64,000 bases of DNA, from the NCBI GenBank assembly GCA_030432235.1, contig JAUIHT010000006.1:62001-126000 (forward strand), given 5' to 3'. Positions within the stretch are counted from its first letter, which is position 1, and the number at the start of each line of letters is the position of its first letter. This document shows positions 1 to 64,000 of this stretch, in pieces. Made by a program: the position numbers and the translations under genes. The stretch comes from Verrucomicrobiia bacterium. GTDB lineage: Bacteria > Verrucomicrobiota > Verrucomicrobiia > Opitutales > Cerasicoccaceae. Under the pieces are notes generated by a model. It was not told the origin of the DNA and did not search any database. It worked only from the letters and a program-made list of their open reading frames with translations.

Positions 1-1008
1 AATGAAGATGGTCGGGTCGTAAATGATGCTGTAGGCCAGGCCGGGCGGAAAGGACTTGGCCAGTTCGTCCATCTGCGCGCGAATTTCCTGAGCAGTAGCC
101 AGCGCATTGGAGCCCGGCCTCTGCTGGATGGGAATGGCAACGGCGGGCGTGGTGCTCATGTAGTTGTTGACGTTGTACTCGACCGCCCCCAGCTCCACCC
201 GCGCGACGTCCCGCAGGTAAACGATGGTTCCGGCGGGGTCGCGCTTGACGACGACATTCTCGAATTGCTCCACCTCATTGAGTCGGCCAAGCGTGCTGAC
301 ATTGAGCTGGTAATCCCCAGCCGAGTCCACCGGCTCCTGTCCGATGATGCCTGCCGCGACCTGAATGTTCTGCTCGCGCAATGCGTCGACGATGTCCCCG
401 GTGGTGATCTCGAGATTGGCCATGCGCTCGGGGTCGAGCCAGACGCGCATGCTGTACTCGCGCGAGCCGAAGGTACGGACCGCGCCCACGCCATCAATGC
501 GGCGCAGGGATTCACGCACCTGACGGATGGCGTAGTTACTGACGTACTCCTTGTCCAGGGAGTCGTCCGGAGAGTACATCTGCACGACCAGCAGAAGGTC
601 CGGCACGCTTTTCTCCACCACCACGCCGATCTGGCGGGTTTGCTCGGGCAAACGTGGCTCGGCCACGGCGACACGGTTTTGCACCAGCACCTGAGCGGTG
701 TCGAGGTCGGTACCGAGTTTGAAGGTAATCGTAATTTGCACAGTACCATCCGCCGTGCTGGAAGAGGCCATATAGAGCATGCTCTCGACACCGTTGATCT
801 CCTGCTCCAGAGGCGCCGCGACTGTGTCGGCCAGAATCTCCGGTGTGGCCCCGGGCAGGCTGGCGCGCACCACGATGGTGGGTGGCGAGACCTCTGGGAA
901 CTGCGCGGTAGGCAAACCAAAAAAGGTCAGTCCGCCGATGATGGTAATGACCAGCGACAGCACGATGGCAAAGCGCGGCCGGTCAATGAAGTAATGGGAA
1001 ATTGACAT
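1..1008 (-). CDS. RND efflux pump permease, N-terminal part (cut by window edge)
   Basis: The reverse strand from the ATG at 1008 is open to the window edge (336 codons), so the C-terminal two thirds are missing. The protein starts with a short cytoplasmic segment and a first membrane helix (ISHYFIDRPRFAIVLSL), as in AcrB/MexB-type pumps, followed by porter-domain sequence (QFPEVSPPTIVVRASLPGA, then EQEINGVESMLYMASS). These are hallmarks of the HAE-1 family of proton-driven inner-membrane multidrug exporters. It lies 21 bases after the adaptor gene in the same direction, which fits a TetR-controlled operon of outer-membrane factor, adaptor and pump. The substrate cannot be read from the sequence. 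Family is near certain; full length is unknown. Confidence 0.93.
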   Translation of the reverse strand, partial: MSISHYFIDRPRFAIVLSLVITIIGGLTFFGLPTAQFPEVSPPTIVVRASLPGATPEILADTVAAPLEQEINGVESMLYMASSSTADGTVQITITFKLGTDLDTAQVLVQNRVAVAEPRLPEQTRQIGVVVEKSVPDLLLVVQMYSPDDSLDKEYVSNYAIRQVRESLRRIDGVGAVRTFGSREYSMRVWLDPERMANLEITTGDIVDALREQNIQVAAGIIGQEPVDSAGDYQLNVSTLGRLNEVEQFENVVVKRDPAGTIVYLRDVARVELGAVEYNVNNYMSTTPAVAIPIQQRPGSNALATAQEIRAQMDELAKSFPPGLAYSIIYDPTIFI

Positions 1009-1029
1009 GGGACCTATAGCGGTGAAGGA

Positions 1030-2172
1030 CTATTGAGCGGATTCGCGCGGCGAGACAGGCATGCCCGGTTGCAGGAATTGAAGGCCGGAAACGACAACGC
1101 GCTCGCCCGGCTTAAGACCGGAACGGATGATACGCTGGTTTTCCTGGAGCGGCCCCACCTCGACAGTGCGACGCTGGGCAGTGTTGTCCGGGTCAACGAC
1201 CCAGACGAATTTCAGCTCCTGGTCGGTTTGCACAGCTAGGTCCGGCACCAGCAGGCGCTCTACCTCCTTCGAAGCCGGCGTACGTACGCGGGCGAACATA
1301 CCCGGTGTGAGGAAAGCGCCCGGGTTTTCAATGAGACCACGCACGCGCATGGTGGCGGTACCGGGATTGAGCTGGTTGTTCTTGAAATTGATAACGCCAC
1401 GGTGCTCGAACTGCGTTTCGTCGGAGAGCTGAATTTCTACCGGCATGTGTCCGTTTTGGGCACGGCCCGGAAGTTCGCCGGACTGAATCTTACGCATGCC
1501 CTGCAGATAGCTGCGCTCGTCCACGTCGAAGACGACGTAGATCGGGTCCTGCGGCACGATGGTAGTCAGCAAAGTGGCCTGGGCGCTGCCGCCCTGAACG
1601 AGGTTGCCCTTGGTGACCCCATAACGTCCGGCGATACCGGTGATGGGAGCCTTGATCTTCGTGAATTCCAGGTCCAGCTCGGCGGCCTCCAACTCCGCCT
1701 GGGCAGCGAGCAGGTCGGCGTCAGCCTGAAGGGCTTCGCTATTGCGAATGTCGAGCTGCTCCTGGGAAATGGCGTTGGACTGGATGAGATCGCGGGCGCG
1801 CTTCTTGTTGGCGTCGGCCAGTGTCTTGGCGGCCTCGGCCTGCGCTACGCGCGCCTTCCCCAGGTTGACTTCCGCTTGGAAGGGGCGCGGATCGATTTCA
1901 AAGAGAAGATCCCCCTGGTTCACGAGTTGGCCTTCCTGGAAATTGACCGACTGTAAATAGCCGCTGACACGAGCGCGCACCTCGACACTTTCCACGGCCT
2001 CCAGGCGACCCGTGAAGTGAGCCCACTCGATGAGCGGTTTGACCACGGGCTCGACCACATTGATGTCGAGCGCGTGCTGCTCGGCCTGTGGCGGTGCTTT
2101 ATCCTGGCAACCAGTGACGAAGAAGACGGCGGTGAGGGTCGCCGCGGCGAAAAGGGATGGGCAGTATTTCAT
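1030..2172 (-). CDS. RND efflux periplasmic adaptor (membrane fusion protein, AcrA/MexE type)
   Basis: 380 aa. The N-terminus is a lipoprotein signal (lipobox FVTGC near residue 22), so the mature protein should be lipid-anchored in the periplasm. A biotinyl/lipoyl-like half motif (VEVRARVSGYLQSVNFQEGQ) comes first, then an alanine-rich alpha-helical hairpin around residues 100-170, the second lipoyl half (IKAPITGIAGRYGVTKGN), a beta-barrel domain and a C-terminal membrane-proximal domain ending GLQFLQPGMPVSP. Length and domain order are normal for the HlyD/AcrA family. It bridges the inner-membrane pump (next gene) and the outer-membrane channel (previous gene). Confidence 0.94.
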   Translation of the reverse strand: MKYCPSLFAAATLTAVFFVTGCQDKAPPQAEQHALDINVVEPVVKPLIEWAHFTGRLEAVESVEVRARVSGYLQSVNFQEGQLVNQGDLLFEIDPRPFQAEVNLGKARVAQAEAAKTLADANKKRARDLIQSNAISQEQLDIRNSEALQADADLLAAQAELEAAELDLEFTKIKAPITGIAGRYGVTKGNLVQGGSAQATLLTTIVPQDPIYVVFDVDERSYLQGMRKIQSGELPGRAQNGHMPVEIQLSDETQFEHRGVINFKNNQLNPGTATMRVRGLIENPGAFLTPGMFARVRTPASKEVERLLVPDLAVQTDQELKFVWVVDPDNTAQRRTVEVGPLQENQRIIRSGLKPGERVVVSGLQFLQPGMPVSPRESAQ

Positions 2173-2193
2173 ATTGAAAGTAAGTTGTATGGT

Positions 2194-3588
2194 TTACCAG
2201 CTTCCCCCGATGGCACGGATGAGCCGGACGGCGTTTGTATATTCAATTCCAATTGCGATGGCCAGGCGGCGCTGGCTTTCCAATGCGGTGCGCTCGGAGT
2301 CCAGCGCGGTGATGAAGTCGATGAGCCCACCGTCGTATTGCTGGCTGGAAATCTTTTGGGCGCGCAAGGCGGCATCCGTTGAGCGCTGCTCAGCCGCACG
2401 CTGTTCGGCCAGCCACTGCCAGGAGTCGAGTGCGTTCTCCACGTCGGCGAAGGCTTCAAGCACGGTCTGCTCGTATTCGGCAACAGACTGGGCGTAGGCG
2501 AGCTTGGTCTCGTCAAGGTTGGCGCGCAGACGCCCCCCTTCGAAGAGCGGCACGGATACCTGCGGCGAAATGGCCCAGTAGCCGGCGCTGGACTTGAACC
2601 ATTGCGAAGCATCGAGCGCCGACAGTCCAATGTCACCCGCGATGGTAATGCGCGGGTAAAAGTTAGCCGTGGCCACGCCGATACGGGCATTGGCGGCAGC
2701 CAGCAGGCGCTCTTCCTGGCGGATGTCTGGTCGGCGCAGCAAGAGCTCCGAAGGAATTCCAACGGGGACCTTGGGTGGTGTGCCGTCCAGCGGCGCCAGT
2801 GTCATGGAAAAGTCGGGCGCTGCCCGACCGGTCAGTACAGCGAGCGCGTTGATCAGCACGGCCTGTTCGCGCTTAAGCCGGGCACGCTCAGCCTGAGTTG
2901 TTTCCAAAAGCGAAGCAGCCTGAGCTACGTCCAACTCGCTGACCGCACCGCCTTCGAAACGCTTCTGCACCACATCCAGAGATTTGCGCCGGGTACCGAG
3001 ACTTTCCTCCACATACACGAGCTCCGATTCTAGGGCGCGTATTCGGTAATAGGTGATGGCCACCTCGGTCTGAATAAAAAGCCGCAGGTCGGCCAAGGCC
3101 TCGCGCTCGGAGTCGGCGTCGGCCGCAGCAGCTTCCACCAGACGACGCACGCGGCCAAAGATATCCACCTCAAGAGCGGCTGCGGCTCCGACATTGTAGA
3201 CGTCCTGATCGGTATTGCCACCCAGTTGCAGCGTTTCCTGGCTCAGCTTTTCTCGGGTATAGCTGGCACCGGCGCCGACTTGAGGCAGCGCCTCGGCCCT
3301 CTCCCGGCGGATAAGCGTTTCGGCGCGCTGCCAGCGGTTGTAGGCTGCCTTGAGAGTCCGATTCTGCTCGTTGGCGCTCTGAATAATATCGCTGAGCGTC
3401 GGATCACCGAATGCAAGCCACCATTGGCCGGTTTCAGGCATCGGTATCGCTTCGCCGTTCTGATCGAGTAACTCGGAGGAATAGCCGATCGGTGCGGTGA
3501 AGTCCGGCTTCTGGTAATCCGGCCCAACCGTACAGCCAGACGTCAACAAGAGAGCTACGCTGAGCAGCAGTAGAAGGGTCGTATGCAT
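2194..3588 (-). CDS. Outer-membrane efflux channel, NodT/OprM-type lipoprotein
   Basis: 464 aa from the ATG at 3588. That start is preferred over one 21 codons upstream because it puts a clean lipoprotein signal at the terminus (MHTTLLLLLSVALLLTSGC). Typical NodT-family features follow: TVGPDYQKPD right after the lipid cysteine, WWLAFGDPTL, two long alpha-helical repeats, the RRPDIRQEERLLAAANARIG motif and the C-terminal DFITALDSERT segment. The protein forms the trimeric outer-membrane/periplasmic exit duct of the efflux system. First gene of the efflux operon; a TetR-like operator lies about 35 bases upstream at 3621-3635. Confidence 0.94.
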   Translation of the reverse strand: MHTTLLLLLSVALLLTSGCTVGPDYQKPDFTAPIGYSSELLDQNGEAIPMPETGQWWLAFGDPTLSDIIQSANEQNRTLKAAYNRWQRAETLIRRERAEALPQVGAGASYTREKLSQETLQLGGNTDQDVYNVGAAAALEVDIFGRVRRLVEAAAADADSEREALADLRLFIQTEVAITYYRIRALESELVYVEESLGTRRKSLDVVQKRFEGGAVSELDVAQAASLLETTQAERARLKREQAVLINALAVLTGRAAPDFSMTLAPLDGTPPKVPVGIPSELLLRRPDIRQEERLLAAANARIGVATANFYPRITIAGDIGLSALDASQWFKSSAGYWAISPQVSVPLFEGGRLRANLDETKLAYAQSVAEYEQTVLEAFADVENALDSWQWLAEQRAAEQRSTDAALRAQKISSQQYDGGLIDFITALDSERTALESQRRLAIAIGIEYTNAVRLIRAIGGSW

Positions 3589-3620
3589 TCGAAATTCAAA
3601 CATCTGTTTAAAATATAGAT

Positions 3621-3635
3621 GACTAATTAGTAAAG
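3621..3635. promoter_or_regulatory. Putative TetR operator before the efflux operon
   Basis: GACTAATTAGTAAAG contains the perfect 10-base palindrome ACTAATTAGT. It lies between the TetR gene and the first efflux gene and matches 13 of 15 bases of a second copy at 4304-4318 in front of the TetR gene itself. Two near-identical palindromes before the repressor and its target operon are the usual arrangement for a TetR-family repressor. The assignment to this TetR protein is inference. Confidence 0.6.
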
Positions 3636-3679
3636 AATTGTCCGTTTTCAAGTCCCTGTAGCCGTTTTTATCGATTTTT

Positions 3680-4288
3680 TTAGGCTACGGCCTGCTGCAG
3701 CCCGAGTATCCGCAGATAACTGGCTTGCAGATCCTTCATGACCTCCGGGTCATTAGCAATGCGTGCGCGGGCATACATCCCTTCGTAGCAGCTATACAGA
3801 CAGGCGGTCGTGGCTTCGATATCATCTGTCTGAATCAAGCCTTCACTCGCCGCGTCACGGACGGCGGTGACGAAATAACGCATATGCCGATCAAGCAGCT
3901 CCTGCACCTTGTTACGCAAGTCCTGATCGACGTTGCACATTTCCTGACCCACAGTAAAAAGACAACAGGCCAGAATCTTGCCGTCCCGCTCCTTTAACTC
4001 CTTGGTAAGCTCGTACTTAAATTTCGCATGATCCAGTAGGCGCTGGACACCGCTTTTGCTTGGAGAAAAGATGGAATCGAGCTTCTCACGGACATTGGCC
4101 TCCCAATAGGCATCCAGAGCTTCCATGGTAAGCTCACTCTTGGATTTAAAAAAATAGTAGAAGCTGCCTTTCTTGACACCGGCTTTCTGGCAAATCTGGT
4201 CAATAGTGACCATGCCATAGGATCGCTCCCACATCAAATCGATGATGGCGTCGATCAACTTTTCTTTGGCATCACTACTCCTGCCCAT
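3680..4288 (-). CDS. TetR/AcrR-family transcriptional repressor
   Basis: 202 aa from the ATG at 4288; a GTG two codons upstream is the alternative. The N-terminal helix-turn-helix is clear (VTIDQICQKAGVKKGSFYYFF, about residues 26-46), followed by a ligand-binding C-terminal domain with a cysteine pair (ILACCLF) and a tail similar to TetR_C domains of YxaF/LmrA-type regulators. It lies immediately upstream of, and co-directional with, the tripartite efflux genes, so control of that operon is very likely. Autoregulation is suggested by the palindrome at 4304-4318. The inducer is unknown. Confidence 0.93.
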   Translation of the reverse strand: MGRSSDAKEKLIDAIIDLMWERSYGMVTIDQICQKAGVKKGSFYYFFKSKSELTMEALDAYWEANVREKLDSIFSPSKSGVQRLLDHAKFKYELTKELKERDGKILACCLFTVGQEMCNVDQDLRNKVQELLDRHMRYFVTAVRDAASEGLIQTDDIEATTACLYSCYEGMYARARIANDPEVMKDLQASYLRILGLQQAVA

Positions 4289-4303
4289 ACACACACCATA
4301 GTT

Positions 4304-4318
4304 GACTGAATAGTAAAG
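4304..4318. promoter_or_regulatory. Putative TetR operator before the repressor gene
   Basis: GACTGAATAGTAAAG, 16 bases upstream of the TetR start codon. With its flank it reads TTGACTGAATAGTAAA, that is TTGACT/AGTAAA half-sites around a 4-base centre, and differs from the 3621-3635 site at two positions. Confidence 0.6.
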
Positions 4319-4535
4319 TAAAGCGAAAATAGTATTTTTTTACCCTCGAGCAAACCAAAGTATCTTAAGGATACAGAGACCCTACTGAGCCCCTCGTGAT
4401 TCAAGTGATCGGCCGCTCGATCGCGGCGAAAATGGATTTCCCTTCCATTCATAATTGTTCGCGCTGGTTTCGACGGGAAGCCGAGGAGAGTCCGAGTTCC
4501 TATCAAAAAGATGCTCAACTGCTGTAAGCTACTCC

Positions 4536-5354
4536 TTAGCCGAGAGCTTTATTTCGCAAAGCCAGTGGCTGGCGTCCGGTTTCCGAACGAAAGGCGCGAT
4601 AAAAGTTGGAAAGATCGGAAAAACCGCACTCGAAGGCGATAGCAGTCACACTGCGTTCGGTATGCTCAAGCAAGTGACAAGCATGGTGGATGCGTAATCG
4701 ACGCAAATGATTCAACCAGGAATCTCCGGTCTCCTCTCGGAATAGCTGGGAAAACCGACGCTCCCCCAATCCGGCCTCCCGTGCGCTCTCCGCCAGACTT
4801 GTCTGCCTGTAAAAATCGTGCTCCATGCGCTCGATGCACTGACGAATACGTTCGCGCGCACTGGGTCGACGTTCCGGGCTCGCGCTGTTTCGCGAAATCC
4901 CAGTCAACATCCAGAGTACGATCCCCAGAATACTCAGGCTACGATCCGCGCGTTGCATGGTCTGCTCATACAGCAGGCGACGAAAGCGCTCGTGCCACTG
5001 CAGTTCATTCCCCGCTAATCGGGCAAAGGTCAACGGCAGATGCTCAATCTGTTCCGAGACAGACTGTGGCAAAGAATCCGTGGTCAGACAAACCGCATAG
5101 AGTGACAGAGGCTTTCCCGGCTTATCGATAATGCGATGCGAAAAACCCAATGGGATGTATACCAGTGTACTTCGCTCCAGCTGCCAGGATTGCCGCTCAC
5201 AGATCAGGTCTCCTGCCCCATCAACAACAAACAACATTTTCACAAAATCGTGCCGCATCGTCTCCATCTGAAAGGCCGCGGCATGATGACTTTCAAAAGC
5301 ATAGACGCCGAAATCGGGGAAATGAACCGGGGCTGGACTGGTACGCTCTTGCAT
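4536..5354 (-). CDS. AraC-family regulator with cupin sensor domain
   Basis: 272 aa. The N-terminal half is a cupin-like sugar/ligand-sensing domain (VYIPLGFSHRI, residues ~70-80). The C-terminal ~100 aa carries the two AraC helix-turn-helix motifs (SLAESAREAGLGERRFSQLF and SVTAIAFECGFSDLSNFYRA). The gene diverges from the FAD oxidoreductase gene across a 103-base intergenic region, so it is the obvious candidate activator of the 5.4-12.4 kb catabolic cluster. Its effector is presumably a substrate or intermediate of that pathway (inference). Confidence 0.92.
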   Translation of the reverse strand: MQERTSPAPVHFPDFGVYAFESHHAAAFQMETMRHDFVKMLFVVDGAGDLICERQSWQLERSTLVYIPLGFSHRIIDKPGKPLSLYAVCLTTDSLPQSVSEQIEHLPLTFARLAGNELQWHERFRRLLYEQTMQRADRSLSILGIVLWMLTGISRNSASPERRPSARERIRQCIERMEHDFYRQTSLAESAREAGLGERRFSQLFREETGDSWLNHLRRLRIHHACHLLEHTERSVTAIAFECGFSDLSNFYRAFRSETGRQPLALRNKALG

Positions 5355-5457
5355 TACAATAGAGATTCATTTCCCAAAATTGCCGGATATGCAAATCAGA
5401 TTTTGCGTATTCAACGAGGCAAAGTGACTTCTCAATTGGCATAATGGCCTAAACCCC

Positions 5458-6786
5458 ATGGATGCCAGGACCCATATAAAGAAAACAGCCGATGTGCTTG
5501 TAGTTGGCGGCGGCTCCGCCGGATTGGCCGCTGCGGTGACAGCCGCACGTCGGGGCCTAAGCGTCATCCTGCTTGAACGCTACGGGTTCTGCGGTGGTGG
5601 TGCTGTCGCGGGTCTATCAGGGACTATTTGCGGAATTTACGAGGCTGATGAAAATGAAACACGTCCACCCCGTCAGCTTGTTTACGGCTTCCTCGAGGAA
5701 TTCAAGCAACGGCTCGATGTCCTTGGAGGCCTTGCTCGCCCGGTGCTTTACGGCAAGACCTACACACACGTTCATGATCCGATCCGCTGGCGCGAGGCAG
5801 CAGATTCCTTTATCAAGGAGAGTGGGGTCGAAGTCATTTATCACGCCGTCGTCCACGATGTACTGACCGAAGGCGGCGAAGCCATAGACGGCGTCATTGC
5901 CTGGACAAAGGAAGGTCCACTGGAAGTACGCGCCAAAATAACAATCGATGCCAGCGGAGACGCCGACCTCCTCGCCATGGCGGGCCTGCCATCCTTCATC
6001 GGCGACGAGGGCAAGGTGCAGAATCCCACCATGATTTTCCGCCTACAAAACGTCGACACGGAAATCTTCTGGAAGACCTATGGCCCAAACTCAATCATGA
6101 GCCCACAGGTCGGGCAGATGATTCACGATTGCCACGAGGCAGGTACGCACTACCTGCCTCGTCAAAAAATATTTCTCTTTCCAGGCAAGCACCCCGGCGA
6201 AGTCCTTTGCAACTGCACACGTGTCATCGGCAACGACGAAAGAGAACTGAACCCCCTTAACATGCGGGACTTCACCGAGGCCGAAATGGAGGGACGTCAC
6301 CAGGTACGAGAGTACGAGAGATTCTTTCACGATCATCTAAAGGGCTTTAGTAAAGCCTACGTCGCGGACACCGGCGTCCAGGTCGGCGTGCGCCAAACCC
6401 GTCAGGGCGAGGGCATCCATAAGCTGAAAAACAGTGATGTTGTTTCGGGTACGAAGTTCACAGACGGCGTCGCGCGCTCGGCCTGGCCCATCGAGTTGCA
6501 CAGCGGTACCAAACCACGCGTGGAATGGCTCTTCAACGACTTTTACGAAATCCCCTACGGCTGCTTCGTCCCCTCACGCGGTGAAAATCTGCTCTTTGCC
6601 GGTCGCTGCCTCTCTGCCGAGCACGAGGCCGTGGCCTCGGCACGCGTCACCGCACAGTGCTTTTCCTACGGGCATGCCATAGGCCATGCCGCCGCACTCT
6701 GCCTCAAACACGGGCTCCAACCGCGTGAGTTAAATGGCCGCGCCGTGCGTGAATGCCTCAACCAGGACAACGCTCGTCTCGATTAA
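5458..6786 (+). CDS. FAD-dependent oxidoreductase (FAD_oxidored / PF12831 type)
   Basis: 442 aa, no signal peptide. The N-terminus has a Rossmann dinucleotide-binding motif (VLVVGGGSAGLAAAVTAARR, residues 14-33) and the LLERYGFCGGGAVAG segment typical of the FAD_oxidored family. The family's internal ITIDASGDADLLAMAG and C-terminal ENLLFAGRCLSAEHEAVASA motifs are also present. The family includes dehydrogenases of unknown substrate often found in catabolic clusters. First gene of the cluster, opposite the AraC gene; the next gene starts five bases after its stop. It probably oxidises the incoming substrate, but nothing in the sequence names that substrate. Confidence 0.88.
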   Translation: MDARTHIKKTADVLVVGGGSAGLAAAVTAARRGLSVILLERYGFCGGGAVAGLSGTICGIYEADENETRPPRQLVYGFLEEFKQRLDVLGGLARPVLYGKTYTHVHDPIRWREAADSFIKESGVEVIYHAVVHDVLTEGGEAIDGVIAWTKEGPLEVRAKITIDASGDADLLAMAGLPSFIGDEGKVQNPTMIFRLQNVDTEIFWKTYGPNSIMSPQVGQMIHDCHEAGTHYLPRQKIFLFPGKHPGEVLCNCTRVIGNDERELNPLNMRDFTEAEMEGRHQVREYERFFHDHLKGFSKAYVADTGVQVGVRQTRQGEGIHKLKNSDVVSGTKFTDGVARSAWPIELHSGTKPRVEWLFNDFYEIPYGCFVPSRGENLLFAGRCLSAEHEAVASARVTAQCFSYGHAIGHAAALCLKHGLQPRELNGRAVRECLNQDNARLD

Positions 6787-6791
6787 TCGCC

Positions 6792-7541
6792 ATGCTCATT
6801 GAAAAGAATATCCGCGATGATATCGCGCTGCTGACCCTTAATCGCCCCGAGCGCCGTAATGCACTAGGGACGGCTATGATGACCGAGCTGGCAGGCCACC
6901 TGGTCAATGTCACTAAGGATAGTACGATACGCGCCATCGTATTAAGTGGCAGCGATGATGCCTTCTCCGCCGGAAGCGACTTAAAGGAGCTGGCCGAGCT
7001 GGATACTGCAGGCATGGCAGAGCACGAAGCCGGAACCGCAGCGGTCGTTCGAAAACTCATGACCTGCCCGCTCCCTGTCATTGCGGCAGTCGAGGGTTAT
7101 GCACTAGGCGGAGGCTGTGCCCTGGCCATGGCTTGCGACATCGTCGTAGCCTCGGAAAGCGCACGCATGGCTATGCCGGAGGTAGCTAACGGCTGGATTC
7201 CGCCTTGGGGCCTGATGGCAATCCGCCGCCGCTGTACCGACATTCAGGCACGGCAATTTATTTGGGGCGCAGAAGCATGTGATGTACAAGAGCTGGTAGC
7301 CAAAGGCTTAGTCGATAAAGCATGTGCTCCGGGTACAGCCGTCGACACTGCACTCTCCATAGCCGATAAGCTGGCCCAGCTACCACCCGCTTCCGTCGCC
7401 AGCACAAAACGCTTTTTTGCCGACGCTGCACAAGCTGAGTCTGACGACGCACGCAGCAGTCAGATGTTTAAGGAAAACGGCATCACTGAAGCAGCACAGG
7501 TCACCTTTGAAAAATTCTCCAGGAAAGGAATCGCCAAATGA
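6792..7541 (+). CDS. Enoyl-CoA hydratase/isomerase (crotonase) family enzyme
   Basis: 249 aa from the ATG at 6792, chosen because it starts right at the first crotonase strand (MLIEKNIRDDIALLTLNRPE). Oxyanion-hole segments are present (AFSAGSDLKEL near 58-68; GYALGGGCALAMACD near 102-116). In classical enoyl-CoA hydratases the two catalytic glutamates lie in GGGCELA and PEV. Here the first is alanine (A110) and only the second (E130) is kept, with the usual 20-residue spacing, so simple hydration by the two-Glu mechanism is doubtful. Isomerase, hydrolase or hydratase/lyase chemistry should be considered. The stop overlaps the next start (ATGA), implying translational coupling to the CoA-transferase. 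Confidence 0.88.
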   Translation: MLIEKNIRDDIALLTLNRPERRNALGTAMMTELAGHLVNVTKDSTIRAIVLSGSDDAFSAGSDLKELAELDTAGMAEHEAGTAAVVRKLMTCPLPVIAAVEGYALGGGCALAMACDIVVASESARMAMPEVANGWIPPWGLMAIRRRCTDIQARQFIWGAEACDVQELVAKGLVDKACAPGTAVDTALSIADKLAQLPPASVASTKRFFADAAQAESDDARSSQMFKENGITEAAQVTFEKFSRKGIAK

Positions 7542-9106
7542 AAAAACTCTGCTCCGCGTCTGAAGCTGTCCAATGCGTTACCAGCAACAGCACCATTGCC
7601 TCCCCTGGGGTTATTGGCTGGACCGTACCCGATGCCTTGCTGCGTGCCTTGGGAGAACGCTTCGAAACGGAGCAGACCCCACAGGGGCTGACCTTTTTCT
7701 TCCCTACCGGCGGCGGCGACGCCTTTGAAGTACGCGGCATGGATCATGTCGCCAAAGCCGGCTTGATGAAGCGCATCGTCTCGGGAAACTACGTCAATAC
7801 CCGTGACCCCGCTACCGGAGAGCGCCCCAAGCTCATGCAGCTCATCCAGAGCAACGCCATTGAGGCCTACAGCTGGCCCATTGGCGCAGGTGTGCATTGG
7901 CTGAGGGAGGTCACACGTGGCAGCCCCGGTTACCTGACCAAGGTGGGGCTCGGGTGCTACATCGACCCGCGCAACCGTGGTGGCAAATTCACGGATAAAT
8001 GCCAGGACGATCTTGTCCGACTGGTGAACTTCGAAGGCAAGGACTATTTGTTTTACCCAAGCTGGAAACTCGATTTCGGCTTTATCCGGGCGAGCTCGGC
8101 GGACGAAAACGGCAATCTTTCCTTCGAAGACGAACCCCTCATCTCCACCCATATCGCCACCGCACTCGCAGTTAAAGCCTGCGGCGGCACTGTCATCGCA
8201 CAGGTCAAACGGATCGTGAAAAAACACAGCCGCCTGGCCTGCGACTCACGCATTCCCGCCTCACTGGTGGACAAGGTCGTGGTGGCCGAGGACGCGCCAA
8301 TGACCACCGGCACACCTTTCGATGCTGCTTACCTCGGCAAGCAACGCCGCACCCCGGCTGATCTGCCAAAAATCCCCATGAGTTCGGACAAGGTAATCGC
8401 CCGCCGTGGTGCGCTGGAGGTACGTAAGCATGAACTGAGCATTTTTGGCTTCGGCGCCTCGTCTGACATCCCGCTGGTCATGGCCGAACAGGGCCTCTTT
8501 GACGGCGATGCCATTGACGATTACTGGTTCACCACCGAACACGGCCCGCATGGCGGTATCGTCATGAGCGCATGGCAGTTTTCTGCAAACGTCAATCCTG
8601 ACGCGCTCTTGGACGGCGTCACGCAGTTCGACCTCATCGACGGCGGCCTGTGCAAATTCACCGCGCTCTCTTTTGCCCAGATGGATGCGCGGGGGGTGGT
8701 CAACGTGAGTAAGTTCGGTAACGCCAACCCCGGCGCGGGAGGTTTCATCGATATCGCTCACCACGCTCAGCGCCTCATCTTCACTGGCACCTTTACCACT
8801 GGCGGGCTTAAGGTCGACTTCGAAGGTGGCCGGCTTAACATCCGCCATGAGGGCAAGGTCAAAAAGCTCACCCGGGAAGCCGAAGACATCACCTACCCCG
8901 TCATCGAAGGGGTGCAAGAACGCGGGCAGAAAGCCCTGCTCATCACCGAACGTGCTGTCTTCAAAATCTGTGCCGACGGATATGAGCTCATTGAAATCGC
9001 CCCCGGAGTCGACCTACAACGCGATGTACTTGAGCAGATGGAGTTCGTACCCGTGCGCATTGCCGATCCACTCCCACATATGCCCACCCAACTATTTCTT
9101 CCTTAG
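7538..9106 (+). CDS. Fused alpha/beta CoA-transferase (YdiF/SCOT-like)
   Basis: 522 aa, the size of a single-chain CoA-transferase with both halves fused. The N-terminal half has the glycine-rich CoA-binding region (TFFFPTGGGDAFEVRGMDH) and the domain linker around residues 260-290. The catalytic glutamate lies in the TTEHGPHGG motif (Glu334), matching the family pattern TxExGPxGG. It would move CoA from an acyl-CoA donor such as acetyl-CoA to a carboxylic-acid intermediate. It overlaps the crotonase gene by 4 bases; the two very likely act in sequence. The acceptor acid is unknown. Confidence 0.9.
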   Translation: MKKLCSASEAVQCVTSNSTIASPGVIGWTVPDALLRALGERFETEQTPQGLTFFFPTGGGDAFEVRGMDHVAKAGLMKRIVSGNYVNTRDPATGERPKLMQLIQSNAIEAYSWPIGAGVHWLREVTRGSPGYLTKVGLGCYIDPRNRGGKFTDKCQDDLVRLVNFEGKDYLFYPSWKLDFGFIRASSADENGNLSFEDEPLISTHIATALAVKACGGTVIAQVKRIVKKHSRLACDSRIPASLVDKVVVAEDAPMTTGTPFDAAYLGKQRRTPADLPKIPMSSDKVIARRGALEVRKHELSIFGFGASSDIPLVMAEQGLFDGDAIDDYWFTTEHGPHGGIVMSAWQFSANVNPDALLDGVTQFDLIDGGLCKFTALSFAQMDARGVVNVSKFGNANPGAGGFIDIAHHAQRLIFTGTFTTGGLKVDFEGGRLNIRHEGKVKKLTREAEDITYPVIEGVQERGQKALLITERAVFKICADGYELIEIAPGVDLQRDVLEQMEFVPVRIADPLPHMPTQLFLP

Positions 9107-9114
9107 CTTTTCGT

Positions 9115-10170
9115 ATGTACTCCACCCTTTCAGACCTGCCGAACTCAGTACGCTCGTTGCTCGCTGAGGGCACTGTCATCCCGGCCCACCCCTTGGTGCT
9201 GGATGCGGATAAGCAACTTGACGAACGCCGCCAGCGGGCAGTCACACGCTACTACCTCGATGCCGGTGCCGGCGGGCTGGCCGTCGGTGTACACACCACA
9301 CAGTTTGCCATCCGTACACATGGACTTTACGAGCCGGTGCTTGCCTTAGCGTCCGAAGAAGCGCGTACCTGGACTAACCGTCCTCTGGTGCTTGTCGCCG
9401 GGGTAGCGGGTAAAATCGAACAAGCTCTGGCTGAAACAGAAGTGGCCCAGCGACACGGCTACCACTTCGCCATGGTGAATGTATCGGCCTACGCCACCGA
9501 CTCCGAAGACGTCATTCTGGAACATTGCAAACGTATCGCTGAAGTCATGCCCATCATCGGCTTCTACCTGCTGCCCGAGTGCGGCGGGCGTTTCCTCTCC
9601 TGCAACTTCTGGCGCGAGCTTTGTCTGCTGGACAACATCGCCGCGATTAAGATGGCTCCCTTCAACCGCTACCAGACTCTTGATGTGGTCAAAGGACTTG
9701 TGGCAGCGCAGGCGGAAAACCGCGTCACGCTCTACACCGGCAACGACGATCACATCGTACTCGATCTCGTCGCACCGTTTATTGCCTCACGAGACGGTCA
9801 GCGGGTGGAAGTACGTATCCAAGGCGGGCTGCTGGGACACTGGAGCGTATGGGTCAAGCCCGCCGTAGAACTCTTCGAACGTATACGACGGGAGCGCTCC
9901 TGCCCCACCCCGGAATTGCTTGCGCTAGACTCCATCGTGACCGACTGCAATGCCGCCGTCTATGACGCCCGGCATAAGCTCCGTGGTTGCATCCCCGGCT
10001 GCCTGGAGGTCTTACGCCGCCAGGGCCTAGTCGAACACGGTCACTGTCTCAACCCAAATGAAGTTCTGAGCCCCGGACAAAGCGAAGAGATCAACCGTAT
10101 TTACGAGCAATTTCCTGAATTCACCGACGACGCCTTCGTCGCCAAAAACCTGGAACGTTGGCTAACCTAG
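9115..10170 (+). CDS. DHDPS/NAL-superfamily aldolase or lyase
   Basis: 351 aa, about 50 residues longer than dihydrodipicolinate synthase. The Schiff-base lysine is in NIAAIKMAPF (K179) and the catalytic tyrosine is in IGFYLLPECGG (Y151), with the 28-residue spacing seen in the superfamily. The TGND segment after strand 7 is also present. The YNxP motif of true DapA is altered (YLLPEC), so lysine biosynthesis is unlikely. Within this cluster a retro-aldol cleavage or hydratase-aldolase step on a 2-oxo acid is the reasonable inference. Starts 8 bases after the CoA-transferase stop. Confidence 0.87.
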   Translation: MYSTLSDLPNSVRSLLAEGTVIPAHPLVLDADKQLDERRQRAVTRYYLDAGAGGLAVGVHTTQFAIRTHGLYEPVLALASEEARTWTNRPLVLVAGVAGKIEQALAETEVAQRHGYHFAMVNVSAYATDSEDVILEHCKRIAEVMPIIGFYLLPECGGRFLSCNFWRELCLLDNIAAIKMAPFNRYQTLDVVKGLVAAQAENRVTLYTGNDDHIVLDLVAPFIASRDGQRVEVRIQGGLLGHWSVWVKPAVELFERIRRERSCPTPELLALDSIVTDCNAAVYDARHKLRGCIPGCLEVLRRQGLVEHGHCLNPNEVLSPGQSEEINRIYEQFPEFTDDAFVAKNLERWLT

Positions 10171-10179
10171 CACATCACC

Positions 10180-11241
10180 ATGACAACCGTATTGGAATCC
10201 GATAAAACGCTGCGCTTCGACGATCTGCCTGACCACTTCGAGGACGTGCAGCATCTCGACGAGTTTATGTCGCGCCCAACCCAGGCCACCGTCGATGTGC
10301 TCCAAAAAGTCGACGGCGACATCATCGTGCTGGGTGTCGGGGGTAAAATGGGTATTGGTCTCGCCCGGTTGATCAAACGTGCCTGCCCGGACAAGCGTGT
10401 GGTCGGCGTCTCCCGGTTCTCGGATCCAGATACCCGCGAGGAGTTGGAAACCTGTGGTGTGGAAACCATCCCCTGTGACCTTCTTGATGCCGAGGCGGTG
10501 GAAAAACTGCCCAAGCTCGAGAACGTCATCTATATGGCCGGGCTGAAGTTTGACTTCACTGGACGCGAAGAATTCCTCTGGGCGATGAATACCGTCGCGC
10601 CGGGCATCGTCGCTCAAGCCTTCAAGGATTCTCGCATCGTCTCCTTCTCAACCATCCACGTCTACCCATGGTCCAATCCACTGCTTGGCGGTGTGGACGA
10701 GCAAACCCCACCACTAGCCCGGCCAGGCGAGTACTCCAACTCGGTGGTGGGCCGCGAGCGCACTTTTCAATATTATTCAAAAAAGTACAGCACGCCGGGC
10801 AGCATAGTACGCTTTGTCTACGCCATAGATATGCGCTACGGCGTCATGCAGGAAATAGCCCAATGGGTACTCGACGAAAAGGTCATTCCACTGAGTACCG
10901 GCTCGGTAAATATCATGTGGCAAGGGGACGCGCTGAACCATTTTGCCCAGCTCCTGGCCCATTGCACCACACCTGCCTCGCCCATTAATATCGGAGGCCC
11001 CGAGTGCGTTTCCATCCGACGCCTGGCCAATGAGTTCGGGCGTATTCTCGGGAAAGATCCTCAGTTCGAAGGCGATGAAACCACCTCGCTTTTCGTCAAC
11101 TGCGACCACGCCGCTTCCCTCATGGGCTACCCGGTGGTGCCAGTAAACCGAATGATTCAGTGGGTCGCTGAATGGGTGAAAAGCGGCAAACCCACCTACG
11201 GAAAACCCAGTAAATTCCAGGTACGCACCGGTACCTTTTAA
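10180..11241 (+). CDS. NAD-dependent epimerase/dehydratase family protein (extended SDR)
   Basis: 353 aa. The Rossmann motif is displaced about 50 residues into the protein (DIIVLGVGGKMGIGLARLIK, with GxxGxxG), preceded by a 45-residue N-terminal extension. The usual YxxxK is not intact: the best positional match, GEYSNSVVGRERTF, has no lysine at +4. The catalytic role is therefore uncertain, and simple NAD-dependent dehydrogenation or a non-catalytic role are alternatives. It sits 9 bases after the aldolase gene and belongs to the same operon. Confidence 0.82.
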   Translation: MTTVLESDKTLRFDDLPDHFEDVQHLDEFMSRPTQATVDVLQKVDGDIIVLGVGGKMGIGLARLIKRACPDKRVVGVSRFSDPDTREELETCGVETIPCDLLDAEAVEKLPKLENVIYMAGLKFDFTGREEFLWAMNTVAPGIVAQAFKDSRIVSFSTIHVYPWSNPLLGGVDEQTPPLARPGEYSNSVVGRERTFQYYSKKYSTPGSIVRFVYAIDMRYGVMQEIAQWVLDEKVIPLSTGSVNIMWQGDALNHFAQLLAHCTTPASPINIGGPECVSIRRLANEFGRILGKDPQFEGDETTSLFVNCDHAASLMGYPVVPVNRMIQWVAEWVKSGKPTYGKPSKFQVRTGTF

Positions 11242-11418
11242 AACACACAGATAAGACAAGCCACGAACACAGCTATGGATGCGTATGGCCCGGCCTTACG
11301 TCGAAGACTTTCCCTCTTCCATACCTACCCACCGAAAATAGCCCGAATACACCTCTATCAGATATCAACCAAAGCAAAGAAGCAATCTGTTGCTCTTCTC
11401 ATTAACAAACAAAACCCT

Positions 11419-12435
11419 ATGCAAAAAAAAACCGACTCCCCCTCTATCCTCACCACCACAGTGGGATCGTACTCTCCCATCGACTGGCTCGCCGCTCTGC
11501 CCAGCGAGCAGGCTGTCATCGACGCTACCGAGGTTGTCATCCAGACGCAGCGCCGCTTCGGCATCGATCTGCCCACCGACGGCGAGCTTTACCGCTTCGA
11601 TGTCAACCATCCGGACACCAACGGCATGATCGAATACTTCATCGGGCGCCTCGGCGGCATCGACACCCGCGTGGGCATGAGTGACGCGCGCGCTTTTCAG
11701 CAAAAGCAGGAAATGAGCTTCCGCCGTAAACCGGCCGGCGTCGTTCGCGATGCCATCGGCGAAGGTTCACTGGATCTTTACGAAGCTTGTGCGCGCTCGG
11801 CCTCCGTCGCACAAGGCCCGCTGAAATTCACCCTCACGAGCCCATATATGCTCGCGCGCACGCTACTGGACAACCATTACGACGACCTCGAAGCGCTTTG
11901 TCTGGCCATTGGTGACGCCCTAGCCGAACAGGTCGCCGACCTGCCCTGTGCCTGTGTTCAGGTGGACGAAGCCAACGTACCTGGTAGTCCGGAAAACGCA
12001 CCCATCGCGCAAGCCGCCATCAACCGTATTCTCGACAAGGTTAAAGTGGAGAAGGCCGTGCACTTCTGCTTCGGCAACTACGGCGGCCAAACCATCCAAA
12101 AGGGCGCGTGGAAGCCGCTGGTCGATTTCCTCAACGGCCTTCATGCCGATCACCTTGTGCTTGAGCTGGCCCATCGTCCCGACAGTGACCTGGAGGCCTT
12201 GAAAGAAATTTCACCGCACATCAAACTCGGCCTCGGGGTCATCGACATTAAAGTCAATCACGTCGAAACAGCGGATGAAGTCGCCGCCCGAATTGAAAAG
12301 GCTGCGAAAGCTGTAGGCCCCGAACGCATCGGCTGGGTCCACCCGGATTGCGGCTTCTGGATGCTCAAGCGCTCCATCGTAGAACGCAAAATCGAAAACC
12401 TGGTCCTTGGCCGCGATAAGTATCTGGGCAGATAA
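11419..12435 (+). CDS. Stand-alone MetE C-terminal-domain methyltransferase-like protein
   Basis: 338 aa from the ATG at 11419; an upstream in-frame start at 11275 would add 48 low-complexity residues and is unlikely. It resembles the catalytic C-terminal barrel of cobalamin-independent methionine synthase without the N-terminal domain. The zinc ligands are all recognisable: His215 and Cys217 (VHFCFGNYGG), Glu249 (LVLELAHRPDSD) and Cys311 (VHPDCGFW). The substrate-binding QVDEANVP matches the QIDEPAL motif of MetE. So a zinc-thiolate methyl transfer, or a related thiol/C-S reaction, is chemically plausible. It lies 177 bases after the epimerase gene, perhaps with its own promoter, and is probably the last gene of the cluster. 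Confidence 0.82.
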   Translation: MQKKTDSPSILTTTVGSYSPIDWLAALPSEQAVIDATEVVIQTQRRFGIDLPTDGELYRFDVNHPDTNGMIEYFIGRLGGIDTRVGMSDARAFQQKQEMSFRRKPAGVVRDAIGEGSLDLYEACARSASVAQGPLKFTLTSPYMLARTLLDNHYDDLEALCLAIGDALAEQVADLPCACVQVDEANVPGSPENAPIAQAAINRILDKVKVEKAVHFCFGNYGGQTIQKGAWKPLVDFLNGLHADHLVLELAHRPDSDLEALKEISPHIKLGLGVIDIKVNHVETADEVAARIEKAAKAVGPERIGWVHPDCGFWMLKRSIVERKIENLVLGRDKYLGR

Positions 12436-12496
12436 GGATAGGGCAGAGACAAGATTTCCAGCGGCCAAAGAATAGCCAAGCTCGTATCGCGAAAGC

Positions 12497-15634
<3,138 letters not shown>

Positions 15635-15702
15635 CTATATTAAGCCGATGAGGGTGATTTTAGAATAGCCGTGGTGACTCAATTTATGTCATATTTGACT
15701 GC

Positions 15703-16554
15703 ATGAAACCTCAATCATTCTTGTCGATGAACCGCATCGTCTATCGGGCGACACCTGGTACCACGATCCATGAGGCCCTGAGCTGTGGATTCATGGATAA
15801 ATCGGGATGGACTTCGGATGAGACGGCTGAGACTTACGATCGCCTGGCAATGATCTACGTTTTGCGTGGATCCGGACACTACCACGACAGTGAGGGTTTA
15901 TCGGCAGATATAAAAGCAGGCGATCTCTTCTTCCGCTTACCCGATAGAAGCCACACGACGACGATCTGCCCGGCAAGCCAGTGGCAGGAATGCTTTGTCG
16001 CGGTCAGGGCTGAATGGCATGCCATATTTGTGCAAATGCAGCTCATGAATCCTCGGGTAGCGGTTTACTCGCTAGGTGAGGATAACGACATCCCACAGCA
16101 ATGTTATTGGCTCATGGAAAAACTAGGGGCCGAGGACACCCCTCTTGCCAATGCTAACAACGAATTTAGTATGGCTACGCTGATTCAGCAGATATTAGTA
16201 CGACTACAACAGCAGGCAATAACCCACTTTCCTCGTAAGGACTTTCTGGAAAAAGCCCGACAGACGATTCGGAGTCGGGCCCATGAACCCGTACGCTTAG
16301 AGCAAATTCTCAGCTCAATTGGTATCAGTTATTCCCGACTGCGAAACCTCTTTCGCCAGGCTTATGGCATCAGTCCCGGCGAATACCGCATCCAGGTAAG
16401 AATGGAACGCGCCTGTGCACTCTTGCGGAGCTCCGACCTGAGCATCCAGAGCATCGCCGAAGAGCTCGGTTATGCCGATGCTTTCTGCTTCTCCAAGCAG
16501 TTTAAACAACGCACTCAATATTCCCCCCTGAAATTTCGCAAAACCAGAGGCTAA
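15703..16554 (+). CDS. AraC-family regulator, probable activator of the beta-galactosidase gene
   Basis: 283 aa. N-terminal cupin-like domain (MIYVLRGSGHYHDSEG) and a C-terminal double helix-turn-helix (LEQILSSIGISYSRLRNLFR and IQSIAEELGYADAFCFSKQF). Divergently oriented from the GH2 beta-galactosidase with only 74 bases between start codons, a layout typical of a pathway-specific sugar regulator. Confidence 0.92.
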   Translation: MKPQSFLSMNRIVYRATPGTTIHEALSCGFMDKSGWTSDETAETYDRLAMIYVLRGSGHYHDSEGLSADIKAGDLFFRLPDRSHTTTICPASQWQECFVAVRAEWHAIFVQMQLMNPRVAVYSLGEDNDIPQQCYWLMEKLGAEDTPLANANNEFSMATLIQQILVRLQQQAITHFPRKDFLEKARQTIRSRAHEPVRLEQILSSIGISYSRLRNLFRQAYGISPGEYRIQVRMERACALLRSSDLSIQSIAEELGYADAFCFSKQFKQRTQYSPLKFRKTRG

Positions 16555-16568
16555 AGCACACTCTGCGT

Positions 16569-17516
16569 TCAGGAATCGGTTTGAGAATATGCAGCAGTCA
16601 GGCCGAGTGCTTTTTCAATACCGGTTGAACATGCCGCCTCGGCCTGCTCCCTTGACCAACCAAGAAAGCGTGCAACATTGTTTACCGCCTCGTCCATGGT
16701 AAGCGCGGAGCCTGCGAAGTTATCCTTACCCGGCTCTCTCACAATGCGATCCGGGCCCACCTCCACCGTTACGTCACCGATGGTATAGCGTCCTGCCGGG
16801 GCTCCTGCGGCAGCCATGCAATCCGATGTGAAAAGAACCTTACCAGGTGGCTTGGCCCGAACGAAATTGCGCAGTGTCGCCGGCGGCACATGAATACCGT
16901 CCGGGATGAAAACCGCTGTCAGCTCGTCACGGGCCAGCAGCCGCTGGATAATGTTATCGTGCCGATGCAAAAGACTCGGCACCCCGTTTCCAACGTGAGT
17001 ACAGAGCGTCAGGCCTGCGGCGATGGCATCATCCAAATGAACCTCACCCGCATTGGAATGCCCGATAGCAAAAACAACATTCCGCTCGACGCCATGTGCA
17101 ATGACCTCCGGCGCTCCGGGAAGCTCTGGAGCAAGGGTGATTAAACGAATCTCTCCTCCCGCGGCAGCGTTTATGCGCTCGAAGTCGGCAGTGCTGGGAG
17201 GCGTCATCCAGTCCGGGTTGTGAGCCCCCTGATAGCCCGCCTCAGGAAGCAACCAAGGCCCCTCGATGTGGTAGCCGGCAATCATGTCCCGCGCGATTTG
17301 GCTTTGACCACGCAGGTGCTCGATGTGCTCAAGACGCCGGCAAAGCCTATCAATCGAATCGGTAATCAGCGTATACAGAATCCGATCCGTATGATGGGAC
17401 CTTAAGGCCAGCATGGCATGCTCCAGCTCGGCAAGAGTGAGCCCGTCTTGCTGAAAGTCGATGCCCGCAAAGCCGTTGACCTGCAGGTCAAAAAAGGTCG
17501 CCGAGTCCTCAGTCAT
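16569..17516 (-). CDS. nagA: N-acetylglucosamine-6-phosphate deacetylase, short form
   Basis: 315 aa against about 380 in E. coli NagA: the N-terminal beta-sandwich strand region is missing and the protein starts at FFDLQVNGFAGIDF, the first barrel strand. Metal and catalytic motifs are present: YHIEGPWL (metal Glu), AIGHSNAG, CTHVGNGVPS, and LFTSDCMAAAG with the catalytic Asp. The reaction is hydrolysis of GlcNAc-6-P to GlcN-6-P and acetate. It follows nagB with 14 bases between, so the two form an amino-sugar operon. The missing strand may be a lineage feature rather than damage, as the reading frame is intact. Confidence 0.88.
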   Translation of the reverse strand: MTEDSATFFDLQVNGFAGIDFQQDGLTLAELEHAMLALRSHHTDRILYTLITDSIDRLCRRLEHIEHLRGQSQIARDMIAGYHIEGPWLLPEAGYQGAHNPDWMTPPSTADFERINAAAGGEIRLITLAPELPGAPEVIAHGVERNVVFAIGHSNAGEVHLDDAIAAGLTLCTHVGNGVPSLLHRHDNIIQRLLARDELTAVFIPDGIHVPPATLRNFVRAKPPGKVLFTSDCMAAAGAPAGRYTIGDVTVEVGPDRIVREPGKDNFAGSALTMDEAVNNVARFLGWSREQAEAACSTGIEKALGLTAAYSQTDS

Positions 17517-17530
17517 GGTGAAATGGGTCT

Positions 17531-18367
17531 TCAGTCTTTGTTGGAAAATACCTCTCGTATCTCCTGCGACAAAAGGGCAGCGGCATCTTCATCGAGAAAG
17601 AGGTAAGAACGCGGATGGGTACGGAGAAGCGTGGCCGGGCAATGGGTGCCTACCGGCGAAGTCAGTGTATCGAGCACCGCCTGGGCTTTTCGCTGCGTAG
17701 GCACGATGCATGCGAGCATTCCGGCCTGGGCAAATACCGGCAGCGTAAGAGACAGCGCATGCTGAGGCACATCCTCAACGGTCGGGAAGCAGCCGTCGTT
17801 GACCTGTTGCTGGCGGCAAACGGGATCCAGCTCAACGACCTTGACGCGCACTGGGTCCGAAAAATCGGCCACGGGAGGATCGTTGAAAGCAATATGACCG
17901 TTTTCGCCGATACCCATGCAGATAATATCAATGGACGCGGCCCCCAGCAGCGCATCGTAACGCCGCGCCTCCGCATCGATATCCGAAGCTTCAGCTTGAA
18001 GTGGGTTGAATTCCGCAACCTGGACATGGGCCAGGAACTTCTCCCGAAGGTAGTGCCGGAAACTCTGCGGATGATCCGCGGTCAACCCGACATAGTCGTC
18101 CATGTGAAAAATATGGACTTTGGCCCAGACGTCACTGGCGGCACGGGCCAGTTGGACAAGTGCCGCATAAAAATCGTCTTGAGAGGGTGCGCATGCCATG
18201 ACGATGCGTGCGCTGCTTTTCTCGGAAACAAGACTAACGACTTCGCTATGCACCAGGCTTGCAGCCGCCTGCCCCATGGCCTGCCGATCGGCGAAAATAT
18301 TGGTCAGAGGTCCAATTTTTGCCCCTTGAGTTGTATCTATGCCCATAATGATGTTTCGTGACATCAT
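17531..18367 (-). CDS. nagB: Glucosamine-6-phosphate deaminase-like protein
   Basis: 278 aa from the first ATG (18367); an ATG at 18346 is also plausible. The catalytic loop FHMDDYVGLTADHPQSF matches the NagB FxMDEYVGL motif, and GIGENGHIAFNDPP matches GxGxDGHIAFNEP. Two catalytic-site residues differ from E. coli NagB: Asp141 corresponds to Asn and Glu148 to Asp. I believe this variant is common in NagB-like proteins of Planctomycetes/Verrucomicrobia, but it leaves activity to be shown. It would convert GlcN-6-P to fructose-6-P plus ammonia. First gene of the nagB-nagA pair, divergent from a LacI gene. Confidence 0.83.
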   Translation of the reverse strand: MMSRNIIMGIDTTQGAKIGPLTNIFADRQAMGQAAASLVHSEVVSLVSEKSSARIVMACAPSQDDFYAALVQLARAASDVWAKVHIFHMDDYVGLTADHPQSFRHYLREKFLAHVQVAEFNPLQAEASDIDAEARRYDALLGAASIDIICMGIGENGHIAFNDPPVADFSDPVRVKVVELDPVCRQQQVNDGCFPTVEDVPQHALSLTLPVFAQAGMLACIVPTQRKAQAVLDTLTSPVGTHCPATLLRTHPRSYLFLDEDAAALLSQEIREVFSNKD

Positions 18368-18509
18368 GCTTGACGAATGTCAATGGCTAATCGCACTGAA
18401 GGAGCAAACAAGAATCCCCAAAGCGCTGGAGACCTTTGTGCCGCATAGCCTCCAGCGACTAACGTGTGAGACTCGACTTTACGAATCCGGGCTATTTACT
18501 GTCCCAACA

Positions 18510-19577
18510 ATGCCAAAGCAATCTCCCGCACTCACCCCAGAGAAGCGACCTCCCACGCTCAGTGATGTCGCCGCTGAAGCAGGGGTGTCGCGTTCGGCTG
18601 TAGCCCGCGTACTATTGGGAACCGGCGGCGAGCATGTCAGGGTGAGCGAGCAAACCCGGCTGAAAGTCAAAGAGGTAGCCGGCAAGCTGGGCTACGCGCC
18701 AAATCGCAACGCCCAGCAGCTGCGCGGCCTTGCCAGCAAAATGCTCGGCGTAATAGTCGACACGGTGAATTTCCGGGTCATGGCAGAACGCCTTTTTGCC
18801 ATTGAAGAGGCGGCGGCGGCACGCGGTTATCGCATATTGGTGGGTCGCGTGCGTTCGGGCGAAGAGCAACTCAATGGTTACATCGCCGATTTTATCGGAC
18901 GGGGAGTCGAGGCCATGTTTTGCCTTTTCGACTTGGAGCCCGGACGCGATGAGCGGGTCAAGAAGGCTTTCTACCGGCACTTTCGCAAAGTGATCTTTCA
19001 TGGTCGTGCTGCCTGGAGAGGCGGCTTTTCCGTGCAGATCGATACCGCCTCCGCGATCCGTGCGGCGGTTGAGCATTTAGTCGCTAATGGGAAAAAACGC
19101 CCTGCCCTTTCCCTTTGGAATGAAGCCACGGACGAGCTGATGACGGTCAGACGCCAGGCCTTTACGGATGCGATAGCAGTGCACAGTTTGGAATCATCCC
19201 CCGGGCTGATCTGGGATGCCGCATCCACAAGCGCCATCCCCGATACGCAGACCATGGACCGGGGAGTGGAAGCATTGGTCGTCAAGGAAGGCGCGGATGC
19301 CATCCTGGCCTCAAACGACATCTGGGCCGTCCGCTTTATTCAGACTTTGAAGGCCCGTGGATTTAGGATTCCACAGGATGTCTCCATCGTCGGCTATGAC
19401 GATCTGGACATTTCCCGCGTAGTGGAGCCCGCGCTCAGTTCCGTAAATCCCAACCATGAAGCCTATGCGAATGCCTGCATGGACCTGCTCCTAAAAGTAG
19501 CGCATGGCGAACCGATGAAAGCCGCGGAGAAAAACGTAATCGTCACCCCAAGCCTGTTTGTGAGGCAGTCGAGCTAG
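18510..19577 (+). CDS. LacI-family transcriptional regulator
   Basis: 355 aa from the ATG at 18510; the open frame reaches back to 18339 but that stretch overlaps the nagB start and has no HTH character. The DNA-binding helix is LSDVAAEAGVSRSAVARVLL (residues ~16-35), then a hinge helix (NRNAQQLRGLASKMLGV) and a periplasmic-binding-protein-like sensor (ILASNDIWAVRFIQ, VSIVGYDDLDISRVVEP). It lies between the nagBA pair (divergent) and the sialate O-acetylesterase gene downstream, and could control both. The TTTTAGCATTAAAA sites at 19771-19844 are its best candidate operators (inference). Confidence 0.93.
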   Translation: MPKQSPALTPEKRPPTLSDVAAEAGVSRSAVARVLLGTGGEHVRVSEQTRLKVKEVAGKLGYAPNRNAQQLRGLASKMLGVIVDTVNFRVMAERLFAIEEAAAARGYRILVGRVRSGEEQLNGYIADFIGRGVEAMFCLFDLEPGRDERVKKAFYRHFRKVIFHGRAAWRGGFSVQIDTASAIRAAVEHLVANGKKRPALSLWNEATDELMTVRRQAFTDAIAVHSLESSPGLIWDAASTSAIPDTQTMDRGVEALVVKEGADAILASNDIWAVRFIQTLKARGFRIPQDVSIVGYDDLDISRVVEPALSSVNPNHEAYANACMDLLLKVAHGEPMKAAEKNVIVTPSLFVRQSS

Positions 19578-19939
19578 ACGCCCAGCATCAGCGGAATAAC
19601 AAACGCAGGAATTCTCGGCCACTGTTGGCCTCCATGGTTTCCGTGTCCGCTTTCGACGTAGTTGGCGATACCGTTACGATCAGGTCGACAGTAATGTTTA
19701 AAAGCGAGATAAACATTGGAGAATAATGCATAAGTATAAACGCAACAAACGCTTCCGCTAATCATTATAAATTTTAGCATTAAAAATGGACTGTACGGTC
19801 AGCATGAACGACAGTCCTATAATAGTTATTTTTAATGCTAAAATCAGCGCTCCCTTGCCTACTTTTCGCACATGCCCGAGCTTAAGTGGCGAGTGCTGTG
19901 TCGATCACTAGATTGAAATTATTCCCCGTTGTAACTCCA
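19578..19939 (+). other. 362-base intergenic region: promoter plus paired operators, no gene seen
   Basis: No convincing coding sequence on either strand. The first ~190 bases show nothing I recognise. From 19771 on lies a nested inverted repeat around a consensus -10 box (listed separately). The remaining ~95 bases form the leader of the downstream esterase gene. Confidence 0.7.
19771..19844 (+). promoter_or_regulatory. Nested inverted repeat (two 17-base operators) enclosing a -10 box
   Basis: ATTTTAGCATTAAAAAT at 19771-19787 and its exact reverse complement at 19828-19844, centres 57 bases apart. Inside are a second pair of complementary arms, GGACTGT (19788-19794) and ACAGTCC (19811-19817), and a perfect TATAAT at 19818-19823. 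No good -35 is present, so an activator may be needed. The right operator covers the expected transcription start. Downstream gene: secreted sialate O-acetylesterase at 19940. Confidence 0.7.
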
Positions 19940-21436
19940 ATGAGCCTTATTCCTCTTTCCCGCACACATACATTTAAAGCGGTCGTCGCTAGTGCCCTGA
20001 TCGTAGCCACCTCATATGCAGATGTGAAGTTGCCCTCGCTCTTCTCCGATGGCGCGGTACTGCAGCGTGATATGCCGGTGCCCGTCTGGGGCACGGCTGC
20101 GCCAGGAGAAGAGGTTACCGTTAACTTCGCAGGCCAGGATGCAGGCACTCACACCGATAAAAAGGGCGACTGGCATGTGTGGCTCGAGCCACTGAAAGCT
20201 ACCGATAGCGGCGACATGACCGTAAAGGGAAATAACACCGTCACGCTTTCAAATATCAGCGTGGGCGAAGTCTGGGTATGCGCCGGACAATCCAACATGG
20301 AAGGCTATGCCTACCACGTACGCGACACCGAAGACCCTGCTCTTTTCGACGATCTTCAATATCCGGACTTTCGCTACTTCCGTGTGGACAAGGAAATCCC
20401 CTCCACTATAAGCAAGGATGCCAAAGGCAACTGGGTGGAAATCATCCCGGCCAACCAACGCGCAATTAATAACTTCTCCGCCATTGGGCTCATGCTCGGC
20501 CGCCAGCTCAGCAAGGACCTGGAGGTTCCCGTGGGCATTATTCAAGTAGCCTGGGGCGGCTCAAAAATCGAAGCATGGATGCCACGCGAGGTACTGGAAA
20601 GCCGACCGGAGTTCAAAGAGCTCCTCGACTCATGGGCGGAGCGCGCCGCCACCGTACCGGATTCATTCGAGGAGTTCAAAAAGCGCGGGCGTGCCGGTGA
20701 CACCAGCATTCTGGTCAAGAAGGTCCAAGAGATTCCAACCCGCATCTACAACGGTATGCTTGGCCCCGTCATTCCGTACGCCGTCCGGGGCATCGTCTGG
20801 TATCAAGGGGAAAGCAACGCCTATCAGCCCGACCCCTATGCTGCGCAATTCGTCGCCATGATTGAATCCTGGCGTAAGCTTTGGAACCGCCCTGAGCTCG
20901 ACTTTGTTTTCGTCCAACTCCCCGCCTATCGCAAACCCACGCCCGAACCTCAGTTCAAAAGCTTTTGGGCGCTGCTACGCGAAGCCCAGGAAGCTGCACT
21001 CGACTTGGACAACACCTACATGATCTCCAGCATCGATATTGGTGAAGAAGACATTCACCCCAAGAACAAGATGCGGCTGACGCCGCGTATTTACCGCACA
21101 ATGCAAGGTGGTGTCTACGGCAAGGATGTGACCTACCTGAATCCGCGTTTTGAAGACGTGGTATTCGAAGACGGCAAAGCCATGGTGAGCCTCCAAGACC
21201 TCCAGGAGCCTTTGAAAACTAAAGATAGCGGCCCAGTGCAGGGCTTTGCGCTGTCGGGTGATGATCGTAAGTTCTACTGGGCCGATGCCAAAATCGACGG
21301 GGACACGCTCGTTGTCAGCTCGCCCAAAGTAGCCAATCCGGTAGCGGTACGCTATGCCTACGGCGAAAATCCCCCCAACAACCTTGTCACTGCATCCGGC
21401 CTGCCCGTGGCTCCTTTCCGCAGCGACACTTGGTAA
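19940..21436 (+). CDS. Secreted sialate O-acetylesterase (SASA/DUF303 family)
   Basis: 498 aa from the ATG at 19940; an upstream start at 19886 would spoil the signal peptide. The N-terminus is a secretion signal (FKAVVASALIVATSYA, cleavage near residue 30). It then shows the family start KLPSLFSDGAVLQRDMPVPV and a small beta domain. The SGNH nucleophile block is VCAGQSNMEGYA, with GGSKIEAWMP, WYQGESNAY and a C-terminal Asp/His block around IDIGEEDIHPKNK. The enzyme removes acetyl esters from sialic acids or other acetylated glycans. Position next to nagBA and a LacI gene fits deacetylation of amino-sugar glycans outside the cytoplasm. Confidence 0.92.
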   Translation: MSLIPLSRTHTFKAVVASALIVATSYADVKLPSLFSDGAVLQRDMPVPVWGTAAPGEEVTVNFAGQDAGTHTDKKGDWHVWLEPLKATDSGDMTVKGNNTVTLSNISVGEVWVCAGQSNMEGYAYHVRDTEDPALFDDLQYPDFRYFRVDKEIPSTISKDAKGNWVEIIPANQRAINNFSAIGLMLGRQLSKDLEVPVGIIQVAWGGSKIEAWMPREVLESRPEFKELLDSWAERAATVPDSFEEFKKRGRAGDTSILVKKVQEIPTRIYNGMLGPVIPYAVRGIVWYQGESNAYQPDPYAAQFVAMIESWRKLWNRPELDFVFVQLPAYRKPTPEPQFKSFWALLREAQEAALDLDNTYMISSIDIGEEDIHPKNKMRLTPRIYRTMQGGVYGKDVTYLNPRFEDVVFEDGKAMVSLQDLQEPLKTKDSGPVQGFALSGDDRKFYWADAKIDGDTLVVSSPKVANPVAVRYAYGENPPNNLVTASGLPVAPFRSDTW

Positions 21437-21632
21437 GCTTGCCTTCGCTAAGGGCGATTTCCCTCTCTTGGGTTATCGTTATAGTTTTCATGCGAACCTT
21501 GGGCTTCTCACGAAAACCAAATTCACTGGAATCCGGAGAAAAATGCCCGAAATCATGCGCTAAAGTCACTATTTAGGCCAATAATTCGCCCCGCTTGAAT
21601 ACGTTTTGACTGCGAGAAGAGAATGAATGAAC

Positions 21633-21663
21633 TTGACCCGATAGGTTTAACGTTCACTATTAC
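21633..21663 (+). promoter_or_regulatory. Promoter with TTTAACGTT-type operator before the Verru_Chthon-A-like gene
   Basis: TTGACC at 21633-21638 and TATTAC at 21658-21663 form a plausible but long-spaced (19 base) promoter. Between them lies GTTTAACGTTCAC (21645-21657), a near-palindrome resembling sites at 27221, 32467, 39237, 47192 and 47232. The gene starts at 21697. Confidence 0.5.
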
Positions 21664-21696
21664 GTCAATCCCCAGTCTCCAAATTGCCCCAAAACG

Positions 21697-24600
21697 ATGC
21701 CCCTGATACCCAGACGTGCGTGCCCACCCCAACGTAAAGCCAAACATGGGTTCAGCCTGATAATCGCGATAACTCTCATGGGTTTCATGGTTATCCTGCT
21801 GCTAACCCTGTCAGCTCTCACATCGGTAGAGCTCGCGACTGCCGCACAACAAAAAGACAAGCAGCTCGCACGGCAAAACGCATTGCTGGGCCTGCAGGCC
21901 GCCATTGGCCAACTGCAATCCGAATTGGGCCCTGACCAGAGAATCACCGCGCCCGCCACCATCCTGAGCGCCCCCGAGGAGCTTCACAGCTGGGTGGGTG
22001 TCTGGGACACAACCATCACCGATCCGGCATTGGATTCACCCAAATGGCTTGTGTCCGGAGAGCTTGATCCACTCTCCGTATCGCTGCCTTGGGACAGCCA
22101 GGGAAGGCTCACCGATGACGACTATGCGCTCCTCGTGGGCACCGGCAGCGTCGCAATTGAGGACAACAACTCAACAGGTTATGTCGCTGACAAAAACGGT
22201 AATGGAAAACCCGACAACCTCGTGGCCGCCCCCAAGGTGGACATCAACATCAATGGCCAAACTACCGGAGCGTTTGCATACTGGGTCAGTGATGAATCGC
22301 AAAAGGCCCGCGTGAATCTGGAACAAAAAGACATAGGCTGGACGAACATGACAACCTATGCCGAGGGCCGCATGAACCTGCTAGCCCTCACTGATAACAG
22401 CCTCGATTCCATCAGTGGTTTCGAAAGCCTCGATTTCACTAATACCGATGCCTCAGAGGCTCTAGAGCGCAGCTTAAACTACGCAGAGCTCTTTTCATCA
22501 CTGGATAGTTATATAGCAGATACAACAGTTCTGAAGGAGCATTTTCACGAATTCACCGCCTACTCTACAGGCATTCCGGTCAATGTCAAAGACGGCGGTC
22601 TGAAGCAGGACTTGTCCCTGGCCTTTGAGTTGGAAGACGACGATTTCAATGCATCTGAATTCGCGGATGACTACACCCAGGATAAAGGGAACAAAGTATC
22701 CTTCCTCTACAAAGAGGAGACGCCTGAGGCCGATGGGTACATCCGCGGCCCGACGTGGTCACTCCTGCGCAACTTCTACCGCCTGTACAAGGATGTAGAT
22801 AGCGGCAACAGCACCCCCAAGGTAAAGGTTCAGGCCATGCAACCAAACCGCAAGGCCCTGGACCACCACTGGGATTACTTCACCTTCCTTCCCTACGACA
22901 ACAAAACCTACTGGGACGTCAGGCGACTGGACAGCTACCTGAATACCCATGTAGGTGACGGCCGAGCAGTCGCTGATGTCTCATTCCCGGAAAGCATGCA
23001 AATCGCCCCCGTGGTGCAGCGTATCATGCTGCTGATAACGGTCGCCCAAGACAATCAGGGCTATCTCAATGTCGTTTATAAACCGCTGGTAGTCCTTTGG
23101 AATCCCTACGACGCAACACTGGCGTTTGACTGCATTGTAATCGCCATCAATGGCATCGATGTCGGCATCCAAATCGATTTCGATTTTGATGACGGAGCAA
23201 CGATTATCTTCGATGAGATCCTTGATGTCCTGGATATTGCAGCCCTGACGCCATCACCAGCCCGAGAAAATAATTCCTACACAAGATGGTATATCAAGAA
23301 TGGCTCGAGCTCCTCGCTCTCCGGTCCATCCACCATCGGCCCCGGTGAGTCGAAAGTGTTCTCTGTGGATGGCACCGCACCTACCTACTATAACGGCGGA
23401 AGTAAGGCACAAATTCCGCGCATCAATCTGACAGAAGGATGGCATTCCAAAGGGGGCATCGCAGGAAGAGTCTTCCCCTTGGGAGGCCAATCCTCAGTCA
23501 GCTTTAATTACGTGACCCCCTGGAGCACGGTCAGCATGAGCGACTTCAGCAATGACACCGATCATAGAAGCTACATCAAGGCGACCATATCCGACACCAC
23601 GCCCAACTTCCCACTGTTGGTCTACAATCTGATTGGCAGTTCAGATGTCAGCAACGCCTATAATGACGTGGGAGACCGCTCCATTTTCGATTTCATGTAC
23701 AACTATCAGCCCTATTTCGGACTCCTGTCCGAAAGTGAGCGCAAATCAGTATTTACCGAAGTGCCCCTTTCACCTAGTTTCCCGCCCCCCCCAGATTCTG
23801 GTAGTGGCGAATGGCAAGAAGTGCCACTGGCCTTGATAGATATTTTTACCCGTACCGTCGATGCCAATGAAAACGTCACTAACCTGGGGGCCACCCACAA
23901 TATTCGTGCCGCGGTCAGCAACCGCAAGTTCGCGAACCAAATGCTGGATAGGGGTGATGAAGTCTTCCTCGATACTCGGTTTGACCAGCCTGGTTCCATT
24001 GACATTGAGGACATCAGCATCAGCGAAGCATCAAACGTTTATTGGGGCCAATCGACCTCGCCTGACAATGGTGGCCAAACACACACTCCGTTTTTCAGTA
24101 TACCCACAACACCCATGCTTTCCCTGGCCGATTTCAGGCACGCCGACATCTTTCCTGTCATCACCGGACCAAGCATGGCCATTGGAAACTCACGGGCTAC
24201 ACCTCTGCTAAAGCGCGAGTCCATATGGGACCGCACTCACAAAAATCAAAGTCTAGTCGGTCGATTCTCACTATCCGACGTATCCTATCTGGCCAACGAA
24301 GCGCTGTTTGATGGTTACTTTTTCTCCGGCATCGTGCCCGAGGTAAACTACAGCACGAGCAGCTATACGGAAACACGAGACGCGCCTACCGTACTGGAAG
24401 ATTATTTCAGTGCAAACACCAGCCTGTCCATCAACCCGCGCATAACCCCAAACCGCACCGGACCGGATGCGAGCTCCATCAAGGAGGAGTTCGTCAGCGG
24501 TTCTAAACTCGATTCCGAAGCCTACAAAAAGTCGGCATCGTTGGTATCCATCAGCGGTTCATTCAACGTGAACACGACGAATGCCGATGCCTGGGAGACA

Positions 24601-25353
24601 TTGCTTTTAAGTTTGAGAAACCAGTCATTGACGCAAGTCGAGCGCGGCGGCCACTTAGCGACCCTGGATGATGCATCGACCATGGAGGATGTCATGATTA
24701 CCCGCCTCATGACCCCCATGAGCGAAGGCGATCCCTTCAGCAACCCCTGGCTAGGACGCGTATCACTGACAGACGATCAAGTAAGAACGCTGGCAGAAAA
24801 GATCGTAGAGCAGGTCAAACTACGTGGCCCGTTCAAATCACTGGCCGACTTCGTCAACCGCGAGTTGATCGCCGAATCGGCGGACACCGAGAACCTAGGG
24901 CTCCAGGGGACTTTGCAAGCCGCTATAGAAGAAGCCGAAATCAACAAACAAATGCTGACGGACCTAAACTCCCAGCCAGAAGATAAGGAACAAGAGCGTG
25001 ATTATGCATCCCGCTCCCACCTTTACAATGAATCCGCCGCCGGAATCCCGGGATTTGTCATGCAAGCCGACCTGCTCCAACCGCTTGCCCCCATTCTAAC
25101 GACACGCGGAGATACCTTTGTCATCCGTGCTTATGGCGAAGCGAAGAACGTCCTCACAGAGAAACCCAACGCCAAAGCCTGGTGCGAGGCGGTGGTACAA
25201 CGAGTACCCGATTTCATAGATTCCGACACCACGGCCGGCGGAAGCGGTCAGCCCGCATGGACCGAAACGGACCAGCTCAACACGCTTAACCTAAAGCTTG
25301 GACGACAGTTCAGAGTAATATCCTTCCGCTGGCTCGATCCGGACCAAATTTAA
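21697..25353 (+). CDS. Verru_Chthon cassette protein A-type giant prepilin-like protein
   Basis: 1218 aa. The N-terminus is a type IV prepilin-like leader followed by a hydrophobic helix (KHGFSLIIAITLMGFMVILL, residues 17-36). Then comes an Ala/Gln-rich helix ending ARQNALLGLQAAIGQLQSEL and the conserved GPDQRITAPATIL. This head matches my knowledge of Verru_Chthon cassette protein A (TIGR02600), normally found with short pseudopilins B, C and D. Those companions are absent here; only a secreted 232-aa protein follows, 5 bases downstream. The C-terminal part contains KIVEQVKLRGPFKSLADFVN, reminiscent of the helix-hairpin-helix segment of GspK-type minor pseudopilins. Probably membrane-anchored and periplasmic or surface-exposed; function unknown. 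Confidence 0.82.
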   Translation: MPLIPRRACPPQRKAKHGFSLIIAITLMGFMVILLLTLSALTSVELATAAQQKDKQLARQNALLGLQAAIGQLQSELGPDQRITAPATILSAPEELHSWVGVWDTTITDPALDSPKWLVSGELDPLSVSLPWDSQGRLTDDDYALLVGTGSVAIEDNNSTGYVADKNGNGKPDNLVAAPKVDININGQTTGAFAYWVSDESQKARVNLEQKDIGWTNMTTYAEGRMNLLALTDNSLDSISGFESLDFTNTDASEALERSLNYAELFSSLDSYIADTTVLKEHFHEFTAYSTGIPVNVKDGGLKQDLSLAFELEDDDFNASEFADDYTQDKGNKVSFLYKEETPEADGYIRGPTWSLLRNFYRLYKDVDSGNSTPKVKVQAMQPNRKALDHHWDYFTFLPYDNKTYWDVRRLDSYLNTHVGDGRAVADVSFPESMQIAPVVQRIMLLITVAQDNQGYLNVVYKPLVVLWNPYDATLAFDCIVIAINGIDVGIQIDFDFDDGATIIFDEILDVLDIAALTPSPARENNSYTRWYIKNGSSSSLSGPSTIGPGESKVFSVDGTAPTYYNGGSKAQIPRINLTEGWHSKGGIAGRVFPLGGQSSVSFNYVTPWSTVSMSDFSNDTDHRSYIKATISDTTPNFPLLVYNLIGSSDVSNAYNDVGDRSIFDFMYNYQPYFGLLSESERKSVFTEVPLSPSFPPPPDSGSGEWQEVPLALIDIFTRTVDANENVTNLGATHNIRAAVSNRKFANQMLDRGDEVFLDTRFDQPGSIDIEDISISEASNVYWGQSTSPDNGGQTHTPFFSIPTTPMLSLADFRHADIFPVITGPSMAIGNSRATPLLKRESIWDRTHKNQSLVGRFSLSDVSYLANEALFDGYFFSGIVPEVNYSTSSYTETRDAPTVLEDYFSANTSLSINPRITPNRTGPDASSIKEEFVSGSKLDSEAYKKSASLVSISGSFNVNTTNADAWETLLLSLRNQSLTQVERGGHLATLDDASTMEDVMITRLMTPMSEGDPFSNPWLGRVSLTDDQVRTLAEKIVEQVKLRGPFKSLADFVNRELIAESADTENLGLQGTLQAAIEEAEINKQMLTDLNSQPEDKEQERDYASRSHLYNESAAGIPGFVMQADLLQPLAPILTTRGDTFVIRAYGEAKNVLTEKPNAKAWCEAVVQRVPDFIDSDTTAGGSGQPAWTETDQLNTLNLKLGRQFRVISFRWLDPDQI

Positions 25354-25358
25354 TCCAC

Positions 25359-26057
25359 ATGAAATCCACACTATTTGGCACCGTACTCGTGGCCCTTGGC
25401 CTCTTCGTTACCAATCCAGCCTGGGCCGATACCAACTACACGGTAATGGCCTGGAAAGGATCCATCAGAGACCACTTCTACATCAAAACAAGCAGTGGCT
25501 ATGAGCCGCTGGATATATACTCCACCAGACGCTCCGATACCTTCCGGCATATTGGAGAAGGACCGGTTTATCTGTACACCAAGAATGAAAATACCGAAGG
25601 TGAGCCCGTATTCTTGCCCGCCGCACAGGTTGAGATACCCAATACCTTCAAGGAACCCCTGCTGCTGATTTTTGAGCATTCGAATGAAACCGGCCTAAAC
25701 TATACGATACTGCCGGTCGAGGATAGCCCCGAAGTCTACGCCAGCGGCTGTTATCGCTTCGTCAATTGGACAGACAAGGTAATCGCGGCAAAGCTGGGCG
25801 AAGCTATTTTCAAATTAGAGCCCAAGCATGCAAAAACGATCGATTCGACCAAAGAGAACGATGACGGCATGCAAATCCAAATGGTCGAGCTGGAAGATGA
25901 CGAAAACCGCCTGCTGTATTCCTCCCGATGGACGAAGCAGAATCATGTTCGCAAGCTGGTGCTCATTGTCCCGCGAAATGAACAAGGCCGTGCCCCGATT
26001 CAAATAAAAATCATCGCGGATTACCCCAAGCCCGACAGCGCGAGCCCCAACTCCTAA
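25359..26057 (+). CDS. Secreted protein of unknown function, partner of the prepilin-like gene
   Basis: 232 aa. Sec signal peptide (TVLVALGLFVTNPAWA, cleavage near residue 23), then a beta-rich, charged domain with no motif I recognise; it ends in a proline-rich tail (DYPKPDSASPNS). It starts 5 bases after the giant prepilin-like gene, so the two are surely co-translated. Its fixed position suggests an interaction with that protein at the cell envelope, but no activity can be proposed. Confidence 0.78.
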   Translation: MKSTLFGTVLVALGLFVTNPAWADTNYTVMAWKGSIRDHFYIKTSSGYEPLDIYSTRRSDTFRHIGEGPVYLYTKNENTEGEPVFLPAAQVEIPNTFKEPLLLIFEHSNETGLNYTILPVEDSPEVYASGCYRFVNWTDKVIAAKLGEAIFKLEPKHAKTIDSTKENDDGMQIQMVELEDDENRLLYSSRWTKQNHVRKLVLIVPRNEQGRAPIQIKIIADYPKPDSASPNS

Positions 26058-26071
26058 TCATAAGATAAGTC

Positions 26072-27094
26072 CTACTTCCTCTTCGGCGCGGGACCCAGCG
26101 AATCGCGAAGCACGAGCTCGCAATGCATGGTTGAATATTGAGGCGGCTCCTCAGGTGTTTTCATACGCACGTCCAGCATCCGCACCACCTCCGTCGCAAG
26201 GGCCATGCGATCCGTGCGAATGGTGGACAGCCCAATCAGCTTCGCCTCACTGACATCGTCACTCCCCAGCAACGAAAAATCCCCAGGGATACTAAGGCCA
26301 CGATATTTGGCCTCATAGAAGATAGAAGTGGCGGTGTGATCGTTGTAGGCCACAACCACGCTGGGCATGCTCCCAAGACGGCGCCAGCGGTCCAGTGCCA
26401 GTGCCCCGGCGACCTCGGCATTCACGTCGAGCACGGAATGCTTTTCATCGAAACTCATTCCACAAGCCTGGAGCTGACGAAGCAAAACACTGTATTTTCC
26501 CTGCGGCGTGGGGCTGGGCGGAATCTGGCCAACGTAAGCCACTTCGCGATGCCCGACATTCTGCAGGTACTTCAACGCCTTTGCGATGCTGTTGTCGTAA
26601 TCAACACCCACACCGTCAAAATCCCCCCCAATATTGCCGTAGAGAAAGAGCAGCGGGTATCCCCAGGATTTCACCTTACGGTATAAGTCGATGTTCTCCT
26701 TGGCACGCACAGGATTGAGAATCAGGGCATCCGTCTCGCCAGCGGACCAGTGAAGTATCGTGTTGGCCTCCACTTCGACATCATCATGGGTCAACGCCAG
26801 TATCGAGGACGAGCCACTACTGGTCAGCAACCGGTCAAACTGCTCGTACAGCTCGGAATAGTTCGAATTTCTAAGATTAGGAAGGATGACCCCAATACGC
26901 CCACTGTAGCCGCGCTTAAAATTTCGCGCGGACGGATTAGGATAATAACCCATCTCGCGGGCCGTCTTCAGAATCAGATCACGCGTCGCTGTGCTGATTC
27001 CCGGCTGACCGTTGAATGCGCGAGAGATAGCGCCGTGCGAAAACCCCGTCTTTTTGATGAGGTCTTTGAGTGTCGGTCTCTTTTCCTGGGGCAT
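26072..27094 (-). CDS. LacI-family transcriptional regulator
   Basis: 340 aa. DNA-binding motif LKDLIKKTGFSHGAISRAFN (residues 9-28), hinge region YYPNPSARNFKRGYSG, then a sugar-binding sensor domain (YVGQIPPSPTPQGKY, FSLLGSDDVSEAKLIG). Divergent from the GH94/GH116 genes across 158 bases; an ATATAACGTTAAAC site lies in the shared promoter region at 27221-27234. Likely local regulator of the GH94-GH116 operon and perhaps of other TTTAACGTT sites (inference). Confidence 0.93.
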   Translation of the reverse strand: MPQEKRPTLKDLIKKTGFSHGAISRAFNGQPGISTATRDLILKTAREMGYYPNPSARNFKRGYSGRIGVILPNLRNSNYSELYEQFDRLLTSSGSSSILALTHDDVEVEANTILHWSAGETDALILNPVRAKENIDLYRKVKSWGYPLLFLYGNIGGDFDGVGVDYDNSIAKALKYLQNVGHREVAYVGQIPPSPTPQGKYSVLLRQLQACGMSFDEKHSVLDVNAEVAGALALDRWRRLGSMPSVVVAYNDHTATSIFYEAKYRGLSIPGDFSLLGSDDVSEAKLIGLSTIRTDRMALATEVVRMLDVRMKTPEEPPQYSTMHCELVLRDSLGPAPKRK

Positions 27095-27220
27095 CTGCGT
27101 GAACCAAAGGTGTTTCTGTCCAGCCTGCTAGCGCCCTCATAGGGAGTCAAGCCGTGACCGTTACCCATCGACAACTGGCGCAAAGGTATATCATAGGCAA
27201 GAAAATGCATTTTAGACTAG

Positions 27221-27234
27221 ATATAACGTTAAAC
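27221..27234. promoter_or_regulatory. TTTAACGTT-type putative LacI operator
   Basis: ATATAACGTTAAAC with a central AACGTT, 18 bases upstream of the GTG start of the GH94 gene and between it and the divergent LacI gene. A site this close to the start would block either initiation or early elongation. Confidence 0.5.
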
Positions 27235-27252
27235 ATATGATTAATTTTTGAA

Positions 27253-29571
27253 GTGAACCAAAACCATGCTATTTCATTCCTTAAACCTTTAGATAAAAGG
27301 ATTAAGAGCATACCAGTCGAGAACTGGGGATACTTTAACATTCCAGAATATGAGTTTGTTCTCACCACCCCAACGCCCCCAAAGCACTGGAAAAACATCC
27401 TCTGGAACCAACACTACAACGCCCAGCCCACGCAAGCATCCGGTGGCATTTGCTATAAACGTACCCGCGAGGGCGACGTCACCCTAATCAACTGGAGTGG
27501 TGCCCGTTACCTATACTTCTACAACACACGTACCGGCGAGTGCTTCAACCCCGGCTTCTTCCCCGCCTGCAATACTGCTTACGAGGATTTTGCGTGCCAT
27601 TACGGACTCGGCTATCTCGTTACGCAGATGTCCTGCTGCGGCCTGCACGTCAAAATCACGCAGAGCATTGATGCTTCAGAGCCGGTGGAATATTTCTCCG
27701 TAGAAGCCAATGCCCATAAGCCCGGCGAGCTGAAAGACTGGAAATGCGCCTTCTACTGCGAGCTGAACCTGAAGCAGAACGACGGGATATTCGGGAACAA
27801 CCCGAACTTCGTTTCGCATGTCAACTCGGCCCGCACCCAGGCGAGGATACAAAACCGATCGGCCATTGATGGAAACTACCAGGCCCAGCTTTCTTGCTCG
27901 AAGGGCTTTGAAGAATACTGCTTTGAACAAGAGGAGTTCATCGGAACCTATGGCTCCCCTCAAGCCCCCAGGGCCATCCAAGATGGGTGGAGTCACTCCG
28001 CCCCCATAGACATGCCCATTCTCGCAGCGATGACCTCGCTCGAATCCGAAGAAGGAAATACTGGTTCCTACATCTGCTGGGCGCTGAGCAACATCGAGCT
28101 GAGTAACATCGAACACCAACTGAGCCAGGAACACATGCAGGAGCACCTGACAGCTCAACGCAGCCACTTCGAAGACGCCTACCAAAAGCCACAGATATTC
28201 ACACCCGACGCCCCCCTGAACCTTTACGCCAACACCTGGATAAAGCATCAACTCAACTACTGCGCGCACTGGAATCGCGGCTGGGGCAAGGGCTTTCGAG
28301 ACAATGCTCAAGACGCCTGGGCGTACTGCCAAATGGATCCAGAGCACGCGCGCAGCATGCTCGAAGACTGCCTCCCCTACCAATACGCCGATGGCAGTAC
28401 GGTTCGCCGCTGGGCCCCGGTGGTTCGCCATCGCTATAACGACGGCGGAGTCTGGCTGGTATTGGCCACGCATGCCTACTTGGCGGAATCGGGGGATAGT
28501 GCCTTCCTCGACCATAGCGCGCCCTTCTTCGAATCCTGCGAGTCAGGCACCACCTACGAGCACTTGGTTCGCGGCCTCGACTACCTTTGGAAAGAGCGTG
28601 GTAGCCACGGCCTCTGCCTGATGCCCTTTGGCGACTGGAACGACCGCCTGACAGGCATCGGCAAAGACGGCCGCGGTGAAAGCGTCTGGACCACCATGGC
28701 ACTAGCAGAAGGCCTAAGAAAGCTTGCCGACATCGCCGGCCACTATGGCCGGCAGAAAGAGAGTACGCTTTTCAAGGAACGTCGTACCACGATCCTCGAA
28801 GCCATTCAAAATAGCGCCTGGAATGGCCAGTGGTTTAGCCGGGCATTCAAGGACGACGGCTCCCCCATCGGTGCCCCGGTAAATGACGAAGCTTATATTT
28901 TCGTCCTACCCCAAGCCTGGAGCATCCTAGCCGACATTGCGACTGGCGAGCAACGCCGAGCCGTGATCTCAGCAGTCAAAGAGCACCTGGAAACCAGCCA
29001 TGGATTCCGCCTGCTTTATCCTCCTATATCCGCTTACGACCCTAGCATTGGCCATTTGAGTGCCGTGCCGCCCGGCCGCCTGGAAAATGGCGGGAACTAC
29101 TGCCATGGCAGTTTTTTCATGGTCTACGCCCTATGCGAAAGCGGTGAACTGGACTACGCCCTGGAGATATTCCACAAGTTGCTGCCAATCAATCCCCTGA
29201 ACCCACCCTCACACTCGCGCCAGGAACCTTTCTCGATCACCAATTCCTATGCATCGCCGGAGTCCGGAAAACACAGCGGGCGATCACAGTTTCCTTGGCG
29301 CACCGGTTCCGCCGGTTGGGCCCTAAGGACCGTTCACGAGGGGCTCCTGGGTGCACGGGCCACCTTGAATGGCCTGTGCATTCGTGGGACGATACCGAAA
29401 GCCTGGGAACAGGCCAGCGTTACCCGGAAATACCGGGGGCACACGCTCAATATCCACTGGCAACGCGGCGAAAAGCAAGGGCGCGAACTCAACGGAATTC
29501 CCTGCGGCGACGAACCGATCACAATGGATCAGCTTACGGACGAAGAAAACGAATATCACGTATTTCTCTAG
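27253..29571 (+). CDS. GH94-family glycoside phosphorylase-like protein
   Basis: 772 aa starting with GTG (27253); no nearby ATG fits. Cytoplasmic (no signal). The layout matches cellobiose/chitobiose phosphorylases: N-terminal beta-sandwich (NQHYNAQPTQASGGICYKRT), linker helices, then an (alpha/alpha)6 barrel with GWGKGFRDNAQDAWAY, the general acid in FGDWNDRLTGIG (Asp464), GGNYCHGSFFMVYALCESGE and the C-terminal TGSAGWALRTVHEGLLGAR. GH94 enzymes split beta-glucosides with phosphate to give a sugar-1-phosphate, which saves ATP. The acceptor specificity (cellobiose, chitobiose, other) cannot be decided. It is followed 90 bases later by the GH116-type gene. Confidence 0.87.
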   Translation: MNQNHAISFLKPLDKRIKSIPVENWGYFNIPEYEFVLTTPTPPKHWKNILWNQHYNAQPTQASGGICYKRTREGDVTLINWSGARYLYFYNTRTGECFNPGFFPACNTAYEDFACHYGLGYLVTQMSCCGLHVKITQSIDASEPVEYFSVEANAHKPGELKDWKCAFYCELNLKQNDGIFGNNPNFVSHVNSARTQARIQNRSAIDGNYQAQLSCSKGFEEYCFEQEEFIGTYGSPQAPRAIQDGWSHSAPIDMPILAAMTSLESEEGNTGSYICWALSNIELSNIEHQLSQEHMQEHLTAQRSHFEDAYQKPQIFTPDAPLNLYANTWIKHQLNYCAHWNRGWGKGFRDNAQDAWAYCQMDPEHARSMLEDCLPYQYADGSTVRRWAPVVRHRYNDGGVWLVLATHAYLAESGDSAFLDHSAPFFESCESGTTYEHLVRGLDYLWKERGSHGLCLMPFGDWNDRLTGIGKDGRGESVWTTMALAEGLRKLADIAGHYGRQKESTLFKERRTTILEAIQNSAWNGQWFSRAFKDDGSPIGAPVNDEAYIFVLPQAWSILADIATGEQRRAVISAVKEHLETSHGFRLLYPPISAYDPSIGHLSAVPPGRLENGGNYCHGSFFMVYALCESGELDYALEIFHKLLPINPLNPPSHSRQEPFSITNSYASPESGKHSGRSQFPWRTGSAGWALRTVHEGLLGARATLNGLCIRGTIPKAWEQASVTRKYRGHTLNIHWQRGEKQGRELNGIPCGDEPITMDQLTDEENEYHVFL

Positions 29572-29660
29572 AAGCGTCATCTGCGGATTGGACAATTAGG
29601 AATCTTTGGATGTAACTACACCCAAGGATATTAAAAAGTCTTTCTCAGGTAATAGCCCCC

Positions 29661-32237
29661 ATGTCCTACGAAACCATCTCCCTGACAGGCCCCGGCGTCC
29701 GCACACTGGAGGGCAAATACAATATCCAAACCGCCATGCCCTTGGGTGGCATTGGCGCCGGCTGCATCTGCCTGAACGGCCAGGGCGGACTACAGGACTT
29801 CTCCATACGAAACCGCGCAGCCACGACCATGCTCCCTGACCACAATGGTTTCCTGAACGATGTCGGCTTTGGGTCCATTCACTGGCGCAACGGCACGCAG
29901 GACCGGCGTAATCTAATTGTGGAGGCCCCGCTTCCCGCCGAAAAGATCTATGCCTTCGGCACCCAGGTTATGGGACATCGGAAAGGTGGTATCATCGGCC
30001 TGCCCCATTACCAGGAGTCCAAATTCGTGGGTAGCTTTCCGTTCGGACAGGTCATTCTCAGCGACAAGACCTTCCCCCTGCAGGCAACCATAACCGGATG
30101 GAACCCCTTCATTCCCAGTGACGTAGAAAACTCAGGCATTCCCGCAGCCATCCTGGAGTACCGTTTTGAGAATACGTCTACGGAAACCGTGGAATATGAT
30201 TTTGCCTACAGCTTGTCGCATCTTGCACAAATACAGGGTGCCCCCAAGGACACCTCCACGCGCAATGAGAAGATAGACGAGGGCGGCATCCACCTCTTCA
30301 ATAATTATGCAGCCACCAGTGAGCTGCATGGCTCCGCGGCAGTCATCTCGTTGGATCAGACGCCGGACGCCATCAAGGCGATGTGGTATCGCGGGTTCTG
30401 GTTCGACAGCCTCACCATGCTATGGAACGAGTTGGAATCCGGGCAATTCACCCCCAATGACGGCGTCCATGCAGAGCACTGCAAAGGCTGGAATGGAGGG
30501 ACCCTGCTCTTCAAGGGAGAGCTAAAGCCCGGGGATTCGGTCACCTACCCTCTTGCCATTACCTGGCACTTTCCCAACGGCCATTTCCATAGCGGCTACC
30601 CCAAAGAGAAGAACGATTTACCCACCCCGCCCTGGCGCACCTGGTACTCGACCCGTTGGAAAAACGCCGCAGAGGTTGCCCGCTATCTAAAGTCTCACGG
30701 GCCCAGCCTGCGTGAGCAAACGCTCGCCTTCCGCGACACCCTGATGAGCTCGACCCTACCCGGCGAGGTACTGGATGCGCTTTCCGCTAATCTCGCCATC
30801 CTGAAATCGCCTACCGTGCTACGCCAGGCCAACGGAGACTTCTGGGCTTGGGAAGGCTCCGGCGTCACCTATGGCTCCTGCCCCGGCTCCTGCACCCATG
30901 TATGGAACTATGCGCAGGCACTGGCACACCTCTTTCCTGAGCTGGAGCGCAGCCTGCGCACTCAGGAGTACCACAATGCCATGGATGAAAGCGGCCATGT
31001 CGTTTTCCGTTTTCCGCTACCCTCCGGACCATCCCAAATCCACGATTATTATGCAGCCGCCGACGGGCAGCTTGGCGGACTATTAAAGCTACATCGAGAC
31101 TGGGTTATCTGCGGCGACACCGCTTGGCTTGCCTCACTGTATCCCCTCGCCAAGAGAAGTCTGGAATACTGCATTGCCACCTGGGATCCCGAGGAAAAGG
31201 GCAATCTCTTCCACCCCCACCACAACACCTACGACATCGAATTCAAGGGCCCCAACGGCATGTGCGGCAGCATCTACATCGCCGCACTGTCCGCCATGAG
31301 CGCTCTGGCGAAAACCCTCGGCGAGGAGACGGATGCCGAGCGATACCAACACATTGCCCAACGAGGCGCCAGACACCTTAGCACCGAGCTGTTTAACGGG
31401 GAATATTACTTTCAAAAAGTCGACGATTCGGACGCTCATCCCAACAACGAGAAGGCCGGTTTTTTTCAGGACTCATCACCCAACGATCCGGAGTACAGAA
31501 AGCTCATACAGGAAGAAGGCCCAAAATATCAATATGGCGAGGGCTGCCTGTCCGACGGCATTATCGGTGCCTGGTTTGCTTTGGCCTGCGGTGTCACGAC
31601 CCCCATGGACACGCAGGAAATTCGCCAAACCCTCCAGTCCATCTACCGCTACAATTTCCGCGGATCATTGGAAAACCATACCAATGCGCAACGCCCGGGC
31701 TATGCGCTCAATCAGGAAGGTGGGCTTCTTCTCTGCTCCTGGCCCAAAGGACCGCGACCCTCCCTGCCCTTTGTCTACGCCGACGAAGTCTGGACAGGCA
31801 TCGAATACCAGGTTGCCAGCCATCTGATCAGCGAGGGCTTTATCAGCGAAGGGCTCGATATCGTTCGCACGACCCGTAGCCGCTACGACGGCTATACGCG
31901 CAATCCCTGGAATGAATATGAATGCGGCTCTTACTACGCCAGGGCATTGGCCAGCTACGCACTCCTACAGGCCTGCTCCGGCATAGCCTATGACGCTGTT
32001 CATCGGCACCTTACTATTTCCCCCAGGATTCAGCCCGAGCCCTACCAGTGCTTTTTCACGTTTGGAGAAGGCTATGGTAAAGTGGAAATCAAAGAAGGCG
32101 CGATCACGGTTCATTCGCTTAGAGGTCATTTCGAGCTCGATAAGCTCACCTATGCTCCCCCAAAAAACGAGCGTAGCCGAGTCTTTGAGGTCGGCACGAC
32201 CATAACTGAAAGCGGCAAAGCTGAATTCCTGCTTTAA
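29661..32237 (+). CDS. GH116-family (GBA2-like) glycosidase
   Basis: 858 aa, no signal peptide. N-terminal beta domain begins MPLGGIGAGCICLNGQGG, a family signature. The (alpha/alpha)6 domain has GSCPGSCTHVWNYAQALAHL, HNTYDIEFKGPNGMCGS and GEGCLSDGIIGAWFALACG, whose Asp corresponds to the acid/base of GH116. The nucleophile Glu is probably in FWAWEGSG, but that is a tentative alignment from memory. GH116 includes beta-glucosidases, beta-xylosidases and N-acetylglucosaminidases. With the GH94 gene upstream it suggests intracellular processing of beta-linked oligosaccharides. Confidence 0.86.
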   Translation: MSYETISLTGPGVRTLEGKYNIQTAMPLGGIGAGCICLNGQGGLQDFSIRNRAATTMLPDHNGFLNDVGFGSIHWRNGTQDRRNLIVEAPLPAEKIYAFGTQVMGHRKGGIIGLPHYQESKFVGSFPFGQVILSDKTFPLQATITGWNPFIPSDVENSGIPAAILEYRFENTSTETVEYDFAYSLSHLAQIQGAPKDTSTRNEKIDEGGIHLFNNYAATSELHGSAAVISLDQTPDAIKAMWYRGFWFDSLTMLWNELESGQFTPNDGVHAEHCKGWNGGTLLFKGELKPGDSVTYPLAITWHFPNGHFHSGYPKEKNDLPTPPWRTWYSTRWKNAAEVARYLKSHGPSLREQTLAFRDTLMSSTLPGEVLDALSANLAILKSPTVLRQANGDFWAWEGSGVTYGSCPGSCTHVWNYAQALAHLFPELERSLRTQEYHNAMDESGHVVFRFPLPSGPSQIHDYYAAADGQLGGLLKLHRDWVICGDTAWLASLYPLAKRSLEYCIATWDPEEKGNLFHPHHNTYDIEFKGPNGMCGSIYIAALSAMSALAKTLGEETDAERYQHIAQRGARHLSTELFNGEYYFQKVDDSDAHPNNEKAGFFQDSSPNDPEYRKLIQEEGPKYQYGEGCLSDGIIGAWFALACGVTTPMDTQEIRQTLQSIYRYNFRGSLENHTNAQRPGYALNQEGGLLLCSWPKGPRPSLPFVYADEVWTGIEYQVASHLISEGFISEGLDIVRTTRSRYDGYTRNPWNEYECGSYYARALASYALLQACSGIAYDAVHRHLTISPRIQPEPYQCFFTFGEGYGKVEIKEGAITVHSLRGHFELDKLTYAPPKNERSRVFEVGTTITESGKAEFLL

Positions 32238-32355
32238 CCCTACAGCCCGGCTCCAGCTCAGTCCACACTTCCATGCCACATCAGCCCTGAGGAGAGCGAT
32301 CGCCAAAAACTAGAACGTTATATTTTATTTGGCATAATCTTCAACTCTAGCACAG

Positions 32356-32375
32356 ATATTTTATTGCTAAAATAT
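32356..32375. promoter_or_regulatory. Palindromic operator, TTTTATTGCTAAAA type
   Basis: ATATTTTATTGCTAAAATAT: two perfect 8-base arms (ATATTTTA/TAAAATAT) around TTGC. The core resembles the TTTTTAATGCTAAAA operators at 19771-19844 and the palindrome at 44584-44601. It is about 90 bases upstream of the -35 box of the PEP-CTERM gene promoter. Confidence 0.5.
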
Positions 32376-32447
32376 AATCATGTACCCCCATATCCCTTTA
32401 TTTTATAAGCAATTAAAGAGCAAATGGCCATCCGCTAGAAAAACCCG

Positions 32448-32479
32448 TTGACAACAACCTTCCTAGGTTTAATGTTAAC
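32448..32479 (+). promoter_or_regulatory. Promoter with TTTAATGTTAA-type operator before the PEP-CTERM gene
   Basis: A consensus -35 TTGACA (32448-32453) is followed by GTTTAATGTTAAC (32467-32479), which occupies the -10 region. Position and sequence suggest a LacI-type operator that blocks this promoter. The gene starts at 32538. Confidence 0.5.
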
Positions 32480-32537
32480 TCTAATATGCGATAATCCCCA
32501 TTAAAAAGCCACCGGCTAACCCCAACGAAAACAACCT

Positions 32538-33206
32538 ATGATGCTAAAAAAATACCTACCCTTTGTTATCGCCAGCGCGATAATGTCTGCTGCTTCAGCC
32601 CAAACGCTGGTACTGGTTGACTTAGGTCCCACAGCCGTCGTCGGAGAGGATTCCTTCGGCCACTATTGGAATTCAACCGAAGGCAATATCGCCGACTTGG
32701 TAGATTCAAACAACGCCACTACCGGTATCAGCTTTACATTCGCGCCTGTTCCGGGCTCCGGAACTGCCGGACCGTCCACGACGACGATTGGCAATCCGCT
32801 TCAGGTTGCCAATGCAACGTCTGACTATGTCTTCCCCAGCGGCAGTTTCGATATCGTCTTGGGAAATTTACCGAATGGCACCTACGATTTTGAGTTTTTC
32901 GGAGGACGTAACTCATTTCAGGACCGCCAAGCGCGCTACACCGTAGCCGGTGGTAACAAGAGCGATTTCGGCATTCTTCAGGTTTCCGCCCCTGGCACCG
33001 GCGCAAATACGAGTGCTACCGTTTCCCTTAGCGGTTTTACCCCGGATGGATCCAACGAAATCGTGATTACCACTTCCAATGAAGTCTCCATCGGCTACCT
33101 GAATGCCTTCTCCATTACTTATACGGTCCCCGAGCCCTCCACCTATGCCTTGATTGCAGGAGTCTTAGTATTGGGCATCGTGGCAATCTGGCGTCGACGC
33201 AACTAA
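32538..33206 (+). CDS. PEP-CTERM surface protein of unknown function
   Basis: 222 aa. N-terminal Sec signal (FVIASAIMSAASA, cleavage before QTLVLVDLG). The C-terminus has the full exosortase sorting signal: VPEPSTYALIAG, a hydrophobic helix and the basic end WRRRN. The middle is beta-rich (FDIVLGNLPNGTYDFEFFGG) with no catalytic motif; a carbohydrate-binding or matrix role is possible. PEP-CTERM proteins are processed by an exosortase (not in this window) and usually end up in the envelope or extracellular matrix. A strong terminator follows at 33232. Confidence 0.88.
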   Translation: MMLKKYLPFVIASAIMSAASAQTLVLVDLGPTAVVGEDSFGHYWNSTEGNIADLVDSNNATTGISFTFAPVPGSGTAGPSTTTIGNPLQVANATSDYVFPSGSFDIVLGNLPNGTYDFEFFGGRNSFQDRQARYTVAGGNKSDFGILQVSAPGTGANTSATVSLSGFTPDGSNEIVITTSNEVSIGYLNAFSITYTVPEPSTYALIAGVLVLGIVAIWRRRN

Positions 33207-33231
33207 ACGTCACCATATGTTATGCTACAGG

Positions 33232-33257
33232 CCTTTCGGGAAACCGGGAGGTTTTTT
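33232..33257 (+). terminator. Rho-independent terminator after the PEP-CTERM gene
   Basis: Stem CCTTTCGG/CCGGGAGG (two G-T wobbles) with a GAAA tetraloop, followed by six T residues. It lies 26 bases after the stop and inside the long open frame that extends upstream of the next gene, supporting 33316 as the true start there. Confidence 0.85.
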
Positions 33258-33315
33258 CATTCAAGCCCGAGGAAGTTTCCGCACTTTGCTAGAGAATGGA
33301 TGCCCGCTAACCCCG

Positions 33316-35109
33316 ATGCCATTCACACAAACATCAACAACAGGCTCCCGCACCATTCTGAGCCTGACAGCCCTTGCTTGGTGCCTTGCCAGTGGCACGC
33401 TTTGCTCTAGCGCCAAAGCAGCCGATTCTCTGCTATTTATCGGTAATAGTTTTACCTTGGGTAATTACGACCCGGACGCTTCCGCCCTTGGAGGTGTACC
33501 CGGAATGGTCCAGTTTATGATTCAAAACGATGGGCCAGGCAACGCCGAGGTCCAAACCGCCGCCACCTCCAGTTACTCCTGGCAGGATCATCTACTCCCA
33601 AATTCGAAAGCATCCATAGAGCTCACCAAAGGAGGCTGGAGTCACGTTATCCTGCAAAATCTCAGCGGTGCGGCCACCGAAGCAAGCGATTACTCTCTCG
33701 AGGATTTTTTGGCAGACGGCCGGGCTCTCCGCGACTTGGCATACGCCTTTTCGCCGGAGGCCCAGCTTGTCCTTTATGAGCCATGGGCCCGCTACCCGAC
33801 ACACCTTATCTACAACGAAGGTGTCTTCGTGCCCGGAGGAGCACGTGAGATGCAAAGGCAGATACGTGAAGCCTATGCCCAACTAGCCAGGGATCTAGGC
33901 GTAATCGTGGCACCCGTCGGTGACGCCGTAGAGCATTGCGTGAGAAACCATCCGGAGCTCTCTATTTACGGCGCGGACAAATACCACCTCAACATTTTGG
34001 GCAGCTATCTGGCAGCCTCTGTTATTTATGCGACGATATATGAGACGGATCCTCGCGGCCTGCCAACCATGTCCGGCATATCTGCCAATGATGCCGCCAG
34101 TGTTCAGGAAATAGCCTGGGAAACAGTGAAGGGCTTCTGGGGCTGGTCCCGAAAAACCGGGCTGGGTTACCGCCCAGGACTGCATATCGCCGACCCTGAT
34201 CAAGACCGCCTGAACAACCTGGAGGAATACGCGATGGGAACAAACCCATTACTGCGGAATACACCGCCTATCCGCTATGAAATCAGCAAAGAAGACGGGC
34301 ACACTTATCAGACCGTCAGCACCCCCTGGGAACCAAAATCCACCGACGTCACGGTTAGGGTACGACGAAGCAGCAATCTCATTGATTGGATAGAGCTCGG
34401 GGCCATCCAAGGTGGCACGCCACAAGGCAGCGGCCTGGTCGAACAAATCGTATACGGCACCGAACATGAAGCCGTCTTTCGTGACACCCAAGCCCTGGAA
34501 TCCGGTACCAGTATTCTGGTGATCGATTACGAGGAAAATCTGGCAGACGAATTCCCGCCTCCAGTGGACAGTGGCATTTTTCAAGCGCATGATATAGGCG
34601 GTTGCGCGGTCGAGGGCATCACCACCTACCACCCCGAAACCGATACCTATGTCCTGCAAGGTTCAGGAACGAACATGTTTTATGCTACCGACCTGCTCCA
34701 TTATGCCCATACCACGATGACCGGCGACGGCACCATCACCGCAAGAATCACCTCAACCTCCTCCCCTACGCTCAAGGCCGGGGTCATGATGCGCGAAAAC
34801 CTGCGTAGCGATTCACCACATGCCGCATGCCTGCTAACCAATGGCTCCATTGCATTTCACCGCCGCCCCGAATTAGGCGCCAATACCAAAAACACGCAAA
34901 CCAAGGTCAGCGCACCTTGGTGGGTACGACTGACACGAGACAGCGCCACCCATACCTTCACTGCGGAGCGTTCTCAAGACGGCGTTCATTGGACAGTACT
35001 CAACACCGAGGTCGTTGTCATGCCTGATGAAATTGAAGTTGGCTTGTTTGTCTGCGGCCAGAGCGACCAACTGCAGACAACAGAATTCAAAGAACTGCAG
35101 ATGCCATAA
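33316..35109 (+). CDS. Secreted SGNH/GDSL esterase with C-terminal DUF1349-like domain
   Basis: 597 aa from the ATG at 33316; the frame is open from 33217 but a terminator lies in that part. Signal peptide ends near SSAKAADS. The SGNH catalytic domain (DUF4886-like) has the nucleophile block LLFIGNSFTLGN and the Asp-His block DKYHLNILGSY. After it comes a linker with the Verrucomicrobia-style DPDQDRLNNLEEYAMGTNPL repeat, and the last ~180 residues resemble a DUF1349 concanavalin-like domain (MMRENLRSDSPHAACLLTNG). Likely an extracellular glycan or lipid deacylase with a binding module. Its catalytic domain is paralogous to the protein at 48447-49301. Confidence 0.84.
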   Translation: MPFTQTSTTGSRTILSLTALAWCLASGTLCSSAKAADSLLFIGNSFTLGNYDPDASALGGVPGMVQFMIQNDGPGNAEVQTAATSSYSWQDHLLPNSKASIELTKGGWSHVILQNLSGAATEASDYSLEDFLADGRALRDLAYAFSPEAQLVLYEPWARYPTHLIYNEGVFVPGGAREMQRQIREAYAQLARDLGVIVAPVGDAVEHCVRNHPELSIYGADKYHLNILGSYLAASVIYATIYETDPRGLPTMSGISANDAASVQEIAWETVKGFWGWSRKTGLGYRPGLHIADPDQDRLNNLEEYAMGTNPLLRNTPPIRYEISKEDGHTYQTVSTPWEPKSTDVTVRVRRSSNLIDWIELGAIQGGTPQGSGLVEQIVYGTEHEAVFRDTQALESGTSILVIDYEENLADEFPPPVDSGIFQAHDIGGCAVEGITTYHPETDTYVLQGSGTNMFYATDLLHYAHTTMTGDGTITARITSTSSPTLKAGVMMRENLRSDSPHAACLLTNGSIAFHRRPELGANTKNTQTKVSAPWWVRLTRDSATHTFTAERSQDGVHWTVLNTEVVVMPDEIEVGLFVCGQSDQLQTTEFKELQMP

Positions 35110-35162
35110 AAAAGACGTAATCAGACAGCGCAGCGATTCTTATTGGTATACCTAGTAGATGA

Positions 35163-35168
35163 TATAAT
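35163..35168 (+). promoter_or_regulatory. Possible -10 box very close to the DUF2961 start codon
   Basis: Perfect TATAAT only 10 bases before the ATG at 35179. A transcript from it would begin about 4 bases before the ATG, making the mRNA almost leaderless. The -35 region is poor, so this is a weak call. Confidence 0.3.
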
Positions 35169-35178
35169 TTTGAGCCTT

Positions 35179-36333
35179 ATGAAACAATTCAACGGCCTCG
35201 GCTTAAACCTGGGGAATCTCTCCCGACTTTCACACGCACAATCACGCTCGCTGTCTCCGGAGAATCCAAGCGGGGCAGTATGCAGCGGCGGCCGCTCCAC
35301 CCCTCCGGTGGACGAAGCGGGCAACCATACCGGCCCGGCACGCTATCTGGGGAAAGGCTGGAAAGTACGCCCCTGCATCGAAATCCAGGCAGGCGAAACC
35401 GCCGAGGTAGCGAATATCGAAGGCCCCGGAGCCATCCAGCAGATCTGGATGACCTGCACGGGGGTTAACCGTACCTCGATACTTCGTTTTTATTGGGAAG
35501 ACCAGGAGCAGCCATCGGTGGAGTGTCCGATCGGGGACTTTTTTGCCAGCCCCTACACTTCGTTTGATGTGTTTGCTCAAATTAGCTCAATTCCCGTCTG
35601 CGTAAATCCGGGCAATGCCTTCAACTGCTATTGGGAAATGCCTTTCCGCAAACGCTGCCGGATCACTCTGGAAAACCGCGATGTCTGCAGCCCCATCACC
35701 CTGTTCTACCAGATAAACTACACCCTTACAGAAGTACCGGAGGATATCGGCTATTTCCACGCACAGTTTCGTCGCAGCCGCCCAGTCATGGAAGGAGAAG
35801 TGCATACCATTCTCGAGGGCATTGCCGGTCAAGGCCACTACGTTGGCACCAGCATGGCCTGGCAGGTCAATCACAACAGCTGGTGGGGCGAAGGCGAAAT
35901 CAAGTTTTACATCGACGGCGATGCGGACCCGGCAAACTCCGACGGCGAAATAGTGGGCGGCTCCACCGGTTACCCAACCATCTGCGGCACGGGAACCGAG
36001 GATTATTTTTGCGGCTCCTACAACTTTGAAAACAAGCAGACGAAACAATACCAGGAGTTCACCACGCCGTATGCCGGCATGCCGCACGTCATCAGGCCCG
36101 ATGGCACCTATATCGCCAATACACGCTTCGCCCTGTATCGCTGGCATATCATGGACCCCGTCCGCTTCGAGAAGGACCTCAAGGTGACCATACAGTCCTT
36201 GGGCTGGACTCGTCGCGGCAACTACCTGCAGCGTCTGGATGACATCGCTTCGATCGCTTTCTGGTATCAGTCGCTACCGACAAGCCCAACCTTCCCCGCC
36301 CTGCCCGAAGGAGCCGCCATCGACAACCTCTAG
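35179..36333 (+). CDS. DUF2961 (GH172-like) protein
   Basis: 384 aa from the ATG at 35179 (12 codons inside the longest frame), which starts directly at the family's FNGLGLNLGNLSRL motif. Other DUF2961 hallmarks: GPGAIQQIWMT, the acidic YWEDQEQPSVECPIGDFF segment with the expected catalytic Glu, HNSWWGEGEIKFYIDGD and GTGTEDYFCGSYNFEN. DUF2961 is the basis of CAZy family GH172, whose known members act on alpha-D-fructofuranosides and alpha-D-arabinofuranosides. No signal peptide, so cytoplasmic. Co-directional with the SGNH gene upstream, converging on the next gene at a hairpin. Confidence 0.87.
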   Translation: MKQFNGLGLNLGNLSRLSHAQSRSLSPENPSGAVCSGGRSTPPVDEAGNHTGPARYLGKGWKVRPCIEIQAGETAEVANIEGPGAIQQIWMTCTGVNRTSILRFYWEDQEQPSVECPIGDFFASPYTSFDVFAQISSIPVCVNPGNAFNCYWEMPFRKRCRITLENRDVCSPITLFYQINYTLTEVPEDIGYFHAQFRRSRPVMEGEVHTILEGIAGQGHYVGTSMAWQVNHNSWWGEGEIKFYIDGDADPANSDGEIVGGSTGYPTICGTGTEDYFCGSYNFENKQTKQYQEFTTPYAGMPHVIRPDGTYIANTRFALYRWHIMDPVRFEKDLKVTIQSLGWTRRGNYLQRLDDIASIAFWYQSLPTSPTFPALPEGAAIDNL

Positions 36334-36337
36334 TCGG

Positions 36338-36367
36338 TTCCCGGGGCGCACCTCAAACCCCGGGGAA
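36338..36367. terminator. Hairpin between convergent genes, probable bidirectional terminator
   Basis: TTCCCGGGG (36338-36346) pairs with CCCCGGGGAA (36358-36367) with one bulged G and a short loop. It starts 4 bases after the DUF2961 stop and 26 bases before the stop of the opposing gene. There is no long T tract on either side, so efficiency is uncertain. Confidence 0.5.
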
Positions 36368-36392
36368 TTACGTAAAAGCTTCTGGAAAGACT

Positions 36393-39155
36393 TTAGCGCA
36401 CTAACAGTGTCTTGAGCTCCACCGGCTCCAGATCGAGTTTGATGGTGGAGGTGTTAAGCGACAGTCGCTGACCACTCACGGCGGCCGACACCTCACCTGC
36501 CTTGGGCAGTGCGATGTTCACATCCTTGAGAGGTTTCAAGCCGGTATTGATAACGGCCACGTAAGTCCCATTCCGGGGTGTTTTGATCACACGGACCACT
36601 ACATCCTCCTCACTGGCTGCCCCCGGCAATACTTCGCTCGGCATAGCGGGCAGTGCAAGGAAGTTGGCGTTGAAGCGACGTGCGGAATCTGGAAAGCCAC
36701 GATTAAAAACATGCCCGCTGGTATAACCGATGTACCAGGGATCACCATTGGCGACCGCCAAGACTTCAGGCAGCATCTGATAAGAACCGATGCGCTCGAA
36801 GTCCGTCACGAAATAGCCGGTAATGTTGTCCATCGTATCCTCGTTCAGAGGGAACTGACGAACCATGGCCAGTCCCGATTTCGTCCTGTAGGCCTCCAGT
36901 GCCTGCGGATCAGACACGGTGTACTTTCGATTAAACGGATAGGTGATCATCACGCCGTCCAAATCCTGGTAATGCTGTGGGTCGGCCTGAGGCGCGGCAT
37001 GATGCCACTCCCAAGTGCTCCACGTTTTTAACGGTGAGGTAATTGCCTCGTAATACATCCGATTGTCACGCACCTCATCTTCGCTCAGCACCAGCATATT
37101 CTCGTATTCGGAACGCTCCTTCAGCTCTTCTTGCCAAAGCTCAGGCTGGTCGGTTACGAGTGACTTCTGTACACCGCGAATGAGAAATTTGGGTACCGGC
37201 TCCTGATGAATCGGCATAAAGAAAACCAGAGGATTATTGTCTTCTCCGATGCCGTTTTCCTTCAGGTAGTCGTGAATGGCGAGGAGGAATTCCTTACGCT
37301 GGTTGAACCACCATTCGTAGTAATCTTCCAGTGCTTCCGGGTCGTCCTCAAGTTCTTTGCGCTCCATAGGTTCGCGGCCGGTGTCCTCGGCAAAACGCTT
37401 GAGGGTGGGTATCGCAAAGCTCATTGGCATCTGAGAGATGCGCGTGCGCAGCCAGGCACCAAGGAAGTGTCCTTTGTCCTTGTAGCGGATAATCGTCAAG
37501 TAGAGCACGCGCTTGAATTCTTCCAAGGTCTCGGGATCAGTCAGATCGACCTTATTGGCCTCAGCCCAGCGGACATGCGTGTAATGCTCGTCACTGAGTG
37601 GAATAACACGTTCTTCGAGGGCACCCAAGCGGCCACGGCCCTGCTGTCCCGTACTGCCTGCATATTCATAGTAAGGTAAAAGGGTAAGGTTATGCTCGGT
37701 AGCGGCATCAACAATCTCGCTCCAGACGTGCGGGAACTTGTGCACGCGATACCAGGACGGATTCTCCACGTCCCAGTGCTGCGGATGCCCGAACTCCAGC
37801 AGATCCTTGGAGAAGGTATTCATGCCCAGAAAGTTCATCAGGCGCATGTGGTAGATGTACCAGTCGGTAGGATTCGTAACGGTGCGCTCCTCCTCGCTCA
37901 GCGAATTAATGACCGCATCAGCCATCTCCTCCCGATAAAAAAGCGCACGATGCGGAAGGCCCTGTGGCAAATTCAACGGGACGTTGTACTGAGAAGGATC
38001 ACGAACTTCAAAGAGACGGATTCGGGAAACTGCGGCCCCATCCCCCAGGGGAATTTGCTTCGCGCCAGCCTGCCCGATAATGACGTAGAAGCCGTCGATG
38101 GGCGAGAAATGGCGTTTTTTCGGATCGCGGTTTTGCTCGATACCGTCGAAGCGATCATTCAGCCAGAATAACTGCTGGAAAATCTCATACTGCTGCGACT
38201 GCGGAATATTCAGCGACTCGAGATTGGAATTGGTATAACTGAAGAGCGTGTCCCCGACGGCAGCGCCGGTCTGAATACCACGTGTCATGTCCGCGCCGCG
38301 ATTGGAGACATAGAAAGTCCGGGGCTTGTCATCAGGGAACTCCACCGTAAGCAGGTAGGCCTTTCCGGGCTCAATATACTTCCCCTCGCCCACCTTGTAG
38401 GCAAAGAACTTTGGCTCATCGCCTTCGTTGGGTAGAACGCGGGCAGGCTTGCCCAGGAGGTTCTCCACTTTGGAAATATCCTTGGGGTCTTGCTCGAAAG
38501 ACCCTGGAGGCGTGGAACCAGTGAGAATCTCGTCCACGAGCGGTAGCTTACCAAAGAGCGTACCAGTTTCTACTTCCAGACGCTTACCCATGGCGACTTT
38601 GGCCTCGATAATCATGGCCTCTCGTCGCTTCGCGGCAGCATTATTTTCAGCGACGATCACCGAGCCTTCGGGCGTATAGGCGTACACCAGCATTTCCCCA
38701 AATCCACCGGAATTGGAAGGCGCCACGACGCGGAGATAGCGCGTGCGTACATCCAAGTCACCATGTGTTTTCCAAACCTTGTTGCCGACGCCATCTTCCT
38801 TGGCGATTTCGGTCCAAGCATCCGGTTCTCCCGCATAGACGAAAACATCCGCATGTCCGTAAAGGTCCCAGAACATGATCCGGGAAAGATGCGTTTCACC
38901 ACCCAGGTCGAGTATGAACTCTTGCGGCCCCTTCCAGTCCGTTTCGGCGACAGATAGCATTGGGTTTTCGCCAATCGATTGTTCATCGATCAAGTTCGTT
39001 GGCATCTCCTCGGAAATCACCATATTTGGAGTGAGTGGTACCTGCGCATCCGGTATTTTCTCAACATACTGTGCACTGAGTTGCGATGCGCAGCCGATGC
39101 CGACTATAGTAAAATAAAGGCGAATATCAGAAATCGAAAACAAACGTCGAATCAT
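36393..39155 (-). CDS. Large secreted protein with discoidin-like N-terminus; unrecognised, possibly glycosidase-like
   Basis: 920 aa from the ATG at 39155, preferred because it puts the signal peptide at the terminus (LYFTIVGIGCASQLSAQ). Residues ~60-190 look like an F5/8-type C (discoidin) beta-sandwich (FILDLGGETHLSRIMFWD, TRYLRVVAPSNSGGFGEM). The central 350 residues look like a (beta/alpha) barrel rich in Trp, Tyr and acids (LTLLPYYEYAGS, KDKGHFLGAWLRTRISQMP), and the last ~80 are a beta-sandwich (VVRVIKTPRNGTYVAVIN). I do not recognise the family. Its own promoter region carries TTTAACGTGTACGTTATA at 39237. Confidence 0.75.
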   Translation of the reverse strand: MIRRLFSISDIRLYFTIVGIGCASQLSAQYVEKIPDAQVPLTPNMVISEEMPTNLIDEQSIGENPMLSVAETDWKGPQEFILDLGGETHLSRIMFWDLYGHADVFVYAGEPDAWTEIAKEDGVGNKVWKTHGDLDVRTRYLRVVAPSNSGGFGEMLVYAYTPEGSVIVAENNAAAKRREAMIIEAKVAMGKRLEVETGTLFGKLPLVDEILTGSTPPGSFEQDPKDISKVENLLGKPARVLPNEGDEPKFFAYKVGEGKYIEPGKAYLLTVEFPDDKPRTFYVSNRGADMTRGIQTGAAVGDTLFSYTNSNLESLNIPQSQQYEIFQQLFWLNDRFDGIEQNRDPKKRHFSPIDGFYVIIGQAGAKQIPLGDGAAVSRIRLFEVRDPSQYNVPLNLPQGLPHRALFYREEMADAVINSLSEEERTVTNPTDWYIYHMRLMNFLGMNTFSKDLLEFGHPQHWDVENPSWYRVHKFPHVWSEIVDAATEHNLTLLPYYEYAGSTGQQGRGRLGALEERVIPLSDEHYTHVRWAEANKVDLTDPETLEEFKRVLYLTIIRYKDKGHFLGAWLRTRISQMPMSFAIPTLKRFAEDTGREPMERKELEDDPEALEDYYEWWFNQRKEFLLAIHDYLKENGIGEDNNPLVFFMPIHQEPVPKFLIRGVQKSLVTDQPELWQEELKERSEYENMLVLSEDEVRDNRMYYEAITSPLKTWSTWEWHHAAPQADPQHYQDLDGVMITYPFNRKYTVSDPQALEAYRTKSGLAMVRQFPLNEDTMDNITGYFVTDFERIGSYQMLPEVLAVANGDPWYIGYTSGHVFNRGFPDSARRFNANFLALPAMPSEVLPGAASEEDVVVRVIKTPRNGTYVAVINTGLKPLKDVNIALPKAGEVSAAVSGQRLSLNTSTIKLDLEPVELKTLLVR

Positions 39156-39236
39156 AGGGGGATTATCTTTCAAGGTGAGGTATCTTTTAGGCAGCCAACA
39201 ATTCCTGGAGATGCCAGAAAAGAACGATTTTCTCAA

Positions 39237-39254
39237 TTTAACGTGTACGTTATA
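39237..39254. promoter_or_regulatory. TTTAACGT/ACGTTATA palindromic operator-like site
   Basis: TTTAACGTGTACGTTATA: two AACGT half-sites in inverted order around GT, 81 bases upstream of the 39155 start of the large secreted protein. Half-sites match the TTTAACGTT sites at 21645, 27221, 47192 and 47232. Confidence 0.45.
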
Positions 39255-39341
39255 GTTTCCATGTCAAGAATAACAGGAAGTTTTGCTTACACCACCTGAA
39301 CCCTCTCCAACTAATTCTGGCTATCATTCGCCTCACAAGGC

Positions 39342-39692
39342 TTAATAGCGAGTCAACTCAAGCCTCAAAGTCCATTTACTCAGATTTTTTCTAGAAAAAT
39401 AAGAATCCTGGCAGTCTGTTTCCAATTCATTCAGCGTATTCACAGGTGCATTTGAGGGCTCAAAAGACAACTGATGTGCCCTCATCCACCCTCCTCGACA
39501 CATCCAAATAGCAAGTGTCGGCAATTGCCTTGAACCCCACGATAAACGAAAACGTTCACGCATCTTGAGGTTAGCCAACTCGACCCACCCCAAAGAGTTC
39601 TCTGCAAAAAATTTGGTGTAGCTCTCCGGATGCCTCCCTAGGTCCATTTTCGAAAGATTCGGACCGCCCTGAGCGGGCCACGGCCACAGCAC
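39342..39692 (-). pseudogene. C-terminal remnant of a galactose-mutarotase-like gene
   Basis: 116 codons, first in-frame start GTG. The sequence looks like the C-terminal third of an aldose-1-epimerase-fold protein: SLGWVELANLKMRERF, then LPTLAIWMCRGGW (the beta-strand/WxxxGGW element), then LSFEPSNAPVNTLNEL (the LEP motif with its glutamate). The N-terminal two thirds are missing: the upstream frame stops at 39708-39710 inside the end of the SDR gene. So this is probably a 5'-truncated leftover, unless it is a small functional protein co-translated with the SDR gene (1-base gap). Sequence similarity is judged by eye. Confidence 0.5.
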
Positions 39693-39693
39693 T

Positions 39694-40485
39694 TCAGGAA
39701 TCTTGCATCAGGGCGGAACGGCCTCCATCCACCAAGTAAGTCGTACCCGTGGCAAAGCCAGCGTAGGGACTGGCCAAGAATGCACAGAAGGCCCCCATCT
39801 CGTCAACACTACCCAAGTGCCCCACCGGGTGTAATTGTTCGGTGCGCTTGCGTTCCTGATCGGGATCCGGAAAGGAACCGAACCATTTTTTGTTCTGGCG
39901 TGTATCAATAAAACCAGGAGCTAAACCCACCGTGCGCACCCTGGGCCCCCACTCAATGGCGATACTTTGCACGAGCCCCAACAACCCCGCCTTGGTCGTG
40001 CTATACGGGAAGCAGCCCGGAATGGTTGAGTAAGCATGGTTCGACCCAATGATAATAAGCACCCCCTCGCCTTTGGCTTCGAGGTAAGGTTTCGTCAATT
40101 GAGCCAGTCGCCAATGCGAGTTGAAATTCAAATCCAGATTGGCTTGCCAATCTTCTTCGCTGCAACCCGCAACTCCCTTGAAGACGCCCGCACCAGCGTT
40201 GGACACCGCTACGTCAATGCCCTTCCACTTACTAACGGTAGCCTTGACTAGGGCATCCAGATCTTCGCGTCGCGTAACATCAGCCTGTACATAAAGGGCC
40301 TCCTGGCCTTCTGCCTCGACCAGCTCAGAGAATTTTTGAGCGCCATCACTGTCAGGACGGCTACGCCCACAGCCGGCAACAACACATCCGGCACGAGCCA
40401 TCATTTTCGCGATCCCCTGCCCTATGCCGTCAGTAACACCAGTAACAAGAGCGACTTTGTTTTGGAGATTGATTTCGAGTGACAT
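39694..40485 (-). CDS. SDR-family oxidoreductase
   Basis: 263 aa from the ATG at 40485. Classical SDR with the cofactor motif TGVTDGIGQGIA (residues ~14-25), SNAGAG, and the catalytic YSTTKAG (Tyr-x3-Lys). The C-terminal loop LVDGG is also standard. Located 10 bases after the enolase-superfamily gene in an operon that also carries a second SDR. The likely role is oxidation of a sugar or of a 2-keto-3-deoxy sugar acid, by analogy with L-fucose, L-rhamnose or galactose oxidative pathways (inference). Confidence 0.9.
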   Translation of the reverse strand: MSLEINLQNKVALVTGVTDGIGQGIAKMMARAGCVVAGCGRSRPDSDGAQKFSELVEAEGQEALYVQADVTRREDLDALVKATVSKWKGIDVAVSNAGAGVFKGVAGCSEEDWQANLDLNFNSHWRLAQLTKPYLEAKGEGVLIIIGSNHAYSTIPGCFPYSTTKAGLLGLVQSIAIEWGPRVRTVGLAPGFIDTRQNKKWFGSFPDPDQERKRTEQLHPVGHLGSVDEMGAFCAFLASPYAGFATGTTYLVDGGRSALMQDS

Positions 40486-40495
40486 GGTTTTGTGG

Positions 40496-41608
40496 CTAGG
40501 TGGCGCGATAACGTTCAATCGATTCGGGATACCAGTCGTAGTTCGCACCTTGCGCCGTAGAGGGAGCGATCAACGCGCCGGAATCCCAAGTTAAGCTGTC
40601 CGGGTGCAACGGATGAAAGTCCTCAATGTCGCTCTCCGGCAGCATGGTTTCGAGCCAGCGAACCGCCGGGCATGCCGCCGCCAGCTGTGCATGCAACGGA
40701 TGGAACACATGGCAGGCGATCGGAATCCCGGCCGCGTGAGCTTTGGCCGCGATCTTCATAAAGGCTCGCACCCCACCGCATACAGTGGCATCGAGACGCA
40801 GCACCTGCAGGCCTGTCCGCAATAACCGTTCAAAAGCACGCAGTCCGCTCTGCTCGTCCCCGACGGCAACCGGAAAGCCCAATGCTTCCACCAACTGCTT
40901 GATTCCGGAATAGTCGTCGAAAGCGAGCGGATCCTCTATCCAGCCCATATTGAAATCCTGCCACTTGCGGGCTTCCGCCACAACGTCCTTGGCAGAGTCA
41001 AAGCTCCAGTAGCAGTCAATCATAAGAGGGATATCCTCAGGCAACCGCTCCCGGCAGGCTTTCAAGCGTACCGTGTCGCGCCTGAGGTCGGCTGAGCTGG
41101 CTATCTTCACGCCCGCCGGCGCATACTTGGCGTAAGTGTTCATTTCAGCCTGAAGCGACTCCGGGGTTTCGTCCGTGGTCGGATACCCACCCACGATAGT
41201 GGCAGGGACCGCACGCCTGGAGCCTCCCAGATAATCGCCGAGCGATTGCCCGGCCGAACGCGCCAATAGATCGTACAACGCACAATCAACCAGGCTCAGG
41301 GCGCGCCAGAACAAGCCATGAGTGCCCAGACACACATTTGCCTTCACACACTTGGCATAATGGGCCTCGTGTAACTCCAAGGGCTGCCCTTCCCAGAAGG
41401 GTGCCACGCAGCGCTCCACCACGGCCGCCACCGGCGCGGAGCGGGCGTGCCCCAGGGCCGTACCGACATGGCCCTCGCTATCCGTCAGACGAACGAATAC
41501 ATACTCACGCTCACTTATGCGCATCTCACCCAACCGCAACGGGCGCCCCAACGGCACACGCAGGTGAAAGGCTTCGACTGAGATGAGGGTACGGGGCATT
41601 GGATTCAA
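40496..41608 (-). CDS. Enolase-superfamily (mandelate racemase type) sugar-acid dehydratase-like protein
   Basis: 370 aa. N-terminal capping domain (FHLRVPLGRPLRLGEMRISE), then the barrel with the base-bearing motif AGVKIASSAD, metal ligands LMIDCYW (Asp), WIEDPLAF (Glu) and AVGDEQSG, and the catalytic His in ACHVFHPLHAQL. This pattern fits the mandelate-racemase subgroup, many of which dehydrate aldonic acids (fuconate, galactonate, rhamnonate). Exact substrate unknown. It lies between two SDR genes with 3- and 10-base gaps, so the three enzymes very likely act in one pathway. Confidence 0.9.
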   Translation of the reverse strand: MNPMPRTLISVEAFHLRVPLGRPLRLGEMRISEREYVFVRLTDSEGHVGTALGHARSAPVAAVVERCVAPFWEGQPLELHEAHYAKCVKANVCLGTHGLFWRALSLVDCALYDLLARSAGQSLGDYLGGSRRAVPATIVGGYPTTDETPESLQAEMNTYAKYAPAGVKIASSADLRRDTVRLKACRERLPEDIPLMIDCYWSFDSAKDVVAEARKWQDFNMGWIEDPLAFDDYSGIKQLVEALGFPVAVGDEQSGLRAFERLLRTGLQVLRLDATVCGGVRAFMKIAAKAHAAGIPIACHVFHPLHAQLAAACPAVRWLETMLPESDIEDFHPLHPDSLTWDSGALIAPSTAQGANYDWYPESIERYRAT

Positions 41609-41611
41609 ACA

Positions 41612-42409
41612 CTAAAGAGCCAGGGCATCCGGGGCACCATAGACAGTGTAGCCACCATCGACCATGATCGCCTGACCGGTAATATAAGTGGCCAGCGGTG
41701 AACAGAGCATCGTCACGGCATTACCGATATCGTCAGGGTTACCCATGCGGCCCATGGGGATTCTTCCTCGTATGACTTCCGGATCGAGGACACCCTTGGC
41801 GACATACTCCTTGAAAAGGCGCGTCTCATGATAGCCGGGGCAAACCGCGTTCACGCGGATGTTATGCCTTCCCCACTCCGTGGCCAAAGCGCGGGTCATA
41901 CCCACTACAGCCGTTTTCGTGGTTACATAGACGGAGCGTCGAGGCATACCAAAGAAGCTGGAGATACTGCCGATATTGATAATGGAGCCGTCCTCTTGCT
42001 TGGCCATTTGACGGGCGGCCAGCTTGGAAAAGAACAGCATGCTATGCACATTGACATCGAACACGCGCATCCAGCCGGCCTCATCCATCTCCATGGCATC
42101 TGCATGGTATTGGATTCCGGCATTGTTCACCAGAATGTGCAGCCCACCCGCGTTTTCTACGATCCTGCCTATCGCAACCTGACGATCCGCATCACTGGTA
42201 GCGTCACCGTGGATACCGACATGGCCTTCTCCGGGCAACGATGCCGCAGCCTGATGGACGAGCTCTGCGTCGCGGTCGAAAATAAAGACCCGCGCGCCAA
42301 AACCCGCCAGCTTTGTGGCTGCGGCGTAACCGAGCCCTTGAGCGGCGCCGGTCACCAAGGCTGTTTTCCCGGCGAGCCAGGAGGATAAAGGTTGGTCCAT
42401 TGGATTCAT
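41612..42409 (-). CDS. SDR-family oxidoreductase
   Basis: 265 aa. Cofactor site TGAAQGLGYAAA, NNAGIQYH and catalytic YVTTKTAVVG. The C-terminal VDGGYTVYGAPDAL is typical of sugar or gluconate dehydrogenases of this family. Followed after 3 bases by the enolase-superfamily gene. Possible roles: dehydrogenase for the free sugar at the start of an oxidative route, or for a later keto-acid. Confidence 0.9.
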   Translation of the reverse strand: MNPMDQPLSSWLAGKTALVTGAAQGLGYAAATKLAGFGARVFIFDRDAELVHQAAASLPGEGHVGIHGDATSDADRQVAIGRIVENAGGLHILVNNAGIQYHADAMEMDEAGWMRVFDVNVHSMLFFSKLAARQMAKQEDGSIINIGSISSFFGMPRRSVYVTTKTAVVGMTRALATEWGRHNIRVNAVCPGYHETRLFKEYVAKGVLDPEVIRGRIPMGRMGNPDDIGNAVTMLCSPLATYITGQAIMVDGGYTVYGAPDALAL

Positions 42410-42419
42410 TTAAAGCTTT

Positions 42420-43352
42420 TCAAATAATAGCGACACCATGTTCCCGCAGATAATCGAGATAGCCCACGAGCGCGTATTGATAGTGCGCCCTTTCAGACTC
42501 GTCCCAGCAGGCAAAGGTATCGTTCATACCGTCGAGCAACTGCTCGAAACTCATCGAGCCTGCGGGCCCCTCCAACAGCCAAGCCAGATCACGCGCCACA
42601 ACTGCATGCGATTCCCGTATCAATTGCCTCAGGCCATCCGCATTCAAGGGCTCCCAATGCGCAAAGTATGCCTGCTCCACGGGAAGCTGCGCAAGGAATT
42701 GAAGCGTGGAAAGATACTCACGGATAAACTGGTGCGTGGGCGGCATCGACGCTGCGCCCTTAACATCGGGCGGCCCATAACCAAGCACAGCATCGCCACC
42801 TATCAGGACGCGCTCTTTCTCCTGCCATAAGCCGATGTGGCCTGGACTGTGGCCCGGCAAGTGTAATACCCTCCACGACTTTCCACCAATAGCCAGCGAA
42901 GATCCGGCAGCCACCGTCCGCGTTACGCGAAAATCATCACCGCATGCCGTGCGCATCGCCTCCCGCACTTCCTCGGGGTAAGCAAAACCATACTCTGCCC
43001 GCGCACAGCCATAACGTTCAGCCACCAGTTGATCGTGGTTTTCACACCAGGCACGGTCCAGTTCATGACAGATAACTTCGCAATCCCGAAAGGACTCTTT
43101 GGCCTCCGCCACGCCGCCGATATGATCAGCGTCCGCATGGGTAATCACGATGCCATCAACGTGCCCGGGCAAATCGTCGCCCTCAAGGATCTCATTCAAG
43201 TGGCCGCACAAACCACCATCAATCAACACCCAGCCCTTGTCTCCATTGGGTAAAGCAAAGACGCGTACAGTACGGATTCCCATGCCGAAGACAAACTCAC
43301 GAAGGCCGCCCGCATGCTCCTCAAGGCGATAGTTTGGTTGCCTCTTAGACAT
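42420..43352 (-). CDS. Metallo-beta-lactamase-fold hydrolase
   Basis: 310 aa from the ATG at 43352, which overlaps the end of the upstream gene by 8 bases. The metal-binding motif reads ITHADADHIGG, that is HxDxDH instead of the usual HxHxDH. The other MBL elements are intact: LPGHSPGHIGLW, LIGGDAVLGYG and YFAHWEPL. Family members include lactonases and thioesterases; in a sugar-acid operon a lactonase role is an attractive but untested inference. The His-to-Asp change may alter metal content. Confidence 0.87.
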   Translation of the reverse strand: MSKRQPNYRLEEHAGGLREFVFGMGIRTVRVFALPNGDKGWVLIDGGLCGHLNEILEGDDLPGHVDGIVITHADADHIGGVAEAKESFRDCEVICHELDRAWCENHDQLVAERYGCARAEYGFAYPEEVREAMRTACGDDFRVTRTVAAGSSLAIGGKSWRVLHLPGHSPGHIGLWQEKERVLIGGDAVLGYGPPDVKGAASMPPTHQFIREYLSTLQFLAQLPVEQAYFAHWEPLNADGLRQLIRESHAVVARDLAWLLEGPAGSMSFEQLLDGMNDTFACWDESERAHYQYALVGYLDYLREHGVAII

Positions 43353-44508
43353 GGCACTCTCCCCGTATGGCACGCAGTTGCGCAAGGATGGATTCCTCCG
43401 TCGCTTCACCATCCCAATAGGGCTGCAAGGAGCGTCCTATTTCCAATTCGATGAAATGAAATCCGGGCACACGGGGCCGCATGTAAGCGTGCTCCATCTC
43501 TCTGCTTAAACTGGAATAAAAGCCATGGTACTGACGATCCAGAACGGCACACTCCCACGCAGCCTTGGCCGTCGGCTGTCCAGAGTTTTCCGGGAAAAGC
43601 CTGGTCTGCGCAGCATCAGAAATCAAGTAGCGCGCATATTCCACCGCCTCCTCCAAGAGAGAACATTTCTTCATAATCCCCAAGCCAACGCCACCAAGAA
43701 TCGGCGTACCCCGACGACCGTTCAGCCCGGGAGTTTCAAGCAAGCGTAACTGGGCTCCGCGTCCTTCTGCGTGGAAATAATTAACATAAGCGAAAATCGA
43801 CGGACTGTAGGCCGACTCGTCCGAGCGGCAAAAATACTCGTAGATATCCCATGGTCCCCAGTGGGTGGAGCCCGGCGGGACATACGCAAGCAACGATCTC
43901 AACAAACGCAGGACCTGCAACGTCGCGGTAGAGTCCAGGCAAAGTGCGCTGTCAACTACCGTAACGGCATGTCCCCCCGACGCCATCATGGAAAGAAACA
44001 GACAGGAGCCGAGCACACCCTCCACGCTCAATACCAGCGGATAAGGCAGGGACTCGCAGCGAACGGATTCCGCCCAGGCTGCGATGTCTTCCCAGTGCGA
44101 GGGCACGGAGTCAATCTCAGCGAGGTCCTTGCGGATGAGGCCGGCATGACAAGCGCCATCCAGAGCCAGGCCCCAGACCTTCCCATCCCAAACATAACTG
44201 TCAAACGACGGTGGAACGATACGACCGCGAATCCCCACGAGCTCCTCCTGGGTCATGAGAGAGTCCCAAGGCAACATCCCTCCGCTGCAAGCCAGTGAGC
44301 CGGTCCAGGGATGATCAAACATAACAAGGTCATAGTCGGGCCCGGGGTTCTCCAGCGCCGCCAGGAGCGCATTCTCGAATGCGTACCAGGACAAGGCCTC
44401 CCATTCGATCCTGACATCGGGGCGCCTGGTCTGCCACTCACAGGCACTGGCCAGCAGCGGCAATTCGCCACGCGGATTCTTCCAGGTTAAGCCTTTAATG
44501 ACTTTCAT
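43345..44508 (-). CDS. Extracellular-solute-binding-protein-like protein lacking a signal peptide
   Basis: 387 aa. The fold signature is that of family 1 sugar-binding proteins of ABC transporters (LVMFDHPWTGSLACSGGMLP, VWGLALDGACHAGLIRKDL, SDAAQTRLFPENSGQPTAK). The N-terminus, MKVIKGLTWKNPRGELPLLA, has no signal peptide or lipobox, and no in-frame upstream extension supplies one. No ABC permease or ATPase gene lies in the window. It is the first gene of the MBL-SDR-enolase-SDR operon and may sense or bind a sugar in the cytoplasm. A palindrome lies upstream at 44584-44601. Confidence 0.83.
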   Translation of the reverse strand: MKVIKGLTWKNPRGELPLLASACEWQTRRPDVRIEWEALSWYAFENALLAALENPGPDYDLVMFDHPWTGSLACSGGMLPWDSLMTQEELVGIRGRIVPPSFDSYVWDGKVWGLALDGACHAGLIRKDLAEIDSVPSHWEDIAAWAESVRCESLPYPLVLSVEGVLGSCLFLSMMASGGHAVTVVDSALCLDSTATLQVLRLLRSLLAYVPPGSTHWGPWDIYEYFCRSDESAYSPSIFAYVNYFHAEGRGAQLRLLETPGLNGRRGTPILGGVGLGIMKKCSLLEEAVEYARYLISDAAQTRLFPENSGQPTAKAAWECAVLDRQYHGFYSSLSREMEHAYMRPRVPGFHFIELEIGRSLQPYWDGEATEESILAQLRAIRGECHV

Positions 44509-44583
44509 ACTTACGACAAAGCAACCAATCAGGATAGAATCGCTATCATCACAAATGGCGGGCGAGATAGCTACCGATGCCTT

Positions 44584-44601
44584 GTTTTAGCATTAAAACA
44601 G
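44584..44601. promoter_or_regulatory. Palindromic operator, TTTTAGCATTAAAA type
   Basis: TGTTTTAGCATTAAAACA: perfect 7-base arms around GCAT, 75 bases before the start of the solute-binding-like gene. The core TTTTAGCATTAAAA is identical to that of the operator at 19771-19787, about 25 kb away. Confidence 0.6.
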
Positions 44602-44631
44602 AGCCGCCATGGGCAGGCAAAAGTCATAGAA

Positions 44632-44943
44632 TCAGGCCATAGGACTCAGCCGCGTGGGACTGAGAAAAATCGCCTCCTGCTCCTCATAGCAAGCCCGGCA
44701 CCTCTCCAAATACTCCATAAACCCAGGATGCTTGAGCAGCTGTCTCCTCATCTCGTTACGGTGGTTCATATCCTCGAATTCCCATAAACTATAGATGCGG
44801 TTGCAGATGCCGGACTCGGCGACCCATTGGCCTTTCAACTTAAAATAGGGCGCCAGCATTTGCTGCCCTTCTTTTTCCCACATGTCCAAAATCTGGCCAA
44901 CCGTACCCGGCTTACAGGTATAAATGCGCAGTTCGTATATCAT
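44632..44943 (-). CDS. NIPSNAP-family small protein
   Basis: 103 aa. Starts MIYELRIYTCKPGTVGQILD and continues with a ferredoxin-like alpha/beta pattern (IYSLWEFEDMNHRNEMRRQL) and the closing YEEQEAIFLSPT, all typical of NIPSNAP/Dabb-like dimers. Biochemical role of bacterial NIPSNAP proteins is poorly known; they recur in catabolic operons. 20 bases downstream of the GH36-like gene, so probably co-transcribed with it. Confidence 0.87.
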   Translation of the reverse strand: MIYELRIYTCKPGTVGQILDMWEKEGQQMLAPYFKLKGQWVAESGICNRIYSLWEFEDMNHRNEMRRQLLKHPGFMEYLERCRACYEEQEAIFLSPTRLSPMA

Positions 44944-44963
44944 GATATTCCTTTTCAGGCAGG

Positions 44964-47126
44964 TTAACGAATAAGTACAAAACCGATCAGGCCGCGCTCC
45001 TGCTCAGCGTCATCGGCCACCAACCGTAGTACCCCTTTATCCGTTTCGATTATCAAAGGGCGAACGACATCCCCATCCTCCTGTTCATAGCAGCCGCTCA
45101 CGTCAAATCCACCGGCTCCGGTAAAAGACAGCTCCAGGCTGCCCTTGCCCACCGGAATGCAGGCCAATTCACGGCTGTCAAAAATCCCAACGTTATCTTG
45201 AGCAATCAGAACCCAGCTTCCACGCCATGCCAACCCCTCAAGCTCGACTGGCTTATCCCAATCCGTAAGCTCTCTCAAGGCTAGGGCCGTGAGCATTTCC
45301 TTACCATCGAATGTTTCCAGACGCCCCCAACAGCGCAGGCTTGGATCCCGGCTAAAATCCCCCAGATGACTATTGAGCCAGAGCGGCCGCCACCCGGTCG
45401 TACGGCGATACCATCGCCCTAAAGCACGACGCGGACGATAGGCCGTGCGCGGCACCACCGATCCGTTTTTATAAAAAAGAGGCAGGATACCACCCGGCGC
45501 GCCTATAATGGCAGAGTTCATGATAACATCATGCTCGGCCGCCCAATCATAGCCACTGGAGCCATTGAGCGCCACACCGCCACGCCCCGCAATAGTCGTC
45601 CAGAAGCTCCATTGCCCATGTCCTTCGGCTTCGCGCCCGGATGCATCACCGAGATCGTCCAACGCGATAAGCTGCGCATGTTTCGCTATCAGGGGATTCA
45701 GGCTGTAGCAAAGGATGGTAATGTCCGGCTGAAGGCGGCGCGCCTCCGTGGCGATAATTTCTATCAGGCTGAGCCCCAGGCGTTCCCCGCGATACTTCGG
45801 ATCGCGCGGCACGGCGACATCCGGCCCGGGCAGCCCATAATAGAAGTCGAGCTTAAGCAAGGATACCGGATACCTGGCCAGCACCTTGCGAGTTCGCTCG
45901 ATAAGGAATTGCCTCGCCTTTGGTGAGCTTGGATCCAGGGCGTAGTGCCGAGACCCCCTGTCATGTGGATTGAAGGACCAAGAACATTGGCGTGGCTCGC
46001 CATCCAAGCCGCAGAGGAGGTCCTCCTTGCCCAGCCCGAAGTCTTCCGGTCGGTCCAGCCAACCGACGGAATGCCAGAAGCCCGCCTTCAGGCCCAGCCC
46101 GACAGCCTCTTCGACCGAGTCGTCAAAGTCAGGGAAGCGCTCATAGTTGGCATCACCACTGGAGCAATAGGTCTCCCAGGGATCGTCGAAAACCAACATC
46201 TCCACGCCGAAGTCCCGGCGTACACGACGCGCGGTATGGCCCAAATCATAAATACCCTCCTTGAAGTCACCCCAGGTGCTCCACATTGAAACCTGGTGAG
46301 GGTTTTCTTTGGTCGGAGACATCTCAGGATAGTAAAAGCGGCCATATGCGTCCACTGCCTCCTTGGCCCAACAGAGCTTTATAAAGTCCTCCCAGACACG
46401 CTCCTGCTCCGGCAACGCACCCCACAGATCTTCGCGATACAGCAACTCCATGCCCGCACAGGACGCGCCCGTTAAAAAGCTCAACGCGCCATCCGGTGCT
46501 TGCTCAAACCCCATCACAACCCAGCCATGTCGTCCACCCATGGCGCCGGCCAACAACGGACGGGGATAGGCCGCTCCGTAGGGCGACCCCATGGCCGGCG
46601 CAAAGTTGCCCAAGGCAATCCTCCCGTGGCCCAAGTCCCAGGTACGCATAAAGCTCTGAATCGGACCCGTCTTCGCACAGGGAATACAAACGCCCTCCGC
46701 CTGCCAATCCTGCCAAAAGGGTCGATCCAGATTAGGGACTATCATGCGCTCGGCCTGCGTCATCACATGAGCACCCAGGTGGAGTGAGATGATGGGCTGC
46801 GGCTTCCCTTTCCAGCACAACCTGAAGTTCCGCAACCTCAATTGTTCATCTTGCAGAACGAACTCCATCGAGCCGTCAGCCAGCTCCTCGAATTGCATCT
46901 TGATACGGCCGGAGCACCCCTTGTCCGAGTCCAACTCCAGCTTAGTCGCAGCTCCCTTCACAAAGCGAAGGCCGTCCTCACAAGCCAGCCAAAGACCCGG
47001 TAGAAGCGACCCGCTCCAAACCTTGTCGTCCGACGAGACAGGAGAAACAAAGATACTATCCACGGCCAGATCCCAGCAGCCGCGAAATCTTGGAGCCTCC
47101 CATTTCAGCAAAAGTTTATCGTTCAC
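44964..47126 (-). CDS. GH36-like alpha-galactosidase family protein
   Basis: 720 aa from the GTG at 47126. The frame stays open to 47234, but that extension is AT-rich, not GH-like and contains an operator-like site at 47192. N-terminal beta-sandwich, then a (beta/alpha)8 barrel with MLVFDDPWETY, LKAGFWHSVGWLD and the nucleophile motif SLLKLDFYYGLPG (Asp427), equivalent to KxD in melibiases. The C-terminal domain is all beta. No signal peptide; intracellular hydrolysis of alpha-galactosides is the likely role. The exact family (GH36 or a close relative) is judged by eye. The start codon is the weak point. Confidence 0.75.
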   Translation of the reverse strand: MNDKLLLKWEAPRFRGCWDLAVDSIFVSPVSSDDKVWSGSLLPGLWLACEDGLRFVKGAATKLELDSDKGCSGRIKMQFEELADGSMEFVLQDEQLRLRNFRLCWKGKPQPIISLHLGAHVMTQAERMIVPNLDRPFWQDWQAEGVCIPCAKTGPIQSFMRTWDLGHGRIALGNFAPAMGSPYGAAYPRPLLAGAMGGRHGWVVMGFEQAPDGALSFLTGASCAGMELLYREDLWGALPEQERVWEDFIKLCWAKEAVDAYGRFYYPEMSPTKENPHQVSMWSTWGDFKEGIYDLGHTARRVRRDFGVEMLVFDDPWETYCSSGDANYERFPDFDDSVEEAVGLGLKAGFWHSVGWLDRPEDFGLGKEDLLCGLDGEPRQCSWSFNPHDRGSRHYALDPSSPKARQFLIERTRKVLARYPVSLLKLDFYYGLPGPDVAVPRDPKYRGERLGLSLIEIIATEARRLQPDITILCYSLNPLIAKHAQLIALDDLGDASGREAEGHGQWSFWTTIAGRGGVALNGSSGYDWAAEHDVIMNSAIIGAPGGILPLFYKNGSVVPRTAYRPRRALGRWYRRTTGWRPLWLNSHLGDFSRDPSLRCWGRLETFDGKEMLTALALRELTDWDKPVELEGLAWRGSWVLIAQDNVGIFDSRELACIPVGKGSLELSFTGAGGFDVSGCYEQEDGDVVRPLIIETDKGVLRLVADDAEQERGLIGFVLIR

Positions 47127-47191
47127 TATATTTTTTGAATAGAAACGTCTTCTATCGGTAATTATAAATAAAATAAGGATATTAAGGAAAC

Positions 47192-47204
47192 TATAACGTT
47201 CAAT
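47192..47204. promoter_or_regulatory. TTTAACGTT-type operator-like site
   Basis: TATAACGTTCAAT, 66 bases before the proposed GTG start of the GH36-like gene and in the divergent region shared with the LacI gene. Confidence 0.45.
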
Positions 47205-47231
47205 TTTTATTGCTTTAACTACAGAATCCCG

Positions 47232-47243
47232 CAACGTTAAAAA
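47232..47243. promoter_or_regulatory. Second TTTAACGTT-type operator-like site before LacI
   Basis: CAACGTTAAAAA, 54 bases before the LacI start at 47297 and 39 bases from the 47192 site. A pair of sites in one divergent region would allow the regulator to control itself and the GH36-like gene. Confidence 0.4.
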
Positions 47244-47296
47244 GAGACCAACCTAACCCGTCCCCCATGAATCCCCCAACATGTGACATAGATCCG

Positions 47297-48319
47297 ATGC
47301 CCCATCGCGTTACCCTCCAGGATGTTGCCAGGGAGGCAAATGTCAGTACAACCACCGTATCCCTCGCCCTGCGTGACGACCCCCGCCTTGCCTCCGATAC
47401 CATTGTGCGCGTTCGCGGCATCGCGGGCAAGCTGGGCTACCGCCGCGACCCTTGGCTCACATCACTGTCATCCTATCGCAATCGCCAGCATCGTCAGACC
47501 GGTCACCTGACCATCGCGACACTGACAAACTGGGCCACGAAGGATGCCTGGAAATCGCGGGAGACCTTCATGCTTTATTACACAGGCGCGATGCAACAAG
47601 CCGAATCGCTTGGGTTTCAGCTCGAGGAATTCTGGCTACCCGAGTATGGTAGCGAACGCCGAATGGCCGATATCTTGTACCATCGCGGCATCAAGGGAGT
47701 ACTTCTGTTACCCTTGCCGACGGAGCAGCACATCCTGACCTTCAACTTTGACAAGTTTGCCGCAGTTCAATTGGGACGGTCCATTCACTGCCCACCGCTC
47801 CACTCCGTCTCCCACAATCACTTCAAATCGGTCGCGACCGCCCTAGAGAAGCTACTGGCACTCGGCTACAAAAGAATCGGACTGGCTTTACGCAAAGCCG
47901 ATGACGATATCCAGTACGCGCGCTGGAGTGGAGCCTTTCTTGGGCGCCAACTACACCTTTCCTCAAGCATAGGTGACATCCCGGTCCACTTCAGCGAACA
48001 ACCGGGGAAAGACGCCTTCCTCTATTGGGCCAAGGCACACCAGTGTGATGCCGTCCTCAGCACGGACATGAATGCACTGCTGTGGATGCGTGAAAAAGGC
48101 TACAAAGTCCCGCAGGACATTGGCTACGTCCACCTGGCACTCGATAAACAGGACGAAGTCTCCGGCATTTATCTTAACTCCACCCAAACCGGTGTGCAGG
48201 CGATCAACCTGCTTAGCCGGCTCATGACCACCGGCCGCCACGGCACCCCAGAAACACCCTTCACCCTGGAAGTGGACGGCAGCTGGCATCCGGGAAATAC
48301 AATCCGTGCCATCACGTGA
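47297..48319 (+). CDS. LacI-family transcriptional regulator
   Basis: 340 aa from the ATG at 47297, which places the HTH at the usual position (VTLQDVAREANVSTTTVSLA). An ATG ten codons upstream is the alternative. Hinge region GYRRDPWLTSLSSYRNRQ and sensor domain follow (RGIKGVLLLPL, DIGYVHLALDKQDEVSGIYL). The sensor resembles the Opitutae/Planctomycete LacI subgroup. Divergent from the GH36-like gene, its likely target. Confidence 0.92.
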   Translation: MPHRVTLQDVAREANVSTTTVSLALRDDPRLASDTIVRVRGIAGKLGYRRDPWLTSLSSYRNRQHRQTGHLTIATLTNWATKDAWKSRETFMLYYTGAMQQAESLGFQLEEFWLPEYGSERRMADILYHRGIKGVLLLPLPTEQHILTFNFDKFAAVQLGRSIHCPPLHSVSHNHFKSVATALEKLLALGYKRIGLALRKADDDIQYARWSGAFLGRQLHLSSSIGDIPVHFSEQPGKDAFLYWAKAHQCDAVLSTDMNALLWMREKGYKVPQDIGYVHLALDKQDEVSGIYLNSTQTGVQAINLLSRLMTTGRHGTPETPFTLEVDGSWHPGNTIRAIT

Positions 48320-48377
48320 GCCCTGTCGATACACATACACGGATCACCAGTATGCCGTTAGCACAACTCTCCTGATG

Positions 48378-48399
48378 GATGGCGGAGCCGCCATCGGAT
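48378..48399 (+). terminator. Hairpin terminator after LacI
   Basis: GATGGCG/CGCCATC, a perfect 7-base stem with GAGC loop (48378-48395), followed by GGATTTT. The T tract is short, so termination may be partial. It lies 58 bases after the LacI stop and 48 bases before the next start. Confidence 0.6.
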
Positions 48400-48446
48400 T
48401 TTGACCAACACTTTCAATCTAGAACGCAGCACAGCACACAAAACCC

Positions 48447-49301
48447 ATGATCAAACAAACCCTCCGTCAACGATTCACCAACCCCGGATGCATCAAGCCG
48501 AGCATCATGCTTTTTCTGCTGAGCCTGCTCCTTTCATGCGGCCTGTCTCTAAACGCGCAGGACAAGGCGCCACACTACCTCTTTATCGGCAACAGCTTCA
48601 CCATTGGTTCTGGAGATAAAAACACGACCAGCCTAAACGGCGTACCTGGCATGGTAGCTCTACTCGCCGAAGCAGGCGGACATGTAAAGCCTGACGTGAT
48701 GAAATGCACCCAGGCCGGCTACTCCTTGCAAGATCACCTGAATAATACGCGCAAATGGGAAGCATTCGTCGACAAACGCCCTTGGAGTGCGGTCGTTCTG
48801 CAGGAATACAGCACACTGCCGACGAGCTACGATAACGGCGAGAAGGGTGACATTGAGACCTTCGTGAAAAGCGCCAAGCAAATGGAATCTATTTTCGAGA
48901 GCCAGGATCCCGACATCAAAATCTACCTGTTTCAAACCTGGGCACGCGAGAAAACCCACCATATCTATCATAGGAATTTTCAGGGCGGACCGGAGCAAAT
49001 GTTCAAAGAAGTTCGAGAGGGTTATCAAAGAGTCGCCAAGGAAATCGGGGCCACTCTTATACCTGCGGGGGATGCCTGGGAACTATCCATCAAAACACGT
49101 CCCGAGCTGAATCTCTATCTGCATGATCGCTACCATGCCAGCACCCTCGGCAGCTACCTGAATGCACTCGTTATCTATGCCGTGGTGTACGATGCCGATC
49201 CGCGTGGACTTCCACCGCTGGCTACCGTCACCGCGGATGAAGCAACCTACCTGCAGAATATTGCCTGGCAGACCGTCAGCAAATCTGCAGAAAGCAAATA
49301 G
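48447..49301 (+). CDS. Secreted SGNH-hydrolase (DUF4886-like)
   Basis: 284 aa with a signal peptide (FLLSLLLSCGLSLNAQ). Catalytic blocks YLFIGNSFTIGSG (Ser nucleophile) and DRYHASTLGSYL (Asp-His) match those of the first domain of the protein at 33316-35109, and both share the GVPGMV segment and DADPRGLPPL/TDPRGLPTM tails. This copy is the catalytic domain alone, without the binding module. Probable extracytoplasmic esterase. Convergent with the symporter gene. Confidence 0.86.
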   Translation: MIKQTLRQRFTNPGCIKPSIMLFLLSLLLSCGLSLNAQDKAPHYLFIGNSFTIGSGDKNTTSLNGVPGMVALLAEAGGHVKPDVMKCTQAGYSLQDHLNNTRKWEAFVDKRPWSAVVLQEYSTLPTSYDNGEKGDIETFVKSAKQMESIFESQDPDIKIYLFQTWAREKTHHIYHRNFQGGPEQMFKEVREGYQRVAKEIGATLIPAGDAWELSIKTRPELNLYLHDRYHASTLGSYLNALVIYAVVYDADPRGLPPLATVTADEATYLQNIAWQTVSKSAESK

Positions 49302-49346
49302 ACGCCGAAGCGAAGCCCAAGGCATGCCATTCAATGGTCAGCCGGG

Positions 49347-51404
49347 CTAATCGTCTTTCTGTAAATGCTCATCGCCACGGACCGTGCCATCGTCGAAGGC
49401 GTCTCGCTGGATGCCCTTAAGGCGCTGCACGAATTCAAACAAATCGCGGAATCCGCCAATCAAAAACCACACTGTCGTAATCAGCGCCATAACAATCGTT
49501 ATCGCCACTTTGAACCCCCACCACCGAATCCAACTATCATCGGAAATGCCGACAATGACCTCCAGCAATGTACCGAAGACGAAGGCAGCGAACCAGAATA
49601 GCGTGAAGCAGGTAGCAAAAAAATAGATGAAGCGATCCCCCTGCGTGAAGTCTCGATTGATACCGAGGCGGCGATGCAGGCGCTCACGCCAGTTCACGGG
49701 CTCAGGTTGCGTAAGGTGCCCGGGGTTCATGGCCGAACCACCCGGATGATGGCCGGCCTCCTCGATGGCGTATTCACCTCGGTGCAATAGCTTATCCATA
49801 TTAACCGGCGGACGCTTCGAGAGCAGTGAAAAGACAACGTAAGCCAGCGCCGCCGAAACAGCCGCGATGAGAGACATCTGCACGCCGTTGAGCGGAAAGT
49901 CCTCGGGCAGTCCCCGCAACCATGCAAGCGCAGGGAAAGCCTGCTTCCAGCCCGGGAGAAAATAGGGCCAGATGATGTTCCGGAGCACGATACCGCTAAC
50001 TGCAAGCATCGACCCGATAATCATCGCAGCCCATGCTCCCTCCACCGAACCACGCTTCCAATAAAGACCTCCAAGAATGACCGCACCCGCACCACCTAGA
50101 AAAATGGCGCCAGTAATCTGGAAGTACATGTAGATGTATTCGTTGAGCGGGAAAAACAAGCTGAAGAAAAAGGCAAAGGCAGCGACTCCAAATATGGCAC
50201 CGCGCAGCAGCCACATGTGTGCTTTCTGGCTTAGAGGCTTTTTGCGCAGCGGCATGACTACGTCCTGGATAAATATGGAGCCCCAGGAATGCAAATAGGT
50301 GTCGTCCGTGGAGACTGCCGCGGAAATAATCATCGCGACAAACAATCCCATCACGCCTGCCGGTAGCAGCTCGGACAATCCCGCAGGCACCCTCATCTGA
50401 CTTTGAATCTGCGGGCTCTCAATCGTCGCCAGCGTCACCTGCACCGCTTCAGACTGGGCGACGAAATCTGGTAAATGCAGCATGGCAAAAACAAAGAGCG
50501 GACAAAGCATCGACAGGAGAAAAAGCACCTGGGCACGAAACATTCCTAAAATACTGGCCATGCGCGCCTCATGAGGGCTCTTAGCCGCGGCGTTGTAACC
50601 TTGAGAGCCCTGCCATGCCTTGAAGCCGTAAACGTTCAGGATCGCAATCATCACAAAGAAGGCGGGGTTGAATCCCTGGGTCTCCTCCTGCTTGAAAGGG
50701 TTTAGACGCGAGGCCTGCTCGGGCGCCATTTCCAATCCACGGATTAGGTCCGACCAACCGATTTGCGAAAGCAGCACAAAGAAGCATATCAGGATGGTGA
50801 TTTGAACGAGCTGTCCCTGGAAAAAATCCGTAATCATGACCGCGATTTGACCGCCGGAGAGTGTCAGTATCAAAGCCACAGACAGCATCAGGAGCATGAC
50901 GGGCGCAATCGTTGGCATCGCAAATCCCAACACCTCCAGTTGAGGGGGAAGACCACAAAAATAAACCAGGAAGCGAGCCGTCACGGCCGGAAAAATCCCA
51001 TAATTCAGCACCCCAGAGAAGAATGCCAGCATTCCTGAGAATACCCGGAAGCGCCGACTGTAGCGCATTTCGAAAAACTGCGCCATAGTCAGCGCACGGG
51101 TTTCGCGATAGCGGTAGATGACAAATCCCGACAGCGCCAAAAACAAACCCAGCGGCGCCAGAATCTGCTCCCACCATGCACCGGCGAAACCCGACTCGTA
51201 GAACTTTTCAAAGTTGGCTGCTATCGAGATAGCACCGAGCCCGGCCATGCCATCAGCCATCGTCAGCAGATAACGCCCCGCACAGCGATTGCCCGCCAGG
51301 AAGTCCGCAACACTCTGAGTGAGGAAATGTGTCCTGATCGCGATGCCGATTAGAAACGACACCAAGATGAAAACGATCAGCCAATCAATCCAATGGAGGT
51401 TCAT
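49347..51404 (-). CDS. Sodium:solute symporter (SSS family)
   Basis: 685 aa from the ATG at 51404; the frame is open to 51488 but that part overlaps a terminator of the upstream gene. The first helix is IDWLIVFILVSFLIGIAI, followed by SVADFLAGNRCAGRYLLTMADGMAG, typical of the family's TM1-TM2 start. Many hydrophobic helices follow, including the conserved VSTDDTYLHSWGSIFIQDV. The C-terminal ~110 residues carry a cytosolic linker and two more helices. This large form is common in Verrucomicrobia and Planctomycetes, next to glycosidases. It is the only transporter seen in the catabolic part of the window, so it may import monosaccharides or sugar acids. Confidence 0.92.
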   Translation of the reverse strand: MNLHWIDWLIVFILVSFLIGIAIRTHFLTQSVADFLAGNRCAGRYLLTMADGMAGLGAISIAANFEKFYESGFAGAWWEQILAPLGLFLALSGFVIYRYRETRALTMAQFFEMRYSRRFRVFSGMLAFFSGVLNYGIFPAVTARFLVYFCGLPPQLEVLGFAMPTIAPVMLLMLSVALILTLSGGQIAVMITDFFQGQLVQITILICFFVLLSQIGWSDLIRGLEMAPEQASRLNPFKQEETQGFNPAFFVMIAILNVYGFKAWQGSQGYNAAAKSPHEARMASILGMFRAQVLFLLSMLCPLFVFAMLHLPDFVAQSEAVQVTLATIESPQIQSQMRVPAGLSELLPAGVMGLFVAMIISAAVSTDDTYLHSWGSIFIQDVVMPLRKKPLSQKAHMWLLRGAIFGVAAFAFFFSLFFPLNEYIYMYFQITGAIFLGGAGAVILGGLYWKRGSVEGAWAAMIIGSMLAVSGIVLRNIIWPYFLPGWKQAFPALAWLRGLPEDFPLNGVQMSLIAAVSAALAYVVFSLLSKRPPVNMDKLLHRGEYAIEEAGHHPGGSAMNPGHLTQPEPVNWRERLHRRLGINRDFTQGDRFIYFFATCFTLFWFAAFVFGTLLEVIVGISDDSWIRWWGFKVAITIVMALITTVWFLIGGFRDLFEFVQRLKGIQRDAFDDGTVRGDEHLQKDD

Positions 51405-51474
51405 TTCTGTGTGGATGCCAGCTAAGTTGTAAACGCCCGGGTACCCGAGCTCATGCCAACAGCCTAGCTCGATC

Positions 51475-51508
51475 AAAATAAAAGGCACTACCCGTTACAG
51501 ATAGTGCC
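51475..51508 (-). terminator. Rho-independent terminator of the minus-strand PEP-CTERM gene
   Basis: On the minus strand GGCACTA (51508-51502) pairs with TAGTGCC (51490-51484), a perfect 7-base stem with an 11-base loop, followed by TTTTATTTT. It lies 47 bases after the stop of the 51555-52244 gene and upstream of the symporter start at 51404, so it probably separates the two genes or allows read-through at low level. Confidence 0.8.
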
Positions 51509-51554
51509 CGGGTGATGCGCTTGTGGGCCCTTAAAAAAACAGATGCACCGTGCT

Positions 51555-52244
51555 TCAGGCGACCTCGCGCTTACGACGAATCAGGACGACGCCAACAAGA
51601 ATCAGGCTTCCCAGCATGAGACCGTAGGTCCCCGGTTCGGGCACCGCGACGATGGAGCTTACAAGCACCGTCTGACGTGAATCCTGAGACGCGTTTTCGT
51701 AGCGAAGCCGGATGTTATCCACGCTGGCAATCGTGCTGACAAAAGAACCCGAGCCGTCTGCCAACTCCATATCTGAATCCGATAAGATGAATGACAAGGT
51801 GGTGTAGCTATCTACGTTGGGCTCCTGCGCAGACGCAACTGTTGTCTGCCAGATAGCACCATTTGAGCCTTGAATGGCGATCTTCAGTATCGTCGGGCTT
51901 GCCGGGCCACTGAAACCGGACTGTGTTTCAATAAACGCCGTAATATCAATACTGTCGTATGTGCTCAAATCGGTCCCAGCGAGATTGAGGCGACGCATAT
52001 TGCCGTTTGTACCCAGATTCCAATTCAAGCTGAAGGACGCAGCATTACTGCCGCCCACTCCGGAGCCGGAAGCCAGCGATGGCGGACCTGCGGAGGCTGC
52101 ACCCCCGAAGGAGTTCCAGTTAGCCTGCAGTTCTGATGTATCTGCGTAACTATCAAAATCGTCAATGACGAGAGTCTGCGCATTTACGCCGACGAGCCCG
52201 GTGAAAAGCACCAGGTAGAGGATTGCTCTGATATTTCGTTTCAT
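51555..52244 (-). CDS. PEP-CTERM surface protein, anchored member of a paralogous pair
   Basis: 229 aa. Signal peptide (YLVLFTGLVGVNAQ), body, then the exosortase signal VPEPGTYGLMLGSLILVGVV and a basic end RRKREVA. The body LVIDDFDSYADTSELQANWN, GGSNAASFSLNWNLGTNGNM and NIRLRYENASQDSRQ is clearly paralogous to the unanchored protein at 55368-55991. This beta-rich pattern resembles carbohydrate-binding (CBM-like or CIA30-like) domains. No catalytic motif. Transcribed from a promoter with TTGACA at 52315-52320 and an operator in common with the paralogue. Confidence 0.86.
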   Translation of the reverse strand: MKRNIRAILYLVLFTGLVGVNAQTLVIDDFDSYADTSELQANWNSFGGAASAGPPSLASGSGVGGSNAASFSLNWNLGTNGNMRRLNLAGTDLSTYDSIDITAFIETQSGFSGPASPTILKIAIQGSNGAIWQTTVASAQEPNVDSYTTLSFILSDSDMELADGSGSFVSTIASVDNIRLRYENASQDSRQTVLVSSIVAVPEPGTYGLMLGSLILVGVVLIRRKREVA

Positions 52245-52274
52245 AGGAGTTGACTGTAGTTATGGATTTGGGGG

Positions 52275-52320
52275 CTTTTATTTCATTCAATGGAATATTA
52301 GGCGATTTTGTTTATGTCAA
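52275..52320 (-). promoter_or_regulatory. Promoter and TTCATTGAATGAA-type operator for the PEP-CTERM gene
   Basis: On the minus strand TTGACA (52320-52315), then CTAATATT and the palindrome CCATTGAATGAAATA. The 22-base block CTAATATTCCATTGAATGAA also occurs, with two changes, in the promoter at 53991-54029, and the core TTCATTGAATGAA at 55311-55323. The palindrome covers the -10/+1 area, as expected for a repressor site. Confidence 0.65.
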
Positions 52321-52455
52321 TGGAAAAACTGACAAAGATTTTCGATTAGATGTATTATTATCGATCACCAAGACACATACTGCACGTTCGCCCCCTCTAC
52401 GACACACGATGTCCGAAGGAAGCTGCTAAGTTCATTGATGATAGCAGGCATAGAG

Positions 52456-53913
52456 TTATAATACCACCGCCGGAGCGGGGCATGCCACTTTTAGTCTCCG
52501 AAGACTTTTCCGAAAGCAAACGAGCATGTATTCATTTTCCTCCCAGTCGAATACTGGCTCGGATTTACGGGAGTCATCCGGAAATCTTTCCTGGTCCCAA
52601 ATGGACTCCACTATTTCCAGCCAGTCTTCATCCTGCCTGATAACACGATGCCAGCTTGCGATATCCTCAGTTTCGGAGCAGAACAAGGCTGCTCGTGAGT
52701 ATAAATGAGCCATGAATGCGCAAAACAGTTGGAGTGTTTCGAACGCCTGAACTTCTTTTTGAATAGAGGGCAAAAATGATTCAAGACGTATGGCAATCGC
52801 TGTCCACTGCTCAGCGGCTCGCTCCCAGTCCGTCCGGGGCTCCCCGTCGAAATCGGCTTTGAGAATACTAAGGTACTCTTTGCGCCTTGGCGCCAGGTAA
52901 AACGTTTGGATCAATGCGTCCACGACTTCTTGGTCTGGAGTCGCATCATGAAAACTCTTCAAGTAATTTTCTATCGCGGGACCAATGTCTAGTCTGCCAC
53001 AGGCGTTCATCACAGACGCTGCCAAGGCAACTCCAGGCCAGAGGCAATCGTGCAAATAACGCATTGGTGTCCAGATGGTTGTCAAAACCCCTTCAACCTT
53101 CCCTTTACCTTGAAGCTCTTGAAACGAACTCATTCGTTCGATATTCGGCAACGCAATATCCCCGGGATAGGCTTGTTGATCGTAGGTAATGAGCGCAGGA
53201 CATAGGATGACATTAAAGCCGTCATTCAGGAGCTTCTGGGCCAGCTCTGGAGAAACATCCGGAGAGTATTGCCACACCGCCGCCACGATATCTCGTGGAA
53301 GGTACTCCATGACGCCAGTATTGTAGCTGTTCTCATCGACCCACATGATCATCCGCCGTCCATATGCAGCGACTTCATCGTAAATAAAACGAGCGTAGTC
53401 GGCGAGCAGTTCGGCCTTGGATTGCGATTTAAGCGCTTCCCGGGTCAAGGGGTGCTGCCCCAGCTTCACTTCATCCATCCCGACATGGACCCAAGGCGAT
53501 GGGAAGATATCGACGACATCCTTGATCAGTTTCCGCATCAAGTCCCTGGTCTCAGGATGCACCGGGCATATGGCCGTGAAATCCTCATCGCATTCATTTA
53601 GATGCCGGTAGCGCGCATGCCTTGTAAGATAGCGGGAATGCCCGAGAGTCTCGAGCTCTGGAACCAAAGTAATGCCGTAACCCCGGGCATACTCAACCAA
53701 CCCCCTAGCCTCACTGGCTGAATATGCATGCGGATCGGCCAAACCCGGAACGCTTGGAAAATCCAAGCTCAGACCCTGGTCGTCCGAAAAATGCCAGACC
53801 AATGTGTTCATCCCCTGGTCCGCAATGAATCGAATAAATCGGCGATAGTATTCACGGCTCTCAAGACAACGCGCACTATCGATCATGAACCCTTTTATAC
53901 TCTCCGCCATCAT
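52456..53913 (-). CDS. Cytoplasmic GH20-type beta-N-acetylhexosaminidase
   Basis: 485 aa, no signal peptide and no N-terminal GH20b domain. It begins directly at the first barrel strand with the substrate-binding Arg in KGFMIDSAR. Next are TLVWHFSDDQGLSLDF, VPELETLGHSRY and the catalytic pair in VHVGMDEVKLG (Asp147-Glu148), where the Asp assists the N-acetyl group and the Glu is the acid/base. The missing N-terminal domain is unusual for the family but fits a compact type. Divergent from the ROK regulator across 213 bases with a shared operator. Expected substrates are terminal GlcNAc/GalNAc oligosaccharides. Confidence 0.86.
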   Translation of the reverse strand: MMAESIKGFMIDSARCLESREYYRRFIRFIADQGMNTLVWHFSDDQGLSLDFPSVPGLADPHAYSASEARGLVEYARGYGITLVPELETLGHSRYLTRHARYRHLNECDEDFTAICPVHPETRDLMRKLIKDVVDIFPSPWVHVGMDEVKLGQHPLTREALKSQSKAELLADYARFIYDEVAAYGRRMIMWVDENSYNTGVMEYLPRDIVAAVWQYSPDVSPELAQKLLNDGFNVILCPALITYDQQAYPGDIALPNIERMSSFQELQGKGKVEGVLTTIWTPMRYLHDCLWPGVALAASVMNACGRLDIGPAIENYLKSFHDATPDQEVVDALIQTFYLAPRRKEYLSILKADFDGEPRTDWERAAEQWTAIAIRLESFLPSIQKEVQAFETLQLFCAFMAHLYSRAALFCSETEDIASWHRVIRQDEDWLEIVESIWDQERFPDDSRKSEPVFDWEENEYMLVCFRKSLRRLKVACPAPAVVL

Positions 53914-53990
53914 TCTACGTTTTATCTATTCAACATTACAAAAACCAAGGTGATCACAGGCAGGAAATTCCAAGCAACCCCATCGCCATT

Positions 53991-54029
53991 TAATTCACTC
54001 AATGAAATATTAGATTCGACAACTGTCAA
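53991..54029. promoter_or_regulatory. Divergent regulatory region with ROK-type operator
   Basis: TTCACTCAATGAAATATTAG at 53994-54013; on the minus strand TTGACA lies at 54029-54024, oriented toward the GH20 gene. The palindrome is the same as in front of the PEP-CTERM gene and close to that at 55311. It lies about 113 bases before the ROK start at 54127, so autoregulation is also likely. Confidence 0.65.
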
Positions 54030-54126
54030 TAATTTGTTTTGTCTATCTGGCAAGCCATTGAACTATAGTCACAAACAGGCGCAGAGAGATACCCGAGCTT
54101 ACGAAAGACGCACAGAAATTCGAGAC

Positions 54127-55224
54127 ATGCAGATGATCGCAAAAAACAAACCGAGGAACAACCGAAAGCAATCGCAGATAGCGAACCGGCTGCGCGTCCT
54201 GCGACTCATCTACTCAACAACACCCTATTCGCAAAGGCGAATTGCACTGGAGACCGAGCTACAGGCCTCCACCGTCTCTAATATCATTTCGGAGTTTCTC
54301 AAAATAGGCATCATCGTGGAAGGTGAAAGCCTTGAGAGAAGTAAAGTGGGCCCACGGGAAACTGTCCTGCATATAAACCCGCAACGCGCCACCACGATCG
54401 GGCTCAACATCCATGCGACAACACAAGATATCTGCATTATCGGAGGTGATGGTACAATTCTCGCGGAAAAGCGCATCTCAACCAAATGGGACAGTAAAAC
54501 ACCTGCCAAACTCGCAAGCAGTATCAAGGCGCTTGTAAAAGAGACCGGGCTAGCCATGGATCAGATAAAAGGGGCCGGAATAGCTATCCCCGGAGTCGTG
54601 GACAACGAAAGCGGCGTCACCATCCTGTCCCGTGCACTGCAAGTTGAGAACTATCCCATCCGTGCGCGTATGTCCGATTTGCTGGAAATGCCCGTCATGA
54701 TCGACCGCAATGTCAATTATGGCGGTTATCTGGAGCAGTACCTCAATCCCACACTCAAACAGGAAAACACGGGCTACCTGCTCATCTCCAAAATCGATTC
54801 ACGTCGCTCCAATGATGAGTATTCCGTTGGGATGTCCCTGACCTTGAACGGTGAAATTTATCGAGGAACCAACCATGCCGCCGGAGAGCTGGATGCGGTT
54901 TTACTCCCTTCAAATGATGGTTCCGCTGCGGATGATGCCGAGCCATTTTTCTGCAAGATGGGGAATCATTTTGCTTCGGTTATCAATCTCCTCGATATCG
55001 GACACTTAATTGTTTCCTCAGAGGCTCAGACCCTGGCGGAGGAAGACTTTGGTCGCTTTTCCAAAGCCCTGCACGAATCCTTGATTCCTATCAGCCAGCG
55101 CCGCTTTCAACTCAGCCTATCTCCTTATGGTATTCGCGGTATTACCCGCGGCGCCGCTCTACACGTCCTCCACCACTGCCTGGAGGCTGAACTGGGTGAA
55201 ACCATTCTAAATCGGGGAAAATAG
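54127..55224 (+). CDS. ROK-family transcriptional regulator
   Basis: 365 aa from the ATG at 54127 (the frame is open from 53728, but there it overlaps the GH20 gene). N-terminal winged helix-turn-helix (YSQRRIALETELQASTVSNI), then a sugar-kinase-like ROK domain with GLNIHATTQDICIIGGDG, GAGIAIPGVVDNESG and NHAAGELDAV. The zinc-binding Cys cluster of ROK kinases is not visible, which fits a regulator rather than a kinase. Its effector is probably an N-acetylhexosamine-type sugar, given the GH20 neighbours. Confidence 0.9.
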   Translation: MQMIAKNKPRNNRKQSQIANRLRVLRLIYSTTPYSQRRIALETELQASTVSNIISEFLKIGIIVEGESLERSKVGPRETVLHINPQRATTIGLNIHATTQDICIIGGDGTILAEKRISTKWDSKTPAKLASSIKALVKETGLAMDQIKGAGIAIPGVVDNESGVTILSRALQVENYPIRARMSDLLEMPVMIDRNVNYGGYLEQYLNPTLKQENTGYLLISKIDSRRSNDEYSVGMSLTLNGEIYRGTNHAAGELDAVLLPSNDGSAADDAEPFFCKMGNHFASVINLLDIGHLIVSSEAQTLAEEDFGRFSKALHESLIPISQRRFQLSLSPYGIRGITRGAALHVLHHCLEAELGETILNRGK

Positions 55225-55306
55225 GAGTTAAGAAGCGATACACGCGTAGACATATCCTATTCATAGAGCGCTGGTTAACGTATCTTACAAGAGGCTGATT
55301 TGCGAA

Positions 55307-55323
55307 TTATTTCATTCAATGAA
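55307..55323. promoter_or_regulatory. TTCATTCAATGAA operator before the unanchored paralogue
   Basis: ATTATTTCATTCAATGAA; TTCATTCAATGAA spans 55311-55323, 45 bases before the start at 55368. Third copy of the palindrome found at 52282 and 53994. A good promoter is not obvious here. Confidence 0.6.
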
Positions 55324-55367
55324 GTTTTTTCTTGCAGTTAGTGCAGCTATAGACACTATTAAGAACC

Positions 55368-55991
55368 ATGAAGGCCATTGTTCGAGTAGTCGCCATCGCC
55401 AGTCTTAGTTTCACGACAATACTGGCCAACGCCAAAGAATTGCTGATTGAGGACTTTAGCGAGTACGCCTCCACGGAAGAGCTCCAAGAGAACTGGAATG
55501 CGTTTGGCAATGCCGCTTCCTCGGGACCGGCTACCCTGGAAGAAAGTGCAGGCGAGTCCGGCTCGAACGCGGCTTTGTTTCAGCTCAACTGGGACGCAGG
55601 GAACAACGCCAACATGCGGCTGAAGACTCTGCCTGCCTCCAAGCAGGACCTGAGCGACTATGAAACCGTAGAGGTAACCTTAAAGCTGGAGGCCGATTCC
55701 ATGGGCTACAATAAGCCGAACGAACCAACAGGCATCCGTTTGGTGATCCAAGGCGGTCCAGACAGCTCGATTTGGCAAACCGACTCTTACTATAAAAAGT
55801 CTCCCAAACTAGGCGAATACAGCACACTCGTTTTTGCCTTATCCGATGACGAGATGGCCCGTGAAAGCGGACAGTCCACGCTCAAAGAAACCCTCTCAAA
55901 GACAAACAATCTACGACTGCGCTTTGAGAACAATCAAGCCGCAGACGCGAGAGAGGACGCCCTAGTCCAGTCAGTTGTGGCCAAGGATTAG
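55368..55991 (+). CDS. Secreted protein, unanchored paralogue of the PEP-CTERM protein
   Basis: 207 aa. Signal peptide (VVAIASLSFTTILANA). The body is homologous over its whole length with the protein at 51555-52244: LLIEDFSEYASTEELQENWN, SGSNAALFQLNWDAGNNANM and NLRLRFENNQAADAR. It ends at QSVVAKD, exactly where the paralogue continues into its PEP-CTERM anchor, so this form should be released or periplasmic. No enzymatic motif. It is followed by the secreted barrel protein and GH20 genes and probably leads that transcription unit. Confidence 0.82.
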   Translation: MKAIVRVVAIASLSFTTILANAKELLIEDFSEYASTEELQENWNAFGNAASSGPATLEESAGESGSNAALFQLNWDAGNNANMRLKTLPASKQDLSDYETVEVTLKLEADSMGYNKPNEPTGIRLVIQGGPDSSIWQTDSYYKKSPKLGEYSTLVFALSDDEMARESGQSTLKETLSKTNNLRLRFENNQAADAREDALVQSVVAKD

Positions 55992-56041
55992 GTCTGTCTG
56001 CCGAATCATTTAGAAGAGCACCTACCAATAACCATTGAGCT

Positions 56042-57163
56042 ATGCAAAAGCGTACAAGCAGTAGCACGCAATTTACGATAAGACCACTTACCGGACTACT
56101 TTCCATGATGGCGATCACTCCGATGGCTTTCTGCGCAGCATCCACCACCCCTCAGGATACCGAGACTGCTGTCATTAGCACCTCGACCACAGAGATCACT
56201 CCGATGGAAACGGACTCTAGCCTGCTGGCACCCGGCGCGGATATCGGCATGTGGGTGTGGCGCGAGGAACAGCTGGTAGACCCAGCCGAGAGAGAGCACC
56301 TGATCCAATTTTGCCAAAAATACGGCATCTCTCGAATCTTCGTCCAAGTGAGATTCGAGGAGTCGGAAACCGGCTATCAACTGGCCACCCCGGAAGATTG
56401 GAACGCATTGCTGAGTGCCGCCACCAAAGCAGGTGTGAAAGTCGATGCCCTGGATGGCGCGGGAGATATGGGGTTCGCCAGCAATCGGCACGACACGCTC
56501 CAGCGCTTGGAAGCCGTCCTCGCCTTTCAAAAGCAACAACCAACCGACGCCAAGTTTTCCGGGGTGCATTACGACATTGAGCCTTATGTCACCCAACGTT
56601 GGAAAAACGAAGATAAACAGGTCATCTCAACCGAGCTGTTGGATACCATGGTTGAAATCAAAAAAGCGGTTAGGGATGCCGCCCCCTCAATGACCATCGC
56701 GCACGACATTCCCTTCTGGTACAGTGGCCGTGATGAATACCTGATTAAGTATGATGACTCCGAGAAGTACTTGAACGAACACATTCAAGACCAATCCGAT
56801 TTCCTGGGTATTATGTCGTACCGTACCCATATGACGGGGAGAAACTCCACTTCTGTGATTGCGAATGAAGAACTCGAATACGCAGGTGAAACAGGCAAGA
56901 ACGTCTTTCTCTCACTGGAAACCGTGACGTTAAAGGAGACGCCCAGCATCACCTTTCAGGGCCGGGAGCCTGTCGATTTCGTACAGGCTATTCGCGAACT
57001 GAATGTCCATTTAGAAGGAACTCCTGGTTACGGAGGGATTTTTCTCCACACCTATCGGACCGTTCGCCCGATGCTCGAGCAATGGGACGAAACACGGATT
57101 GATCTAGCATGCAGTATTGAGCCAAAGACTTCGCCAGATGACGGTAGCGAGCAAGTTAAGTGA
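56042..57163 (+). CDS. Secreted (beta/alpha)-barrel protein of unknown function
   Basis: 373 aa. Signal peptide ends near MAFCAAS, followed by a Ser/Thr-rich linker (~40 residues) and a barrel-like domain beginning GMWVWREEQLVDPAER. It includes ISRIFVQVRFEESE, VDALDGAGDMGF, the GVHYDIEPY element reminiscent of the acidic strand-4 motif of GH18-like barrels, FLGIMSYRTHM and FLSLETVTL. I cannot assign a family. The gene overlaps the GH20 gene downstream by 26 bases (GH20 start at 57138), so both are translationally coupled, which suggests a shared substrate. Confidence 0.75.
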   Translation: MQKRTSSSTQFTIRPLTGLLSMMAITPMAFCAASTTPQDTETAVISTSTTEITPMETDSSLLAPGADIGMWVWREEQLVDPAEREHLIQFCQKYGISRIFVQVRFEESETGYQLATPEDWNALLSAATKAGVKVDALDGAGDMGFASNRHDTLQRLEAVLAFQKQQPTDAKFSGVHYDIEPYVTQRWKNEDKQVISTELLDTMVEIKKAVRDAAPSMTIAHDIPFWYSGRDEYLIKYDDSEKYLNEHIQDQSDFLGIMSYRTHMTGRNSTSVIANEELEYAGETGKNVFLSLETVTLKETPSITFQGREPVDFVQAIRELNVHLEGTPGYGGIFLHTYRTVRPMLEQWDETRIDLACSIEPKTSPDDGSEQVK

Positions 57164-59081
57164 AACCGGCACGTCGACTAAAGCGACAATACGGAAGCTA
57201 GCAGGCTTCCGCTCCACACCTGTTGAGTTGGCCCAAGGGCTAAGGGAAATCGAACAAGCCTTCCCTCATCGATTTAATGATGCTCCAATCAATTGGAAAA
57301 TTGAATTCGAGAAGGATTTGGACGCAGAGGTAGGCTTTACCGTTAGCATTGATTCGCATGTTCTGCGCATCGCCTATGCTCAACCAGCCAATGCGTTCCG
57401 TGCCTTGGGAATCCTCATGGGGCAAATCGAATCCGATCACACACCCACTCCGTTTTCCGAGAGCAGCCCTTTTCATTCCATCGGCGCCATGCTGGACGTA
57501 TCCCGGAATGGTGTCCTTCGCCTTGAAAGCGTATACAAGTTCATTCGCCATCTCGCGCTCATGGGCATCAACCAACTGATGCTTTACACCGAGGATACTT
57601 TTGAAATCCCCGATGAGCCCACATTCGGCTATTTCCGCGGTGGTTACAGCCAGGAGGATTTACGCGCAATCGACGTTTATGCCGCTTGTTTTGGCATAGA
57701 AGTCATTCCATGCATTCAAACCCTGGGGCATCTGGAGCAGATCCTGCAATGGCCTTGCTATCATGATTTGAAGGACACCAACGGGGTACTCCTCGCCGGT
57801 GACAAGCGAACTGACGATTTCATTGAAAAGATGATCACGGCAGCATCGGCCCCCTTTCGGAGTCGTCGTATCCACCTGGGAATGGACGAAGCTCACGGGA
57901 TCGGCTCCGGGATATACCGCCTGAAGAATGGCTTGCGGGCTCCTTTCGACATTCTCTGCGAACATCTAAAGAAAACGGTGGCCACCTGTGAACGCCACGG
58001 CTTGAAGCCCATGATCTGGAGCGATATGTTCTTCCGCCTGGGCTCCAGCACCAACCACTACTACGACCGCGAATCGCGCATCGACTCAAAAGTCGCCGAA
58101 GAAATTCCCCAGGAAGTGCAACTGGTCTACTGGGATTACTACCACACCGATACCGGCTTCTATGACGAGTGGATTGCGCGCCATCGACAACTAGGCAAGC
58201 AGCCCATCTTCGCATGCGGCATCTGGACATGGCACCGTTTCTGGGCCCAGCTCCCCTACTCCATCGCTACTTTACAGGCAGGGATGGCGTCAGCACGAAG
58301 GCAAAATCTGGACGAAGTCTTCATTACCATGTGGGGAGATGATGGCATGGAGTGCGACCTCTTTTCCGCGCTGCCGGCGGTCCAGGTTTTTGCCGACCTA
58401 GCTTACGGAGTGCATGGGGAAGGCCAGAGCACACATATAGCCAACTTTCTGGGAAGCGTTGGCGGCACTTTTGACGATTGGCTGGCAGGCAGCATGCTAG
58501 ACATACTGCCCGTGGAGAGCTCAACCGAATACGAAGCCAATGCCAGCAAGTGGATTCTGTGGCATGATCCGCTGCTGGGACATTTCGAGTGTCAAATTCT
58601 CCCTGAATACCTGGAGCATTTTACGCGAGTTTCCGAAAAGCTCGAAAGAGTCCTCGTATCTCGCCAAGAGGACACGCGCCTGCAATTCGTGCAGCAGGTC
58701 GCCAAGGTGATTGCATTAAAAGTTAAGCTACACCTAACACTACGAAGCAGTTATCAAAACAACGACTACGACGCCCTGCAAAGACTCCATGAGGACACCA
58801 TCAAGAATCTGAAGGACGCCTTCGCTCGCCTACGCGACATGCACAACTCACTATGGCACAGCAACTATCGTTGTTTTGGCTGGGACGTGCTTGAAAGGCG
58901 CTACGCAGGCCTGCTTTCTCGTTTGGAAACTCTCCATCGCAAGCTCGGTCTTTACCTGGATAATCATCTCGATTGCATTGAAGAATTGGAGTGTAAGCCA
59001 CAGCGGTTATGGCCACACGAGCAAACGCAGAGCTTAACTATCTCTCATCGGCAAACCTCGACTCCCACGGTCATTTATTAA
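57138..59081 (+). CDS. GH20 beta-N-acetylhexosaminidase (GcnA-like)
   Basis: 647 aa from the ATG at 57138. A beta/alpha GH20b-like N-terminal domain (GFTVSIDSHVLRIAYAQPAN) is followed by the barrel: HSIGAMLDVSRNGVLRLES (substrate-binding Arg), INQLMLYTEDTFEIPDEP, EVIPCIQTLGHLEQIL and the catalytic pair in HLGMDEAHGIGSG (Asp250-Glu251). The MLYTEDT element is characteristic of the GcnA/SpGH20C group. The C-terminal ~150 residues are helical. No signal peptide. Overlaps the preceding gene and is followed 13 bases later by a pseudopilin gene. Confidence 0.9.
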   Translation: MTVASKLSETGTSTKATIRKLAGFRSTPVELAQGLREIEQAFPHRFNDAPINWKIEFEKDLDAEVGFTVSIDSHVLRIAYAQPANAFRALGILMGQIESDHTPTPFSESSPFHSIGAMLDVSRNGVLRLESVYKFIRHLALMGINQLMLYTEDTFEIPDEPTFGYFRGGYSQEDLRAIDVYAACFGIEVIPCIQTLGHLEQILQWPCYHDLKDTNGVLLAGDKRTDDFIEKMITAASAPFRSRRIHLGMDEAHGIGSGIYRLKNGLRAPFDILCEHLKKTVATCERHGLKPMIWSDMFFRLGSSTNHYYDRESRIDSKVAEEIPQEVQLVYWDYYHTDTGFYDEWIARHRQLGKQPIFACGIWTWHRFWAQLPYSIATLQAGMASARRQNLDEVFITMWGDDGMECDLFSALPAVQVFADLAYGVHGEGQSTHIANFLGSVGGTFDDWLAGSMLDILPVESSTEYEANASKWILWHDPLLGHFECQILPEYLEHFTRVSEKLERVLVSRQEDTRLQFVQQVAKVIALKVKLHLTLRSSYQNNDYDALQRLHEDTIKNLKDAFARLRDMHNSLWHSNYRCFGWDVLERRYAGLLSRLETLHRKLGLYLDNHLDCIEELECKPQRLWPHEQTQSLTISHRQTSTPTVIY

Positions 59082-59094
59082 CAAGCAATTACCA

Positions 59095-59856
59095 ATGAAT
59101 ACCGTCATCGCAGTCAGATTCACTCAGTACCATCGAGGCAAACACAGGGCTTTCACCTTGGTTGAGCTACTTGTCACGATCGCCATTCTGGCCATTCTCG
59201 GCACCATCCTTATCGCCGTAGTCGGCAATGTCAGACAATCGGCTAAAAAGACGCAATCCATGTCCAACCTGCGCCAGATTGGGATGGCGATGAACCTTTA
59301 TGCCACAGAGAACCAAGGAAAGCTCCCGGAGGGTTATTTCTATAAGAAGGGAGAAGGCGAGCGTTATTGGACCTGGCACCTGGAACCCTATATCGAGCGG
59401 CTGAGCCCTTCAAACGAGCCAGCAGAAAACATCTACGTCTCTCCTCTCGTTGATAAATACATCAAGGAGGGGAGCTTAAAGAATGGCTCCGTTCCCAGCA
59501 CTTATTCCGCGCATGGAATTTTGTGTCCCGACACCTCAAATTACGGCGATGAAGATCCACGCATCAACGTATCAACCATTTCGAACCCCTCGGAACTAAT
59601 TCTAGTTGGCGAAGCAACCTTACGCAGCAATAACACTTATGCGAGCGCCACATTCAAGACACCGAGCGCATTCTATCAGCGTAAATCCGGAATAAATCTG
59701 AATGAGCCTATTCCAACTGATACTGACAAAAACGGAACCGGTGGAGCCTTACGCTACCGCGCAAACGGCGCCGCCTTGGTAACATTCGTGGACGGCCATG
59801 TGGAAGCCATGGAAAAGGGCACGGTAAAGTATCGAAATATAGTTATCGCGCCGTAG
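59095..59856 (+). CDS. Type II secretion-like pseudopilin with H-X9-DG-type C-terminus
   Basis: 253 aa. Prepilin leader and helix AFTLVELLVTIAILAILGTI (residues 21-40) with the conserved Phe+1 and Glu+5. A helical stretch with CNLRQIG-like SNLRQIGMAMNLYATENQGK and a C-terminal VTFVDGHVEAM follow, the latter typical of Planctomycete/Verrucomicrobia pseudopilin-like proteins of the DUF1559 group. These proteins are numerous in such genomes and are often in glycan-use loci; their role is not settled. The last 14 bases overlap the end of the convergent gene. Confidence 0.85.
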   Translation: MNTVIAVRFTQYHRGKHRAFTLVELLVTIAILAILGTILIAVVGNVRQSAKKTQSMSNLRQIGMAMNLYATENQGKLPEGYFYKKGEGERYWTWHLEPYIERLSPSNEPAENIYVSPLVDKYIKEGSLKNGSVPSTYSAHGILCPDTSNYGDEDPRINVSTISNPSELILVGEATLRSNNTYASATFKTPSAFYQRKSGINLNEPIPTDTDKNGTGGALRYRANGAALVTFVDGHVEAMEKGTVKYRNIVIAP

Positions 59857-60934
59857 AACTCAGCACACGACGGGCATTGAAAATCGAAGCGACGTAGAGA
59901 TCTGGACCGCGTTTTCCGTCGGGAGAACTCCACTCGTAAATCCCTTCGTTCAGGTAGAAACGAGCCAACGAGTCAAGCAGTGTTGTGGCCTTTTCGGGTG
60001 CAGCTTTTTCCAATGCGGATGCCACCCAGAGTGAAGGCGTTGCCCAGTAGCCGCCATTCTGATACGTTCCCTTCTCCACGGGAATAAAAGTCGACTCCCA
60101 GGTTTCGCCCTGCAGGAGATGCGCTATCTGGCCATTCCAGGCGTAACATTCGAAATTGTCTGCCAGAAATCTTGCCGCTTGCTCCCGCTGCTCCGCGTCC
60201 CCCAACTCCATACTGACCAGGAAGGCCGTTCCCCAGATATCGACTTGGCGACAGGCATGATCCGCGGCAAAGAATCCACCGGACTCACTATCCCAAAGCA
60301 GTCTGAGTTGGCGGTTGGCCAGTTCAGCGAATGCGCCCCAATCCTCCAATGAGCGGAAGCTAACGGCAGTTGCCATTTCCGTGAGTTGGCGGCAGGACTG
60401 GATCCACAGCAAAGAACAAAAAAGAACATGGCCGGACATGGCTACTGTGTCCTGGAAACCATAGGTGCTGCTGGGAGCCTGAGGATCGTTGAAAACCAAC
60501 CCGTGCAAGCGTGGCACCCACTGCATGCCACTCTCCAGCGCAGGCAGGCAGGCTTCCATAAATGTACTATCGCCGCTTTGTCGCCAATAGTGATAGACCA
60601 CCGACACCATGAACAGCGAGTTGTCCAAGGTCGGACCGGCACCACAGGGACGCTCCTCTGTTCCCGGACGATAGAAGGCAACAAAGTCCTTGCTCAGGTT
60701 GTCCGGCAGGGCACCGTCACTTCGCTGAGCCTCGATGAGCATTTCAATGCCACGCCGAGCCTCCTGCGGTTCCAGGAAAGACCACCCTTCCTGAACAAGG
60801 TAACAGAAGTCACGCGTCCAGAGCTTGGTATAATAGCCAACCCCGTCCGGGGCAAACATCGCACTGCCATCGCGTGCCAGGAAGCGGCACTTGTCCACCA
60901 CCTCACGACATTTCTCTTCAAGTTTATCACGCAT
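59843..60934 (-). CDS. Putative (alpha/alpha)6-barrel glycosidase
   Basis: 363 aa, cytoplasmic. The sequence is a helical barrel rich in aromatic and acidic residues: YYTKLWTRDFCYLVQEG with WTRD, RSDGALPDN, CGAGPTLDNSLFMVSVVYHY, YGFQDTVAMSG and KGTYQNGGYWATPSLWVA. These are features of six-hairpin glycosidases such as GH63/GH37/GH88-like or GH78-like enzymes, but I cannot fix the family. Lies 7 bases after the stop of the secreted GH gene at 60942, so it is the last gene of that operon. Confidence 0.72.
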   Translation of the reverse strand: MRDKLEEKCREVVDKCRFLARDGSAMFAPDGVGYYTKLWTRDFCYLVQEGWSFLEPQEARRGIEMLIEAQRSDGALPDNLSKDFVAFYRPGTEERPCGAGPTLDNSLFMVSVVYHYWRQSGDSTFMEACLPALESGMQWVPRLHGLVFNDPQAPSSTYGFQDTVAMSGHVLFCSLLWIQSCRQLTEMATAVSFRSLEDWGAFAELANRQLRLLWDSESGGFFAADHACRQVDIWGTAFLVSMELGDAEQREQAARFLADNFECYAWNGQIAHLLQGETWESTFIPVEKGTYQNGGYWATPSLWVASALEKAAPEKATTLLDSLARFYLNEGIYEWSSPDGKRGPDLYVASIFNARRVLSSTAR

Positions 60935-60941
60935 CTAAAGA

Positions 60942-63410
60942 CTACTCTTCAGGCAACGTCAGACGAAGGAAAACGCGGTTGCGATCACCAAACTTAATAT
61001 CCGCTTTCACTTGTTCCGAAGTGCTGTTCAGTGGCATGACCGATGTGGACACCCCGTCAGTATTCCATTCGCTCAAGTCCTCGGACCACTCGATAATCCC
61101 ATCTCCCGGAGGTGTCTTGTTATCACGCCGGTAGTGCATTTCCACACGCTTGCCGTCCTCGGCCAGGGACACGGAAGGCAGAACATCCGACGTAACCGCT
61201 TGGTAAGGAGTCAATCCAAAGTGCTGTCGCATCCGATTGGTGACACCATCCCCGGCAAGCTCTGCCTGGGCGCCCCAGAGAGATTCCTCAAGGGTGGAAT
61301 CGGCCAATTGCGACTCCACGAAGTTCTCCTGCTGCCAAGCGGAAAAGGTTCCTGGCAAACCCGAGGCCGTAAGCTCAATCATGATTGGCGAATCCCAGAC
61401 GGGTACATCCTCGATTACCGACTGACCTCCGCTCGTGCTAGCCGACACGGTGAAGTGAATATTTGAGAAAAGGTCGTAGCCTTCGATGGATTGGGTCTGA
61501 GTTAGCGTTGCCGGAATTGTTACGTCAAACTTGTCCCAATAGTTCGGCCTTGCCGGTGTTTCATCCCCTGCTTCACCACCCTGCCAAAGAAACAGCAAAA
61601 CCGTCTGGGCATCAATCTGGAAGGCATAGGCGTGCAGGTCCGGAATCTCTGGCGAGGTGCTCACCGGCCAACTCATCACACGCACTTCCTGTCTCTGTGG
61701 AAACACCTCAGCAAGATTACCCATGGCAAAGTAAGCGGGGCGGGGCTGTTGACTACCATAAGTGATGCCGAAACTTTCTACAATATTGTACCAATATACC
61801 CGAGATACGCCGAGGGCGAAATTTTGCAGGTAGGAGCGCAGCAGATACTTGGCAAGAATGTCGTGAGAGACGGCGAGGGATTTCGGATATTGCGGATCCG
61901 CATCAGTTGTCCAGTATCCCATTTCGGTTATCCACAGTTCGATGTGCTTTCCAACAGGGCTGTACTCGTCCACCAAGCGTCGGATTTGCTCTACTTCATC
62001 CGCATAGCATATAACCTCCTCCGGGTCATAACCGTAGTTGCCCGGGTTGAAGGTATCCTCGGGAGCATGGCCCTCGCGGTAGGGGTGAAAGGCAATGGCA
62101 TCCACCAAGTCAGCCGCGCCTTCCTGCAGACATTCCTCAATGTAATCGATGGGCGTACGGGAAACCGCCCCCATGACAATGAAGGCGTCCGGGTCTTCTA
62201 CCAAAATGCTGGTAACAGCTGCGTCGAGTAACGCGACATACTGGTCCGCGGGCCCGGAGTTCTGCTCGTTCCAAATTTCCCAATAGTGCATCTGGTCCGT
62301 GCCAAGCGAACCGAAGGTCTCTGCCATCCATCCGCAATAATTGGCAAAGCCGGCAACGAAAGCCGCCCCCTGGTCCTGGTACCATCCGAAGTTGGGCAGT
62401 TGCGACCGGGGAATCGTATTGTAAAGCTCGTTATCGTAGGCGAGGATGTGCAGCAACTCCATACCCGACGCCTCCAGCGCATTCATGTAGCTGTAGGCAC
62501 TGGAAGGCAGCTGTAAAACACCCTGGGTTTCTTCGACTTCCTCCCACGTATAGTGAAATCTAAGCGCTGTCGCCCCTGACCCTTGCTCAAAGGGTATCCC
62601 GGAAGTATAGTACTTTCCACCCCCGCCCAAGCCAATGACGGGTTCTATGATTACCGATGCCGGCATACTGAAAGTGCCCGTTGCCCCTGTATTGGGAGTT
62701 ACCGAGATGGTGTCGAAAAAGCCTTCCGCTCCGGAAATGGTATCCATCCCAAGAAGGTCAGCATAGGGACACTCTGTGGTGAAGCTGATCTCGGATTCTC
62801 CCTGGAAGGTCAGCAGATCCGATTCCGTCAAAGTCGATGGCAACCCAGGATAAGCTTGCTTGGCATAGATCCGAGCCAAACGAGTCCGAAAATCCGCCTC
62901 GATTGCCACATGGTAGTAAACGTTTCCGGAGACGGTAAAACTATCGGCTGCGAGCTGAATGCCGTCGGCATCCCGGTAGTACAGATTTCCGTCTTCATGC
63001 AAAGCCACGGCGATTTGCCAGGCTAACCCGTCGTCATCACTGATGAGGCCTAAATCGGCCCGACCAGTTCCGCTGGGGGAAAAGTTGAGAAGCGCAAATC
63101 CTTCCACTCGGACGTTCTTATATTTGGCATCACCACTCCATGCAATGTGTCCTGTGGAGGTACCATAAAGCCGTGCCGAATAGGCCCCATTGCGGGCGTT
63201 CCAATTTGCGATCTGGGGCTGGCCTCCCGTCCATGTACTCCATTGATTGGAACCTGTGGGATACCCAACGATAGATCCACTTGTCGGGTAACCCTCAGCC
63301 GGCTCAAACCCTGCCGTAAAAGTATCCGCCGCATCGCTTGTCAGACAAGCCAGCACTATGCTTACCAAGTACCATCCACGAATATTATCAACCACGCTCA
63401 AGTTCATCAT
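60942..63410 (-). CDS. Secreted clan GH-A-like glycosidase
   Basis: 822 aa. Signal peptide (YLVSIVLACLTSDAA), an N-terminal concanavalin-like beta domain (residues ~30-240), then a (beta/alpha)8 domain: GATALRFHYTWEEVEETQG, acid/base Glu382 in YWEIWNEQN, AIAFHPYREGH and nucleophile Glu496 in WITEMGYWT. The arrangement matches clan GH-A families such as GH39, GH5 or GH30. After a beta domain (VWDSPIMIELTAS) comes a ~130-residue Verrucomicrobia-style tail with DGVTNRMRQHFGLTP. Paralogue of the truncated gene that follows it in the sequence. Exact family not assigned. Confidence 0.8.
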   Translation of the reverse strand: MMNLSVVDNIRGWYLVSIVLACLTSDAADTFTAGFEPAEGYPTSGSIVGYPTGSNQWSTWTGGQPQIANWNARNGAYSARLYGTSTGHIAWSGDAKYKNVRVEGFALLNFSPSGTGRADLGLISDDDGLAWQIAVALHEDGNLYYRDADGIQLAADSFTVSGNVYYHVAIEADFRTRLARIYAKQAYPGLPSTLTESDLLTFQGESEISFTTECPYADLLGMDTISGAEGFFDTISVTPNTGATGTFSMPASVIIEPVIGLGGGGKYYTSGIPFEQGSGATALRFHYTWEEVEETQGVLQLPSSAYSYMNALEASGMELLHILAYDNELYNTIPRSQLPNFGWYQDQGAAFVAGFANYCGWMAETFGSLGTDQMHYWEIWNEQNSGPADQYVALLDAAVTSILVEDPDAFIVMGAVSRTPIDYIEECLQEGAADLVDAIAFHPYREGHAPEDTFNPGNYGYDPEEVICYADEVEQIRRLVDEYSPVGKHIELWITEMGYWTTDADPQYPKSLAVSHDILAKYLLRSYLQNFALGVSRVYWYNIVESFGITYGSQQPRPAYFAMGNLAEVFPQRQEVRVMSWPVSTSPEIPDLHAYAFQIDAQTVLLFLWQGGEAGDETPARPNYWDKFDVTIPATLTQTQSIEGYDLFSNIHFTVSASTSGGQSVIEDVPVWDSPIMIELTASGLPGTFSAWQQENFVESQLADSTLEESLWGAQAELAGDGVTNRMRQHFGLTPYQAVTSDVLPSVSLAEDGKRVEMHYRRDNKTPPGDGIIEWSEDLSEWNTDGVSTSVMPLNSTSEQVKADIKFGDRNRVFLRLTLPEE

Positions 63411-63413
63411 TGA

Positions 63414-64000
63414 TTATGGTTGAATCCAGGTCGTTTGTGTCTCGCTAGAATCGGGGCTAACACGAAGCTCCAGCATCACCGGCGAGTCCCAAACCGGCAC
63501 GCCTTCAATAATCGTTGCCCTGGGACCTGTCTTTTTAGCGCTAGCTTCAAAAGCTATATTGGAAAAGATATCCAGCCCCGCGATCTTCATCTGCTCACCT
63601 GCCAAGACATGAGGAATCGTCAAATTCACTTTTTCCCACTCATCGTATCTGACTGGTGAGTTTCCGGCCTCCCCCCCTTTCCAATAGAAGAGCAACACCG
63701 TTTTGGGATCCGGCTGAAAAGCATAAACGTGCAAATCCCTTACGCCCGGTTGACTGCTGACCTTCCAATCCAATACGCGCAGGTTCTGCCCCTGAGGAAT
63801 TACTTTGGAGAGATTACTCATGGCATGGTAGGCCGGCCGTGGCTGCTTGTTACCATAGGTTATTCCAAAGCTGCCTACCAAATCGTACCAATAGATGCGG
63901 TTTACCCCGAGAGCGAAATTCTGGAGATACGTACGCAGTAAGTACTTTGCCTGCACATCATGTGTGACTGCTAATTTACTACTATAGTAGGGCCTCGCAT
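63414..64000 (-). CDS. Tandem paralogue of the secreted glycosidase, C-terminal part (cut by window edge)
   Basis: The frame is open through 64000 (about 195 codons visible, start outside). Residues read KYLLRTYLQNFALGVNRIYW, LVGSFGITYGNKQPRPAYHA and VWDSPVMLELRVS, nearly the same as the corresponding part of the 60942-63410 protein. It stops shortly after the VWDSP motif and lacks the ~130-residue C-terminal tail. Only 3 bases separate its stop from the next start, so both genes are in one operon. Confidence 0.85.
   Translation of the reverse strand, partial: ARPYYSSKLAVTHDVQAKYLLRTYLQNFALGVNRIYWYDLVGSFGITYGNKQPRPAYHAMSNLSKVIPQGQNLRVLDWKVSSQPGVRDLHVYAFQPDPKTVLLFYWKGGEAGNSPVRYDEWEKVNLTIPHVLAGEQMKIAGLDIFSNIAFEASAKKTGPRATIIEGVPVWDSPVMLELRVSPDSSETQTTWIQP

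Follow-up and report, generated by a model that had tools for sequence, protein, structure and literature searches.

What single task, if any, is served by a block of genes that encodes an FAD enzyme, a crotonase, a CoA-transferase, a Schiff-base lyase, an 'epimerase' and a MetE-like enzyme? The block lies within a 64,000-nucleotide stretch of a Verrucomicrobiia genome (the window, here meaning the whole stretch analysed). The original prediction read it as a single catabolic unit with an AraC-type gene on the opposite strand. All six reading frames are present, with family matches in profile searches far above chance, and the AraC-type gene is also real:

4536 to 5354, minus strand: AraC-family regulator, divergent from the operon (HTH_18, 2.6e-23)
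5458 to 6786, plus strand: FAD-dependent oxidoreductase, operon gene 1 (PF12831, 9.8e-119)
6792 (probable start) to 7541, plus strand: crotonase-family protein (PF00378, 3.3e-49, scored on the longer ORF 6753 to 7541)
7538 to 9106, plus strand: type I CoA-transferase of the YdiF/propionate CoA-transferase kind (PF01144, 9.8e-21)
9115 to 10170, plus strand: DHDPS-superfamily Schiff-base lyase of a distinct subfamily (PF00701, 4.2e-9)
10180 to 11241, plus strand: extended SDR, 'NAD-dependent epimerase' (PF01370, 6.8e-8)
11419 (probable start) to 12435, plus strand: MetE-like 'core' zinc methyltransferase (PF01717, 3.1e-22, long ORF)

The first five genes form a tight block, the distances between them being +5, −4, +8 and +9 bases. 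A gap of 177 bases then precedes the MetE-like gene. Alignment with homologues indicates that the crotonase probably starts at 6792 rather than 6753, thus no overlap with the FAD gene is required. The MetE-like protein probably starts at 11419 rather than 11275, since its homologues align from residues 42–57 of the long ORF. The operon contains no transporter gene. Neither promoter matches (one, against 4.1 in shuffled sequence) nor terminator matches (nine, against 9.0) rose above chance. We lean towards the view that the operon is substrate-induced and degrades one small organic acid.

Active-site residues of the five enzymes

The FAD family profile found no relative in the PDB at 1e-10. A single-sequence search gave weak matches only, the best (2.3e-5) being to the FAD-binding start of flavocytochrome c, and a structure prediction from four sequences gave a poor model (mean pLDDT 40.5).

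Enoyl-CoA hydratase has a catalytic pair of glutamates, E144 and E164 in the rat enzyme. By alignment the window crotonase retains a single catalytic glutamate, E130; the other position is occupied by Ala-110 and the hydratase pair is incomplete. This first position is also alanine in three Burkholderiaceae and isoleucine in Methylobacterium nodulans and R. leguminosarum. The CoA-transferase matches the YdiF structure 2ahu at 5.4e-101 and carries at residue 334 the EXGXXG motif, the glutamate signature of type I CoA-transferases; together with the PF01144 match this places it in the type I (YdiF/Pct) class.

The key residues of the lyase are K179, Y151, T62 and TGND at 208–211. In the family alignment K179 is present in 70/70 members and Y151 in 66/70; we take these to be the DHDPS catalytic positions (Schiff-base lysine and active-site tyrosine). 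With both retained and PF00701 above its cut-off, the protein belongs to the DHDPS superfamily. It falls far below the NCBIfam equivalog models for N-acetylneuraminate lyase (24.1 bits, cut-off 281) and dapA (22.7 bits, cut-off 206). A non-DapA active-site tyrosine motif had been proposed; the residues around the tyrosine do differ from DapA, but the tyrosine itself is conserved.

The 'epimerase' label survives as a statement of fold, PF01370 being above its cut-off, but the usual SDR lysine is missing. Tyr-185 is found in all 67 members, and the lysine position of the YxxxK motif is cysteine in 63, valine in three and alanine in one. The closest solved relative is TerB (3.5e-12), which we rejected as a mechanistic guide as it aligns a lysine where this family has cysteine or valine. 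Matches to iridoid synthase and an invariant lysine in the SDR raised the idea of a PRISE-type enone reductase. PRISE enzymes have no canonical SDR triad; according to PMC6172241 their lysine stands 32 residues before the catalytic tyrosine (K147/Y179). In the window SDR the spacing from the invariant K123 to Y185 is 62 residues, and the iridoid-synthase matches span only profile positions 37–134 of 345; the assignment was therefore discarded. A single-sequence structure prediction of the SDR was poor (mean pLDDT 39.4).

Relatives of the two halves

The FAD–crotonase–CoA-transferase trio occurs in all three Burkholderiaceae loci and in M. nodulans, where the gene order matches that of the window. 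Identities to the window are 61–62% for the FAD protein (M. nodulans and Ralstonia), 60–62% for the CoA-transferase and 44–46% for the crotonase. Unlike the window, the Burkholderiaceae clusters adjoin an MFS gene, and the M. nodulans cluster adjoins ABC genes and a GntR gene. These clusters also differ in having no lyase of the window's subfamily, for which a search at 1e-20 through six genomes or records (three covered only as plasmid records, and run without a positive control) gave no match. It therefore appears that the first half can work without this lyase. The M. nodulans record names no pathway, and the Burkholderiaceae loci are unannotated. A different DHDPS-family gene lies 4 kb from the M. 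nodulans trio. R. koreensis likewise has the trio without the SDR–lyase pair in the stretch read, and no lyase is found elsewhere on its plasmid (1e-20). In Nonomuraea the crotonase and CoA-transferase genes lie about 4.5 Mb from the SDR–lyase pair. Other FAD orthologues neighbour IlvD or a mandelate-racemase-type enolase, both dehydratases acting on hydroxy acids, and MFS, TRAP, ABC or BCCT carriers are encoded near FAD orthologues; such neighbours favour an acid-degrading operon.

Within the phylum the FAD orthologue was found only in its own genome among 288. The lyase subfamily is present in 84 of 387 genomes, and the SDR–lyase pair in 54 of the 59 loci fetched, commonly without the first half. 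Relatives of the pair have sugar-type neighbours (Gfo/Idh, AP_endonuc_2, enolase, sugar ABC). A search with the SDR through 143 Burkholderia-class genomes, run without a positive control, gave no match at 1e-60.

The five functions recur on plasmids of two bacteria of another phylum, Rhodococcus qingshengii (RQCS_2) and Glaciihabitans sp. INWT7, as four shared families plus a CoA-transferase of a different family. On RQCS_2 the FAD gene and, on the opposite strand, genes for crotonase, CoA-transferase, LacI, MFS, SDR and DHDPS-type lyase all lie within 8.5 kb. The Glaciihabitans plasmid has, within 12 kb, CaiB-type CoA-transferase, crotonase, FAD and LacI genes, then five genes (a hydroxyacid dehydrogenase, three sugar-ABC genes and an IclR gene), then lyase and SDR. 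The SDRs are 65–70%, the lyases 57–59% and the FAD proteins 48–52% identical to those of the window. Both clusters differ from the window in a type III (CaiB-type) CoA-transferase, unrelated to type I, and in their LacI and MFS or sugar ABC genes. Their crotonases have both glutamates, both being present in 3/3 actinobacterial homologues; the crotonase step may thus differ between the clusters. Of 72,556 plasmid records, 12 carry the FAD protein (E ≤ 1e-60), 20 the lyase (1e-30) and two carry both, against 0.003 expected (hypergeometric P = 5e-6, record size ignored). With a pool of 5,000 and near-copies merged, P is 2e-4, record size again being ignored.

In trees of both proteins the window and the two plasmid members form a clade, with support of 100/100 for the SDR (apart from 64 others) and 100/97 for the lyase (apart from 67 others). 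Twelve SDR positions, including D125, I159, H160, V189, F212 and V213, carry a residue common to these three bacteria that occurs in none of the 64 others. The SDR and lyase thus join the actinobacterial plasmids, and the trio instead has its matches (44–62%) in Methylobacterium and Burkholderiaceae; judged by these sequence relationships, the operon is a mosaic. A lack of this neighbourhood in related genomes had been named as refuting the unit. Within the phylum that is what is seen, the gene set not being conserved, yet it recurs in unrelated bacteria and so still stands; this sharing evidently reflects transfer.

In a rival reading two independent pathways, the trio for one acid and the SDR–lyase pair for another, were juxtaposed by transfer, with no metabolic meaning to their adjacency. 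The trio alone in Burkholderiaceae, the SDR–lyase pair across the phylum loci, the different nearest relatives of the halves and the five genes between them in Glaciihabitans all fit such a history. We nevertheless judge it unlikely: the combination recurs on two actinobacterial plasmids, and a residue set of its own marks the SDR in just these three bacteria. This recurrence supports the proposal of a single catabolic unit comprising FAD enzyme, CoA activation, crotonase and Schiff-base lyase. Against that unit count the halves found apart, also in R. koreensis and Nonomuraea, the five genes between them in Glaciihabitans, the differing crotonases and the lack of a transporter gene in the window's operon.

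The original prediction also knew of no pathway with this gene set, and we found no published assignment in the full-text literature, whose coverage is partial. Description under other names or in other journals is similarly unlikely in our estimate. Such a description is favoured by the generic product names given in the records and by the subscription journals, most of which lie outside the coverage; against it, no matching paper was found.

The MetE-like gene

The MetE-like protein (338 residues) is a catalytic domain only. Aligned with 3rpd and plant MetE, it has all four zinc ligands and the S/E/D homocysteine-binding residues listed in PMC7857596; the residues were paired by visual inspection, and for the serine only the plant alignment was used. 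That paper describes the core (folate-domain-free) methionine synthases as the Mes families. The window protein shares with them these residues and the lone catalytic domain, as compared by sequence only with 3rpd, a MesD. Its best NCBIfam match is 151.6 bits (cut-off 406). Unlike the core methionine synthases, it occurs alongside MetH, which is above cut-off in 4/4 carriers tested; on this ground a role as sole housekeeping methionine synthase was rejected.

These observations bear on whether the substrate carries an O-, S- or N-methyl group, the MetE-like enzyme providing an essential demethylation step. The zinc and homocysteine residues would suit such a role, and with MetH present methionine synthesis is independent of the enzyme. 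In one phylum locus (L060) the MetE-like gene lies about 3 kb from an SDR–lyase pair, and in one genome (G108) it and the lyase gene occur on one contig, separated by about 16 kb. One FAD orthologue adjoins an annotated BCCT carrier; BCCT carriers often import betaines. Against this stand the 177-base gap and the absence of any relative at 1e-20 on the Rhodococcus and Glaciihabitans plasmids; the only plasmid records with such relatives are three haloarchaeal ones (26–29%). Homologues (66–81%) occur in 12 other genomes of the 288 in the phylum, and none of the five operon genes lies in the stretches fetched (10–20 kb) at 12 of 12 other MetE-like loci. Near full-length AraC homologues (32–36% identity) adjoin the MetE-like genes of two phylum loci (L123 and L124), thus the gene may be an older neighbour. 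We consider essential demethylation improbable, slightly more so than the juxtaposition of two pathways. The proposal that the MetE-like enzyme carries out a core step finds no support, and the gene is probably accessory or independent.

A proposed route

For the single catabolic unit, the FAD enzyme would oxidise the free acid and the CoA-transferase (E334) would move CoA onto the oxidised acid. In place of classical hydration, the crotonase, with its one acid/base glutamate, would carry out proton chemistry at the alpha-carbon, either eliminating a leaving group or isomerising. Using NAD(P), the SDR would then adjust the oxidation state. The lyase would form a Schiff base between K179 and a 2-oxo acid and cleave a C–C bond, giving pyruvate or similar and an aldehyde or acyl fragment. 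The MetE-like enzyme would at most be accessory, for example in passing a substrate methyl group to homocysteine. A lyase requiring a 2-oxo acid beside a step requiring a thioester suggests a hydroxy-di- or tricarboxylic acid or a polyhydroxy (sugar) acid as substrate.

Non-phosphorylating sugar-acid pathways proceed through a dehydratase to a 2-keto-3-deoxy acid, then a DHDPS-type aldolase or C4 dehydrogenase. Like the window they pair an NAD(P)-type SDR with a lyase of the DHDPS fold, and their dehydratases (IlvD, enolase) are also found near relatives of the FAD gene or the SDR–lyase pair. In the window the CoA-transferase and crotonase occupy the dehydratase's place. A bolder reading, less likely than not, is a CoA-dependent hydroxy- or sugar-acid route in which these two enzymes replace IlvD/EDD- or enolase-type dehydratases, the FAD enzyme acting first and the SDR–lyase pair last. 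Such a route would have been assembled by repeated gene transfer, drawing on different families of CoA-transferase. A lead to 3,3'-thiodipropionate was set aside because PMC6370202 describes its own FAD enzyme, Fox, as having no direct involvement.

An aromatic side-chain or ring-cleavage pathway, with the lyase as a hydratase-aldolase (NahE/PhdJ-like) and a feruloyl-CoA/oxepin-CoA-like crotonase, is very unlikely: the crotonase does score 158 bits against an alternative oxepin-CoA hydrolase model (cut-off 300), but no ring-oxygenase is found among the six genes or the annotated M. nodulans, RQCS_2 and Glaciihabitans neighbourhoods, and the relatives of the SDR–lyase pair keep sugar-type company.

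The catabolic unit favoured here would be a discrete, testable orphan pathway, with isolate representatives in Rhodococcus qingshengii CS98 and Glaciihabitans sp. INWT7 and representatives of its first half in Ralstonia and Paraburkholderia. Functions would follow for a lysine-less SDR family, a DHDPS subfamily and an FAD family that has no PDB relative at 1e-10.

Gene models and operon layout

Pfam scans confirmed all six genes of the original prediction, together with the AraC regulator gene opposite them:

4536..5354, minus strand, divergent AraC regulator
5458..6786, plus strand, FAD enzyme
6792..7541, plus strand, crotonase
7538..9106, plus strand, CoA-transferase
9115..10170, plus strand, Schiff-base lyase of the DHDPS superfamily
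10180..11241, plus strand, short-chain dehydrogenase (SDR; 'NAD-dependent epimerase')
11419..12435, plus strand, MetE-like protein

The crotonase and MetE-like starts are the probable ones judged from homologues. The gaps between the first five genes are +5, −4, +8 and +9 bases, and 177 bases separate the fifth from the MetE-like gene. A promoter and terminator scan gave nothing beyond shuffled sequences. The window was placed in contig C11 of the 5.7 Mb genome. Elsewhere in the window, 39694-44508 (minus strand) holds two short-chain dehydrogenases, a mandelate-racemase/enolase-type gene, a metallo-beta-lactamase-fold gene and a solute-binding protein gene, possibly another sugar-acid route. 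The window is also rich in glycosidases, with two GH20 family genes in 52456-59081 besides GH94, GH116, sialate-esterase-like and GH2 genes.

Occurrence in Verrucomicrobiota

The original prediction proposed looking for a conserved neighbourhood in related genomes; the five-gene set is not conserved there as a unit. The lyase family occurs in 84 of 387 phylum genomes at 1e-40, the window's own included. Sixty stretches of 9-20 kb were fetched and 59 contain it; L018, picked from a weak match, has none of the queries. At 54 of the 59 loci the stretch also contains an SDR family member, within about 0.5 kb of the lyase except at L017 (6.3 kb). No crotonase or CoA-transferase match was found in any of these stretches at 1e-8, and the sole FAD match is partial (L048, 34% identity). 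At 1e-80 an FAD orthologue is found only in the window's own genome among 288, and the CoA-transferase has just two other matches (38-40%) in 132 genomes of the order.

The SDR–lyase pair also has other neighbours. In ten loci, all from the window's order (L049, L052, L053, L055, L058, L061, L062, L064, L069, L070; Pfam run on L052), it adjoins two amidohydrolase-2 genes and a DegT aminotransferase gene, and in L014, L015, L076, L078 and L079 (Pfam run on L015) a serine-dehydratase-alpha gene; we know of no pathway assigned to either conserved context. The window's own genome has a second pair (L011, G000:C11:234325-235392), its lyase 48% identical, with aldehyde dehydrogenase and iron-type alcohol dehydrogenase genes downstream, their families named from homologues in L016. 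One stop codon was noted in the L011 lyase stretch. By eye, L011 further holds a sugar-isomerase-like barrel, LacI and a sodium symporter; L016, and partly L017, have a similar gene set.

By alignment, the MetE-like protein has the zinc ligands and homocysteine-binding residues given in PMC7857596. Homologues at 66-81% (one match partial) occur in 12 other genomes of 288, and the stretches fetched around them contain none of the five set genes. At L060, alone among the lyase stretches, a MetE-like gene (83%) lies about 3 kb from an SDR–lyase pair, and in genome G108 one shares a contig with a lyase, about 16 kb away; this proximity argues against the MetE-like gene being wholly separate. Near full-length AraC homologues (32-36%) lie near the MetE-like gene in two of the 12 loci, and short HTH matches do so in L117 and L127. 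This arrangement would fit an older AraC–MetE neighbourhood, with the five genes as a later insertion. MetH is present in all four MetE-like carriers tested; the window genome's own (G000:C37:127080-130699) is matched by two ORFs that overlap, covering profile positions 320-1182 and 1-342, which suggests that the gene is split or that the assembly has a frameshift.

Relatives in other phyla and mosaic origin

A CoA-transferase scan of 84,980 species genomes gave seven loci. Three, at 60-62% (Burkholderia lata, Ralstonia sp. A12, Paraburkholderia phenazinium), all have a row of MFS (family assigned from L134), crotonase, CoA-transferase and FAD genes. At 1e-95 the FAD protein is found in four of 398 Pseudomonadota genomes, one of them Burkholderia; the other three FAD genes are 76-85% identical to that of Vibrio, and in two of these three loci (L175, L177) the ORFs 3′ of FAD look, by eye, like an enolase and a BCCT carrier.

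The FAD protein matches in 12 of 72,556 plasmid records. Seven were read, leaving out two more from Rhizobium leguminosarum and three from Cupriavidus at 35-36%. Five of the seven (M. nodulans, R. leguminosarum, R. qingshengii, R. koreensis, Glaciihabitans) have a crotonase and a CoA-transferase within about 20 kb, and two (R. qingshengii, Glaciihabitans) also have the SDR–lyase pair. IlvD is annotated in three (a 390-base gene in R. leguminosarum) and an enolase-type gene in two (Vibrio; M. nodulans, short). The Glaciihabitans CoA-transferase is annotated CaiB/BaiF, and the R. qingshengii and R. koreensis enzymes, annotated 'CoA transferase', are 64-65% identical to it; none of the three gave a blastp match to the window enzyme at 1e-5. 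In actinobacteria the FAD, lyase and SDR queries covered plasmids, and chromosomes were reached through the CoA-transferase scan alone, which is blind to CaiB-type clusters. Searches run without a positive control came back empty for the lyase in six genomes or records (1e-20; three as plasmid records) and for the SDR in 143 genomes of the Burkholderia class (1e-60), results that carry little weight. In R. qingshengii the FAD gene is on the opposite strand to the rest of the set, and in Glaciihabitans five genes, including a separate IclR regulator, lie between the halves. In L153 (Tistrella) and L154 (Sulfitobacter) the pair belongs to a different conserved cluster, interspersed with ABC transporter, GNAT and TetR genes.

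The two halves of the set differ in their nearest relatives. The window FAD protein is 61-62% identical to those of M. nodulans and Ralstonia against 48-52% to the actinobacterial ones, the crotonase 45-46% (proteobacterial) against 35% (actinobacterial), and the CoA-transferase matches the proteobacterial kind only (61-62%). The SDR and lyase match actinobacterial proteins at 65-69% and 57-59% (blastp; SDR 66-70% by tblastn). The pairing of the halves would therefore either have arisen more than once or have persisted while one half was replaced. Among the plasmid records, 20 contain the lyase and 23 the SDR; FAD and lyase occur together in two (expected 0.003; P 5e-6, or 2e-4 with a pool of 5,000 records and near-copies merged), figures that serve as a guide only because large plasmids carry more of everything.

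The SDR–lyase pair and the predicted chemistry

The window proteins group with those of R. qingshengii and Glaciihabitans in both trees, at 100/100 for the SDR (67 sequences) and 100/97 for the lyase (70 sequences), apart from the phylum's copies and the second copy of the window's own genome. The comparison of residues was limited to positions on which 60% or more of the others agree; at twelve of these the three SDRs share a residue found in none of the other 64: D125, I159, H160, L179 (a gap in the others), R181, V189, F212, V213, F255, C308, K337 and S344. Several are within or adjoin the STxxVY and YxxxK motifs, which make up the SDR active site. The lyase has just three such positions, N122 (also in one other), V123 and Y283. 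Our reading is that the SDR was retuned for the pathway and the lyase hardly at all.

The lyase family conserves K179 (70/70), Y151 (66/70) and T62 (70/70). The SDR family keeps the Tyr (67/67) and has Cys, Val or Ala at the usual Lys position, unlike TerB, its closest solved relative, which retains Lys. In the CoA-transferase the EXGXXG motif is found at residue 334, and YdiF is the closest solved relative; the FAD family profile found no solved relative at 1e-10. The window crotonase keeps one Glu (E130) and has A110 at the other Glu position, whereas the three actinobacterial crotonases have both. On general grounds of crotonase chemistry, this makes an elimination or isomerisation step at the alpha carbon more likely than hydration.

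No described pathway with this enzyme set was found in the literature covered, which lies mostly outside subscription journals. We infer the substrate, products and step order. Genes for IlvD, enolase, Gfo/Idh, xylose-isomerase-like barrels, serine dehydratase and M20 peptidase lie near relatives of the FAD gene or the pair; they suggest that the route handles hydroxy or sugar acids and precursors resembling amino acids, rather than aromatics.

What the first reader, a model, noticed from the sequence alone, without database searches (positions are those of the whole stretch)
21697..26057. Orphan Verru_Chthon-A-like giant prepilin protein with one secreted partner in a glycan locus
Verru_Chthon A proteins are normally listed with B, C and D pseudopilins. 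Here A is alone with a 232-aa secreted protein and an operator shared with glycosidase genes. A pilus-like structure or secretion pseudopilus dedicated to polysaccharide handling is possible.
Basis: partly seen in the sequence, partly recalled or inferred. Interest (0 to 1): 0.6.

Follow-up and report, generated by a model that had tools for sequence, protein, structure and literature searches.

The report
Giant pilus-tip proteins paired with glycan loci
This two-gene unit encodes a giant protein folded like the tip subunit (GspK) of the type II secretion pseudopilus, plus a small secreted partner; the genome carries about 35 such pairs, enriched beside different sugar-degradation loci, which suggests a swappable 'tip per glycan' device in bacteria that lack the usual sugar-uptake receptors.

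Summary
The pair is real and is not an oddity of this locus. The 1218-aa protein (A) is not a Verru_Chthon A: it scores 13 bits against a cut-off of 332, and only over the prepilin N-terminus. Its predicted structure matches GspK/XcpX, the tip pseudopilin of type II secretion (three top hits, Z 11.0-11.3; next unrelated 3.7), with about 730 extra residues inserted. No mature A has Glu at position 5 (0 of 86), consistent with a tip position. The 232-aa partner (B) is a signal-peptide protein of two tandem beta-sandwiches.

This genome holds 35 A genes. All have a B nearby: 32 directly downstream, 2 adjacent on the other side, 1 about 7 kb away. B occurs in 22 of 141 class genomes, all among the 41 with A. 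Pilin genes directly adjoin A in 1 of 133 cases, against 11 of 12 for true Verru_Chthon A. Neighbours are enriched in LacI regulators and glycan enzymes. This locus (esterase-A-B-LacI-GH94-GH116, with its operator) is syntenic in Cerasicoccus frondis. The genome has no SusD.

Best reading: exchangeable, substrate-specific pseudopilus tips, one per glycan locus. Fold, pairing and regulon link are shown computationally; tip position, machine and ligand are inferred.

The parts
21646..21656 (+). LacI-type operator-like site (TTTAACGTTCA), 40 bp upstream of A
   Evidence: TWTAACGTTNW: 5 matches in window vs 0.15 expected; same motif upstream of the orthologous A in C. frondis and upstream of A in L074 and L120
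21697..25353 (+). Protein A, 1218 aa: giant GspK-like prepilin; predicted cleavage after G18 (F19 starts at 21751); probable GspK-like core about mature residues 1-190 and 925-1200, insert between (boundaries inferred)
   Evidence: ORF and motif; AlphaFold model pLDDT 80.5, pTM 0.86; VIA-align GspK/XcpX Z 11.0-11.3; 34 paralogues
25359..26057 (+). Protein B, 232 aa: secreted tandem beta-sandwich partner
   Evidence: ORF with signal peptide; model pLDDT 90.5; fold like PepT extracellular domain (Z 12), C-terminal lobe like AlgF N-domain (Z 8.2)
26072..27094 (-). LacI-family regulator, likely repressor of the locus
   Evidence: PF00356/PF13377; 79% identical orthologue in the same place in C. 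frondis
27222..27233 (.). operator-like palindrome upstream of GH94
   Evidence: conserved position in C. frondis
19886..21436 (+). secreted SASA-family carbohydrate esterase
   Evidence: PF03629; 59% orthologue next to the orthologous A
27253..29571 (+). GH94-type phosphorylase, no signal peptide seen
   Evidence: PF17167; 64% orthologue in C. frondis
29661..32237 (+). GH116/DUF608 glycosidase, no signal peptide seen
   Evidence: PF04685/PF12215; 69% orthologue in C. frondis
32312..32322 (-). third operator-like site, between GH116 and the next gene

Best explanation
A is a giant GspK-type tip pseudopilin and B is its dedicated secreted partner. The genome keeps about 35 interchangeable A-B tips and switches each on with its own glycan locus. 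A is probably processed by a prepilin peptidase, placed at the tip of a type II secretion-type pseudopilus built by shared machinery encoded elsewhere, and displays its ~730-residue insert, probably with B bound. The insert and B would recognise that locus's substrate; I favour the glycan itself over a secreted enzyme. Shown computationally: the fold, pairing, copy number, locus link, shared operator and A-B co-inheritance. Inferred: tip position, which machine is used, A-B binding and the ligand.
For: Structure: top three matches of A are all GspK/XcpX (9a1f_T 259 of 295 residues, Z 11.3; 5vtm_X Z 11.3; 3ci0_K Z 11.0), next unrelated Z 3.7. No Glu at mature position 5 in 86 of 86 A. Two T2SS operons with their own pseudopilins, GspK, secretin and ATPase exist elsewhere in the genome. 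35 A in the genome: 32 with B directly downstream, often overlapping by 4-25 nt. B in 22 of 141 class genomes, all among the 41 with A. Neighbours: LacI 13 of 131 vs 0 of 94 control genes (p 0.0008), plus glycosidases and sulfatases. Whole-locus and operator synteny in C. frondis, with A-B diverging faster (47%, 41%) than the enzymes and regulator (59-79%). B distances track the A insert better than the core: partial r 0.42 vs 0.29 (own) and 0.67 vs 0.23 (relatives). No SusD and five TonB receptors in the genome. The locus encodes mainly enzymes without signal peptides, so a pure enzyme-export role has little cargo here.
Against: Sequence profiles link A to GspK only over the N-terminal helix (76.5%), and no Pfam GspK domain is hit. 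Foldseek alone ranks GspK first but at E 0.2. GspK might mark only a fold. No GspI/GspJ partner is encoded with A. Ligand binding and A-B contact are untested. Co-inheritance of a two-gene operon alone would give correlated trees. Akkermansia-type genomes carry A without an adjacent B and without a Pfam-detectable GspK, beside housekeeping genes, so A has a use outside glycan loci.
Confidence: 0.5

Rival explanations
1. Secretion adaptor: each A-B tip replaces GspK in a T2SS pseudopilus and selects the exoenzymes of its own locus for export.
For: GspK fold; two T2SS operons in the genome; sulfatases and other hydrolases among neighbours.
Against: In this locus and its C. frondis orthologue the conserved enzymes are mainly non-secreted GH94 and GH116, with one secreted esterase. 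35 tips for two T2SS would be far more than known systems use.
Confidence: 0.27
2. Surface scaffold or adhesin: A-B attach cells to particles or hold enzymes at the surface, with no transport role.
For: Variable insert and fast divergence; a pilus-based attachment system (MUL2) is proposed for Akkermansiaceae (PMC13174399).
Against: MUL2 marker Amuc_1099 has no match over cut-off here. Tight per-locus regulation is more than simple adhesion needs.
Confidence: 0.15
3. A is a separated Verru_Chthon A whose B, C and D partners lie elsewhere.
For: Shared N-terminal ~69 residues (94.8%); both are giant prepilins.
Against: 13 bits vs cut-off 332; no member over cut-off in the genome; pilins directly adjoin 1 of 133 A but 11 of 12 VC-A; genome sets overlap in 1 of 141.
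Confidence: 0.04

Closest known systems
GspK / XcpX minor pseudopilin of the type II secretion system (PDB 3CI0, 5VTM, 9A1F)
   Same: Predicted fold of about 220-260 residues at 3.1-3.5 A, prepilin N-terminus without Glu5, long N-terminal helix
   Different: About 730 extra residues, no sequence-level family match, 35 copies per genome, not in a gsp operon, paired with B
Verru_Chthon cassette protein A (TIGR02600)
   Same: Giant prepilin of ~1300 aa in the same phylum; similar N-terminal helix; VC-A also resembles GspK N-terminally (96.7%)
   Different: VC-A sits with B, C, D pseudopilins; score far below cut-off; largely different genomes
SusC/SusD glycan uptake pairs of Bacteroidota
   Same: Many paralogous two-gene pairs per genome, enriched in substrate-specific glycan loci with local regulators
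   Different: No SusD in the genome; different folds; pseudopilus-type rather than TonB-barrel type
PulG-like pseudopilins expanded in Verruconatronum alginivorum (67 copies, PMC13274419)
   Same: Pseudopilin expansion tied to polysaccharide use in Opitutales; [quoted passage not shown]
   Different: Annotated PulG-like rather than GspK-like, no B partner described; sequences not compared here
Akkermansia MUL2 pilus-like system (Amuc_1099-1102)
   Same: Pilus-related glycan use in Verrucomicrobiota (PMC13174399)
   Different: Different genes; marker family not found over cut-off in this genome
PepT1/PepT2 extracellular domain; AlgF N-terminal domain
   Same: Fold of B (tandem sandwich, Z 12; second lobe, Z 8.2)
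   Different: About 9-13% identity; no functional link implied

Membership tests
Verru_Chthon cassette protein A (TIGR02600) | score above curated cut-off (332.3 bits) | tested here: not met
   13 bits over residues 18-75; 12 paralogues match at most 27.1 bits
Verru_Chthon cassette protein A (TIGR02600) | encoded with B, C and D pseudopilins | tested here: not met
   0 of 35 own, 0 of 85 relative and 1 of 13 further A have a directly adjacent pilin gene; VC-A 11 of 12
GspK (T2SS protein K) | GspK fold | tested here: met
   VIA-align Z 11.0-11.3 to three GspK/XcpX chains, next 3.7; model pLDDT 80.5
GspK (T2SS protein K) | Pfam T2SSK domain match | tested here: not met
   no Pfam hit up to E 1; none in 33 paralogues; genuine GspKs of the same genome do hit PF21687
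GspK (T2SS protein K) | prepilin N-terminus lacking Glu at mature position 5 (established knowledge of GspK) | tested here: met
   86 of 86 A lack Glu5
GspK (T2SS protein K) | gene in an operon with gspI, gspJ and core T2SS genes | tested here: not met
   the genome's two T2SS operons carry their own GspK
GspK (T2SS protein K) | located at the pseudopilus tip with GspI and GspJ | not testable with these tools
   needs biochemistry or complex prediction
SusCD-type uptake pair | SusD-family partner | tested here: not met
   no PF07980 match in the genome; the Bacteroides control rings
Akkermansia MUL2 (Amuc_1099-1102) | Amuc_1099 family protein | tested here: not met
   only matches of at most 21.4 bits vs cut-off 50

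The most novel reading that the evidence does not exclude
Verrucomicrobiota and some Kiritimatiellota use a previously unrecognised glycan-acquisition system: a shared pseudopilus fitted with one of dozens of interchangeable giant GspK-like tips plus a tandem-sandwich cap, each expressed by and specific for one glycan locus, doing the job that SusCD does in Bacteroidota.
Probability: 0.33. Interest if true: 0.9.

Novelty: new variant of a known kind. Interest (0 to 1): 0.72.

Why it matters
Verrucomicrobiota are major degraders of algal and mucosal glycans, and selfish uptake has been reported in them, yet this genome has no SusD and few TonB receptors. A widespread, highly duplicated pair with no Pfam family, tied to individual glycan loci and folded like a pseudopilus tip, gives a concrete candidate for how specificity is built. 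It also suggests that a secretion pseudopilus can carry many alternative tips. The paralogue number makes it directly testable by glycan-specific expression and deletion.

Tried and rejected
Verru_Chthon A membership: rejected on score, genome distribution and lack of adjacent pilins. Pfam and PDB sequence searches for A and B gave nothing usable. hhalign of the A C-terminal region to GspK was inconclusive (3% probability), so the GspK claim rests on structure plus the N-terminal helix. B structural hits to cholesterol-dependent cytolysin domains (Z ~8-9) cover only one sandwich lobe and were judged a common fold. A strict LacI search near A found only 9 of 35 loci within 8 kb, so the regulator link is enrichment, not a rule. 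The operator motif is present upstream of only 2 of 35 own A genes, so it is specific to this regulon. No paper describing this pair was found; subscription papers and supplements were not searchable. In-house alignments of unrelated neighbour proteins (A7-A9) were made only to allow a family tally.

Full report
OBSERVATION. A (21697-25353, 1218 aa) and B (25359-26057, 232 aa) are intact, same-strand genes 5 bp apart. A starts with a prepilin signal (KHG|FSLIIAITLMGF...), and B with a signal peptide. No pseudopilin gene adjoins them; a PulG/DUF1559-like prepilin lies 33 kb away at 59095-59856.

NOT A VERRU_CHTHON A. Against TIGR02600, A scores 13 bits (cut-off 332.3) and only over residues 18-75. 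The whole genome (5.72 Mb, 96% complete) has no match over the cut-off. True family members occur in 20 of 141 genomes of the class. Of 12 such loci examined, 11 have a pilin gene directly beside A and 10 have at least two within 4 kb; for the family studied here the adjacent count is 1 of 133. Profile comparison joins the two families only over 69 N-terminal residues (94.8%). The two families overlap in one of 141 genomes (expected about 6; p 0.006, not corrected for phylogeny).

A PARALOGOUS FAMILY OF PAIRS. Searching the genome with A gave 34 further full-length paralogues of 1014-1384 aa. I read all 34 neighbourhoods. Of the 35 A genes, 32 have a B-type gene immediately downstream, often overlapping by 4-25 nt; one has B just upstream, one has B divergently adjacent, and one has a B homologue about 7 kb upstream. 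Six of the 32 partners were assigned by position, length and signal peptide rather than by a direct phmmer hit. In reference genomes at least 566 stretches encode relatives; in the 85 A genes analysed, 68 have B next, across Cerasicoccus, Puniceicoccaceae, Akkermansiaceae, Verrucomicrobiaceae and Kiritimatiellota. In the class sample, A is in 41 of 141 genomes and B in 22, all 22 among the 41 (hypergeometric 8e-15, not corrected for phylogeny). Some genomes have 15-39 first-look A candidates.

STRUCTURE OF A. The AlphaFold model of mature A, from 86 aligned sequences, has mean pLDDT 80.5 and pTM 0.86. Of 906 PDB chains aligned by VIA-align, the top three are all the GspK tip pseudopilin: 9a1f_T (Z 11.3, 259 of 295 residues, 3.3 A), 5vtm_X (Z 11.3, 223 of 259) and 3ci0_K (Z 11.0, 248 of 280); the next unrelated chain scores 3.7. 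Foldseek also ranks 3ci0_K first, but at E 0.2. The match spans both ends of A, so the middle is an insertion of roughly 730 residues (boundaries inferred by me, about 190-925). At sequence level only the N-terminal helix is alignable to GspK (76.5%). None of 86 A proteins has Glu at mature position 5; GspK is known to lack it, in keeping with a tip position. The presumed core is more conserved than the insert (0.45 against 0.26).

STRUCTURE OF B. The model has pLDDT 90.5 and shows two tandem beta-sandwiches. Best matches are the PepT1/2 extracellular domain over the whole length (Z 10-12) and, for the second lobe, several sandwich domains including the AlgF N-domain (Z 8.2). These are fold matches without functional weight.

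LINK TO GLYCAN LOCI. Among 131 genes flanking the pairs, Pfam finds 13 LacI regulators, 6 sulfatases and many glycosidase families. In 94 control genes from six secretion-ATPase regions of the same genome LacI and sulfatase were not among the families listed (only the 25 most frequent are shown, so zero is my reading). Fisher p 0.0008 for LacI and 0.04 for sulfatase. The window locus is syntenic in Cerasicoccus frondis (L106): esterase 59%, A 47%, B 41%, LacI 79%, GH94 64%, GH116 69% identical; a second locus (L074) is likewise matched by L120. The operator motif TWTAACGTTNW sits upstream of A and GH94 here, and of A, the esterase and GH94 in C. frondis. It is not general to all pairs (2 of 35 own A genes). 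A-B diverges faster than the enzymes around it.

A AND B EVOLVE TOGETHER. Pairwise distances of A and B correlate (r 0.64 own paralogues, 0.80 relatives; p 0.0005). This is expected for co-inherited neighbours. B follows the A insert more than the core even with equal column numbers; partial correlations are 0.42 against 0.29, and 0.67 against 0.23. That is suggestive of, but does not prove, contact with the insert.

MACHINERY AND ALTERNATIVES. The genome encodes two T2SS operons (pseudopilins, GspK with PF21687, secretin, ATPase, GspF) plus further PilB/PilT-type ATPases. It has no SusD, five TonB-dependent receptors and no Amuc_1099-family protein over cut-off.

HOW IT MOST LIKELY WORKS. Each glycan locus supplies its own A-B tip; shared T2SS-type (less likely type IV pilus) machinery assembles it; the insert and B meet the locus's substrate outside or in the periplasm. 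Because the conserved enzymes of this locus are mainly cytoplasmic-looking, I favour glycan capture over export of enzymes. Ligand, machine and location remain inferred.

PRIOR KNOWLEDGE. No paper found describes this pair. [quoted passage not shown] whether those hypotheticals are A and B could not be checked. PMC13174399 describes a pilus-like MUL2 system in Akkermansiaceae and reports fucoidan uptake; its genes are different. PMC6211770 describes the GspK tip complex.

LIMITS. Gene calls are simple ORF picks. The single A and B models come from one program. The control gene set is small. Phylogenetic non-independence inflates the co-occurrence p-values.

Noticed in passing
window 59095-59856: PulG/DUF1559-like prepilin (HRAFTLVELLVTIAILAIL) in the same window; five such genes pass the Pfam cut-off in the genome.
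   Followed up: partly
L234-L237: Small-genome members of one family (probably Akkermansia) carry one or two A genes without an adjacent B, beside housekeeping genes; sampled genomes of that genus show no Pfam-detectable GspK.
   Followed up: partly
L215-L226: True Verru_Chthon A also resembles GspK over its N-terminal ~94 residues (96.7%), so the VC cassette may itself be a GspH/I/J/K-like set.
   Followed up: partly
L196:12343-17582: A second set of pseudopilin-like genes (two DUF7305-type-looking plus two prepilins) lies directly after one T2SS operon.
   Followed up: no
L243:4449-16037: Two A-B pairs about 3 kb apart on the same strand in one relative; other relatives (L175, L176, L177, L183) also carry two or three pairs close together.
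   Followed up: no
window 60942-63956: Two adjacent minus-strand ORFs (822 and 180 aa) encode strongly similar segments, as if from a partial duplication of a glycosidase-like gene.
   Followed up: no
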